64,000 nt of DNA from Glaciozyma antarctica PI12 (taxonomy: Eukaryota; Basidiomycota; Microbotryomycetes; Kriegeriales; Camptobasidiaceae). The notes beneath the pieces were generated by a model that did not search any database, had not been told where the DNA came from, and was given only the letters and a program-made list of their open reading frames with translations. Position numbers and translations under genes: made by a program. Where the stretch lies: NCBI GenBank assembly GCA_002917775.1, contig KZ627152.1, positions 536,641-600,640 on the forward strand, written 5' to 3'. Shown here one piece after another: positions 1 to 64,000 of this stretch (the stretch's first letter is position 1; each line of letters starts with the position of its first letter).

Positions 1-107
1 GGCATCGGTGGGGGTGGTGTAGGTCTGGACGCCGCGACGGGGAGGGAAGGTGGGAGCGACGAAAGTTGCCGAGGGGGTGGAGACGATCGATGGAGCTGCG
101 TGAGGAG

Positions 108-595
108 TTAGCGTCCTACTAGAGAGGAAGCGGAGACGACGGGAGGAGAAGACGCACCACTGAGGAGGTTCGCATTCTGCCCGAGCGGAGGAAGGCCAGA
201 GGTGGGAGACGAGTCCTGGATAACGTATGTCGCCCAAATCCAGCGCTTCTTGTGCTCCACGCCCTCAGGAGGAGGAGTAACGTCGTCCTCTGTCGGCAGG
301 CGTCTCAAGCGAAGGAGACGTTTCGGAGTTGGCGGTTCGAGCTCTTCCGCTGCGACGAGGTCAGCGATTTCTCGCAAGATTGGCGTGAGGACTTACGGCG
401 AGGTTTCTCGATGGGCGCAGCGATCATTTCTGGGACCGAGGCGATGGAGAGAGCGATGGCCGCGCGGTGTGCGGCAACTTGGGTGCGATGCGCGAGGCGG
501 TCGAATAGTCGCTCAAAGGACGACGACTCTGCGAGGGTGTGGGCGTCCAGAAGAGACGAAAGAGCGAGTAGAAGAAGGGCGAGAATGCGGAACAT
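108..595 (-). CDS. Small secreted protein of the RW-motif family, copy 1
   Basis: Two exons (595-397 and 349-108) flank an intron at 396-350 (GTAAGT to CGCAG) in phase 1. The product is about 145 residues. It opens with a hydrophobic signal-peptide-like segment (MFRILALLLLALSSLLDA), then an Arg/Ser-rich stretch, and after the intron a conserved block with LLRLRRLPTEDD and GVEHKKRWIWA. That block matches three other genes in this window (6.3, 17.5 and 19.4 kb), and all four carry the phase-1 intron at the same place. Unlike the others it lacks PDAE after the tryptophans and has a tail of about 30 residues. I recognise no known domain. Secretion is inferred from the leader only. Confidence 0.6.
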
Positions 596-1349
596 CGCGA
601 GACAACGGCGGAGTGTGGACCGGGGGACCTTGAGGGTGGAGAAACGAGCGTGAGGGTGTTGAGAGTGTTTGGAGAGTTGGCGGGGTTCAGCAAAGGACGT
701 GAAGGACAGAGCAGAGAGCAAAGAGAAGGGCAGAGTGCGAGCTGGATCAGGGCAGCTCTCGGCGGACAGGCCGCATTGAGGTTGGTGCCTGGATTTCGAT
801 CTCAACTGGGACGTCGAGACCGGCCGCCTTTGAGATCGCCTCTCGCTGAGCTGCCGAATGCCTGAGTGAGCTTTGAGGATGTCTCAACCCTGTCACGTCG
901 GGGGACGCGGAGGGAGAGCACGGAGGAGCAGCCTGAGGGACGATAATCTGCAGAGGCGAAGGCGATTCAATCGCGGTGCCTGGTTCACGCCGGCTAGGCG
1001 AGAGTTAGCGTGGTATCCAGATGAGCTGCAGGAGCTAGAGAGGAGCTTCCAGTACTGTCGTCGCAATCAAGCGCGTTCGTCGAAAAGCGCGGAAGAGCCG
1101 GCGGCAAGCTGAGGAAGCTGGTCGTATTCGAGGTTGCTAGCACGCTTGACGGGTGTGCCTTACTCTAAAGCTCGAATGTCGCGTGCAGTGGCAGCGTGAG
1201 GTTACAACAGCGAGCGGGGTGAGGGAAGGGGAAGAGGAGTGCGGTCCCCGAACGCGCTCTTCTCCTCCGCCAGTCGCCTGGCCCGAGTCAGCGCACAGTA
1301 AGTTCTCGCGCAAGGGAAGCGGAGGAGGGTTAGCTAACAGGTTTGAGCA
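596..1349. other. Intergenic region between divergent genes
   Basis: This stretch separates the minus-strand small secreted gene from the plus-strand large gene and presumably holds both promoters. Short open frames here (for example 873-1112) are Arg/Ser-rich, lack splice-supported extension and resemble no known family, so I call no gene. Confidence 0.4.
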
Positions 1350-4300
1350 GTGGCAGCACCGGTCGGCGAATCCCTCAGCTCCATCGCCTGCCTCCTCGAC
1401 GTGACGCCTTCGACCTGCTCTCAGTCCGCCCATCTCCTTTCCCTCCTCCACCAACGCACCAACTCGCCTACTCCAGCTCCAGCAGTCTACTCGATCATTC
1501 AGCTCCCGGCGCGAGGACCTTGGCCATCTCGTAGCGGCGTTTGGAGAGGCAGTCGAGGATGAGATAGGAGACGAGGCGGGGAGCAAGTCGAGCGCGCGGT
1601 CAGGCGTGAAGGACCCCCAGAAGCGTTTGCTCAAGGCTTTCGAGACGGCGCTGAACGAGTTTGAGAAGCGCTGGGAGGAGCAGACGCGGGGCGTTTCGAC
1701 AGCTGGGAGCTCCGGACCCCTCCCCTCGCCTCGACCTCCTCACGCGACCCGTATGCCGTCGAGTTCACCGCACCGAGGTCCTGGATCGAACATCTCCGCG
1801 ACACCGAGTCCGAAGCTGCCATCCTCGAATTTGTCGAGCTCCTTCTCGCCGACCCGTGCACTCTCGGCGCCGGGATTGCAACACTCGAAGGCGATGCTCT
1901 CACCTCTCTCCTCCCTCCACACTCCTATACCAACTCCTCTTCGCCCCTTCGATCCCTCTTTCACCTCGTCGCAGCCGCCAAAGGATCCGAGGCTGTCCTG
2001 GAACTCGCGTTGGGAGCTTGGGAGACGGCGATACGGGAGATTGTAGGGAGGGAGAGCTCGCGGAACCAAGCTGAAGATGGTGAGAGTAAAGGGAAAGGGA
2101 AGGCCGGGGGCGGTGCGCGGGAGAAGGAGCTCGAGGAGTTCTTGGTCGGGATGCTGGATCTGCTCGACTCGATGGGATTGGAGGTCGGTGGCGTCGCGAG
2201 TGGGGAGCCAAAGGCGAGTGGAGGAACGGGACCCCTCTCGCTGCATCGAGGAATAGAAGATGTTCACCTCCAGCTCCTTCACGAAGCGCAAGCCCTCCGC
2301 TCGCAAACCCTCTCTTCGTTCCCGACTTCCTCGCCACCTTCCTCAGCGCGCCACGTCCCTTCGGCCTTCAACCCCGCCAACTGGAGCTCCACGATGGCGA
2401 GCACTTTCTCTACGCTATCCTCGTACTCGTCCGCGTCGCTTTCGACCGTCGCAACCCTTTCCAGCAACCTCTCCTCGGCCGCCGGCCTTCCCTTTCCGCT
2501 ATCTTCCCCTCCTTCCCTCCCCTCGTCCTTCACCCGCCCCTCCCCTCCATCAAGCTCCATTCCCTCTAGCCCTTCGCGACTCCTCCACCCTGCGCCCCTC
2601 CACACCCCCCTTTCCTCCCTCCTCACGCGCACCTCGACGACGCTCCTCAAGCTCCTCTCTCCCTCGCCATCCCCTTCAACACCCCTCGCCACGGCCCTTG
2701 TCTCCCGTCTCCTTTCCACCTCTTTCCCCGCATCGAATGCTCTCACTCCTCCCAGCCTCTCGACCCCCTCGGCGCATCACAAAGTCCTCCTCCTCGCCGT
2801 TACGCGTTGGTACGGCTTCGGCTGGCTCGGAGCGAAGCTTGGGAAAGCTGGAACCGGTGGTGGCTGGACGATCACGGCGATTCCATGCGGGGTGAGGATG
2901 TCGCGGAAGGAGGAGGAGAGCGGGAGAGAGAGAGGGAGGAAGGCTGGGACGGCGATGCTCGATGAGGTGTATGTCAACCCGTCGGAGAGGATTGAGGTTC
3001 TCCTCGGGTTGCATCGATGCATTTACGGAGCGATCGTTGGGGCTTGTGGGCTGGGAGCGGCGGTGCGGGACGAGGATCGGGAGGGGAAGGCGTTGAGGAA
3101 AGCGGCGAAGGCTTTCGTCGGAGCCTGGAGTTCGGGAGTTGGGAAGGTCGACAGCAGCGACGGGACGGGGATGAAGTCGTTTCTTCTCGACTCAGGGACG
3201 CTGGTGGATCTCGTCGCGTCGTTCGGTCAGCTCGTCCTTCGTTCGCCCGCCGCAGCTCCGATTCACTCGCCGACTAGCTTCAAGAGGAGCAGCGCGTTCA
3301 GCCCCTCCAAGACGGAGCTCGACAACTCGTCGGCGGCATCGAATTCGGCGAGGAGCGTGGAGGACGGACCGGCGAGCCTAGGAGAGCGCCTGGAGGTTGT
3401 CGTCGGCTTCGCGTCGACGCTCGCGAATCGGGACGCAGCTCTCGTTATCGCTACACCCGCCTCGAACGGCAGGCTTAAGCTCTCCCTCCGGATACCGGAG
3501 AACGAGCTCTCCAACTCTCCCGCCGCGCCTTCTCGTCACCCACCCTCGACAAAACCTCGTCGCAGCTCCCAACCGACTCCACCGCCTCTCCATCGCAATC
3601 GATCCCTCCCCGTACCCCGCAGCTCCAGCGGCTGGATCTCCCCTCCTCGCTCGCCACGGCAAGAAGCTCTCCAATCGTCGATGCAGTCTTCGTCCAGCTA
3701 TTTCGCAACCCGCACTCCCTCGCCCTCGACGATCCGCCTTTCTCCAGACGATGCGATCCCCGAGCTCTCGAGGGCGTCGTCCCTCACTTGGCGAACGAAG
3801 AAGAAGGAGAAGGAGCCGCCCGCCTCACTATCGCCGGCGGAGATGGCGCTCGTCCGGAAGGGAGTCTTTGCGCTTGCGAGGGCCGGGCACCGAGGAATGG
3901 AGGTGCGATCGACGCCGCAGGACGTCTTTGCGGGACCGAAAGGATCGCCTTTGCCGTCGGGGTCGCAGCACGTCCTCGACGCTCTCGCCGTAGCAGCTCG
4001 GCAAGCGGCAGAGGAGCGCGACTACCCCTCCCACGTCCTCTATTCTCAGACCCTCTCCATCCTTCGACATCATCACCAAACCTCAGGCAACCTCGACTCG
4101 ATCCTCACTCGCATCGTGGCGCCACTTCGAGAAGCCAACGTCAAGGCGACTTCGACGCTGCGACTAGCCAAACGACGACTCGCCGAAGTCGACGCTCAAC
4201 GACGAAGTCTTCTCGAGATTGCGCGGAGCGAGCGAGGAGTCATCGACGACCTGCGGATTCGCGCCTGGTACTTGTCCGTCAAGGCGAGCGAGCAAGGTCG

Positions 4301-5913
4301 GCAGCTCCGCTCTCGCCTGGCGGATCTACGAGTCAGGCGGACGAAGGAGGAGACGAACGCAGCGCGGGAGAGCGTCGAGGCGTGGGCGAACGAGCTGGGG
4401 ATATATTCGTTCGCCAAGGCGGGACAGTTCGAGGAGGCGCTCATGCTCGTCGAGACGGGGGTGGCGCTGGCGATGCAGCCCGAGACGTTCTACGCGAACC
4501 CGTTCTGGGCGAGGGAGCAGGCCGTCGTGGCGAGCTTGGTCGCCAGTCGGCATTCGGCAGCGAAGTCTCGCCCGTCGTTCGCGGAGACGCTCCTGGCGTC
4601 GGGATCCTCGATTCTCGCAGCGCCGTTGACGCTTGCGGGACTGCCGTATCCCTCGATGGAGAACGCGACGGCCTCGGGACCCACTCCTCCCGCCAAGGTC
4701 GTCTTTGCGTTCGGCGCTGCCTCGCCGTCGATGCTCAAGCCGCACGAAGCAACGATGGCGTTCGCGGGAGCAGTGGAGGAGTCATCTTCTGCGAGTCGGT
4801 CTCAAGCTGTCGGTACGCCCTCTTCCCAGCACCTCTTCGAACGTCTTGCTGACGCTTTTTTGCAGGGCTACATGTGGTCGGACGTCGCTTCGAGCACGGT
4901 TTCGAGCAGGAACGTCGATGGTCGGCTCCTCGGCTGCGACGCATGGCTCGAAGAATTCGCATCGCCACTCTCGCCTCTCGCGCGACCTTCACCAGGAGAC
5001 GTACGATTCGGACTCGCTACCCTCCCCAAAGCCTTCCTCCCCTCGACGCCTCCTCCTCCCGTCTACTTCGAGAAGATCCTGAGGCGGTTTACAACCCATC
5101 CCTCGCCTCACGCCAAACTCCACGCGCTCCTCGAACTCGAACTCGTCCTTTCAGCCTCGATGAGCGCTCCTCCTTCTGCCCGCTCGATGCCACCCCCGGC
5201 GGCGACGGCGGAAACAGTCAACGCGCCTCGAGCGAGGGGCTACATTGCGAAGCTTTCGGGCCTTCTCTCGAAGCGCCTGAGCCTCGCTCCTTCGCCTATC
5301 GCAATGCTCCTCGAGGGTGACGAGGAGGACGTCGCGGGACTCGACCACGCAAAGGAGCCCTCGATCCTGTCGGCCTCGGATGTGTTTGCCTCTCCTCGCC
5401 GCCGTCGACAGCTTTCCAACGCCTCAGCCTCGACCATCACCGTCGAAGATCTACAACACCCACTCTTCGCCATCTCCCAGCTCGACACCTCCACTCCAGC
5501 GGGATCCTCCGCCAACACCGACGACCTCCTCACCGAGCTCGAGAGTATCCTCCTACACCTCCGTCCCTCCTCCCTCTTCCAGAACCTCCAAACTATCGCC
5601 TCACTCACCCCCTCCGCCATCCTCGACTCCAACTTTCTCGGCAAGGCGTTCTGGGACGTCGGGCTCGCGGCGCTGAGCGTTAAGCGGGATGTCGTCGAGG
5701 GCGAGGCGGGGGTTGTGGAGCGGGCACTGGCGGCGTTGGGAGAGGGGACGGAGGAGGGGAAGGAGTTGGCGGAGAGGTTGTTGGGGATTGGTGAGTGGTT
5801 CCTCCTCTGCTGTGGTGCGGGATGCTGATGCTCGCTTTTGGTTAGCTGCGCGGGAGGAGTCGTCGGTCGCGCTGGGGCTTGTGGGCTCGCTGGGGTCGAG
5901 CCGGAGTTTGTGA
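1350..5913 (+). CDS. Large protein of uncertain function, possibly RasGAP/VPS9-like
   Basis: The main open frame (about 1692-5828) encodes over 1,300 residues and is joined at its 3' end, by an intron at about 5790-5854, to a last exon ending at the TGA at 5911-5913. A plausible start is ATG 1350, with a first intron near 1401-1482. The protein is Ser/Pro-rich in its first half. The middle is helical (around 4000-4560) and the C-terminal part contains HPSPHAKLHALLELE and GKAFWDVGLAAL. The order of blocks recalls fungal proteins with RasGAP-like and VPS9-like regions, but I cannot confirm either domain by eye. The frame changes near 1690 without a good intron, and between about 3490 and 3850 another frame also looks coding, so the N-terminal third is provisional. 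An intron-like segment at 4813-4865 reads through in frame and is treated as coding. Confidence 0.5.
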
Positions 5914-6269
5914 CTAGCGAGGAGCGTAGATGCACTGTAAACTTGGCGCTGCTCGAGGAATGCTCGCTGAATGGGAGAAGACCCGGACGTCCGAGGGAGA
6001 TCGATCGGCGCCCTTTGTCTAGCGGACCTCCGAGTTTTCCTTCTCTCGTCTTTACAAGGGTTCTTTCCCTGTTCATAGCTGGGAATAGGGAATCCAGATT
6101 TTGCAAGGACCGCTTCAGAATCGCATCGAGGGTGGATCCCAGATCCCAATGCCACCTTTCTCCCTCTACCAAGTACTCTCACACACTCCATCCTCAACGA
6201 AAGACCTTCCTCTAGCCTCGCCCGCTCAGTCGTCCCTCTCCACCCGCCTTCAAACCCACTAGCCGCACC
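5914..6269. other. Intergenic region upstream of small secreted gene 2
   Basis: No gene is seen. Pyrimidine-rich sequence just before ATG 6270 is consistent with a promoter and 5' leader. Confidence 0.3.
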
Positions 6270-6679
6270 ATGGTCGCGCGTGCCCCAATCGCCCTCCTCC
6301 TCGCCACACTTCCAACCCTACTCCAGAGCCAACCTCTCCCAGGATTTGATGAGGTCGAAATCTCCTCGAATCCCTCGCTGCTCTCCATCCCCGTCCGTAC
6401 GTCGCGCTCCACTGCATCCTCGCTAGCGAGCTCCACTGATGCGAAGTCGAACTCCCAGCCGATACCAGGGTTGAGGCGCAAGATCGTCTTGCTCTCCAGC
6501 CAGTGATCGCCGAAGAGGGTATCGCTACCTCTCCTGTAGGCGAGGAGAGGGCAGGACGGTGGGTCTGGGGACCTGATGCGGAGCTGGAGGAGGGATTCTT
6601 TCGCGTTTGGGTCGAGAGTGCGTTCTCTTCTCCTCGCTTCTTTGCGGATACTCTGGCTAACGCTGGCAGTGCAGATTGA
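6270..6679 (+). CDS. Small secreted protein of the RW-motif family, copy 2
   Basis: Three exons: 6270-6396, 6459-6617 and 6675-6679. The introns at 6397-6458 (GTACGT to CCCAG) and 6618-6674 (GTGCGT to TGCAG) are canonical. The product is about 96 residues with a signal-peptide-like N-terminus (MVARAPIALLLATLPTLLQS). The first intron is phase 1 and sits where the single intron lies in the other three family members. Downstream lies AGRWVWGPDAELEEG, the family signature, followed by a short extra tail with a second aromatic pair (FFRVW). The second intron leaves only an Asn codon and the stop in the last exon. Function unknown; secretion inferred from the leader. Confidence 0.65.
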
Positions 6680-7012
6680 GCTCTGGAATGAAGGAACGAG
6701 AGGAGAGAAGCTTCTCGAGGTTGACTGAATTGAACCTGTTGTCGCGCGCGTCTCGACGTGTCAAAGGACTTGGAGCTTGATTCTTGCCTGTCCGCCGCCT
6801 CTCTGTTCCTCCCCCATCGCTCGTCCATATCTTGCCGACCAGGCGCAAGAGTTCTCGAGCCAGGCCATACTCCCCCGATCGATCCACGACTCGTCGAGGG
6901 CCTCACGGAGCACGGCCACGGTCCCCGCGCGACTCTTCGAAGGCGGTAGGAAGGTGGGCTCGGGGGCCCTCCAGCAAGAGAACAAGACAGCTAATGCATC
7001 TTACCAGCTCAG

Positions 7013-10000
7013 ATGGACCCCCCCCGCTCCACCCCAGTTGTCAAGAAGGCTCGCACCACCTCCGGCAGCACCCCCTCCGCCCGCTCCCCCTCCCTCCCCG
7101 CCGTTTCTCCTCCCTCCCCGACCTCGCACGCCGATACGCCTCTCAACAGCATCGCGGAAGAGGTGGAGGAAGCGGAGGCGGAGCAGCGCGTGAGCTTCTA
7201 TGTCCAGGCGGCGGACGACATGCTGCTGGCGACGTTGGAGAAGGAGGCGTTCTTGTTCACTCGCGTGGAACAGGCGGCGCTTAGGATTTTTCAGGAAATG
7301 GATTGTACGTGCTTTCTCTCTGCTCAAGCGGATTTCCCGCTGCAAGAGGGGAGCGCTGATGGGGAGCGCAGACGAAGCGAGGTACCTCTTCATGCGCTTG
7401 TACCTCCGCAAGCACGGCTGGATCCGCCTCGTTTCGCTCGGCTACGAGAACGATATCAGTGACCTCGACGCTGCGTGTGAAGCCCTCTACACGACAGTCG
7501 ACCTCTCCTGTCCACCGAAAGCGCGACTCGCAACCCCCGAGGACGCCGATCCGAACGTCGATCCGAACGTCGTTGATTTGACGGGCGACGACGAGGATGA
7601 AGCTGCGGATGAGGATTCTGAGGAGGATGGATTTTGGGAGGATGGCGGAGGGGAGGAGCGTGCTGGAGCAGGGGAAGGCGGAGGAGGTTCTGGGGGTGTT
7701 GAGCAGGGATGAGCTGGAGGTGCTGGGGAAGAAGATGAAGGTAAACGGAGGGAAGGGAACGGTGAGTTCTGCGTTTCTTGCGATGCAGGAGGGGGATTTG
7801 ACGAGCCGGATGATTGGTAGAGACGCGAGTGGACGACAGCTCTCCTCAAGACGGCTTCGCAGGCGACTCTCGGCTTCTTTGCAAGGCCCAAAGGAAAGGA
7901 GACCTCCACCACCAAGATGGTCGGAGTTTCCTACGACGCGAAAGGGAACAAGCTCAAACAATCCTCCCTCGTCGTCAGCGCCGCTCTCAAGACCATCGGT
8001 CCGTCCCTCCCCCTCCTCCTCTCCCCCGCTAACACCCCGCGCAGGCTCCTGCATCCGTATCCACCCCTCCTACGTCTCCCTCTTCAACCGCCTCTCCCTC
8101 GTCTACCACCGCACAGCCTACACCTCTTCCACGGGCATCACCTCTCTAACCGCCTCGCTCCTCTCTCGCTTCGGGAAACGCCATTACCCCTCCTACGTCG
8201 TTCGTCGATCCTTCTCCATCTTCCCATCTCGTGCCATCCTGCGGAAATTCGAGGAAGCGCTGGCGGTAGAGCAGAGGATGGAGGAATTGCTCGAGGGGTC
8301 GAATGGAGCGAAGAGTGCTGCTGGGGCTGCGGTGGTGAAGAGGGAGAGGGAGGAGGGGTGGGCGGAGGGGATTAGGTTGTTTGAGGAGAAGGTGAAGGGG
8401 GTTTGGGAGAGGATGTGTGAGGAGGGAGAGAAGGAGTTGAGGAAAGAGATGAAGGTCGTCGAAGAGAAGCAGTTGCTGTATTATCGCAAGAGGTTCCATC
8501 CTGGTGAGCTCTGTTTCGCCTCCTCCCTCGCGCACGGAACTGATGAAGAGCAGGAATGGCCTCTCACTCGAGCAGTCTACAAAGCAGCAGTCATCTACGC
8601 TCGCCTCGTCCGTCCATTCCTCCTCCCTCATTCCTCGCTAACCCAAGTCGCAGGGCCGCCACTCCTCGGAACTCCCCCTCCTCCGCTCCCTCCTAGCACA
8701 GAATTCCTTCCGCCGCGGCAAGCGAGGAGATTGGTACGACCGCCTCGCGCTCGTCTTGATGAAGTACCCGAGTGCGGAGGAGGAGGCCGAGAGTACTACG
8801 GCGGGGAAGGCGGCGCGGTTAGCGAAGAAGCGGAAGGAGGAGGCTTTGGAGGTCTGTTTGCGCGGGTTGGAGGATCCGGTTACGCATCTCAGTACGTGCG
8901 TTCTCTAGAGAGAGCGAGGAAGGGGAGCTGATGAGGAACAGTTTACAAGTCGTCTCTTCAACGACGGGTTTCGAGAATCGAGTCGGCGCTCGAGGTGCCC
9001 AAGGCTCAGCGACATATTTTTGAGCGCGTGTTGGCCAAGTCGGAGTCTCGCATCGAGGAGGGAGAGAGGTTGGACGATGCGATCGTGGGGAAGAAGAGCG
9101 TTTGGAAGGGGGAGGAGGGGGAGGTTAGTGTTGAGGAGTTGGCGTTGGAGAGGTATGCGGCGGAGGGGTGGAAAGGGTGAGTCCGTTTCGAGGGAGCTGA
9201 GGAGGGAAGCTAATGTGCGGGAGAGCAGGTTCCATTCCGAGAACAGCATCCTCACGACTGTCGTGCGTCGCGTCGTTCTCGCCATCAGCCTCATCGCTAA
9301 CTCCCGCACAGTTCTCGCTCGTCTTTTGGGATATCCTCTTCACGCCCATCGACGGAGTTTTCGAGACTGCGTACCAGTCCGCGCCATTGGATCTCCGCAC
9401 CGACGCTTTCTGCATCGGTCAGTCCCGCCGTTCCTCGCACGCAATCTCGTCGCTGACCTCGCTCTCCCGCAGTCCGACGCTCGCTCATTAAAGCTCGAAT
9501 CGCTGCGGTCGAGAAGGGGAAAGCCAAGTCCCTCCTTTCGAAAGTCGACGATCGCGAGCGAGCGAAGAACACGTTCTGCGTCGGCGTCAATTGGGAGAAG
9601 TACTCGAAGGAGGACCTGCTGGAGATCGTCGAGGTGAGTTCGTCCTTTGCTGCCCAAGGAGTGAGGCTGATTAAGCTGGTCGCGCAGTGTATCGGTCCAG
9701 CTGCGCTCGCTCCGATCCTCTCCATCTTTGCCGAGGAGTACGGCCACCGCACGGGCGGTATTCCCGACCTCTGGTTCGTCTCTCCCCCTCCTCCTCAATC
9801 CCATCTAAACCCTCATCACAGCCTCTGGAACCCCGACGAGGACACCTGCAAGTTCGTCGAAGTCAAAGGCCCTGGCGACTCGCTCTCCGAGACGCAGAAA
9901 GTTTGGATCGACGTCCTTCTCACCGCTGGAGTCGGGGTCGAGGTGTGTAGGGTCGTTACGCCGGAGGAGAGGGAGGAGATGAGGGAGAAGGAGAGGGAGA

Positions 10001-10359
10001 GGAAGGAGAAGGCGGGGAAGAGGGGGAAGAAGCGGGCGAGGACCGAGGAGGAGGAAGAGAAAGAGCATGAGCTTTTGAGGTTTGGCTGTTGGCTTCGTCG
10101 CCGTCGTCGTTTCGTTGTTGTTGTGCAAGATGGTTTGCTCAGATCTGGCTTGAAGTTCGAAGGCGGGGGCGCGTCGAAACTGCTCGTGACCTCGACTCGA
10201 CTGTTTTTGGGTGACGTCGCCTCGCTTCCCGTCGACTTAGACTTTGACACGGCTTCCTTTCTTCCTCCGACCACTACTCTGCTCCCTACAGACCTCAACA
10301 TCAACATCACCTACATACCACCAGTACGTCGTCACTCACACCCGCGTCCGCCTCACTAA
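7013..10359 (+). CDS. FAN1: FAN1 structure-specific nuclease (Fanconi-associated nuclease 1 homologue)
   Basis: FAN1 family members cut branched DNA during interstrand crosslink repair in the nucleus. Exon 1 (7013-7304) gives a Ser/Pro-rich start then YVQAADDMLLATLEKEAFLF; an intron at 7305-7371 follows. Later exons carry RKHGWIRLVSLGYE, the helical FAN1 core (SLFNRLSLVYHR, SFRRGKRGDWYDRLAL, then SILTTVFSLVFWDILF), and the C-terminal VRR-NUC nuclease: Glu in FAEEYGHRTGGIPDL and EVKGPGDSLSETQ, the PD-(D/E)XK residues. About ten short introns are needed. Near 7570-7672 an acidic stretch either is an intron or involves a frame change. The C-terminus after about 10080 is unclear, because the open frame runs to 10359 into the leader of the next gene. 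Confidence 0.9.
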
Positions 10360-10798
10360 CGCCTTGCAGTGCCTTCCCTCACCTCCTCCATCAGCTCGTT
10401 CATCCAGTCCATCTTCCAGATCTTCGAGGGCATGTACGTGCGCCCCCTCATGCGCCAGAGCCCCACTAACACCGACGACGCGCAGCCTCCAGTCGTTCCT
10501 AGCCGTCTTCGAATCCATCTTTGCCGTCTTCCAGGCCATCCTCTCCCAGCTCCTCAACCTCGTCGAAAGCGTCTTCCGTTTTGCCATCGGTACGTCCTCC
10601 TCTCCAGCGCAAAAAAACGAGGAACTGACGCCACATGATAGATAACATCGTCCTCCTCGGCGTCGCAGCGGGTTGTCGTCTCCGTTCTCGCGCAGGGAAC
10701 GCCACTGACGCGTTTCTTGATTCGCAGCGGTGCTAGTGGCGTACTCTATGTACACACAGAGCCAAGGCAGGGCTGGAGGGCTCAAGAAGCGAGCTTGA
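10323..10798 (+). CDS. Tiny hydrophobic helical protein with intron-split start codon
   Basis: The start codon is assembled by splicing: A at 10323, intron 10324-10369 (GTACGT, CTAAC, TTGCAG), then TG at 10370-10371. Three more introns (two start GTACGT; the third starts GTTGTC and has CTGAC) join in-frame exons to TGA at 10796-10798. The product is about 89 residues. Residues ~8-60 form a periodic aromatic/hydrophobic helix (IFQIFEGI, FLAVFESIFAVFQAIL, LLNLVESVFRFAI), followed by a likely transmembrane segment (NIVLLGVAAAVLVAYSMY) and a basic tail (GGLKKRA). No family is recognised. A membrane or organellar location is inferred from hydrophobicity. No in-frame ATG exists elsewhere before the C-terminal Met, which supports the split start. 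Confidence 0.6.
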
Positions 10799-10944
10799 GC
10801 ACGCTCATTTCCTGTAAATGAATCGTTCCCACGGTGCCTCTCCCACTGCTCTCCCACTGCTCTCCACTGCTCGTAAGAAGAACGGTATTACACCACCTCA
10901 TCCTTCCTCCCCCTCCTACTCCACCGCATACATACTCCACCGCA

Positions 10945-12868
10945 CTACGGATTCTCCCTCTTCCCCCCCACCTTCCCCTTTCCCTTCTCCAGTCCCACCC
11001 CCACGCTCCCCGTGAACGCTCCCACCCCCTCATGAAAGGCGAACTCGCCTCCGACGACACGTTGGAGCGTCTGGTACGCAGCGATATTCGCGAAAGGGGT
11101 GAGAGTGAGGGGGTCTCGATAGGGTGCTGGGAGGCCGGTGAGAGGGCATAGCGGGACCTTCCGATCTGCGCTTATGAAATCAGTGAGGGATGAATGGAGT
11201 GGGAGAAGAACGTACGGAGGACGCGAGAGCGGGAGGGAACGACTTTGACGGAACCCCAGACGTGGTGAGAGCCGAAGAGGGCTGTCATTTCGGAGGAACG
11301 ACGGGGTTCGATGTCGGAGAGGATGAGGTAGGTTCGAGAATGAGGTTCGAGAGGGTCGGGGTCGGTTGGGGGTTGTGGAGGGAGGGAGGTGGATGCGAGG
11401 GAGGAGGCTGGGAGAGAGGAGGGAGGGAGGGATGCGAGAGTCGTCAGAGGAGGGGAGGAGGGATGAGGAGTGGAGAGAGCGGAGGTGGAAGCGAGTGGCG
11501 GTGTAGGAGTTTGTGGATTGAGGAGGTCTGCGAAGCCCGGATTCGAGCGCCCCGCCAGCGCGTCCACCTTCATCCCCGACCCGCTCGCCGATGCTCCCTG
11601 CTCCCCCATGCCCGAATTCGGTCTCCACCCCTCCTTCCCCGCCTCCCCAATAACCTCGATCAACCTCCTCCTCCCGCTCTCCATCCTCTGCTCCTCAGTC
11701 CTCTCCTTCCCCTTCCCCTTATCGACACTCTCTCCCTCCTTCCCCCACTCCCTCCCTCCGCCCTCCATCCTACTGATCCACGTCACGCGAGGCCCGATGA
11801 TCTCGTATCGCATTCCGGCGACGCGTTCGGCGGCTCGACGATCTTCCTCGGCGGCGTAGAAGGCGAGGAGGGAGGCGCGGTTGATCTCTTCGGTTTGAAG
11901 AGCTTCGTCGATCAGGTCGGCTTGAGTGAGGGATACAGTCGTCTTCTTGGCGACTTTGGGTAGCGAAGCCTGCGTTCGATCATCAGCTGCTGCCTCAGCG
12001 AGACGTAGCCGAGGGGGGAGAGGAGGGACGCACCTCTGCTCGCTCTCCACCAACCTCCCCTCCACAGTCTTCTTAAACGCAACCGCACTCTTCCTCGAAC
12101 TCTCCCTCTGCACCCCAAACACAGGCACCTTCTCCCTCTTCCGCTTCTCCGTCCCCTCCGCTTTCGTCTGCCGCGCGAACGTAGGCAAGAACGGAGTGTG
12201 CGTAGTCCGCTTCTTCTTGTTTCGCGCGTCCCGACGAGAGAGGTGAGCTTCTCGCTCGAAAGTACGTTCACCGGCTTCGGCGTCGGAGGCTTCGCCGCCT
12301 GAGTCGGTGGAACCGAAATCGGAGTCGAAGACGTCAGCTTCGTCTGTTGGGAGTGAGGGAGGTTAGCTGGGTTCGAAAGCTGAGGTCATGAGCTGGGGCC
12401 GTTGAGCAGTCTGGGAGGTGGTGGGGAGCGACGCTGAGCTGTTCGTGCTTGCACTGGAGCTCGTCGCCGTTGCTCGCCTCGAGCAGGAGCACGCGCCTCA
12501 GGAGCTGCTCACAGCCCTACCGTCCTGTCAGGACTACGCCACGCGCAGTAAATGCCCCTCCCCACAGCTTCCCAGACCGTAACACTCCCTCCGCCCCTCT
12601 CCGGCACACACGCGACCGAACCACCCCAGCGCGTACCTTTCGTCTCAAACTCATCATCCCCCTCGTCCTCCTTGAACATCTCCTCTTCCTCCACCTGCTC
12701 CTCATCCAACAACGCGCGCATCCTATTGCCCGCATTCGAGCGCTTCTCACGCCCGGCGAGGAGGGGGATGATCGGCTCGCCGTCTGACTCTTCTTCGGAT
12801 GACGAGGCGTCGGAGGGGAGCTCGGCGGGAGGAGAGGGAGCTGGTGGTGGGGAGCGTGGGGCGTTCAT
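10945..12868 (-). CDS. VPS72: VPS72/YL1, SWR1-compl. subunit
   Basis: YL1/Vps72 is the SWR1 chromatin-remodelling subunit that binds H2A.Z-H2B in the nucleus. Exon 1 (from ATG 12868) contains the YL1 signature KRSNAGNRMRALL followed by an acidic run (EEEEMFKEDEGDDEFETK), the histone-binding part. A relatively long first intron (about 300 nt) leads to a second acidic/basic exon, then an intron starting GTGCGTCC interrupts the stretch after VESEQR. The last exon, after an intron with donor GTACGT, carries the YL1 C-terminal domain: PLCPLTGLPAPYRDPLT and FANIAAYQTLQ. The middle region is Ser/Pro-rich low complexity. Stop at 10945. Confidence 0.88.
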
Positions 12869-13030
12869 CGCGGCGTACGGGGAGGGTGACGACGAGGAGG
12901 GGTCGGCAGGGGAAGGAGAGGACAGAAAACGGCTGGAGCGTTGGCCTCAGCATTGGAAACAAGTTGCAAGAGGCTGTTGCTCTCCTCCGCCCGCGCTCCC
13001 CTCTGCTCGCAATGGACCTCACGCACTCTA

Positions 13031-13690
13031 ATGATTTCCAAAGCGTCTACCTCGCGGCTCGGGGCTCTCCTCCAACATCTCCGTTCTCTCACTCGTACCG
13101 AACGAGCCTGCCCAGCGGCTCAGGGTGACCCACACGACCCCAATTGGTGCGTCCTCCTCTTGTCGCACCCACTCCCACCACTTACCGTTCCTCCTCCCAG
13201 TGCTGATCAGTCCATTCGACCACTCTTGTGTTGCGGGGCGGTGACTCACGACCCCACCGCATCGACTTCAGAGCTCCGCGCTCAGCTCATCTAGTGGAAT
13301 CTCGCGTACCCGGAACCGTTCTACTTTACGCGCTATATGCTCTTGATGCCTCAACGACCCAAGTCCCCTTGGAAGCTTGTGGAGTTTGCAGGAGGCCCTG
13401 ACGATGGTGAGGTGATTGAGGCTAACCTCGCGGAGTGCAGGTGGCTTCATCACCCCGATCTACAAGGTTTTTTCACCGTGTGAAGTACACCTTTGTGAGT
13501 AACCTCTCTCTCTTGCTGTTCCTGCATTGCAATTCTCACGTCACTCCACTTCACAGAAAGACGAGCCACAATCCGAACGACAATGTGCAGTTCTTCGCTT
13601 CGGAGAAGTTGACGCCCGCCGAAGCTCGCGGGATGTTTGGGACGGAAGAGTAGAAGGAGAAGCGAGACTACTGGGCCGAGGCGCCGAGGT
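13031..13690 (+). pseudogene. Decayed gene of unknown family
   Basis: Three exon-like pieces with plausible introns (about 13146-13200, 13398-13440 and 13496-13557) share protein-like reading, including WNLAYPEPFYFTRYML, PQRPKSPWKLVEFAGG, GFITPIYKVFSPCE and ASEKLTPAEARGMFGTEE. Two in-frame stops interrupt it: TAG at about 13292-13294, just before the WNLAY block, and TAG at 13651-13653, after GTEE, beyond which KEKRDYWAEAP still reads like protein. I do not recognise the family. An alternative is a shorter functional gene beginning after the first stop, but no suitable ATG is seen. Confidence 0.4.
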
Positions 13691-13699
13691 GCGTTGATC

Positions 13700-14131
13700 T
13701 CGCTCCTTTTTCATGGACGGCCAGTTGTTCCTGCAGCTTCAGCTGCAACAAAGCTTGTACATATATCCTCATCCTCTGCTCCGATTGTTCCGTAGCCGCT
13801 ACCGTCTTGCCTCTGCTCCAAAGCTACTCAGACCGACAGATCTCGCGCCCGTCCCCCTGGCGAGCCGAGAAAGGTTTTTCGTGTTGGTGAATTTCGCAAG
13901 ATCCTCGGATCTCGCTCGCCCTCGGCTCTCAATTTTCATTTCTTTATCAAACTTGTCAAGTAAAGACCCGCCTTTTCCTCAGCGCTGAGGAGCAGAGAAA
14001 GAAAAGTTAAAGCCTTTCGAAAAGGAGGACGTCGTCATCTCTCAGCGCGCCGAATTCGCCGACGCTCTCCTAGCTCCCCCCAAGTCCTTTGACCCCGAGC
14101 GAACGCTCCTCTCCTCCTCCCAACTTCAAGA
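13700..14131. other. Intergenic region upstream of oxidoreductase
   Basis: No gene is supported. The segment holds CAGCTTCAGCTGCAAC-type sequence and ends in a pyrimidine-rich tract before ATG 14132, consistent with promoter and 5' leader. Confidence 0.3.
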
Positions 14132-16395
14132 ATGTCGTCCCCTCCAGTCGCCGGCCGCCGCCGCTCCTCCGTACGCAGGCCCAGCATCGCCCTGGGAGCC
14201 CTGCACGGCATGGTCATGTCCCAAGCTCCCAAGCCAGGAGGACAGTTCGTAAGCTCCTCCCTCGCCCGTGCACCCGTGCATAGTCACCGCACTGACGAGC
14301 GCGCGCGCAGAACATCCTGTACATTGGAGCTGGCAACATCAACTTTGTGAGTCTCGCCGACGGGGGGGACTCCTTGACAAGCGCGCGGCGGCCTTTCATC
14401 GATCTGGGGTAGCGGGGTGGACAGTCGGGGTGAACTGGGGAAGCAGAAGATGGAAGTGGCAAGTAGGATAAAGCTTATCTGGCCGGGGAGGAGTGCCTTG
14501 GACGGCGGGGGCGAAGGGAGGAGCGCTGGCCTGGGGGGACGCCCAGCGTCTGGTGGGGCTCCTCTCTCGGCTGCGACCATGCTTTCTCGTGCCCCGAGCA
14601 GCTCACAGTACAGCAGGACAGTCGCTGACGGCTTCTCTTTCCTCGCGCGCTTGCAGGGTGGCGACCAGGGTTCGCTATCCCCTCCTCCCCCTCTCTCATC
14701 TCACTAACCTCCCCTCCTCAGGCCCCTGGGACCACTCCTTCCGTCTCGAGCACAAGGTGCGTTCACGCTCTCTTCCCCCACTCCCAGCTAACGCCCTCCC
14801 GCAGCTCGGCCCCCGCCTCAAAGTCGTCGCCATCATCGACCCGAACCGCGCGACGGCCGAAGCAGTCCTCACCCGCAAGCGCGCTTCGTTCGTCGTCTCC
14901 GCCTACGCCGATACCCGCATCTGCCCCTCGCTCGAGGATTTCGTCCTCACGATGCAGGGCCACGAGAGGCCTCATGCGATTATTGTTGGAAGCCCGCCCG
15001 CGTTCAGGGGAACGGTCAAGCAGGGGAGGGATGTAGAGCTGCAGATTCTCAAGGCTTTCCCCGTCAAGACGCCTGCTGTAAGTTTCGTTTCGTTCTTTTG
15101 GCAATGGTCGAGGAGTTGGCGAGGTGATGTTGAGCAGGAGCTGATGCGCGCCCGCTTCTCGCAGATCTTTATCGAGAAGCCCATCAGTACCGACACGACC
15201 GAGAACGCTCTCACCGTCGGTCGCGCGTTGTACGACAGCAAGACGGTCGTTTCAGTCGGCTACTTCCTTCGCTACCTCAAGGGTCCGTTCGCTCCTGTAA
15301 ATCTCGCCGGTAAAGCTGACGACTCGCTACAGTCGTGCAGAAGATGCGCTCCATCATCGAGGACAACGACTTGCACGTCATGGCGACCGTCGCGCGCTAC
15401 GTCTGCTCGTACGTCCTCTCTCTGCGCCGTCCCTCTCGCCTCTCGCTCACCGAGTACACACGCAGGTACGCCAAGATTGACAAGCCCGCCTGGTGGATGA
15501 AGTCTCGCGACTGTGGGCCCATCATCGAGCAGGCGACGCACTTCGTCGACCTCTCGCGCTACTTTGGCGGCGACGTCGATCTCAGTTCAGTCCAGGCTCA
15601 CGCGCTCGGTGAGTTCCCTCGTTCGAATCTGAGAGAACGCGAGCTGACGAGAAACGCAGAATGGTACGAAGAGGCTGGAGAGCTCTCGGTCATCCCGGTG
15701 GACGAGGACGCCATCCCCGAGGACGACAGGATCCCCCGCGTCACCAGCGCGACTTGGTTCGTCCTTTCCTCCTCCCTCTCAACACGCTCTAACGCTTGGC
15801 ACGACGCAGGAAGTACGAGACGGGAGCTATCGGATCTCTCACGCACGCTCTCATCCTCCAGGGAACCAAGTACTCGACCGAGCTAGAGGTCTACGCGGAC
15901 GGGTATCAACTCCGCCTTATCGATCCCTACAACAACCCTACTCTCCGCGTTCGGTACGTTCCCCCCCCTCTTCCCTTCTTACCCCATACTAACCCCTCAC
16001 AGCCACCCGGAGAACGACGATGAGGAAGTCCACATCTTCGCCAACGACGTTCGTCCCTCCCTCTCCCTCTCCCTCCCTCACCTTCCGACCCCGCTCCTTA
16101 TCGATCCCAACCACTCACGCACACTCGCAGGATCCCTACTTCGGCGAGATCGCAGCCTTCATCGACGCTGCCGACCCGGGGACCACTTCCGCCGTCGCCG
16201 ACGACGACGAGCTCGAAATCCTATCTACGTTCGACGATTCGGTCAAGACGTTTGCTCTGTACGTTTGCTTTCTCATTTCGAGGTTGAGGAGGGGGCTGAT
16301 GCGAGGGCTTTTGAAGGACGTGGGCGATTAGGGAGGCGAGTGAGCAGAGTCGGAAGATGGGGAGGAGGGCCAAGTTGGATAAGGAGGGGAAGTAG
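14132..16395 (+). CDS. GFO/IDH/MocA-family NAD(P)-dependent oxidoreductase
   Basis: The spliced product has an N-terminal Rossmann fold: ILYIGAGNINFGG is the glycine-rich nucleotide loop, followed by LKVVAIIDPNRATAEAVL. IFIEKPIS matches the EKP motif of GFO/IDH/MocA dehydrogenases, which oxidise or reduce sugar or related substrates with NAD(P). Later blocks include VGYFLRYLK and QATHFVDLSRYFGGDV. At least nine introns interrupt it. One exon is only 13 nt (14657-14669), encoding part of FGGDQG; without it GPWDHSFRLEHK cannot be joined in frame. The intron before it (14347-14656) is long for this window. The substrate cannot be told from sequence. It ends at TAG 16393-16395 after a basic tail. 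Confidence 0.8.
14657..14669 (+). other. 13-nt microexon of the oxidoreductase gene
   Basis: GGTGGCGACCAGG lies between a TTGCAG acceptor and a GTTCGC donor. Joining it restores phase between NINF (ends at 14346) and GPWDHS (starts after 14720), giving NFGGDQGPWDH. Confidence 0.65.
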
Positions 16396-17351
16396 ATGGG
16401 GAAATCGAAAGAGTGACTTGTGTGTGTTTGTTTCGCTGTGGTGAAGAGCGAGCGATGGTGTGGACGAGAGAGGCGGTGCGCATACGGAGGAAGCGCGAGC
16501 AAGTGGATTCGCGAGTTCGCGAGAGGGATTTGGAGCTTTACTTTGTTCTCAGCTGCGCTAGGACTGGCCTACCAGCTCAAGAAGCGGCGTCAGGAGGTCG
16601 AGGGTAGCGGTTGCGAAGGAGGTTCGCTCTGTTCTCGCTCGCTCCTCGCTCTCTCCTGACTTGCGTCCCCTGCCGTTCCGGTCGGAGATTCTCTACAGTG
16701 CTTTCCTTGTACTAACTCACGAAAAAGCCGCCCTCTCTCTCCCAGCGAACCCCCCTCCCGTCCCGCAATCTGCGTCCTGCTGTTTAGCGTTCCAAACCAT
16801 CACCCCCCCTGGTACCGTCCGTTTGGCTCCAGGAAGCGGGTACCGGACTACCGATTCATCGTAACCCGTACTTCGACAGATCAGGGCAGATGAGCTTCGT
16901 CACGCGTTGCGAGATTTAGCGTTTAGAGGGGATGACGAGGAGGCCGAGGAGTGAGTTTGCGTCTTTTTTTCTTTCTTTCATTTGATCCCTGATCGGGAGG
17001 TGTGGAGGCACTGGAGGGGGAGAAGGGGGGAGAGCTCCGCGAGCGAGTGGGGAGGTAGGAAAGGAGAAGAAAGAGGGGAGGAAAGATATCCGAAAACGAG
17101 ACGCGGGGCGAGGAATGTGGTGATGGCGACAGGCCGCTGGATTACGATGCAATTGTGGTGTATAGACAGATGGTACGGAGGTATAGAGGTGGCACAGATG
17201 AAAGACGTAGTGAGGGAAGGGAGGAGGAGGACCAGCTCGTCCAGCGAGCCCCCGCAGGACTCTTTTCCGAACTGAAAACGAGGAGCTCGTTAGTAACCGC
17301 ACCCAGCGACGAGGGAGGAAGGAACGCACGAATCGAGAGCGGTGAAAGCAC
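16396..17351. other. Intergenic region
   Basis: 3' flanks of two convergent genes. A frame around 16420-16610 reads SFTLFSAALGLAYQLKKRRQ, which resembles a membrane helix with basic tail, but no ATG or splice context supports a gene. The rest is purine-rich with no recognisable feature. Confidence 0.3.
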
Positions 17352-17674
17352 TCAGATCGCCTCGGCATCAGGCGCCCACACCCATCGTTGACGCTTCTCT
17401 ACCCCCTCAGCAGGCGCGACGACATCGTCCTCCGTCTGCAGCCTCTTCAGCCTCAGGTGCTGTTTTTGAGCAAGCGTGGGTGCGTCGGCTAAGGGGGAAC
17501 GAGAAACGCGTTAGCGAGGGGTCAACGGGCGTAGGGACGAAAGTGAGGTTACCGAGGACGAGGACGGGAGTCCAGTCGGGGTTGGAGAGGGAGGGAGAGG
17601 GGAGGACGGGTAGGGCGGAGAGGAGGACGGGTAGGGCGAGAAGTAGGGAGAGCGAGAGCGAGGGAGATGAGCAT
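17352..17674 (-). CDS. Small secreted protein of the RW-motif family, copy 3
   Basis: Exon 1 (17674-17553) and exon 2 (17488-17352) flank an intron at 17552-17489 (GTAACC to CTTAG), phase 1 as in the other copies. Exon 2 is the clearest family example: DAPTLAQKQHLRLKRLQTED, then GVEKRQRWVWAPDAEAI and the stop. Exon 1 ends SNPDWTPVLVL, matching NPWTPVLAF in copy 4. The ATG (MLISLALAL) and the rest of the leader are one base out of phase at a CTCCCTA tract; reading one C fewer gives a perfect signal peptide. It is therefore either a sequence indel or a recently broken copy. KR just before the RWVW motif could be a Kex2-type site (inference). Confidence 0.55.
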
Positions 17675-17972
17675 CGTGCGGTCGTGGTTTCGAGCGAGCG
17701 AGTCTGGGGGATGCTGAGTGCTGAGGTGCTGGGGTGGATGCTGGGTGCGGTGGTGGTGGTGGTGCGAGCGGCGAGGATGGAGGAAGGAAAGGGAAGACGT
17801 GCGTTTGTCGATACGAAGGCATGGGGGGCGGGAATAAACCGCGCGCCATTCCTCTCAATAGAGTGTTTAATCAAGGGGGAAAGATCGACACTCGGTTCAA
17901 GTGGGTCTTTTCGTTCCAGCCTTCTCTCCTCGAGCAGCGAGGGCAAGATGGCTCGCTGTTGCCCATCCAGGA

Positions 17973-17986
17973 GGGGGGGGGGGGGG
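17973..17986. repeat. Poly-G run of 14
   Basis: Uninterrupted G tract seen directly. Length may be unreliable in sequencing. Confidence 0.9.
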
Positions 17987-18813
17987 AGGCAGTCAGTGGG
18001 GTTTCCTCCCCTGCTCCCTTGTCTTCCGTGGGAGGGAGGAGAGGCGCGCGGGGGGCCAAAGCGGGCGATCGAACTTCAGACGAGATCCGAGGACTTGGCA
18101 AAAATCAACTCGATCGAGTTTCGCCCCTCCTCCTTCCTCCTCCCCCCTCCTCGATCCTTCAATCTGCCCGTAACTGCTCTGTTGACGCAGGTTGACGCGC
18201 TCGCTCTCATCACTACCACGCAGCGAACGAGCTCAAAGCGAAACTTTCAACTTGGCCTGGGATCACCCCCCGAGAGAGGTGCTGCAGCTCTTTTTTTCGC
18301 GTGAGTGTCTCGTCGAGAGGGGTTGAGACCAACGCTACTCTTCTTTCAAGGAGATCGTGGGTCTCACCTCCACAGACGACCCACCTCAGCCTGCGTGCCC
18401 TGTGCCATTCTCGCCACTCTCGCCACCGCCGCCTTCCTCAGCGTCCTCCGCATGCTCACGTCGGATTGACTGACGGAGCCATCAGCACGCTCGACTGCTG
18501 AGCAGATGGAGGAGTGGGGCGACGACCCTGGTGCTGAGTGCAGGCTGGATTCGCTGGAGTGCGGCTCAAAGCAAGGTATTTTCTCTTTTCGCCAGGGCAT
18601 TCGCGAGGTGTGCTGTTGAGTAGTGAAGCGATGGCACACGGGCGCTCGATCGAACGAAGCAGATGTTGTCAGGAGCCTGCTTGCGAAGGCGCGGGGACTA
18701 TCGCGAGGACCTCTGGCTGGCCATTCTCTCGCTCGGCAGCCTCGCTCCACCCCGACATTGACCTTGAGATTTCTCAGTCACTCTTTCTCTCATGGACCTT
18801 TGGTTTCGCTTTT

Positions 18814-18834
18814 CAGCAGCAGCAGCAGCAGCAG
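18814..18834. repeat. (CAG)7 microsatellite
   Basis: Seven CAG units in a row outside any supported coding region. Confidence 0.9.
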
Positions 18835-19347
18835 TTCCCACCCAGCCTGCTCAATCAACTTCCCGCCGAACCCTCCTCTCCCTCATCCTCTCCCGTTTTC
18901 CATCTCGGTTTCGCTCTCGATGCAATACATACAATGTAGCCACATCGAGGGTTCAGCTAGAGGGAAAAAAGGAGATGGATAAGAAAGGCTAAAGTGGCAC
19001 GGCGCCGTCATCGACCCGCCGGGCTCCGGATCTCGTCCATTTTCTATCGCTTTTGGCGCGCGTTCTTCGGTCTTTCCAGTCCGCTTTCGAGTGAGTAGCG
19101 AGTAGGAGTAGAGACTGCGGGTGCAGAGGCAACTCCTTGTCTCGAAGGGAGACGGAGATTGAAGATTTCCCCGCCAAAGTTTGGCCTTAAGGTTATCTCT
19201 CTCCCGTGCTCCCCGTAGCTCTCCCGTCCCAGGGCGCCTACTCTCCCAGTCAGCTCGCATCCACTCCTTCCCTCTTCCCTCCTCTCTCCCACCCGCACCA
19301 CTCCACCCGCGTCCTCTCCACCACCCCCTGCACAACCACCGCAAGCG

Positions 19348-19698
19348 ATGCTCACCACCACCCCTCTCGCGCTCCTCCTCCTCCTCCTCCCAGCGCTGTC
19401 GCTGGCCCTCCCCGTCGTCCTACCCCCCAACACGGTGAACGACGTCGACAACCCCTGGACTCCCGTCCTTGCTTTCGGTACGTCCCCCTTGCCTCCCCTC
19501 CTCGCTCCCCTCTCCTCGTCGCGCTGTTGTGTTCGTGATATCGAGCTAACGTCGTCTTTTTTTTCAGTGGACGCCCCTGCTCAGCCACAAACGCACCTTC
19601 GTCTACAGAAGATGGAGGAGGAGGACCCAGTCGCTGTGGTACAGGGGGTGGAGAAGGAGCATAGGTGGATTTGGGCTCCTGATGCCGAGGTCGTTTAA
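19348..19698 (+). CDS. Small secreted protein of the RW-motif family, copy 4
   Basis: Exon 1 (19348-19479) encodes a strong signal peptide (MLTTTPLALLLLLLPALSLA) and NPWTPVLAF. A phase-1 intron (19480-19567, GTACGT to TTTCAG with a long T tract) precedes exon 2, which encodes VDAPAQPQTHLRLQKMEEED, then GVEKEHRWIWAPDAEVV and the stop at 19698. The intron also happens to be open in frame, so an unspliced product is possible but would lack similarity to the other copies. The mature protein would be about 65 residues, acidic, with no cysteines. Copies 3 and 4 are each other's closest relatives here and lie head to head 1.7 kb apart. Confidence 0.7.
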   Translation: MLTTTPLALLLLLLPALSLALPVVLPPNTVNDVDNPWTPVLAFGTSPLPPLLAPLSSSRCCVRDIELTSSFFSVDAPAQPQTHLRLQKMEEEDPVAVVQGVEKEHRWIWAPDAEVV

Positions 19699-20514
19699 TG
19701 CGCGCGAAGACTGTACGTCCCTCCCTCTCCTACGCAGTTATCTTTTCTGACGAAGAGCAGTTCGCGATTTATATACATAGGAGCTGTCGAGCGCGATGGC
19801 GTTCTCAAGACGTTTTTCTGCTGCTGTCTTTCGACCCCTCGAACGCCCCCTCCCTTTCTTTATGAGTGTTGTTTTAGTACCCCAGTATATACTCTCCCTT
19901 GATCCACAACCGACGTGCAAGTGAGCACGTCGCCAAGTGTCGTTTGTATCGGTTCCTCGTCGTGCGGTCCTGCTCTCTCGCCTGCTCCTCTGCTCTTTCC
20001 TCCGTTTGTTCATAACCTTTACCTACTCATCACCTTTCTCCACCACTGCTCTCCCTCACGCTGCTCGACCCCCGCAAGCGAGCTAGGAAGCCCTTCGCAA
20101 GGCGAGCGAGTCAGGACGACCTTCGCAAGGCCACTCGCGAGCTAACGACGTCGATTTCAGGTGGTGCTCGTTGCTCCCTCCTTCCTTCATTCAGTCCGCG
20201 TACCGCATCTGGCGTCTCTGCTCCAGCATCTTGTTCGCACCAGGAGCGAGGAGCGAGATTTCGAGAGGACAACGAGGAGTAGGAATTGGCTCCGCGGAGC
20301 TGGTCGTTCCTGCAAACGCTCTCCGCTCCCTTCCATCTGAGCAACGAACTCGAAGCAGTTCCAGCTGTACCCACTCCTGTTGAACTCCGAGGGGAGAGAG
20401 AGAGAGAGACGTGGTCTTCGAGGCGATGACGTGGATTCGCAAGCGGGACGTTTGGAGGTAGCAGCTCCTTGTCGAGCGTGCTCTGCCCAAAGCACAAAAC
20501 CTCGCTCAGAATCC
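19699..20514. other. Intergenic region
   Basis: 3' flank of copy 4 followed by pyrimidine-rich sequence. Short direct repeats of CTTCGCAAGGC-type sequence occur near 20091-20130. No gene is supported. Confidence 0.3.
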
Positions 20515-21096
20515 ATGTCGTACGTCCTCCCTCCGCCCCCACGAGCCCAGCTAACACCCCCAGCAGCAGTACGCCCCGGCCAGCGCGCGCAAGAACGACG
20601 AGGGAAGCTGACGACGTCGCAGCTCCAGCCGAATCTAACAAGGGACAATCTCCTGCGCAAGCGATGGGGAGCGGGGAGAAGCAGAGCCAGGCGGGCGGGA
20701 GGGAGATGGGGGATAGTGAGAGTAGTATTGGTGGGGATACAGTGCGTTCGTCGTCTTGTAGTGGATGGAGGAGAGCTGATTGTCGGTGGAGCAGTCGGAT
20801 CAACCTAGTACGTAGCCCTTCCTCCTCTCCTTTGCTTTCTCCCCTGCCGCGCTGCTCCACCCCAGCCTGCAGCCCGTCCCCCTTCTCGCACCACCTCTCA
20901 ACACCCACCTCTCCTCTCCTCATCTCCCATCCCCGCTCGCTCCCGCCCTCTCACCCCCTGCTGCTCGCACTAACTCCACTCGCACACAGACGTGAACAAC
21001 GAGTATCCGTCCTCCGCTTCTCAAGGCCTCCCCTCCTCGATCGACTCCAAGTCCGGCATCGAAGGGAGCTCCAAGGCGACTAGTGCTGAGCAGTAG
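20515..21096 (+). CDS. Small hydrophilic, probably disordered protein
   Basis: ATGTC at 20515 is followed at once by an intron (20520-20563, GTACGT, CTAAC, CCCAG); two more introns (about 20742-20794 and 20808-20990) join exons that end at TAG 21094-21096. The product is about 100 residues, rich in Ser, Gln, Glu and Gly (AESNKGQSPAQAMGSGEKQ, then VNNEYPSSASQGLPSS), without hydrophobic segments or known motifs. Consistent splice signals and an uninterrupted spliced frame are the only evidence that it is coding. Confidence 0.45.
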
Positions 21097-21379
21097 TTCC
21101 TCCTTGTAGGGACGCGGAGTACGAGGGTGGAGAGGATCCGGAGGGGTATGGGATGGTGGTGGTCGAGAAGAGTGGTGAGAAGGGGGTGCTGGGGGGGATG
21201 TAAGGCGGTTGGTGTTGGATTCGAGCTGAGAGAGGTCGAGAGCTGCTGCGAGTGATCCGCTGCTCGTACGTACGTACTCCAGCGCCCTGGTTTGGCTGAA
21301 AACTGGACGACGTCGTGGTAGAAGACGAACCGTCGACGCGGTCGAAGCTGCTCCCTTGTCCTCCTCCCTCGCGCCGAGG

Positions 21380-22283
21380 ATGCCGCGCCTCTCCTTCACC
21401 ACCCTCCTCCACGCCCTCCCTCGCCCCTCCCTCCGCTTTCCAATCTTCCGACGCGACGCCAGCACCTCCACCCTCCCTCCTCCTCCGCGCTCCTTCCACT
21501 CCGACTCCTCTCTTCCCTCCTCCACCGACCCCATCTCCGCCCCAGCAGAACCCGCACTGAAAGGCAAAGGACCCCGCCCACCAGGCCCCCGCCGTACCCC
21601 GCCCAAGAACCGCCAGAAACCACAGCTCCCACCGCTCGTAGAGGCGGATCTTGAGGAGACTTTCGTGCGGGGTACGTCCTCCCCTCCCCTGCCCCGTTCT
21701 CCTTCCTCTCTCCTGCCCTCCGCTCTCCTGCCCGCCTCCCTCCCCTCCCCTCCCCTCCCTCCCTCCCCTGGTCTTTCGCACGATCAAACTCGCACCCGTC
21801 GCGCAATAGCTAACGCAACGCGCACAGGATCCGGCCCCGGCGGTCAATCCATCAATAAAACCAGTATCAGCTGCTCCCTCATCCACCGCCCAAGCGGGAT
21901 AAGAGTGCAGTGTCATGAGACGAGGAGTAGGGAGTTGAATAGATTGAAGGCTAGGAGGATTATGCAGGGGAAGGTGAGTGCCTGTGTGGGGGGAGGGGTG
22001 AGGAGGGGGAAGGAGGGCGGTGGAGGAGGACCAGGAAGACGGTGGAAAGCTGGATAGGGGATGGGATCGAGGGGGAAGCAGGAACGGGAGAACGAGCGCT
22101 GACGACCCCACCGCACAGCTTGATATGCTTTGGAACCCTGGTACTTCGCTGCAGGAAAAGAAATGGGAACGAGAGCGGGGGAAGAAGGAGGCGAAACGGC
22201 GGAAGGGACGTCGAGGGAAGGAGGCGTCGGAGGTCGAGCAGTCGTCGGAAGATGGGGAGGATCCTGCAAGCAGCGTACCTTGA
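21380..22283 (+). CDS. Mitochondrial class I release-factor-like protein (GGQ domain)
   Basis: Three exons separated by introns with donors GTACGT (about 21674) and GTGAGT (about 21975). The N-terminus (MPRLSFTTLLHALPRPSLRF) is basic and Ser/Leu-rich like a mitochondrial presequence. Exon 2 opens with GSGPGGQSINKT, the GGQ peptidyl-tRNA hydrolysis motif, then RPSGIRVQCHETRSRELN. A Lys/Arg-rich tail follows (KKWERERGKKEAKRRKGRR). This short build without stop-codon recognition domains matches the MTRFR/C12orf65 and yeast Pth4/Rso55 group, which rescues stalled mitochondrial ribosomes. It is tail to tail with the next gene, 61 bp apart. Confidence 0.82.
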
Positions 22284-22344
22284 GCGCAGAGTCCATCCAT
22301 CACGAGCAGCAAGAGTCCCTTGTCCAGCACCGTACGGCTTACGC

Positions 22345-22916
22345 CTACTCCCTGAGCCCGTACTCCCTCCTCATCTCTCCCTCATCCTCCTGCACCCGCT
22401 CAGGCTTGACCATCTCCCTACTCATCTTCTCCCACACACTCGTCACCGCCCAAACATGCTCATCCTCCTTCCCCTTTGGTGCCCCTTCCTCCACCGCCGT
22501 TCCACGCATCTTCTCCCACCGCTTCCTCGTAATCTTGACCACCTCCCCGCGCTCCTCCATCCCCTTGAGCACCCTCTTCTTGAGGTAACTCATACTCCAT
22601 TCTCCCTCCCCACTCTCCTTCTGTCCGGCGAACCGCTTGTGCACGGAAGAAGGGGGGATCCCCAGTTCGTGTGCGCGGAGACGCCTCGCGGTCCCCTCGA
22701 GGAAATTGGCCGGAGGAGGACGGGAGGGAAGAGGGGTGGAGAGGGCGTGGAGAGCCGAGTGGAGGCCTTGGGTGGTTAGAGGACCTGCGTGCGCGGGGTG
22801 TTAGTTGTTGGGACGGTGGACGTAGGAGGGAGCGCACCTTGGGAGAGGAGGGCGGTGCGGACGAGCTCGGGGGCGGAGGAGGGGAGGGATCGAAGGGAGA
22901 GGGTTGGGCGGATCAT
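22345..22916 (-). CDS. Uncharacterised, probably mitochondrial protein
   Basis: Two exons from ATG 22916. The intron (donor GTGCGCTCC, CTAAC, CGCAG) joins SLRSLPSSAPELVRTALLSQ to LTTQGLHSALHALSTPLPS. The basic Ser/Leu/Arg N-terminus suggests mitochondrial import. The C-terminal part contains SYLKKRVLKGMEERGEVVKI, which looks like a winged-helix-type helix pair plus basic residues. I do not recognise the family. It converges on the mitochondrial release-factor-like gene, which is only weak evidence of shared function. Confidence 0.55.
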
Positions 22917-23617
22917 GCTGGGCCTGGCGTTGGCGCTGAGTAGGGGCGAGAGGTGGGTGGGAAGGCGAGGATAGAGGGAGGACAAGGGCAGAAGAAGTCG
23001 ATTTTGGCTCAGGCAGATCGGAGCACCTCTGGAGGGGAGCGAGTGGGACGAGCAGAGCTTCGCGAGCGGGTCTGCGTTACTGTTCCGAGGTCAAGGAAGC
23101 TTTGCAGGTGCTGGATCTGGGGTTCTGTACGGCGGTGGTGCTCTCTGCTCTCTCGCCTCGAGCAGCACGCCGGCGGAGTCGCTCTCGCTGACGGTGAGTC
23201 CGAGATGGAGCTCGACGCCGCACCTTCTGCGCTTGGAATAGGCGCGCTCCCTTGGCCAAGCCTAGCTAGAAACACTCCACCCCGAGTTTGACAGCGCGCC
23301 CCGAGTTAAGGCCCGAGGAGAGATCGCGTCTTCTTCGCCAAATCCTTTTCGACTTCGTTTGCCCTTCTTCCTCTTCCAGTTCAGCGCCGTTCATTTCGTT
23401 GACTGCACCTGGTGAGCACGAGTGCGCCTGTTCAGGCACAGTGCAGGAACACCGGGCCGCCGTGCTGGGGGAGGAGGAGGTCTTCGCGGCTTCGGGTTGT
23501 TGACCTCTGCCCTGTGCCCAACAACGACTCTCGCAAGGCCCCAAGCTAACCATCCGCCTCCACAGAGCCACTCCGAGAACTACCTTCCGCCGCGTTCTCC
23601 TCATCCCTCAGCGCCCC
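22917..23617. other. Divergent promoter and ERG2 leader
   Basis: About 700 bp between two divergent genes. An intron-like segment ending CTAACCATCCGCCTCCACAG near 23565 could be a 5'-UTR intron of ERG2. No other gene is supported. Confidence 0.3.
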
Positions 23618-24675
23618 ATGTCCCAACACCCTCAATCAACCCCGCGCAAGCGTCCAACGGCCTCACCGATCCGCATCTCGTCCTCGACGAACCGCCTGTA
23701 CCTCGGCGCCGTCGCTATCGGTCTCCTTGCAGTGCTTACTGTGGCGTGCCAAGTGCTCGACTCGATCAAGGTGTGTCCACTCCCCCATCAGCTCCTTCCT
23801 CCTCCCTCCTCCCTGGCCGACCTCACGCACGAGAGCTAACACCACCCCCAGGAACGCTGGTACATCTTTGACCGCCCGGCCCTGCACGCTCTCTGCCAAC
23901 ACGCCATCGCCACGCACCCTAACGACACCTCGGCCATCTTCTCCACCATCCTCGCCTCCCTCGCCGAGACTCACCCCTCCTACACGATCAACACAGCCTT
24001 CGCTCTCCCCCCTCCCGACTCCCCCCTCTCCTCCGCCACCTACTCCCTCACCCATCCCTCCTCTCTCGACGGTTCTTACGCACCCAACGGCGACGAATGG
24101 ATGTGGAACAATGAAGAATGATCGATGGGGAGCATGTTCATTATTCATGCGAGTATCACCGAGTACTTGATCTTCTTTGGAACGGCGACGGGGACCGAGG
24201 GACATAGTGGGAGGCATACGGCGGATGATTATTTCCATATCCTCCAGGGGGAGCAGTGGGCCGCGTTGCCGGGGGCTTTGACACACGAGGTGAGTCGCGT
24301 GGTTCCTCAGTGAGGGAGAGGAGCTGACCAGGGAGGACAGGTGTACAAGACTGGATCGGTGCATCATATGAAGCGAGGTGTCGTCAAGCAGTACAAGTTC
24401 CACGAGGGCGGGTTCGCTCTCGAGTTGGCGCAGGGTACGCCCGTTCCGTCTTGCGTTCGCTTTGAAAGTGCTGATACGGAGACGCAGGATGGATCCCGCT
24501 TATGCTCCCCTTTGGATTCGGGGACAGCTTGAGCTCGACGCTCGATTTCCCGACGCTGTGGTTGACGATCAAGCTTACTGGTGAGTCCTTCTTGTTCGGG
24601 GCTGATGAAGGATGGAGCTGATGCGAGTGAGTAGGACGGGAGATGATCAAGAACCTCTTGCACGGCAAGATCTGA
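23618..24675 (+). CDS. ERG2: ERG2 sterol C-8 isomerase with an in-frame stop
   Basis: ERG2 moves the sterol B-ring double bond from C8 to C7 in ergosterol synthesis at the ER. The N-terminus has a membrane anchor ([20 protein letters not shown]), then intron 23771-23851. Family blocks follow: [99 protein letters not shown] and [12 protein letters not shown], with introns between the last ones. However TGG AAC AAT is followed by GAA GAA TGA TCG ATG: where the family has NNAGG before the (A/S)MG, this sequence has NNEE and a TGA stop at 24119-24121. No intron removes it. All other blocks are intact, so this is a very recent inactivation or a local sequence error. Confidence 0.85.
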
Positions 24676-24957
24676 GTGAGGAGGGAGGAACGAAGGAAGG
24701 AAGTGGAACTAAACTAATGCTGTTGGAGCTTCGCCGTACTGCTCTCCTCATCTGCTTCTTTCGCTTCCTCTTCTCGTATCTCAGCTTAGTAGAAAGCCCC
24801 AGCTGCCACGAAGCCAGGCCGGCCGCCCAATCGCAGTCGACACCTCACTTCGTGCGAAGCTCCGAAGCTCCGTCCCCTCCGGAATCCTCAACCTCGCAAA
24901 GCAGTTCCATTCACAGGCTACCGTATCCGAATCCAAAGCCGTTCCATCTCATCCTCT

Positions 24958-26016
24958 CTACAACTTGCCCCCAACCAAAGCTCCACCATCCAAAGCGATC
25001 GTCGACCTGCGCTCATCAGCTTTCTCCTCCGCACACAAATCGACGACACTCACCCGTTCACCCACGCTCCCGCCCTAGAACTGAGGAAGATGCAGGCTCC
25101 AGCGACGTCCTGGGGCGTACCGATTCTCCCGAGGGGGACTCCAGCGATGATAGTCTCGCGACCGGCTTCGAGCGTCGCTGCCATCACTGCGTCGGTCGTT
25201 AGCTCAGTTACTCTCTATCTTCGGGGAAGGAGACGTACTCTTCGATTCGAATGGTCCTGCGGTTAACGAATTAGCGAAAGAAGGGAGGAGAGAGGAAGGA
25301 CGCACCGCATGCGAGCGTGTTGCTCGTTATCCCCCTCTTACCCAACTGGCTCGCAAACACGCGCGAAAGCTGATGCAACCCCGCCTTGGACGCCGAATAC
25401 GCATAAGTCTCCAACGACGGTACCCTGATCCCATCCACCGAACCAATGTTGATGATCCTCGCTTCATCTCTCGTCAGCTTACGTCTGGAGAGGGAGAGGA
25501 AGGGACGCACCGGGGTCTTCCCAGGGACCTTCTTCGCGTGAACCGGTCGGGAGAGAGGCGAGGAGGAGGGGAACGAGTTTCTGGGTGAGAGTAAAGACGC
25601 GCTGGAGGTTGAGCGTAAGGACCTTGGTGAACGCTGAGTCCGGGTAGGCCTCCATCTCTGCTCCCCAGTTTGCTCCAGCGTTGTTGACGAGCACGTTCAG
25701 GTCTGCTCTACGTCAGCTCCGCCTGCAGTACCGAGAGAACGAACGCACGCTTCTCCCTCCTTCCGAGCTCCTGGACAAGCGCCTCGACTCCTTCGTACTT
25801 GCTCAAATCAGCCGGTAGAGCAACGCACGTCCCCGGTCCAAGTCGAGTGAGTTCCTCAGCGGTCTCGGCGAGGGATTTGGCATCGCGAGAGGAGATGTAG
25901 ACGCGGGCACCGGCTTGGACGTAGCCTGACGCGATCATCTTGCCGATTCCTTTGCCTCCTCCGCTGACTAGGACCACTTTGTTGCGTACGCTGAAGAGAT
26001 CGGATCCGTGGGCCAT
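24958..26016 (-). CDS. Short-chain dehydrogenase/reductase, RhlG-like
   Basis: A classical NAD(P)-dependent SDR starting at ATG 26016. VVLVSGGGKGIGKMIASGYV is the TGxxxGxG-type cofactor loop, VLVNNAGANWG the NNAG motif, INIGS the catalytic Ser and YAYSASK the Tyr/Lys pair. The C-terminal part (PLGRIGTPQDVAGACIFLSS, then WVNGSTIALDGGAL) is typical of the SDR subgroup annotated as 3-oxoacyl-[acyl-carrier-protein] reductase/RhlG-like in fungi. Five or six short introns, for example 25704-25749, with GTGCGT donors. The substrate cannot be inferred. It ends at TAG 24958-24960, convergent with ERG2 about 280 bp away. Confidence 0.82.
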
Positions 26017-26366
26017 CGTCGTCGTCGTCGTCTTCGAGTTGAGTGGAGGAGGAGAAGCTGGGGAACTTGGCTCGGACCGACCGGCCTAACAGCCCGAGTT
26101 TCCCAGGTGAACTTCACAATTAGTTCACAAGGTGCTTACGACGGTATTTGGTCGTTAAAAGAGTCAAGAACGACCTCGCTGGAGTCGTGGAAACAAGAAA
26201 GAAAGGGCGAAAGCAAAGAATCGTAATTGAGACTACAAAATTGGAATTGAGATCAGAAAATTACTTGACTTTCAATTTCAGCTTTCGTTCAGTGAGCCCC
26301 TCGCCGTCGTCGCTCTCTCCCTCTCTCTCAAACGACGACAACGACGACGGCGACGACGACTCAGGG

Positions 26367-27513
26367 ATGCCGACGAGCTACTCCTTCGACCCCTCCACGC
26401 CCTTCCTGCTCGCCCCCTCATCCCGCCCAACCTCGCCCATCTACTCGGACGCTCCCGCCCGCCTCGCAGCTGCCTACACCCTCTTCGACGCCCCCCGTCG
26501 CTTAACCGGTTCTCTCCACGAATGCAAGAGTAGTAGCGGGGGGATCCCAGAGCTCTTGAGCGCGGGCATGAGAGGCGGGTGGAGGCTTAGTCCTTGGGCT
26601 AAGGGGGCGAAGGGGGGGAGGGTTGAGGAGTTGCCGGGGGATGAGGAGGAGTGGGAGGCGAGGGAGGAGGGGAAGAGGAGTAGGAAGGAGAGGAGGGAGA
26701 GTGAGAAGAGGGACAAGGAGGAGGAGGTCGTCGTCGTCGTTGAGTCGAGGCAGGCGAGGTTGACGAGCAGCTTGTCGGCGGGCAAGGTTGGGATGCTGGT
26801 GGGCAAGAGCTCCAAGAGTAGTCCTGCGGGGACGGGAAACCTCTACCACTCCCCTGCCGAACGCTCGAACGCCGGAAAGTCTCTAGGCGAGGACGAGGAG
26901 ATCCTCTTCGAAGCAGGCTGCACCCAGGTCCGCTGCCCCCTCCCTCCCTGATCCCTACTAACACCTGCATAGCCCGTATTCCCCACCACTCGGTCCTCCC
27001 AGATCCCATCGCAAGCGACACCACACCACCTCGTCCCCCTCGCAGCCACCTCAACCCCCTTCCTCGCGCTCGCCTCCACTTCAACCCCATTCCTCGCCGC
27101 TCCCCTCCCGCACCCTCTTTCCTCCCCTGGGCCCGTCCCACTTCAGGCGCAGACTCTCAAACGCGCTTCGACGGGAGTCGAGACGAAGCGCGCCTCGACG
27201 GGAGTGGAGGAGGGAGATGAGAGCGTCGTGGATGAAGCGTCCTTCGCAGGAAAAAAGGTCCTCGGCTGAGGGGAGCGCGGGATTGAAGCGCGCGGCGTCG
27301 GGAGAGGCTCCCGAGTCGAGCGCGAAGAGGCAGGCTATCAGCGTTGTCGAGGGAAGGAGCGAGATGGTCGAGGAGAAGGACAGTGAAGGAGATGCGAAGG
27401 AGGTCGAGGAGGAGACAAAGGCGCGGGGGTTTGCGAGTCTTTTGAGCGAGGGAGATGGGAGTGAGATGGAGGGAGTGGGGAGCATTAGTCGGTTTTTGGA
27501 TGAGGAGGATTGA
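26367..27513 (+). CDS. Uncharacterised Ser/Pro- and Glu/Lys-rich protein with internal repeats
   Basis: ATG 26367 opens a frame reading SYSFDPSTPFLLAPSSRPTS, a Trp-containing block (GGWRLSPWAKGAKGGR) and a charged coiled-coil-like run, then an intron at about 26930-26973 (GTCCGC, CTAAC, CATAG). Exon 2 contains tandem repeats: STPFLAL/STPFLAA and KRASTGVET/KRASTGVEE, with a related KRAASGEAP later. At 27251-27256 a run of six A shifts the frame; with five A the protein continues through KRSSAEGSAGLKRAASGEAP to an acidic C-terminus (SISRFLDEED). Without that change it ends at TGA 27267. Nuclear location is a guess from basic KR clusters. No family recognised. Confidence 0.5.
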
Positions 27514-27940
27514 GGGGGCTTGGGGTTTGCGAGGGGTTGTTGTGTGTGATGCAGGATTTGTTGGCGCTGCGAAGGAGGGGGTTGGGGGCTGCTCGATTTG
27601 CGGTGCGAAGATCTGCTCCAATCGTTTCGCTGTTCCCTCATGCAAGCTCGCAAGCCTCGCTCGTCCTTTCGCTCCTGCCTCTCGAGCGCGTTCGAGGACT
27701 CGAGCGGACCGGGATCACCTTCGAGAAGCGAGCAGGACCGCTCGCAGCCGCTGTCCCTACACGAAGCGTACCTTCTTGACCTTTGTTGGTGCGGCGGAGC
27801 CACGACCGAGGGAGTGTTGAACGTAAATGTGCGAGGGGAAGATTGACGAACGAAGAATCCAACACAAGCGAGAGCAGTTCCCCTTCGCTCCCTCGCGAGC
27901 AGTCCACCTCTCCCACCTCGCTCCTCAAAAAAAAAGCCAT
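27514..27940. other. Intergenic region between convergent genes
   Basis: No supported gene. Short open frames here lack splice support or similarity. Confidence 0.3.
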
Positions 27941-29704
27941 CTAATTCTTCGCTCCCACCCCCGCACATCCACACCCCTCATCATCCTTCTTCTCAGCTCT
28001 ACAACACTCCCCGAGCGCCGCCACCTGACTCCCCAGCACCTCTACCTCCCTCCTCAGGTCCTCCCCTGCTCCACCCATTACCTCCCCCACCAAACACTTG
28101 AGCTCCTCCAGTACTCCTGGCGGTACGAGCGGGTACAGCGGGCTTTGGGATTGGAGGAGAACGATGAGGAGGAGTGGCGAGAGAGGGTCGGAGGAGGGGC
28201 CGAGGAGGGAGAGGCGGAGGGAATGGGGAACGGGGTGATGAGGGGCGTTGTGGGTCGGGCGTAGGACGAGAGCTGGTGTGGGGAGGGAGGAAAGGAGGGT
28301 GAGGAGGGAGGTGAGGAGGGTTGGGAGGTGAGTGGTGGGTGGCGTGCGGAGGAGGGTTGTTGAGAGGGTTGTCGAGAGGGAGGCCCAGGAGGACTGGGTG
28401 AGGGAGTTAGCTTGATGCGAAAGGACGGGTGGATGAGAAGGAACGGGTGACGCACCTTGTTCAGGGTGAGGGAGGTGAGCGAGAGCGGCGCGACGAGGGA
28501 GAGGGGGTTGGAGGGATGAGGAACGGAGAGGATCGCGTAGCCACTGTGAACGCAGCGTCAGTCGACACCGAATCAAGGCTCGACAGATGGAAGAAACGCA
28601 CCGAGGTTGCTTCGTTACGCTGTCGAGCGGAAGCATGGCTTCACAGGCGGTGTCGACCGAAATCCAGTACGAAGGGTACTGCAAAGGTGCTTAGCTCAAA
28701 CCCAGCAATGAGGCTTATGCCAAACTCACCTTGAACCTCGCAACGTCCAGGATAAGCAGCTGCAAAGCGAAACATCAGCTCCTTCGCTCTCCCCAAGACC
28801 GCTCCGACTCACCATATCCTCCTTCTCGTTGTACCCAGCGACTGGCGAGAAGTGTCCATCACCAGTCTGCCCCAGCGTCCGCCTCGAATACGATATAGCC
28901 ATCACACCCTCATTCCCACGAGCGCTCTCCCGCACCTCTCTCCGAAAGACCTCCTTCGCCTCCCTCAACGCCTCCTCCCCGCTCTCGAGCGGCGGACTGA
29001 CGATGCTCGCCTGCAGCCCGTTGCACCTCGCCAAACAGCCAAACTCCGCTAGCGTCAGGCCTGACGTAGCGACGGCTGTGAGAGGTCGACAACAGTCAAG
29101 CATCTCCTGCTCGTACCAACGCCAGGGAGCTCCCGACTTCCACTGCCGTTGAGGGTCGACGCCGAGAGTGTTTAGGATCATACAGAGAGTTCCCAGAGCG
29201 CAGAAAGCTGGCTCGTTCTGCGTGAGGAACTGCGTGCGGGGGTCAGCTTGCGTTGCCCTCCACCTTCCCAGACCCACGCACCTGACTTGAGAGCGGAAAG
29301 TACGCCTCCATCCCTCCTTCCTGTAATGCCCCAGCAAATAGGTCCTTCCCACGGGTACTGGCGAACGAGATACACGACTCGGGCAGTGGACGCTTGTAGA
29401 AGGACGCGGAGAGCATCGGCGAAACCATGAGGGAGTGGCGCGGCGGGAGGTCGAAGGTGGTCTGCTGGCGGTCTAAGGGAGTGGAGCTGGCTTCGAGGTG
29501 TACGTGCGAGGCGTTGTGAGAGTCGGTCGGAGAGATAGGAGTGGAGAGATGGCGTGCGCGGACGGTGGCGGCAAGGAGGGGAGAGGGATAGCGCGAGGAG
29601 GCGAGCGCGTGTCTGGCCGCTGGCCGGGTGGAGTGTAGGATGGAGGTCGTCGTGGCTGTGGCGTGGTGAGGTGGTGGCGGAAGGGAGAGGAGAAGCCGTC
29701 GCAA
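27941..29704 (-). CDS. PCS: Phytochelatin synthase with mitochondrial-type leader
   Basis: Phytochelatin synthase (glutathione gamma-glutamylcysteinyltransferase) makes metal-binding (gamma-Glu-Cys)n peptides from glutathione. The papain-like domain is complete: SFYKRPLPESCISFAST, GMEAYFPLSSQ, the catalytic Cys in TQNEPAFCALGTLCMILN, RWYEQEMLDCCRPL, EFGCLARCNGLQ, the catalytic His in GQTGDGHFSPVAGYNE and the catalytic Asp in LILDVARFKYPSYW. Introns lie at 29281-29230, 28812-28760, 28729-28679 and two more before 28380. The first ~55 residues (MRRLLLSLPPPPHHATATTT to VRARHLST) are Arg/Ser-rich without acids, like a mitochondrial presequence. The variable C-terminal domain is Leu/Pro/Ser-rich and ends with a small Cys cluster (ECCRAEKKDDEGCGCAG), a possible metal site. 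Confidence 0.88.
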
Positions 29705-29941
29705 GCTCGAAATTTCTCAAAGTTCGCCACCCCGACGAGCAAAGACGCCGTCCAGCTGCTTTGCTGCCCCCGCCCTCTGTCACTCTGATCGCAGGAAAGC
29801 AATTCTAATGCATATTACAAGCAGCGCTGGAAAAATGGGCCGAATCCGCCCTCAGAAAGTCTCGCTGGGCCCGTCGCTCTGGTTGCTCCACCTCGCTCGA
29901 CCTCCCCATTCTGAAAGACAAGCTCCACTGCACGACGACAG

Positions 29942-30351
29942 TCAGAAGTACTCCCAACACGTAAAACAGAAAGCGTACCCCTTTTTTTTCGCCGGCAAGC
30001 GCGCCACGACGTCGACGGCGGAGGTCAATTCGCGCTTCGTACGGCTCGTGCGGCTCGAGGATTTGCCTGCGACGCGACATCAGCTTCGTTCAGTATCCCC
30101 CTTGAATCGAACTTACTCTTCATAGCTTTAGGATTCGGCACGACCTTCGGACGAGTCGTCGTGCTCTTCGTCACGACGACCTTCGCCGGAGAAGTTGGGA
30201 TCGTGTTGGTCGGGATGGCGTGGACGAAGGCGCGCGAGATGCGCGACGCGTGTTCATCGAAAAGCCCGTCGGAGTTGTGGAAGGCGGTGGGATTTGGGTA
30301 AGGGAGAGTGAAGGCCGTGGGAAGGAGGAGGAGGACGAAGAGGAGCTGCAT
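29942..30351 (-). CDS. Small secreted basic protein, 3' end uncertain
   Basis: ATG 30351 opens a clear signal peptide (MQLLFVLLLLPTAFTLPYP). The mature part contains SRISRAFVHAIPTNTIPTSP and a Thr/Lys-rich run (KVVVTKSTTTRPKVV). An intron (donor GTAAGT, acceptor GTCGCAG) near 30114-30068 leads to a basic exon (SRTRSGRTKRELTS, then ARLPAKKKG). A possible second intron with donor GTACGC follows a run of eight A, so the last residues and stop are unresolved; 29942 is the stop if it is not spliced. It lacks the RW motif of the other small secreted genes. Function unknown. Confidence 0.5.
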
Positions 30352-30972
30352 TGTCGATGAGGTCGTAGGTTGATGCTGTGATCGTATTAGTGAGTTGAAG
30401 AAGTAGTACGGTGGAGGTGATGGAGACGCAGGCGAAAAGTGGAAGAGGAGAAGGAAGCGTGAAGGGAGGCGAACGCCTTCAACGCGAAAACTCGAGCGTG
30501 GGTCCAAGGGTTGCTGAGAAGTTTGATGGGCCCAGCAGTAACGCAGGAAAGGAGGTGGGTCGGGGGAAGGCGCAGGTGCGAGTACGAAAACAAGGTTAGG
30601 GTGCGCAGATCGTTCATGTCAGGACCACCAGAGACGTCTTCCTGTCTCGACGGCGTCGTCCACGGTCGCGAAAAGCTGTCTGCGAGGGAGGCTGAGCAGA
30701 GCTGAGCGTACGGAGAGAGTAGAAGCCCGGACTAGGCGGTTACGCGCAGGGCCAAGAATTAGCTCGTCGCGAGCGCGCGAGTCGAACCGCGAAACAACGT
30801 CTCTGTAAACGGAAGGATTAGCGATTAGCGATTAGCGCAGCTGAGAAGAACGTAAACGCACTGAGTAAGGAAGAGACGACACTCGCGACGATCAGAGAGA
30901 CTTGCGCGCAGTCACTGCCCATGAGCAGTCCATCGAAGACGCCCGGAGTCCCACGCCAACGACCACATTCAA
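30352..30972. other. Intergenic region
   Basis: No supported gene. A short tandem repeat GATTAGC occurs three times near 30816-30838. Confidence 0.35.
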
Positions 30973-33193
30973 TCACAACACCAACGACTCCTCAACGACC
31001 ACAACCTCCTCCATCACGACCTCCTCCCCCTCCACCGGCGTCTCCTCGAGCATCCTCAGCGCCTCCCTCCTCATCTCCGCCAGCGCCTCCTTGTCCCTCA
31101 CCGCCTGCTCCGCAAGCCGAGCATCTTCAAGAACCTTCGCAGCCACTTGCGCTTCTTTGAACCCTGCTGGCATGGGGTTGATCTTGTTGGGGATCCCGAG
31201 CATCTCGCTGAACGCCTCGGTCTGCGGGTTCGTGTACCACGACGCTGCGTCGTTCGTCAGCCCCCGTCGCATCGAAAGTAAATGCAGAAGAACTCACGCA
31301 TCCCGTCATCACGACCTTCTCCCGTCGCTGGTGCCGTCCGCACGAATACTTGCACGTCATCGACCTTCTTCATCCCATCGCCCTTGTCGCCGACGTTCGC
31401 GCGTACCCAGTCGAGCGAGGTGGAGAGGAGGGAGTCGAATGTCGAAGGAGGGGGGAAGAGGATGGGAGAAGGCTTGAGGGACAGGTAGGGAGCGAAAGTG
31501 CGGACGATGGAGAGCCAGTGAGGGTCGAAGTAGAGCGTGGGGTGGTAGCGTGGCGTAGTGGGAGTAGGAGCGTCGGTTTTTACGGCGGTGGGGTCGTCGG
31601 AGGGAGTATCGGAAAGAGCAGGAATAGGAGCTGCTGGTGCGGGAGGAGGAGCAGGGCGAGCGAAGGCTGCTGGGGTTGGAATGTCGATAATCTGTCGTTA
31701 CCAATCGTTAGCGCCATCTTCGAGCAGAACAGCGAAGAGAAACGCACCTGAAGGAAGTCCTTTCCGAACCCAGGCTTGCTGAGAGCCAAGAACCTCGTCG
31801 TCCGCTCCTTCTCCTCCTTCGCAGCAACCTTCGGCTCCACCTTCTCCTCCACCTGGCTCACCATCAGCTCGTCCTCCTCCTCCATCTCCAAATCAATCTC
31901 ATCCGGATTCACAGCCGCTCCCGTGCACCCGCACCCCGTCTTCTCCTCGCTCACGATCCCCGCGCCTTCCTCCTCCTCGTCCTCCAGCGCGATCTCATCA
32001 GGGTTCTCCTTCGGCTCCTCGTCCTCCACCACAATCTCCTCCAGGTTCACCTCCTCGTCGTCCTCTAGCGCGATCTCATCCGGGTTCTCCACCACTTTCG
32101 CCACCTGTGCTTGCTGAGCCGGCGGTCCTCCACGACGCTTGACGATCGTCTTTTGCCCCGAGTGGTGGTACAGCGCTGAAAAGCGGACGTGGAGATGGGC
32201 GGAGAACCAGTAGCGGGGTTGGAGGTTGGTGAGGAGGGCGTGGAGAGGAGGGGAGCCGAGAGAGTTGCTTGCGATCTGGGACCGGGGTTAGCTGAGGATG
32301 AGAGTAAGGACGGGCAATGCGCACCTCCTCCTTGAAGAAGGGCTTGTCGCGGATCAAAGCGCCAGTGTCGCCGTGTTGCTCAATTCCGAGAGGCCAGTCA
32401 TGGGACATGAAGACGTCGGGAGCAGGTCCTCGGGATTTGAGCTGTGAGAGACGCCGTCAGTTCCGCCCGCCACGCGAGAAGGTTGAGAACGCACCTGTAA
32501 CAGTCGGGCAACGTCGTACTCGCGGATATGGTACACTGAGCGAATCGTGCGGTCGTCGTAAGGCACCGTCTCGTAGTGACCTGCGAGTACGGGTCAGCTC
32601 TGTGTCTTCCATTCCAAGCAGTAACGCCGCACCCTTCTTCCAGTCTCCGCTCTTCCAGATCCCACTCGCTCCAGCTATCCGCAGCCAGCCATCAATGAGC
32701 AAGCAACCCGCAAATCCCAAGAAGTAGATGTCGGGCGCGAGCCACCCTCCGTGGTACCTGTCGCGTCCACATCAGCTCCCACCCCTCCTAAGCATAGAGA
32801 GCACCACGCACAGCTCCCACATATAGCCCGAGCTCTCGTGGTTCCCTCCGATTACAATCGTCAGGACTGGGGCCTTCTTCCTCTCCGCGTAGTAGTTGTG
32901 GAACTGCCCCAACGCGCGGTACTTGGGCGGACAAGCCATCGTATGCAGATCCGGTGGAGAGCGCATAGCCTGCACAAGCCAGCGCGCATCAGCTGCCGTC
33001 CCCACCGTGCCGAAAACAGCTCCTCCTCAGCTTGACCAGCTTGGAACGGCGAGCTCACCTGGAAGTCACCACAGCAGATCATGAGGTCCACTTCGGGCTC
33101 TCCCTTGGAGCGTGCTTCGGCGTCGCAGCGCTCGACGGAGGCGTAGATGTCGTCGAGAGTGCCGTGAGAACATCCGACTACGGCGATGCGCAT
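30973..33193 (-). CDS. DBR1: DBR1 lariat debranching enzyme with acidic repeats
   Basis: Dbr1 hydrolyses the 2'-5' bond of intron lariats in the nucleus. From ATG 33193 the metallophosphoesterase domain reads [17 protein letters not shown] (metal-binding C/S-H), [39 protein letters not shown] and MSHDWPLGI, followed by [14 protein letters not shown]. Eight or so short introns interrupt it. Between catalytic domain and C-terminal domain lies an expanded acidic region with repeated NPDEIALED-type units (three copies), valine-rich [10 protein letters not shown] and a GCGCTG cysteine patch. The C-terminal DBR1 domain ([43 protein letters not shown]) is present. It ends at 30973 after a Glu/Val-rich tail. 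Confidence 0.92.
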
Positions 33194-33422
33194 TGCAGAC
33201 GTGGAGAGCGGTGGCGCAGGCGGTGGGGTGATGAGGAGAACGCTCGCTGTGTAGAACTAAAGAGGTGGCGAAGGGAGGGGCTCAGCGCGGAGAGCGGGAG
33301 GTGATGGCGAAGGGAGAGCTTCCTAATCCTCGCGCGCGAAGCTGCTCTCCTTCGAAACTTGGGCAGTTTCTGCACAACCTCTCAGGGCGTCTCCAGGAAT
33401 GCGATCCTGCTAACGAAGCGCT

Positions 33423-36062
33423 CTACTTCCAGATAGGGAACCATGCCGAGTCCCACCTCGTCTCCGCCGTCCCTCCAACGTCCCCATTCTTGATCCTCGC
33501 CGCGAAGAAGTTCTGATTCGCAAACGACGTTCGTCTGAACGCCGCAATCCACTGGAGTCAAGCTTTATCAGTACTGGTGCGCGTGATAAGAGCGAAGAGA
33601 ACGCACCCGAAGCTGATGCTCTGGCTGCACGAAGCTCCCGCGAGCTTGGAGAGGGATCGCAGCGAACGAAGTGAACGCAGTCACAGCGTCCTGGTACGCC
33701 AGCACCGCATCCTTCGCGACTATCACAGGCTTATAGAAAGCGTCAGCAAGTTCACCGAAGGAGAGAACGAACCGACTCACCTCCTCCGCTGCCGACCGCG
33801 CCATCTCCCCTTCGAACGCCTCCCAGCTCGCCAGCTCCTCTCCACCCGCGACCCCCGAAAGGAACTTGAACCTTCTCTCAAACCTCGTTTTATCCATCGC
33901 TTCCTCCTCCTCAAACCCCAGTATCGGCGACTTGATCCTCGGCACCGTCGCAGGCTGAACCACCGCACTCAGCACCTCACTCAGTACCAGTACTCCACCG
34001 ACAAGAAAAGGACGCACCAGCATCGCGCCCCTGCACATCGCTCTCACCCCCTTCGTTTCAAACGCTTTTGCTCGCACGTACTCCCCGCCCGCATTCAGCT
34101 CCCCCAAGCACATCTCCAAGCGACCTGCGACGCGCTCAGAGACCCACCACACTCGCGTCCATTCTTCTGGGTCGTAGAGGGAGAGCTCGAAGCCTGATAG
34201 AAGGGCGTCGAGGAGCTGGGAGAGAAAAAGGGAGTGGAGGGCGGTGGAGAGGTGGGAGAGGGAGGGAGTGTCGGGTACAAGAGAGTCGATGACAGTGACC
34301 AGCTCGCGTGCCTGTCAAGCATATCAGCCACGTCCAGAAAAGAGAAAGGGAGAACGCACCTCGTCGATAAGCTGCTCCATCATCCCCCGCGTCTTTACAA
34401 TCATCCGTCGTCCCCTCGCACGGTTCTGGCACCCAATCCCAAGGACCTGCACCAGCGTCCCAGCGACGCGATCTGCCCATCCAAGGACTTTGCGCGCAGG
34501 AGCGTCCCAAGTTGTCTCGTGTTCCCGGATCTCGGCGAGCGAGTCCCAGAGCGAGGGGGGTACGCCGGCGAGAGTGGCGAAGAAGGAGGAGGGGAGGGCG
34601 AGGGCGGGGAAGGTCGCGAAGAGGGTGCGGGAGGTGAAAATGATGCTCTGTCAAACGCTTTGTTAGCTGAGTTCGAGTACGGAGAAAGGAGAGCGTACTT
34701 GGTGGATTGAGCGAACGTAAGGATTTGGCTGCCGGCGAGAAAGCGAGACGTAGTACTCCTGCACCAATAGATATCAGCTCCGTCCACTCTCCATCCGGCA
34801 AACAGCCTCACCCGAACTCCAGCCCAACCCATCCTTCCTCTCCACCCCTCCCAAACCGCCGCAGCACTCTCCAGCCCCTTCACCATCTCCGCCAACCCAC
34901 TCCACGCTTCTCCCAGCGTGACGGGCTCGATCTCCCTGACTGGCTGATTCGTCGGTAATGGAGGCCCTGTGCTGGGTGCGAAGATTGCTTTGAGGGCGGG
35001 GGAGGCCGAGAGAGGTAGTGCGGTGGAGAGGGAGGGGATCCAAGCGAGGACGCGCGAGTAGTGTGCGGAGAGGGTGGCGGGGTCGGTGTGAGTTGGAGAG
35101 GTTAATAGTGCGAGAGCATAAGTTAGGTCCTGTTCAGTTTCGTTAGCGCGTTCGGATTGTAGAGCGGAAAGGACGAACGAGTCGGAGAGAGATGCGTCCG
35201 ACGAGAGCTTCGCGCACTGGGCCAACGGGGACGTGCGATTGGACGTATACCATTGCGGCCTCGAGCGCCAGTAGAACGTCGTCGACTGGTACGAGGCGCT
35301 CTTCGGTTGGTTCGGAGGGCTGGACGCGGAGAGGAGAGGGAGGCGGGAACTGAAGAAGAGCGGAGGCGAGAGAGGGTACTGAAGTTGAGCGAGGCGAGAG
35401 AGAGGTGGACGTCCTCGTGCTGTGATTATAGCGATGAGTTGAGGGTTTCATTATGGCCAGCAGCGTACGCACCTCGTACACCAATCCCTTGCAGAGCTTG
35501 CAGACAGACAATCTCGGCGCACTTGAGTACGCCCAGAAGCATCGCCCGCAGGACGACATTCCGGAATCCAGGTAATCGTAGGGGGTCCACTGAAGTCGTG
35601 CTGGCATTCGACACCTGAGCGAGAGCTGCTGTACGGAGATAGAGGCAGGTGTAGAGGGTCGAGACGAGGGGGTGGCCGTCGAGAAAGGTTACCTGTTCGC
35701 GCCTGTTTAGCTTCCCACGCAGCTCTCCGTAACAGCGCGACTAACCTCCAACCGCAGCAGCTCATCCAGCACCCAGACCAGCTCAGTTGGAAGCAGTTCC
35801 ATCGTCGGGTCGAACTCGGGGAGTCCACCACGATCCCTCGCTTTAGCGGCCAGGTACGAGTCGGTTCGTGCGTCCATTATCTGCCCCAGCAGTATTAGAT
35901 CCGTTCCCTATCGCAGGGTACAGCTAGCGAGCGCACCTCGACTGCTCCCATGAGCTCCATCAGACCGAGATCCGTTTTGATGAGTTCGCCAGGCCCCAGG
36001 TCAGCCATCGCGGCGTTCAGCAGCGGAAGGGCGTCCACATAGACGGCGTCGGGGTTGTCCAT
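33423..36062 (-). CDS. NAA35: NAA35/MAK10, auxiliary subunit of NatC acetyltransferase
   Basis: NAA35 anchors the NatC N-terminal acetyltransferase complex on ribosomes. The N-terminus matches the family: GELIKTDLGLMELMGAVE, IMDARTDSYL, then LLPTELVWVLDELLRLE and LVSTLYTCLYLR. Downstream blocks include LPGFRNVVLRAMLLGVLKC. The C-terminal part ends WIAAFRRTSFANQNFF and a TAG at 33423-33425. Around ten short introns are present, many with GTGCGT donors on the minus strand. The start (ATG 36062) lies 79 bp from the start of the divergent inositol polyphosphate kinase gene. Confidence 0.85.
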
Positions 36063-36141
36063 AGTCCTTAAGCGGCGTCGAGAGAGTCGAGGTGTTTGGC
36101 GAGAGGAAGACGTTCGCGCTCCTCTCCTCCTTCTTTCCGCC
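36063..36141. promoter_or_regulatory. Compact divergent promoter, NAA35 / inositol polyphosphate multikinase
   Basis: Only 79 bp separate the two start codons on opposite strands, so both 5' leaders and core promoters must fit or overlap here or extend into the opposing gene. Purine-rich on one half and pyrimidine-rich on the other; no TATA box is obvious. Confidence 0.5.
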
Positions 36142-37193
36142 ATGTCCGCCCCAGGAGTTCACCAAGTTGGTGGTCACCCCCTCACGATCCGAGCCTCTCC
36201 CTACGGCTCCAGCACGCTCATCAAGCCTTCCAATCCCATCGAACACGCCTTCTACACCTCCGTGGGGCCGTCGCTCCATCCCGACTGGATGGGACTTTGG
36301 ACTCCAGCTTTCTATGGGACTCTCAAGCTGCAGGGACAGCTCTCGGCTGACGGCGTCGTGGAGCCTGTGGATGGGACGGGAGAGGAGGTGCGTCTCCCAG
36401 CTCGGCACGCGTGGGGAGAGCTGACGAGCTCAAGGCAGATGCTCGTGCTTGAGAACCTTACGTACCGCTTCTTCCGCCCAAATGTGCTCGATATCAAGCT
36501 GGGGACTCAGCTGCATTCGGATAGCGCGTCGGATGAGAAGAGGGAGAGGATGGAGGCGACGGCAGGAGCTACGACGAGTGGAGCTACGGGGGTCCGGCTG
36601 ACAGGCTTCCAGGTGCGTCTCTCCACTCTCCCTCCCAGAAAGCTCACCTACCCCACACGCAGGTCTGGGACGAACTCTCCCAGTCATTCATCATCACCGA
36701 CAAAACGTACGGCAAGAGTCTCCTCCCGCACCAGCTCCCAGAAGGCGCAGCCCGCTTCTTCCTAGGCACCCACCTCCCCTCTCCACTCCCCCATCGCCTC
36801 CCGATCCTCTCCGCCTTGGCAACCCGCCTACAAGCGCTCGAAACCCTCGTCGAATCTCTCCAAGTCCGGATCCGCGGAGGATCGCTCCTCATCGTCGTAG
36901 AGGGGGATCAGGCGGCGTTGGTTTCGGCGCTGGAGAGGGAGAGCGCACAACGGGGTGAGGAGGAGGAGGAGGAGGAGGAGGGGAGCGAGGCGTCGGTGGA
37001 GACGAGCGATGAGGAGGGGGTCGCGTTGCCACATACGTGCTTGCCGTGGGAGTTGAGGTTGATTGATTTTGCGCATGCGACGAGTGCGGAGGGGGAGGGA
37101 GCGGATGAGGGATTGTTGAGAGGGATTAGGACGGTGAGGGAGTTGGTGGAGGGGTTGCTGGAGGAGGTCAGGGCGAGGGAGGTGGGGGTTTAA
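36142..37193 (+). CDS. Inositol polyphosphate multikinase (Arg82/IPMK type)
   Basis: IPMK phosphorylates inositol tris- and tetrakisphosphates. Blocks seen: HQVGGHPLTIRASPYGSST (nucleotide-binding start), LIKPSNPIEHAFY, MLVLENLTYRFFRPNVLDIKLGTQ (the PxxxDxKxG inositol-binding signature), SDEKRERMEATAGATTSG, GVRLTGFQVWD, then after one intron (GTGCGT to ACGCAG, about 36613-36661) DKTYGKSLL and, near the end, LRLIDFAHA, the metal-binding IDFA motif. An acidic insertion (EEEEEEEEGSEASVETSDEE) precedes the last motif. Length about 330 residues fits the family. Stop TAA at 37191-37193. Confidence 0.9.
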
Positions 37194-37581
37194 ATGTTTC
37201 ATTGACGAGCAGCTTGTTGTTCAGTGAGTTGAGCTGGCAAGGAGCGGTCGGAGAGACTGGAGAGTCGGAGGAAGGGAGCGGACGTTCGCATCGAGGAGCA
37301 GCGCCGAGAGTGCGACGAGATCGGGAGGATTTGAAGCGAGCTGAGGGCGAGCAGAAGTTGAGCGCACCCCGTCTAGAGGAGCTCCTGAGCTGGCTGTCCT
37401 GCTAGCCGACGCAGAAGCTGGTTGTGCAAACCGCAGAGCAGTGGCAAAGGCGAAGCATCCCAAGGCGCACCTCCCTCCGCGTAGTGAGCTCCCTCCCCTC
37501 TCCAGCTCCCCCCAAGCTCCGATGAATGGTGTTACGCCTCTTCTACAATCCTACATCCTCCTCCCTCATCGCCCATCGGGG

Positions 37582-37923
37582 CTACACGTTGAACCCCAAC
37601 CCGCGCATGCACTTGAGATGACTCTCGACGATGCTCTTGCACTTGAGCGCACTGTCCCCGTCCTCATCCACGTTCGACCCGTTAAGGAGGAAGCAATCGT
37701 CCCGTGCCTTCTTCGTCTCGGGGCACGCGCAGCAGCTGCAGAGAGAGCTCAGTCAGCTCGAGCTCGGTGATGCCGATTCGGGTGGCGTGGGCGCTGGGAG
37801 GCAGGAGAGCGCGGAGGAAGTGAGAGAGACACACGGTTTTAGGCCCTCGGGGTTCAGAGGGTTCTTGAGAGGGTTGATAGCGTCGGCGTTGCTGAGCTTT
37901 GCGGGGGCGGCGGAGGAGGACAT
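37582..37923 (-). CDS. COX17: COX17 mitochondrial copper chaperone
   Basis: This gene is found only by joining two minus-strand exons (37923-37835 and 37735-37582) across an intron at 37834-37736 (GTGTGT to CTGCAG, CTGAC branch). The product is about 79 residues. The second exon reads CCACPETKKARDDC, then CKSIVESHLKCMRGLGF, which is the Cox17 CCxC copper site followed by the twin CX9C coiled-coil-helix frame. Cox17 hands copper to Sco1 and Cox11 for cytochrome c oxidase in the intermembrane space. The first exon (MSSSAAPAKLSNADAINPL) is the usual short hydrophilic start ending KP before CC. It is convergent with the upstream kinase. Confidence 0.92.
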
Positions 37924-38177
37924 GCTGGTTCTTGGGGGGTGTTTTTGAAGAGCTGGGATGGGCGCCGGCTTGGGAGGGTGCGAGGAGCTGGAGTGGGAGC
38001 TGAAGACGAGCTGCTGAGAGGTGAGTGGTGGTAGGGGGGAGAGAGAGGAAGTCGCGATTGGAGAGGAGGGAAGCGAAGGCGCCAGATTCTTGGCCGACAG
38101 CTGGCTCAGCTCCCATCTGCTCCTGCTGTCGAGGTATACTGCTCGCTGCTCCTGCTGAGGAGTGCTGCCGACGTCCC

Positions 38178-39248
38178 AGTAAGCTACGCCTGCCCACTCG
38201 AAGCCACGCCAGTCTAACCCACACCCTGTGCAGTGCTCCTCCCTCTCCTCCCCTTCGCCCTCCTCTCCCTCCTCCCCTCAGCCCTCGCATCCCAAGGCGA
38301 CCGCTCACAAGCCTACCAACGTTGCTACGACTCCCGCCTCCCCCACTGCACCCCCTCCTTCCTCTTTCCCTGCTCCGCTTCGACCTCGTACTCCTGCCTC
38401 ACCGACCTCACCAACCTCGCCCTCTCCCCTTCCTCCTCCTCGCCCTCTCCCCCTCCCCGGCGGCGAACTCGAAGGACTTGTCTTAGGCGCTCAAGTCCAG
38501 TTCTACGGCAAGTGGCCCTTCAGGCGGTTCTGGGGAACGCAAGAGATCCTCTCTGTCGTCTTCTCCTTCGCGAACCTCTGGGCGCACTATGCTGGCCTCA
38601 AATCTCTCCGCCGCGTGAGCACAGGGAGCGAAGGAGGAAGGAGATTGAAGAGGTGGTACGCCCTCAACGCGTTCGTCGGGATCAACACGTGGATCTGGAG
38701 CGTCGTCTTCCACACGAGGGATAACGACTGGACGGAGAAGGCGGACTACTTCAGCGCAGGAGCTTCGACGCTGTACGGTCTTTGGCTGGTGCTGGCGCGA
38801 GCAGGAGGGTTGTATCGCGGGAGGGTTCGGGCACGACGCGCGACGATGGGAGTGGGGATTGCAGTGTTGCTGGCGCACTGCACGTACCTCAGCACAGGGC
38901 GGTTCGACTACAGCTACAACATGACGTTCAACCTCGTCGTTGGCGTCTCTCAAGTCTGTACCCTGGACCCTCTGGACCCTCTCTCGCTCCTTTGCGCCCC
39001 ACCCCTCCTCCGCCGCCGACAGGACGCCTAATCCCATCTATCCACTCTTCCTCCTCCTCTCCTTCTCCGCGCTGGAGCTACTCGACTTCCCACCTGTTCC
39101 AGCGGGGCTGAGGTTGCTCGACGCGCATGCGCTGTGGCATGCGAGCACGGTCGGAGTCGTTTGGATGTGGTACGCGTTTTTGAAGGGGGATTTGAGGGAT
39201 GTAGAGGAGCAGGAGCGGAGGATGGGAGGGCTGAGAGGGAGGCATTAG
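38178..39248 (+). CDS. PER1: PER1/PGAP3-like GPI remodelling protein with intron-split start codon
   Basis: Per1 removes an acyl chain from GPI anchors in the ER. The start codon is split: A at 38178, intron 38179-38233 (GTAAGC, CTAAC, GTGCAG), TG at 38234-38235, giving the signal peptide MLLPLLPFALLSLLPSALAS. The Cys-rich lumenal part (AYQRCYDSR, CTPSFLFPCSASTSYSCL) is followed by VQFYGKWPFRRFWGTQE, FANLWAHYAGL, AFVGINTWIWSVVFHTRDN and DYFSAGASTLYGLW, all family blocks with several membrane helices, ending LLDAHALWHASTV. The frame slips at a C-rich tract (about 38440-38460) and again near 38945; both look like single-base indels since the conserved blocks on either side are intact. Confidence 0.82.
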
Positions 39249-39611
39249 ATGGGGGAGGGCTGAGAAGCGAGGTGAGTTGTGCGCTGTCGAATCCGCGGAT
39301 CTTGAAGCTGATTCGTGTTCATGGGATCTCAGCTATTAGAGCAACGGAACCAGCTCCGGTCGAGCTTCATTTCGCGTGCGACGGACCAGCCTACAGCCTA
39401 CATTCGGTGGGAAAGGCGGAGGCCGGGTCGGCGAACGCGATGAGGAGGGGGAGACGTCGCCCAGCGAGCTCTCAAGGCTCCCCAGCGCCCCGGAAGCAAT
39501 ACGAAAGCACGGCTTAGCTTAGAACGCCCTGTACCCTCGTGTGCCCCCTCGAGAGAAATCGCGTCCCCGACCAAACTTCGCGCTCGCTTCCTCGCTCTCC
39601 CTCCCACCCTC

Positions 39612-41052
39612 ATGCCAATCCCCCGCCCCACCTCTCCCCCCTCCTACACCACTTTCCGCACCACCTCCCTCCTCCCAAACCTCCCTACCCTCCTCCCCGC
39701 CTCTCTCATCTCCACCTGGCCCTCCTTCACCCTCTCCTCTCCACACCTACGCTCTTTCGACTCCACCGCTGTGACGGTGCATGACTGCCGAGATGGTTCC
39801 AGCTCTCTCAGCACTATCGGCGCGCTGCTAGAGGCTTGGAACGGGGGAGGGGGGGAGGAGATGTACCTCAAGGATTGGCACCTCCCTCTCCTCCTTTTGC
39901 GCGAGGGGAGTATTGCGCGAGGTCTGTATGAGGTACCGGAGCTGTGGAGGGATGATTGGATGAATGGGTATTACTGCGCTGAGACGGGGGATGACTTTAG
40001 GTTCGTGGTGAGTGCTTCTCACTCGCGCGAATGGGAGGGAGCTGAGGGGAGCAGTATATGGGAGGGGGAAGGACGTTCACGCCGCTGCATAGGGATGTTT
40101 GTGAGTCGTTCTTCGGAGCCGAGCTGGGAGGAACTGACAAGGAATAGATTGCTCGTACTCTATCTCGACGAACCTCGTTGGCGCGAAGCTGTGGACACTC
40201 TTTCCGCCGCTTTGTACGGCGAGAGTGGTGGAGCTGCTCAAGGAGGCGGAGAGGAGGGATGAGGTGGTGGATGTCAGGACGTGGAGCGAGGAGTTGAAGG
40301 AGGAGATGGAGGAGCTAGGAATGGTGGAAGTGCGGCAAGAGGAGGGGGAGAGTATCTTTATGTGCGTGTACCTCGTCCATTCGAAGGTAAATGAGAATCT
40401 GACGACGGATCAAGCAGTCCAAGCGGGTGGTATCACCAAGTACGTCCCCTCTCTCCGTTCTCGCGACCTCGCTGACCCCTTCGCAGGTCCAGAATCTCTC
40501 CCACCCCACCATCAGCCTCAATCACAACTGGTGCAACGCCCACAACCTTGGTCGCATGTACGCCTCCATGTGCACCGAAGTCACGGCGGTACGAGCGTCG
40601 ATCGACGATGTCCGGGAGATGCTGGTGCGGAATGGCGAGGGGTGGGAGCGGGAGTGGGAAGAATGCGTAGGAGAGCTGTTGAAGAGGAGCGCGGGGTGGA
40701 AGTGAGTCTCATTTCTGAGGGGTTCGAGGCGGCACGCTGATGGGCTGGAACAGCTGGACGACGTTCTGGAGGATGGTGCGGCACGCTTTGCGGGAGGTCG
40801 ACCCCGTCGAGCGAGTGGTTTCGAGAAGCAGCTGGCCTATGATTCCTGCCGAAGCGCGACCGCCGATGGCGTTCATCCTTGAGCAGGTTCGTCTTTGTTT
40901 TGAGCGAGCGAGGAGCGGGAGGCTGACTAGTGTTGCAGGTCCGTCCGCTGGTGGTGGACTTCAGAGCGAGGAGCGAGGAGGAGTGGAGGTGGACGCTGGG
41001 GATGGAGAAACTGCTTGAGGAGGTGGAGGTTGAGATGGCGAGGCTTGGGTAA
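39612..41052 (+). CDS. JMJD4-like JmjC 2-oxoglutarate oxygenase
   Basis: JMJD4 is an Fe(II)/2-oxoglutarate oxygenase reported in animals to hydroxylate the release factor eRF1. The spliced protein reads MYLKDWHLPLLL, WMNGYYCAETGDDFRFV, then after an intron YMGGGRTFTPLHRDV, with the His and Asp of the iron triad, YCSYSISTNLVGAKLWTLFP, and after further introns IPSGWYHQVQNLSHPTISLN followed by HNWCNAHNL, the distal His region. A helical C-terminal domain (TTFWRMVRHALREVDP) follows. Six introns with GTGAGT, GTGCGT or GTACGT donors. It ends at TAA 41050-41052; that TAA overlaps a GTAAGT donor, so a longer spliced tail to about 41370 is conceivable. Confidence 0.82.
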
Positions 41053-41833
41053 GTATGGGAATCAAGAGCGCAGAGGCAGGAGATGAGCGCCGAGGGAGGA
41101 GGGCTAGGCGAGTCGCTCGCTTTAGACTTTGCTATGCGATTCTGGCTAATGCTACGCTTCTAAGTCGAGTGAAGGAGCATCAGAGGTCGGAGAGAGCAGC
41201 TGCACACGGAGAGAATACGAGCTCGGAGGGAGGAGACCTGCAAGCCGAATGGATAGAGCTTGACTTCGACCTGGCTCGGCGAGAACCTCGGAGAGTTCTG
41301 ATCGTCAACACCGAGCTGCTGAACTCTTCGTCGAAGGCAAAGCCGTGGCGAGGATGGAGCGGATGGGCCTGAGGTCGACGGCTTGGAATGCGTGGAGCAG
41401 AGGTCCCGTCGTTCGACCGTTGCTGGAAAAGCGCAGGCAATAAGCAGAGGGTTCTTTGTAGGCTGTGGAAGAAGCAGGCAGGCTTCCATTGCCTCCACAT
41501 CGCTCGGCGGGGTCACAAAGAGCAGGAGGCAGTGGTGGAGAGCAGAGTTGGCGCGGAGCCCGACGCAGCTGGGTACGGGTGGTTGGCCACGCTAGCCTCG
41601 TGCCAGCAGAGCTTTCCTGTGCCTCGGTGAGCGCAAAGCTTGAGTCCGAGTGAGTGGTCGGAGGGCAAGAGGTTGAGCCACCTTCGCGTTCGACGACGTC
41701 CTCCCTTGTCCTCCCCCAACACCGCACACCACCTCACTTCCCCCGACAACGCCTCCCTCCTCGCCACTCGATCTCCGAATCGTAACGGGTCCCCGAAGCT
41801 CCTCCCGTGCAAGCATCGCTGACCATCCCCCAA
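41053..41833. other. Intergenic region
   Basis: Upstream of PRP4. An open stretch 41165-41370 could be an extra terminal exon of the JmjC gene; nothing else is supported. Confidence 0.3.
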
Positions 41834-44492
<2,659 letters not shown>

Positions 44493-44673
44493 TTGGAATT
44501 ATTACACTGTTGCGCTTCGATCCACATCTGTGTTCTCTGATGTTCGCAAAGAAACACGAGCAGAGTTGAGCAGAACATCGAGAGAAGTCTCGAGGCGAAG
44601 TCGGGCGGAGGCCGCGTTTCTCGCCAAGTCCGAGGTCCTCTCCGCCCCCGCTGCTCTCGTTCTCCCCACGTCC

Positions 44674-46718
44674 ATGTCTCGCCAAACAGCGAACATGGCC
44701 CCTCCTCGTGCACCAACGCACTACGGCCTCCCAGCGCCCCTGCGGATAGCCTTCATCCACCCCAATCTCGGAATCGGTTCGTCACCACGCTTCCTCCTCA
44801 CCACTTCGAGGGCTGACGACGTGGCGCAGGTGGAGCAGAGCGGCTTGTGGTGGATGCGGCGGTTGGGCTGCAGAAGAGGGGACACTCGGTGGAGATTTTT
44901 ACGAGCTACCACGAGGACGGGAAGGGAGGGAGGAGCTTTGAGGAGACGAGAGATGGTGAGTCCTGCGTTTGAGCTGGAGGACGATTTGCTGGTGGGTGGG
45001 AGGGAGGCGTTGGAGGTGGAGACTGTACGAAACTTCTGGGGAGAGTGGGTGGCCAGGGAGGAGGTGGAGGGGGCCAGGAGCAGGCCTGGCTGCTGACGGA
45101 CGAGATAGCTCGCTCGCCAGCAGGAGGGATCTCTGCGCGACGCTTCTCGTAGTCGTACCGTGTGCGCTGAGCTCTCAGCTAATACTTGCCTCCCTTCGCT
45201 AGGAACTCTCAAGGTCCACGTCCTCGGCGCATCCGTCTTCCCTTCCAGCATCTTTGGCCGCTTCACCATCGTCTGCGCCATCCTCCGCCAGCTCCACCTC
45301 ACCGCCACCTTCACCGTCGCCACTTACCTCTACACCCTCGCCACGATCCCTATCCTCGGTCCTCTCTTCGCCCTCTTCTACACCCCCGTCGACAAGGCCT
45401 TCTCCAGCAGCGCTTCGTGGTCCCCCCTCCGCCAACTCCCTCCTTTTGACGTAGTCGTCGTCGATCAGCTCTCGACTTGCGTCCCCTTCCTACGATGGCT
45501 CGGCGGGAACCGCGTCGTCTTCTACTGCCACTTCCCAGACCTCCTCCTCTCCCCCGGACGCGCCGACGCGCACACTGGAGGACCGATTCCTCGCATGTCG
45601 CTCGGCGGTCAGCTTCGCAGTATGTACAGGATGCCGGTGGATATGATCGAGGCGGCGACGACGGGCGAGGCGGATAAGATCTTGGTCAACTCAGAATTTA
45701 CGGCGCAGGTGTTCGCGAAGACGTTCTTGGAGATGGGAAGGCTACCGCGAGTCGTGTACCCGGCAGTGGACGTGAAGGCTTATGGTGGGAAGGTGGATGT
45801 CAAGAAGGAGGATGCCTGGCTCGTCAGGTGCGTCGCTCGTCGTTGCGTTCTAGGAATAAGAACTGACCCCGTCGTCCTCGCAGCAAACGACCCACTCTCC
45901 TCTCGATCAACCGCTTTGAAGGCAAGAAGGACGTCGCTCTCGCCATCGACGCGTTTTCTCGCGTTCGTGGGGACCACAAGAATCTTCGCCTCATCGTCGC
46001 AGGTACGTCGTTCGGCCTGCATTTCGCGCAGCTCGCTAATCATTCCCTCGCAGGCGGCTACGACCCTCTCCTCCCCGAGAACGTCACGACTCTCACTTCC
46101 CTCCAAGCCTTTGCCACCTCCCTCTCCCTCACCCACTCGACCTTCTCCGCCGCTTCCCTCCCCTCCTCCCCTCTCATCTCCGCCTCCGCCCCTACCACAC
46201 CGCAGGACGTCCTCTTCCTCCTCAACATGTCTTCCTCCCAAAAAGCCCTCCTCCTCTCCTCCTCCTTCCCCGTCATGGCACTCCTCTACACCCCTTCGCA
46301 CGAGCACCTCGGTATCGTCCCGCTCGAAGCTATGGCCTCAGCCATCCCCGTCCTCGCCACCGTCACCGGCGGACCTACCGAGACTATCGTCGATGGCGGA
46401 CTGGGAGACGACGCCGCGGGACTCAAGACGACGGGTTTGTTGCGCGAACCTTCGGGAGAGGTCTGGGCGCAGGCGCTGGGAGAACTGTTGGCGCTGCCTG
46501 AGGCGAGGAGGAAGCGGATGGGGGAGGAGGGGCAGAAGCGCGTGAGGGAGAGGTACTCGGTCGAGAAGCTTGCGGAGGAGCTCGAGAAGGCGTGCAGGGA
46601 CGCGGTCGAGATTCGCGAGGCCATCTTTCAGGAAGCCGGGACGCTCAAGTTTGTCGCGTTCGTCGGGATCTTTGCCACGGTCTTTTCGACGGCGGCGGGA
46701 GCGCTCGCGTTCCTTTGA
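44674..46718 (+). CDS. ALG2: ALG2 alpha-1,3/1,6-mannosyltransferase
   Basis: ALG2 adds the second and third mannoses to the dolichol-linked oligosaccharide at the ER. The GT4 glycosyltransferase fold is evident: [20 protein letters not shown] (intron after LGI), [115 protein letters not shown], and the nucleotide-sugar block [20 protein letters not shown] with [12 protein letters not shown]. Four introns; the second, about 44955-45202, is long for this genome. A C-terminal membrane helix ([18 protein letters not shown]) closes the protein at 46718. Confidence 0.92.
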
Positions 46719-47031
46719 GCAATGTAGAACTGTGCGAAGATCAATTTTCGGGAGCGATAGTTGCGCAGAGAGAAAGGAGCGGGATCAGAGCCTGCAACGA
46801 CGCGGGAGAAGCAGAAATTCGCTTCGATTATGAGTCGTGACAGAAGGACAAGGGATACTAATGTCAACGTGAGCGAGGCAAGAGAGCCAGGTGGGCAGGG
46901 AGGGGAAGTCTGCGGGGGAGAGGGAGGTACGAAAATAAGGGTATCTGTAACCGCGCGCAGGACTATAAGTGGGTGTCCAGCGCTGCGAGGGTTACGGAAC
47001 ATAGAGGGGGGGTTAAGAAAGCGTGAGGAGG
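46719..47031. other. Intergenic region between convergent genes
   Basis: No feature is seen beyond the two 3' flanks. Confidence 0.3.
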
Positions 47032-48764
47032 TTAAGCCTTGGGGGTGCAAGCTCCCTCGCTCGACTGCTCGAAGCCAGTCTGGCACGCGCCTGTCGTCAA
47101 GATCGAGTTAGCGGTTGGTTTGAGGACGACTGCCGAAAGGAGCGTACGGATAACGCAGCCACCACGAAGGCAGGCAGCAGCAGCGACGCCAGGAATGGCG
47201 AGGCAGTCGGTAGCTTCGCCAGACGCGGCGCATCCTCCGCACTGGTTAACGTCGTCGAGACGAATGCACTGCGAAGCCACTTCACGTCAGCTCGACTCTC
47301 TCGCTCAGAACGAAGAAATAGCGCACCTCGTACGCGCCGAAAGGTCCGATGGGGCAGACGCGCTGGCTCTGCGCGCACTGCTCAGGCTCGAAGACGAGCT
47401 CCTCAGCCTGGGCCTCAGGAGTCCTCGCCTTGAGATGAGCGCGCTGCGAAGCTCCAGGAACGACCTTGGTGACGCCGGAGGGAGACCAGGACGAGGAAGC
47501 GCCGTGACGAGTCGAGGAGCCAGTGTGGTGTCCCTGCGACGCGCCGCGGTGAGTCGTGGCGGTGGCGACGGCCTTGACGATGGGAGTAGAGTGGCCGAAG
47601 ATGGGACGGTGGGTGACGGAGGAAGCGGGAGCCCAGATACCGCGGTGCGAAGTCGAGCCGGTGGGCGCGACGCGGGGAGTGGGAGAGGGTCCTTCGTGGA
47701 AGATGGGGCGATCGGTGTGGGCGGGGATGACCTTGGTGTAGCCGTGCGACCACGAGGCGGAGGGTCCGCCGGTGTGGGAAGGACGAACGACCTTGGTGTA
47801 GGCGGGGTGGAACGCGCCCGAGGGACCGGCGGGGACGGGAGCACGCTTCTCGAGCTTGATGCAAGCTACAAGGGGAGTGAGGAAGAATCCCTGAGAGACG
47901 GCAAAGCGAGACTTAGTCGGAGAATCCGAGACGGAAGAAGAAAGGGAGAAGGAACGTACGGCGTCGCAGATGATTCCGCAGGCGACCACCTCCTCGTGGT
48001 TGACGGACAGGCCGAGGAAGTCAGCGTCGCGGGCTACGCAGGAAGCGCGTCCATTATCGACCGAAGGGCAGGCGGTGAAGGGGGCGGAAGTCTGTTGCGA
48101 GAAAGTCGAGTCTCAGTCTGCGGTCACAAACGAGCGAAAGAGGAAACGACGAACGGCCGCACATCCGCACTTGGACTCGCCGTCAACGGTGGTGAAGCCG
48201 ATGGATCCCTTGCCCTCGGCGATGCAGTCCTGGTCGTCGACGACGACCGTGTTGACAACCGTGCGCGGGCACGAACTAGAAGGGTTGATAGATGTGAGCG
48301 ACGATCTTTGCGAGGATCGAGGAGGAGGAATGAACTCACGCTCCACGGCAGGAGACGACACCGCAGGACGCGGAGAAGGAGCCAGTCTCGAGGTTGAGGA
48401 TGGAGTTGCAGACCGACTCGCCGTCCGAGGACGAAGGGCAAGCGGAAAACAAAGGGAGGTTGTCCTGCAATCACCAAGTGCTCGTTAGCCCCATCCTCGC
48501 AGAACGCTCCCTCTCTCCCTCTGGTACGCGTATACGCGCCAAGAGATCACTTACCGACGGGCAACCGCAGTGCGTCTCAATCTCGCCAGTGCTGAGGATG
48601 ACCTGGCCGATTCCGACGAGACCGCCTTGGGAGGAAGACGCTCCTGCGCAGGCCGAGTTGGGGAAGACCGAGGTGGAGAGGGCGAAGCCGTGGACGGAGA
48701 AGGCGAGGAGGGAGAGGGCGAGGAGGGAGAGAGGGGAAAACGAGTGAGGTTGGCGTTGGGCCAT
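47032..48764 (-). CDS. Secreted Cys-rich protein with PriA-like C-terminal domain
   Basis: From ATG 48764 a signal peptide (PLSLLALSLLAFSVHGFALS) precedes several Cys-containing exons in which similar units recur (FSACPSSSDGESVCNSI, FTACPSVDNGRASCVARD, DCIAEGKGSIGFTTVDG). A low-complexity linker follows with repeated YTKV units (AYTKVVRPSHTGG, GYTKVIPAHTDRP) rich in His, Ser and Thr. The C-terminal exons read CASQCIRLDDVNQCGGC, DCLAIPGVAAAACLRGGCVI and ACQTGFEQ, which match the cysteine spacing of fungal PriA-type secreted proteins. About six introns, including one within CVI/RACQ. Its role is unknown; a cell-wall or extracellular location is inferred. Confidence 0.7.
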
Positions 48765-49912
48765 AATGAGTTGGACACGGAAAGGAGAAAGGGAAGAGAG
48801 GGGCGACGACGACGGACTGAGTGTGCTCGAGTTGTTGTGTTGGGAGGCGGATGGAGAGAGAAGGGAGAGGTGTGTCCCGAGAGAGCGAAAGGCTTGAGGC
48901 TGACTACTGGGCGAAACAAGGTTGGTTTCGGTCGCGAAAGACGCGTGGAGGGAAAAGTTGAAGGACAAGTGTCGACGATCCTCATTCCGGGAGCTTGGAA
49001 CGCGTTTTCGGCTCTAATTGTCGTCGCGTCCTTCGCTGCCGACCTGCGTCTCCTCCCGTTCTTCCTCACTTTCCTGGAGCAGTACTGCTCCAACGCCACA
49101 CTCCACCAGCAGTTCAAGCTCGCGAGGACCTTAGCAGGTTGGGCTTTAAATCGCCTCGATTGAATCAATTTTGCCTCATTGTGACCCACGGCGTCTCCGA
49201 ACGTCCTGGAAGCACCTGGTACACACAGCATAAGCAAGCAGGATTACGAGCAGAAGTAGAGCGAGGCTACAAAAGCCACGTCTGGCCAGATCCATCGTAG
49301 CCGCAACCTTGAAAGAACGCGCAAGAGGACGCGCCGAAACAAGTCTGCCGATCTTCGTGATTGCCGCGAGCAGGCTGGGCGCGTTTCCAGGTGGTGGTGG
49401 TTGTCGTTCCTTCCCGTGTGTATCTGCGTGCGCGAGACGGTCAGTCAAGCCTCGAAGGGGCCTGCTGGAAGGTCAGAGCAACCCTCCCCAAGTTCCGAGC
49501 GCGACGGGCTGAGATCTGCTTCCGTGGCTAGTAGGCCAGTAGGCCTGACCCTCCTCAGCACGTGCAGTTCATCGCTCGCAACGGAGCACGACTTGTTGGC
49601 TCGCGACGACGGGACTTGCGGTGTTGGCCGATGGATCGTACCTCGATTGGAGCCACCGCGCGCTCCGAGCCTAAGGCTCTTCTCCTGCTCTTGCGCGAGC
49701 TGAGTGGCGCGGGGGAAGCTGAGCAGTCCGCGTGTGCTGTTCTGGGAGCAGAGGTGGTGGCAGGAACGAAGGAGGGAGACCTCGACTCAGCCCTGAACCT
49801 TCGAGGGCTGCACGAACCTCTTCAGCGTGTCGTCGCCCAGCTTGCTCTTCCTCCGCCACTCCGCTCTCACTTTCGACTCTCCTTCTTCCTTCCAGCTCCA
49901 CTTAGAGGACCA
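48765..49912. other. Intergenic region, no supported gene
   Basis: The first ~300 bp are the likely promoter of the PriA-like gene. Open frames in 49000-49900 on both strands are Arg/Ser/Leu-rich, have no consistent splice structure and match no family I recognise. Confidence 0.35.
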
Positions 49913-51936
49913 TGCGACACTCGACTAGTCCGCCGTCGCCCTCAGCTTCCCCGCTCGAAGCTCGTCCAACGGTATCGATCCTGTCCCTCCCAACTTCGAT
50001 GCGCGGATGGAGCGTCTCCAGCAAGGAGGACCGTTCGCAGGGGGATACAGAACGCACGCATGCTCGGAAGAGTACGCCCGAGGAGCTGCGGGGGGAGGTG
50101 GAGAGGCTGAAGTGGGTAACGCCACTCCAGAGTGTCGAGGTTGTTGGTGGCGAAAGGTGAGTTAAGCGCGAGCAGGGGAGGGTGGAGCTGACTGGTGCGC
50201 GTTTTGTATAGCTCTAGCAACTGGCCTGGAGTGGAGTACGCTCAACGTCGTCCTCTCGCGGTCCCTCCTCTCGAAGCCAGCAGCCCGACCCCGCGCTCGA
50301 CCTTGCTCTCCCACTCGACAAACTCGACAAGTCGTTGGAGAATCGCAACCGGACTACCTTGAAGACTGCGAGATGGTCGACCAGCAGCCTAGTTCCGACT
50401 CTGGAACCATCGAGGACGCAGACGACGTACTCGAGCCTTGGACTCCTTCTCCCTCACCACCACCCACGCAGCTCCCTCTCGCCTACTACCGATCCACCCG
50501 TACCTCATCGACTCCTCTGACTCCCTTCCTAGTCCTCTTCGTCCCGACCTCCTCTCTCTCGCAGAAGCCTCGACCTCGACCCCAACTCCTCGACCGCATC
50601 CTCGAACGAGAACTCCTCGGTCCCGCACCTCAGCTTCCCCTCCCGTACCTCTCTGGATCGACCAACTTTCCTTCAGGATCTATCCCACTCACTTTCTTCC
50701 CTTCCCTCGGTCCCTCGTTGACTCCACGCCCGACGCTCGCCACCTTTCTCGCCGGCTCTCCCTCGACCATCGCACGCGCTCTCGCAGTCAAGCGAATGTC
50801 GACCCTCGAATCGCGCTTCAAGGTCTGGCGCGGCAAAGTTCCTTGCGCGATCGACAGCGTGCCGAGGCTGAGGGAGGTTGTTCTCGGGTGGCTCCACGGC
50901 GTGAGTTTCGTGTCCTTTCAGATCTGGAGATGGAAGCTGACGTTTCGTGCAGTATGACCCTACCGAGTGGAACCCTTCGTCTCTCGAATCCAGCTACCTC
51001 GCTTCAGTCCTCTTCTCGTTCTACTGGGCCGACGCTCCTCACTCTCCCCCCGTCGCCACCGCGATTCTCCGCCGACACGCCTTCACCGCAGCTGTCGCCT
51101 GCCTCACTCTCGCCATCAAGGTCCGTCTCGTTCCTTTCTCCCCTCGCAGGTCTTACCTTTTCTCCCCGAACGCGCAACAGTGGCTCAACGATTTTACGGC
51201 GCCCAACTACGCCGTCTCTCTCGAGTCCTTTGCGCGCCACGCTCCCATCCAGATCTCGCCTCGTCAAATCATCGTTCGTCCCTTTCTCCTTTCGCTAACC
51301 TCGACGCGCACTTCCTTCGCATCTTCTCTCTCGCATCTCGCAGGACGCCGAACGATCGATCCTTCGCACTCCGTCCCTCTACTACGCCATCCCTACGACG
51401 CCTTACGATGTCCTCTACGAGCTCGAGCGTGCAGTCCCTTACATCGAGGCCTTCAAGATCGAGCGACGCAAGGAATGGCGCGAGATCTTCGAAGTGTTCG
51501 AGTATTCGCTGCGCCTCGCGACGAGCAGTACGTCCCTCCCTCCTCTCTCCTCTCGCTAGCTCATGCTTCGTCGCAGGCCAATCCTTCCTCGCCGTCCAGC
51601 CTACTCTCCTCGCTCTGGCAGCTCTCGTCGTCGCTATTCGCTCTCTCGACCCCTCGTCTCCTCCCTCCTCGCAGCTCGACTTCCCAACTCCCTCGCAGCT
51701 CGACATCCCCTACTTCTCCTCGATTCCTATGGACGAAGAAGATGACGAACGCTGGGACTGGGTGGAGGAAGTCGTTAGGATTGAGAAGGCGGTGGTGGCG
51801 GGGTCGAGGGAGGTGTTGGGGTTGAGCAAGGCGCGTTCTTGCTTTGCGTTCGGACTGAAGGAGGGAAGCTGATGAATAAGTGCAGGGTGAGGTGGAGAGG
51901 TGTGTGGAGTGGCTAGAGGGGCTCGAGGGGGAATGA
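49913..51936 (+). CDS. Cyclin-like protein (start uncertain)
   Basis: The C-terminal half reads as a cyclin fold: VPRLREVVLGWLHG, SSYLASVLFSFYWADAP, TAAVACLTLAIK, then after a 60-nt intron candidate WLNDFTAPNYAVSLESFA, ISPRQIIDAERSILRT and TPYDVLYELERAVPYIEAFK, with a second helical repeat (FLAVQPTLLALAALVVAIRS). The TLAIK-WLND junction is the usual cyclin-box core. Upstream residues are Ser/Pro-rich (SSDSGTIEDADDVLEPWTP), and the first exon, possibly from ATG 49913 with an intron near 50158-50211, is uncertain. The last intron (51831-51885) appears to use a GC-AG pair. Partner kinase unknown. Confidence 0.55.
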
Positions 51937-52493
51937 GGATTCTGCATTGCATAGGTTTCGTTGCTTTCTCTTCGACGAGAGTGGGAGTTCTGCTCTTTGA
52001 AGTGAAGCCTGCTCTTCTGCTCACAGCTTCGGTGCCGGCAGGCGCAGCAACGCCGTATCTGCCTGCCGGCTACATCCCTCGCGTCCGGAAGTCTGGCTGA
52101 ATCACAACGTGCGAGGTGCGCAAACCTGTTCGATTGCGCCGCACTCGCCACACTGCTTGTCGCCGCTACAAGTTGAGGCTGTGCAGCTCAAGTGCCGTCA
52201 ATCTCGTGCTCAGCGAGGAGCGAGGCCTGACTGGATCTGAGCTCGCTGAAGAGCCGTCTGCAGCTTCGGTTGTGAATTGTGGATGCTGTCGAGCCGCTAG
52301 CAGTAATGGATTTGGTACGGTCTGATCGTCGATGCGCAAGTGAGTCGCGATGCGAACTGTACGACAGGCGATCCAGCTCCTCCTTGCTGGCTCGCTCGTT
52401 CGCTCGCTCGATACCTCGCCACCTCGCACTCTCGCAGCTCGCCTGCTCTCCATCCGTTCTACTTTATCTTCGACCCAAAACCCGTGATTACAA

Positions 52494-52504
52494 CCCCCCC
52501 CCCC
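52494..52504. repeat. Poly-C run of 11
   Basis: Direct observation; length may be unreliable. Confidence 0.85.
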
Positions 52505-52600
52505 GGTACCCCTCCTCCGTCGTCCTCCTCTGCCGCCGAGACCTGTGAGATCACGATCGTCAGCGTTGTTGCTCGCGCCCAAGACTGGAGTTAAGTAGAC

Positions 52601-52950
52601 TCCATCAGAAGCTTCTGAGTTCCTCAAAAGGTGCTCATAAGCTCCTCGGGCAATACATGCCATGCTCATCATTTGGAAGAAAGAAGGGATTGAGGGGACG
52701 CACTTGGGCTGAGCAGGTCTCCGCGCCAGAGGAGCGAAGCTTGAAGCGCTGATGACCTGTAGCGTAAGTGAAGTATCAGCGTGGAAGGCGAAAGGAAGGG
52801 AAGGAGGGAGCGCGTGCGGTCTCCAGCTGCGAGCTCGCTCCCGAGATCTGCGCCGCGCCGAAGTGTGTCAGTTGAGCTCGACGGATCGGCTGAAGCTGCG
52901 CTAGATCCATCAGTCACTCGGAATTCCTCAAAAGAGCACAGGCTCTTCGG
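52601..52950. repeat. Diverged direct duplication
   Basis: Segment 52601-52649 and segment 52906-52950 share TCCATCAG, then TTCCTCAAAAG, then GCTC and CTCGG/CTTCGG in the same order and spacing, about 305 bp apart in direct orientation. They look like old copies of one sequence rather than chance. Confidence 0.45.
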
Positions 52951-54489
52951 TTGGATCCACTGGAGAGGTTTGGATGCATCATGTGGAGCGGGCGGGAGGT
53001 GCGAGAATTGGAACGGAGAACGCACCTGGTTTGGTGTGTGATCGATCGTCGGCGCTCGGGGAGTAGTACTGCATACGACACTCGTTAACGAGCTCAGCGA
53101 CAGACGGAGGTTGCGAGCGGATCAGCAAGGGCTTGGCTTCGTCGACAGTGCTCCCTGCTCTGAGCGGAGTGCTGGGCGCGATCCGAGTTGGATTGTAGTG
53201 CTGTAATCATCTCCGGTGATACCTGGGAGGAGAATTGCCTTGTGGAGGAGAGATTGGGGTCACCGGAGGAGCGCGCTCGGAGAATCTGGAGAGGGGGGTC
53301 AGCAAGGTAGGCTGGAGAGGGGGGCTGAGGCTCGGCTCGCTCGCTAGCTGCCTCAGCAGGGGCGCAAAAGCGGTGTGACCGTGTGGCTGGGAGCCCTCAC
53401 CTGGTTCAAGGCAAAGCCACTCCAAGGGAGCCTCGGTGAGAGCGGCGCCAAGTGCTTCGAGCTTGCGGCGCACGAGACTGGTCGGCGGTGTTGAGGCTCG
53501 AGCAGCGTTTGAGCGGACCGAGGTAGTGGAAGGTGGCGGGAGTTGCTCAAGGAGGAGAGCGAGGGAGAGGGTTCAGATTCAGTTGGGGCCAGGATAGCAG
53601 TGCCTCGTCGCGCTCCCTCGGTCACTTGCGGCCCACCAGCAAGGTTACGGCCTCTAGTACGTCTGATATAGTTTAGCGTTTCAAAAACGTCTCGCAAGAG
53701 GAAACTTTGACTGCGGGAGAGGGAGCTCGTATCTCGCTCACAGTGTCTACTCAACAGCTGTCTGGCCACCTTGCTGCTTGATTGGCGTCTGATAGAGGCG
53801 TTTGAGAAAGTTTTTTTCTGGCCTTTGTACAGTAGAGAGGTTGGTGCAAAATGGGAATTCTCGCTGCCGAGGAGAAAAGGTGCAAGGATCTCTCGCAAAA
53901 TCTCTTGCTCTGGGCCCCCTTGCAATCACTTTGAACGCTGTGGTCTTCCTTTCCTCTTGCAGGACTCTCCAATACGCAAGCAAGCAGATTAGAGCCGGCG
54001 CGTTCTGGACGGGTGCGTAGCTTCTCCTCCTGGTCTCTCCCCATCAACCTCTCGACCTTCCTCCCCACTCCCTCACTCCCCCCTCAGACTCGATTCTCTG
54101 TTACTCCTCGAGAGAAGCACCTCAATTCGCCCTCGCCAGACTCCCGCCTTCGCCTGCTCGCTTCCTCGTCCCCCTCGCCCTGCGCTGGGACTGTCGTTCC
54201 TGCAATGGGGCTCGGACCCCGACCGCTCAATTTGCGGCTCTGCTATGGCCTGGCTGCTGACGCTGAACTGGTCAGTGAGCACATGGCGAGTGGTACGAGA
54301 TGTGGGGTAGGCTCGCGAGTACCTGACTGGAGATTCAAAGTCGGGTTGTTTGTGCAAGACCCTTGTCTCACTCTAACTCTGCTGCGTCCCCCTCGTTCTG
54401 AACGCTCACCCACCGCACCGACAGAAAAGAGCACGATTTCCCTCACTCCCTGCTCCTTCCTCGTCTTTCATCCGATCGAGAAAAAAGAT

Positions 54490-54570
54490 TCTCAGTGAGG
54501 GGCTCGAACCCTCGACCGCCTGTTTGACATCAGTATTAGACAGGTGCGCTACCAACTGTGCCAACCGAGA
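54490..54570 (-). tRNA. tRNA-Ile (anticodon AAT) with a short intron
   Basis: On the minus strand the acceptor stem TCTCGGT pairs with ACTGAGA (one G-T wobble), the D arm contains AGTTGGTA, the anticodon stem is CCTGT/ACAGG and the T arm is GAGGG-TTCGAGC-CCCTC. The anticodon loop is 16 nt (CTAATACTGATGTCAA); removing nine bases after position 37 leaves CTAATAA, the standard tRNA-Ile(AAT) loop. The D stem has one mismatch (GCAC/GCGC). Confidence 0.75.
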
Positions 54571-54611
54571 CTTTATTGGTGATCATTACTTTGGAAACGG
54601 CCATATTGAAT

Positions 54612-54887
54612 AATTGCAGCTTGCTTCTGGACGACTCCGAGGAGGACGAGGACGAGGCGGAGGTGTTTGTTCGGCGGCAGAAGGCTATTGAGATGGCGAA
54701 GGCGAGCCTAGCTCGGGTGGACGATGCGCTCAACGAGGCGATCACAGGGGGTGTGAGGTTGATCGACGACTACAGCAAGAGGTTGGGAGCTCTGGCCCGC
54801 ATGGCGACGTCGAAGAAGGTTGGAGGCGGAGGTCAAGAGAGGGAAGAAAGGGAAGCAAGGGAAGAAAAGAAGGAGAACGTTGGCTGA
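54612..54887 (+). CDS. Orphan coding fragment next to the tRNA
   Basis: After an acceptor-like TTGCAG the frame reads LLLDDSEEDEDEAEVFVRRQ and a helical stretch (ALNEAITGGVRLIDDYSKRL), ending in a charged tail (EREEREAREEKKENVG) with TGA at 54885-54887. No start or upstream exon is visible, because the tRNA gene lies directly upstream. ATG 54693 (MAKASLARVDDALNEA) could start a short protein. It may be the 3' remnant of a gene. No family recognised. Confidence 0.35.
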   Translation, partial: NCSLLLDDSEEDEDEAEVFVRRQKAIEMAKASLARVDDALNEAITGGVRLIDDYSKRLGALARMATSKKVGGGGQEREEREAREEKKENVG

Positions 54888-55753
54888 GGTCGGCAACCTG
54901 GGAATGAGGTAGAACCGTTGGTGTCTGTCGAAGAGAGGGAACGGCGTCTGTTGTGGAGGAAGGAGAGCGGAGGCCTGAGTCCGAAAATGAAAAGTAACGC
55001 CTAGCCTCCGTTAGGCCGCGAAATTAAAACTGCCGCCAGCTCGGGGGGCGCGCTGCGGAAGGTACGTCGTGTTTCGCTTCTCGAGCTGTGCGAATCGACG
55101 CTGATCCTCGAGTCGCAGGGAGATTGCTGCAATACAGATCTGCGAATTATGTTCTCTAGGATGTAGCCAAAATCGAGGAGGGGGAGGAGACGTCGGTCGT
55201 GGAGGACTCCGCTCGATCGGGAGCAAGCGAGAGAGGAGGGAGTTCTGGACTGCTTGTAAGGGCAGTACCAACGATTGAGTGCGCGCAGGACGTCGAGGGA
55301 GGGTTGAAGGAAGGGAGGACAGGGACTGCAAGAACTGCGCCCTTTGCCTACGGAGAGGGAGGATGGGAGGCCAGTTACGTCTTCCTCACGCTCTCGTTGC
55401 AGCCTAGCTGACGAGAACCTCAGGAATCCAAACACACACCTTGGTCCTGTCCTTGCTGCCGCTCTAGTGTTGGCTCTTTAACCCAGAGCCTTCCAGGGAC
55501 GCCTCGGGACTGAGCACTTTGAACGCGTTCTTCGCATTCTGAAGGCGTTTCGGGGCTTCCTAATACTGCTGGGGACTCCTACAACTCACCGAGTGGGCGG
55601 TGGAGTGCTACATGCACGCGGAACTGCTTTGTTGATTGTGACGAGGCGGAGGGTCGGAGGGTCGGTGCGCGACTGCAACTTAGTTTTCGGGGACTCGCTC
55701 TCCTCTCTGTCCTTCCTCCCACTCACTCACGCACTCGCTCATCCCCCCCCTCG
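54888..55753. other. Intergenic region
   Basis: No gene is supported; frames on both strands are short and without recognisable motifs. Confidence 0.3.
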
Positions 55754-56111
55754 ATGCTCAACATCTCCAGCTCCTCAGCCAAGGGCAAGGCGAAAACCGA
55801 CGCTCCCCCGCGCAACCGCCTCACCATGAGCGCCTTTCGGTCGGCGCACAAGTTCCTCCCTCGCTTCGGGATGTACCAGCGCCGCTCCAGTGAGTGGCTA
55901 CCACTCGACCATCTCACCTCGCAGGGACTGACTACTCTCCCCGCCTCTCGCAGCGCCGTCGACGAGTGAGATCCCACCCCGGCTTTGGTCTCAGAACGCC
56001 ACTCACTCACGCGTTTTCAACACCCTCCACCGCAACCGGGTCTGCTCCCAGCCTCGAGAGCAGCCCGGCTTGCTCATCTCGCTTCTCCCTCTCCCTTCTC
56101 CAGATGATTAA
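55754..56111 (+). CDS. Small hypothetical protein
   Basis: ATG 55754 opens MLNISSSSAKGKAKTDAPPR, then AFRSAHKFLPRFGMYQRRS; a phase-1 intron (donor GTGAGT at about 55890, acceptor TCTCGCAG at about 55954) joins to TSEIPPRLWSQNATHSRVFN and a stop at 56109-56111. About 97 residues, basic, no signal peptide or known motif. Coding status rests on splice signals and the open spliced frame only. Confidence 0.35.
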
Positions 56112-56247
56112 GAATACACCAGATCAATCATCCACACTGCTTCTACTTGCTTCCGGGGTCCGGAAATTTTGACCTCAAACCCAGTGAGAAGCTCTGAAAT
56201 AATACTCACAAAGTCACAAAGGAGAGAACACATTCCGAGTGACTCGT

Positions 56248-56727
56248 TTAAATCACACCTCTCACTGGTGTCCAAGATAATCCCCCCTCTCCAGCCATAG
56301 CTTTCTTACTCACCTGCGGGTACGCCACAAGCACTCCACAGGCCTTGAGCTCCTTTTTTGCAGCACTCAGGTCCACCGGGACTCCTCCATGAACAACTCC
56401 TTGCTGGTCTCCGCCGGCCGGAACTGCCCTTCCTTCGGCATCCTTCACCCATGCCTCCACACAATTTTTCAATACGTTTCTGATACTGCACTCAAAGAAT
56501 AGTGACCCAGAGCAGTACGTTGAAGGAAGCAAGGTACCGTCCGAGTCGGTGAGCACGAGCGAGCAATAAAAGACCTTGTGCCGCACTGAGAAGGCCTTGA
56601 CCGGTCCGTTTACAAGCCTGCGCCGTTTAATAGGTGTCGGAGTAGGCGAATGACAAGTTGTGAGGGAGTAGGCGCGTTCCTGGAGCTGGGAAGAGCTGTC
56701 GAACAGAATGTGCGCGCGTCGGCCCAC
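56248..56727 (-). CDS. Orphan exon-like open frame
   Basis: The frame reads protein-like from about 56610 (GPVKAFSVRHKVFYCSLVL, STYCSGSLFFECSIRNVLK, NCVEAWVKDAEGRAVPAG) to KELKACGVLVAYPQ, which is followed by a canonical GTGAGT donor near 56315; an acceptor-like GGCGCAG precedes it near 56619. The surrounding sequence is less GC-rich than the rest of the window. No adjoining exon was found on either side, so it may be a single-exon remnant or imported piece. Family unknown. Confidence 0.35.
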   Translation of the reverse strand: MGRRAHILFDSSSQLQERAYSLTTCHSPTPTPIKRRRLVNGPVKAFSVRHKVFYCSLVLTDSDGTLLPSTYCSGSLFFECSIRNVLKNCVEAWVKDAEGRAVPAGGDQQGVVHGGVPVDLSAAKKELKACGVLVAYPQVSKKAMAGEGGLSWTPVRGVI

Positions 56728-56790
56728 AGACGACGCGACGACGTGTCTTCTCTCCCCTCACCACCAGCTCGAATCCGCCTACATCACACG

Positions 56791-58347
<1,557 letters not shown>

Positions 58348-58513
58348 ATTTAACGTAGGCCTCACTGAGCTCAACGAATGCAAAAATCGAGGAGAGAAGG
58401 GGAGTGGGCGCGCAGTCAGAGAATTGAGAACCTGACGGTTGTTCCTTCCTCCTCATCTCCCGCCGTATCGGCCCGCCTGCAAAGTGAACGCCCACTCAGA
58501 CGAGCAGCACACG

Positions 58514-60752
<2,239 letters not shown>

Positions 60753-61240
60753 GGCTTTTTTTGGGGGGAGGGTTGGCGTGTAATACTTTGCTTTTTCTTA
60801 GCTTTGACGTGCTTTGGGAGGATGGGGTTGGCGACGAGAGGGAGAGACGAGAGGGAGCCTAGGACTTGGTGCGCTCGCTCGCTCGCCGACGCGTTGATGA
60901 CCTCGCGTCTTCGTCTCTGAGCGTGTAATGAGACTGTTATTGGCTACGTACTGCTCTTTCCAGTTGCGCTACAGATCTGGCCCCGTCAAGCAGGAGGCAG
61001 TGTGGCGGATGGCTGGGTGGGAGAGCAGGCCTCGGAGCAAGGAGCTCGCGCTCGTTTCTCAACTTCAGGCTCGACACCTCAGCTGCTCTTGCCAGCCTAC
61101 TCATTTCTTTCCCACTTGCTCCACCACATCCACACAGCGTCCCACCTCTCAACGACTTCGAAACGCGCAAACAACCGACCTCGAAATTCTCCGCGCGACG
61201 CCACTGCCTCTCCGAGCTTCTCCTCCCCCACTCTCTCTAA
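60753..61240. other. Intergenic region
   Basis: 3' flank of the zinc-finger gene and promoter of the MYND gene; no other feature is supported. Confidence 0.3.
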
Positions 61241-62177
61241 ATGGACGACGAAGCCCAGCGCCTCGCCTCCGGAGAGGACGCCTCAATCCTCGCCCAAGAA
61301 GCCGCCGAACCCATCATCACGGGCGGCTGTCCCGGGATCCGCAAGTTCGTCGTACGAAACTTTAAGGGAAAGGAGGTGGAGCTGTGCGTTGCGAGCTCGG
61401 CGGGGGCGTTCCAGTACGTGTTTTTGAAGACGAGGTTGGAGAGGAATACCGAGTTCCCGTTGGAGGATACGTTGAGCGCTCCTTACGTGCGTTCTTTCTT
61501 TGAGGAGGGGAGGGAGGGAGCTGATGAGAGTGCAGTATCGGGGATTGGAGCATCCGGATTTGTCGAAGGGACCGGAGTATGTGCTGATGAGTCCGACGGG
61601 AGGGGGGAGGGAGGGAGCTTAGGCTGATGTCGCGCGTGGCAGATGGATATCAAGAGCGGGGAGATGTTTATCAAGGAGGTTGAGGCGCTCGGAATCCTAA
61701 AGCAGTGCGTCTGCTCACTCTCTGTGTGAGAATCCATGCTGAGGAGGACGCAGGACGCCTTTTGGCTACGAACAGCAGGACGACTTCGGACGACCGAAGA
61801 TCGCCTTTGTTGCCGAACTGCTGGTCCCGCAGAAGGAGATCGTTCAGGCTTGTGCGAACTGCCAGAAGAATGAGTGGTGGATCCAGGGCTCGACGGAGAG
61901 GTTCAAGAAGTGCGGCAACTGCAAGAAAGTCTTTTATTGCTCTCCCGAGGTACGTCCTCTCCTTCTCGCTGTCGTGGGTGTGAGCTGAAATGAGGGGATG
62001 CAGTGCCAGGCGGAGAATTGGAAAGAGCACAAGACGGAATGCGCGTTGGTGAGGGACAACAAGTTTGAGGAGGTGGAGCGACTCAGGAGGAGGGCATCGA
62101 ACGATTGGATGCGCTCGCAGGGGATGAACCTGACCGAGCATCCGGATGGAGCGACTGTGTCGACGTGGAAGCCGTAG
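61241..62177 (+). CDS. MYND-type zinc-finger protein
   Basis: ATG 61241 starts DDEAQRLASGEDASILAQ, then CPGIRKFVVRNFKGKEVEL. Introns occur at about 61485-61534, 61580-61641, 61704-61752 and 61951-62002. The last exons contain EIVQACANCQKNEWWIQG, FKKCGNCKKVFYCSPE, CQAENWKEHKTECALV: the C-x2-C...C-x2-C-x4-YC-x3-CQ...H-x3-C pattern of a MYND finger, a protein-interaction domain. The third intron removes an open G-rich stretch after GPEY, which joins to MDIKSGEMFIKEVEAL. The product is about 230 residues. The role is unknown. Confidence 0.75.
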
Positions 62178-63555
62178 CGTATCTTTTTTGGAAGGATCGT
62201 AGTTTAGTTTGGGAACGAGGGAAGCGAGGCGCCGTGCGAAGCTGCTTTTGAGTCCTCTCAGTCTGCTCCAAGTGATGCTCCACCTGCTCCAGGCTCACGC
62301 GGTAGTCTTTCTGCTCGTTTCTCGCTGGGAATGAGCTGTAGGCTGGTTCTCGTTGGCAGGAGAGGGCTGATCCGCTCGTCCAAATCGGCGAAAGAAGAAG
62401 CGATTTCGTTCCCTCTTTCGCTCAGACGCGCAACAGCTCTAGTTGAGCACTCCAGACTCGTATTCAGCTTCAAAATCGTCTCCAATCAACGTCGAATCGG
62501 TCGGTCGTCGTCGTCGGCAGCGAGGAACGCAGATCGAGTCACGAACCACTCGCGAACCTTTCACACGGCCAAGTCCTCAGGGTGAGCTCTGCGCCCGTCG
62601 TCTCTCTTCCTCCTACCAACCACCTCGACACTTGAACTTTCTTCTGTCAAAGTCTTCTCCAGGCCAACTTCAGCACGATAAGCATCTTCGCCCGCCTCCA
62701 CCAGGGCGCAACCGCCTCGCCTTCGCCTTCGTCTTCACCGCAAAGTTTTTCTTTCCTCAGCTCGATATCTACACCTTTCGGCGCCTCAGCAAGCTGCTCT
62801 ACAGCTCCAGTAACCTGGACGACCCACTGCCTGCGTCTGCGATTCGTTTCCTCGGCGCGGACGTCTTCCAAACTCGTGGGTCTCCTCTCCTACCTCCCCT
62901 CTTCCCAAACGACGACGACGGCTTTGAAAGGAGGAAATCAGCATTCAACACAGACCTGTTCTTAAGAGGCGAGCGATCGTCGTTGCAGATAGGCAATCAA
63001 CATACTGATCTCAAAGCTGGTCGTCGGCGTTGTGCAAAGAAGATTTGAAGAGGAACGAATGGTCGCTGACTCTTTTCCTTCCCTTCTCCCTAGTGCTTTG
63101 CTGGGTTATCAATGATGAGGCAGGAGTTGTAATGGAGAGCTTTACGATGAGGGAGTTGGGGAGGAGGAGAGGGTCGTCGTCGTCGCTGTGGAATCAATCG
63201 TTGCTCCCATCATCTCCTGCCTCCGTCTCTTGTTCACTGCGCCATGTCCAGTCGTGTTCCTGAGAGCCACATCATGAGCTTGAGCTCTCACAAAGACGAG
63301 AAGAGCACGAATCTGCTCGAAGCCGAGCTGAAGGGAGCAAGGAGCCGACGCGGCGAGCAAGTCCTCCCTCTCTCTCCCACCTCCCACACGCGCTCCCTCC
63401 CAGACCGCCTCCGCCCCTCTCGCCTGCAGGCCAGGAAGCGCCGCTTGCATCCACCGCACCCGTATCCGCCTCGCATTTCAAGAACGAACGCCAAAGTCGC
63501 CACGAAACCGCCCTCCACGACCTCGTTCTCCTACCTCCGTCCTAGCACGTCCAGC
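62178..63555. other. Intergenic region upstream of calcipressin
   Basis: An open frame 62443-63048 (201 codons) is Arg/Ser/Pro-rich and probably chance. The frame of the calcipressin gene is open back to an ATG at 63244, but its sequence there is low complexity and unlike the family, so 63556 is preferred as start. Confidence 0.35.
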
Positions 63556-64000
63556 ATGTCCTCCACCCCTCCCAGCCGCACCGTCATCCCCACCAACACG
63601 CTCATCCTCCTCCTCCCTCCCTCCCTCTTCGCCCCGACCCTTCTCCCACTCTTCGAAGCTCATTTCGGATCGTACGGTCCCATGGTCTCCTGGACGCCTC
63701 TCGAAGGCCTTGGACGCTGTCTAGTAGTCTACGAGGATTCCGTCGCTGCTACAGCCGCTAGGAGGGAGATGGACAACTTCATCTGGGAGGACGATTCCTC
63801 CTCAAAGTCCGTCTTTTTCGCTCCCTCGCCTCTCTCCCTCCTCCCACATCCTAACCCCAACTCTCCGGCAGCGAACCCCTCCGAGCTTTCTTCGGTCCCC
63901 CACTCCCCCTCCCCCTACCACCAATCGAACAAACCCTCCTCTCCGTCCCTGCCCTCTCAAGAAATTTTCTTATTTCGCCCCCGGGGAGTCCGCCGGTAGG
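63556..64000 (+). CDS. RCN1: Calcipressin/RCAN calcineurin regulator, 3' end outside window
   Basis: RCAN proteins bind and modulate calcineurin. From ATG 63556: SRTVIPTNTLILLLPPSLF, LLPLFEAHFGSYGPMVSWTP, GRCLVVYEDSVAATAARREM, an RRM-like fold typical of the family. Near the right edge the DNA encodes the calcineurin-binding signature FLISPPGSPPVG, but one base out of phase with the upstream frame; one more A in the GAAATTTT run (about 63961-63968) would join SQE to NFLISPPGSPPVG. The gene runs past position 64000. Confidence 0.85.

Follow-up and report, generated by a model that had tools for sequence, protein, structure and literature searches.

Four scattered genes of common descent, predicted to encode small secreted proteins with a C-terminal RW[IV]W motif

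The question raised by this locus, a stretch of 64,000 nucleotides analysed at its full length and called the window here, is whether four short genes scattered over both strands form a single family and, if they do, which part of their products does the work. Copy 1 (positions 108-595, minus strand) has its first exon at 595-397 and its second at 349-108, separated by a 47 nt phase-1 intron at 396-350 (GTAAGT..CAG), and encodes 146 aa; its RWIW codons, placed by a DNA pattern match, lie at 234-245, and RWIW is followed by ATYV, without PDAE, as the start of 41 further residues. Copy 2 (6270-6679, plus strand) encodes 96 aa (GEERAGRWVWGPDAELEEGFFRVWVEN) in exons at 6270-6396, 6459-6617 and 6675-6679, with a 62 nt phase-1 intron at 6397-6458 and a probable second phase-1 intron at 6618-6674, which sits just 5' of the stop codon. 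DNA pattern matches place its RWVWGPDAE codons at 6557-6583, and 12 residues follow PDAE. Copy 3 (17352-17674, minus strand) is frame-broken, with exon 1 at 17674-17553, a 64 nt intron at 17552-17489 and exon 2, containing GVEKRQRWVWAPDAEAI, at 17488-17352; its RWVWAPDAE codons match at 17361-17387. Copy 4 (19348-19698, plus strand) encodes 86 aa (GVEKEHRWIWAPDAEVV) in exons at 19348-19477 and 19568-19698 around a 90 nt phase-1 intron at 19478-19567, with RWIWAPDAE codons matched at 19663-19689.

What the copies have in common is a hydrophobic leader, the position of one GT-AG intron, which corresponds from copy to copy, and a block ending in G[VE]Exx(x)RW[IV]W. An initial annotation had proposed four homologous genes at these coordinates, and both the gene models and the profiles described below uphold it. 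It had also given each gene one phase-1 intron at the equivalent place: the place holds for every copy and the phase for copies 1, 2 and 4, but copy 3 has phase 1 only in the frame shared with the other copies, and copy 2 has its probable second intron. Its GVE...RW[IV]W signature is right as to RW[IV]W in all four genes, but copy 2 reads GEE rather than GVE. The remaining descriptions, [AG]PDAE in three of the four copies (copy 1 being the one without it) and proteins free of cysteine, were correct; no Cys occurs in any of the four readings, copy 3 being read from downstream of its ATG.

Kinship beyond a short motif was examined with leave-one-out profiles of the exon-2 blocks. A profile built from any three copies recovered the fourth in every case from among the 1800 stop-to-stop ORFs of at least 15 aa in the window, with E-values of 6.3e-12, 2.1e-6, 1.2e-18 and 3.1e-13 for copies 1 to 4, the blocks having been delimited manually once the members had been identified. 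In the same runs, the best unrelated ORF reached E 0.26, 0.8, 0.39 and 1.7, respectively. Because of this profile homology, the four scattered genes can be said, on the resemblance of their sequences, to derive from one ancestor, as had been claimed. At the DNA level, a pattern for [R/S]W[IVM]W found six matches in the window versus 0.37 expected in shuffles, the family accounting for four of the six, and a longer pattern running through PDAE (at most 3 mismatches) found three versus 0.19 expected. A profile from all four copies, run on the same 1800 ORFs, returned no fifth member in the window, the next best ORF scoring E 0.8. The other two matches to the short pattern, RW[IV]W codons at 42370 and 49286 on the minus strand, were rejected as members at E 1 and 2.9 with the four-copy profile; their ORFs score at chance level, yet are among the better unrelated matches.

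Copy 3 departs from the common plan. Its ATG at 17674 is one base out of frame with the shared exon-2 block; a reading from this ATG places the intron in phase 2 and gives a product of 67 aa that lacks RWVW. The leader translated from this ATG looks right over nine residues and then departs from the shared frame, and the shared frame itself can be read through the intron, with no Met back to a stop codon 135 codons upstream. When the DNA of copies 3 and 4 is aligned, the ATGs and the ends of exon 1 are in register, with gaps of 1 base and 9 bases. Since the ATG is out of frame, the joining of leader and block in one frame, annotated for each gene, fails in one copy of four; it stands for copies 1, 2 and 4. 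An upstream exon was sought within 400 bases, allowing introns of 40-150 nt, and the six joins obtained, from two ATGs, all used the donor GTATCG and none had a branch-like motif near the acceptor, making this solution unconvincing. The break may be a real lesion or an assembly error, and copy 3 is in any event a warning for gene models.

The broken copy raises the possibility that the four genes are functionless remnants of an earlier family, now in decay. That PDAE was lost from copy 1, or was never there, would suit such decay, as would the divergence of the exon-2 blocks, the block of copy 3 sharing 34-54% identity with those of the other copies. In contrast, three of the four copies retain open frames and usable splice sites, the break in copy 3 may lie in the assembly, and the codon pattern of the aligned block points to protein-level constraint, past or present. 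Third-position differences outnumber second-position differences in all six pairs of copies and first-position differences in five; in copies 1 and 4, the exception, 17 differences at the first position stand against 16 at the third. Of 31 residues, 19 are identical between copies 1 and 3, with different codons at 10 of these 19, and the Arg before the first Trp is written with a different codon in each of the four copies (CGC, CGG, CGA and AGG). With only about 30 codons per pair, and given the exception of copies 1 and 4, this is modest evidence that the C-terminal block carries a signal at the protein level. We consider the relic explanation highly improbable.

The retention of the intron in all copies argues for duplication at the DNA level rather than by retroposition. 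The four gene regions were compared by blastn, with overlapping regions for copies 3 and 4 and with only 107 bases available in the window 3' of copy 1. No long duplicated flanks appeared, just three distinct matches, all short, from which we infer that the duplications were probably not recent. Between copies 3 and 4, exon 2 matched over 48 nt and exon 1 over 91 nt (E 0.003).

Does the family belong to any described one? No copy matched Pfam-A or NCBIfam (E limit 5, with filters that drop most matches above about 0.1), and the only match among PDB sequences was at chance level (E 1.7), in agreement with the earlier statement that no described family carries this signature. Pattern searches gave 4 matches in viral contigs and 52 in prokaryotic genome contigs, none confirmed as relatives, and one longer DNA pattern run on each of the two sets gave none; these collections are not fungal, so that such results carry little weight. 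No paper was found for the family's motif strings in the literature searched, and a broader search returned no paper on the motif among the matches listed, judged by title and the start of the abstract. Two classes with familiar signatures were tried and rejected. Basidiomycete lipopeptide mating pheromone precursors carry a C-terminal CAAX box; the present proteins end in VGR, VEN, EAI and EVV, without a CAAX box or any Cys. Hydrophobins and CFEM proteins are Cys-rich small secreted proteins with conserved cysteines, and the four readings have neither a cysteine nor a Pfam match to place them there. The four genes are probably an orphan small secreted protein family, a kind common in fungi; most fungal small secreted proteins are reported to be orphans (PMC7105643). 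Among the small secreted proteins of Microbotryum lychnidis-dioicae, 46 of 71 lacked relatives in the databases searched, and some formed multigene families (PMC4469406). Compared by description, these Microbotryomycetes orphans are likewise small and leader-bearing, but the families described there are Cys-rich and some are in tandem, whereas the present family is Cys-free and dispersed.

The case for export comes from the N-terminus. On the Kyte-Doolittle scale, the best 11-residue value within the first 30 residues was 2.66 for copy 1, 2.19 for copy 2, 2.75 for copy 3 (shared frame) and 2.95 for copy 4, values reached by 3, 10, 1 and 1, respectively, of 300 ATG ORFs in the window, a background that consists mostly of non-genes and may include the family's own ORFs. 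By this measure copies 1 and 4 have strongly hydrophobic leaders, as does copy 3 when read in the shared frame, and the leader of copy 2 is less hydrophobic. After residue 25 the best 19-residue values were 1.42, 0.57, 0.56 and 0.26 for copies 1 to 4, so that only copy 1 has a second hydrophobic stretch, and a moderate one. The four genes therefore probably encode small exported proteins, as predicted from N-terminal hydrophobicity alone. The same very hydrophobic leaders would serve a single-pass membrane microprotein, anchored by its uncleaved leader and with a tail that functions in the lumen of the secretory pathway or at the cell surface. Signal-peptide cleavage typically occurs in a context of small residues; judged by eye, copies 1 and 2 have no clear context of this kind, but copy 4 has small residues after its hydrophobic run that suit cleavage. 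We regard an anchored protein as quite improbable.

Our preferred explanation, held with moderate confidence, is that the genes encode small secreted pro-proteins, probably fungal, which spread by DNA-level duplication and whose working part is the C-terminal tail after the invariant Arg. The leader would direct export, the divergent, proline- and acid-rich middle would serve as a pro-region or linker without fixed structure, and the tail, which starts right after that Arg (in three copies as W[IV]W[AG]PDAE...), would function extracellularly as a linear motif. The odds that this exported tail does the work, whether or not it is cut, are about even, and it is the most likely reading because the block alignment has nine invariant columns, five of which make up the G.E...RW.W stretch, and because all four copies keep the Arg that immediately precedes the Trp. 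Against it, the conserved G[VE]E and LxL lie upstream of the supposed cut, and copies 3 and 4 share a patch in exon 1 (NP.W/TPVL), so that conserved positions extend beyond the tail. Copy 1, with its 41-residue extension and no PDAE, copy 2, with its 12 residues after PDAE, and the frame-broken copy 3 also fit it poorly.

These same features bear on a rival reading, in which the secreted protein works whole and uncut, at the wall, at the cell surface or on another organism, with LxL-G[VE]E-RWxW as one binding segment and no separate role for the tail. Conservation upstream of the Arg, the two copies that run well beyond the motif and the lack of a conserved dibasic site before the tail all favour this, as does the reported prevalence of orphans among fungal small secreted proteins (PMC7105643). 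Nevertheless, the proteins have no Cys for stability, and the block is not predicted to fold, although that test is weak: with an alignment only four sequences deep, AlphaFold2 reached no confident fold for the 44 residues of the copy 3 block (pLDDT 59.9, pTM 0.15). A peptide would be expected to give such a result, but so would almost any four-sequence query. We see the uncut protein as a possible explanation that falls clearly short of an even chance.

Returning to the tail as the working part, it may perhaps be released as a peptide, and we think it possible, if doubtful, that it is actually cut free. The copies do not share a canonical Kex2 site: KR stands immediately before the Trp in copy 1 alone and two residues further up in copy 3, and dibasic pairs are absent from copies 2 and 4. 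Kex2 release of the tail is accordingly poorly supported by the sequences, and a protease other than Kex2 could act. The criteria used in the search for Kex2-processed repeat proteins (KEPs) were a signal peptide, three or more internal repeats and KEX2 sites between the repeats (PMC6339444). KEPs resemble the products proposed here as fungal pre-pro-proteins with a leader, in the present copies a hydrophobic N-terminus on the Kyte-Doolittle scale, and with short peptides beside basic residues. In contrast, each protein here has one RW[IV]W motif rather than at least three repeats, and so no repeats to hold KEX2 sites, dibasic pairs being confined to copies 1 and 3. Secreted peptides of the Qsp1 kind mature extracellularly and are imported by an oligopeptide transporter. 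As an analogy in mechanism only, Qsp1 of the basidiomycete Cryptococcus neoformans is a pro-peptide whose maturation by the serine protease Pqp1 takes place outside the cell (PMC7537855), a route that would need no conserved dibasic sites. The boldest version of the proposal, which we think unlikely, is that the copies are paralogous secreted peptide signals, one per precursor, freed after the single conserved Arg by a non-Kex2 protease and diversified in the tail (WIWAPDAEVV, WVWAPDAEAI, WVWGPDAELEEGFFRVWVEN and WIWATYV...), and thus a new class of yeast peptide ligands. If the genes are peptide precursors, they would provide a family of secreted signals open to experiment, since the candidate peptides are short and easy to make; otherwise they add one more orphan family to the small secreted proteins common in fungi.

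The surroundings were examined for hints of function. A fungal origin is probable from the short introns, the GC content of 60% and the neighbouring genes. Pfam searches of 30 selected stop-to-stop ORFs left 22 without a match, and none of the matches hints at what the family does. Those above curated cut-offs were VRR-NUC (ORF at 9457-10359, plus strand), YL1 and YL1_C (two ORFs within 10945-12362, minus strand), Gfo/Idh (14472-15500, plus strand), inositol polyphosphate kinase (36043-36765, plus strand) and Per1 (38183-39031, plus strand); glycosyltransferase and calcipressin matches fell below theirs. Outside copies 2 and 3, blastn aligned 5708-5766 (plus) with 19328-19263 (minus) over 67 columns at 72% (E 8e-4), perhaps through base composition alone. 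Between copies 1 and 2 lies an open frame of 1387 aa (1665-5828, plus strand) with no Pfam match at E 0.001. From 48764 downwards on the minus strand, a leader-bearing ORF (MAQRQPHSFSPLSLLALSLLAF...) precedes stretches that contain Cys and resemble one another (CGC...ACPS...C), spread over more than one frame, possibly an intron-containing gene for a secreted protein with Cys-rich repeats.
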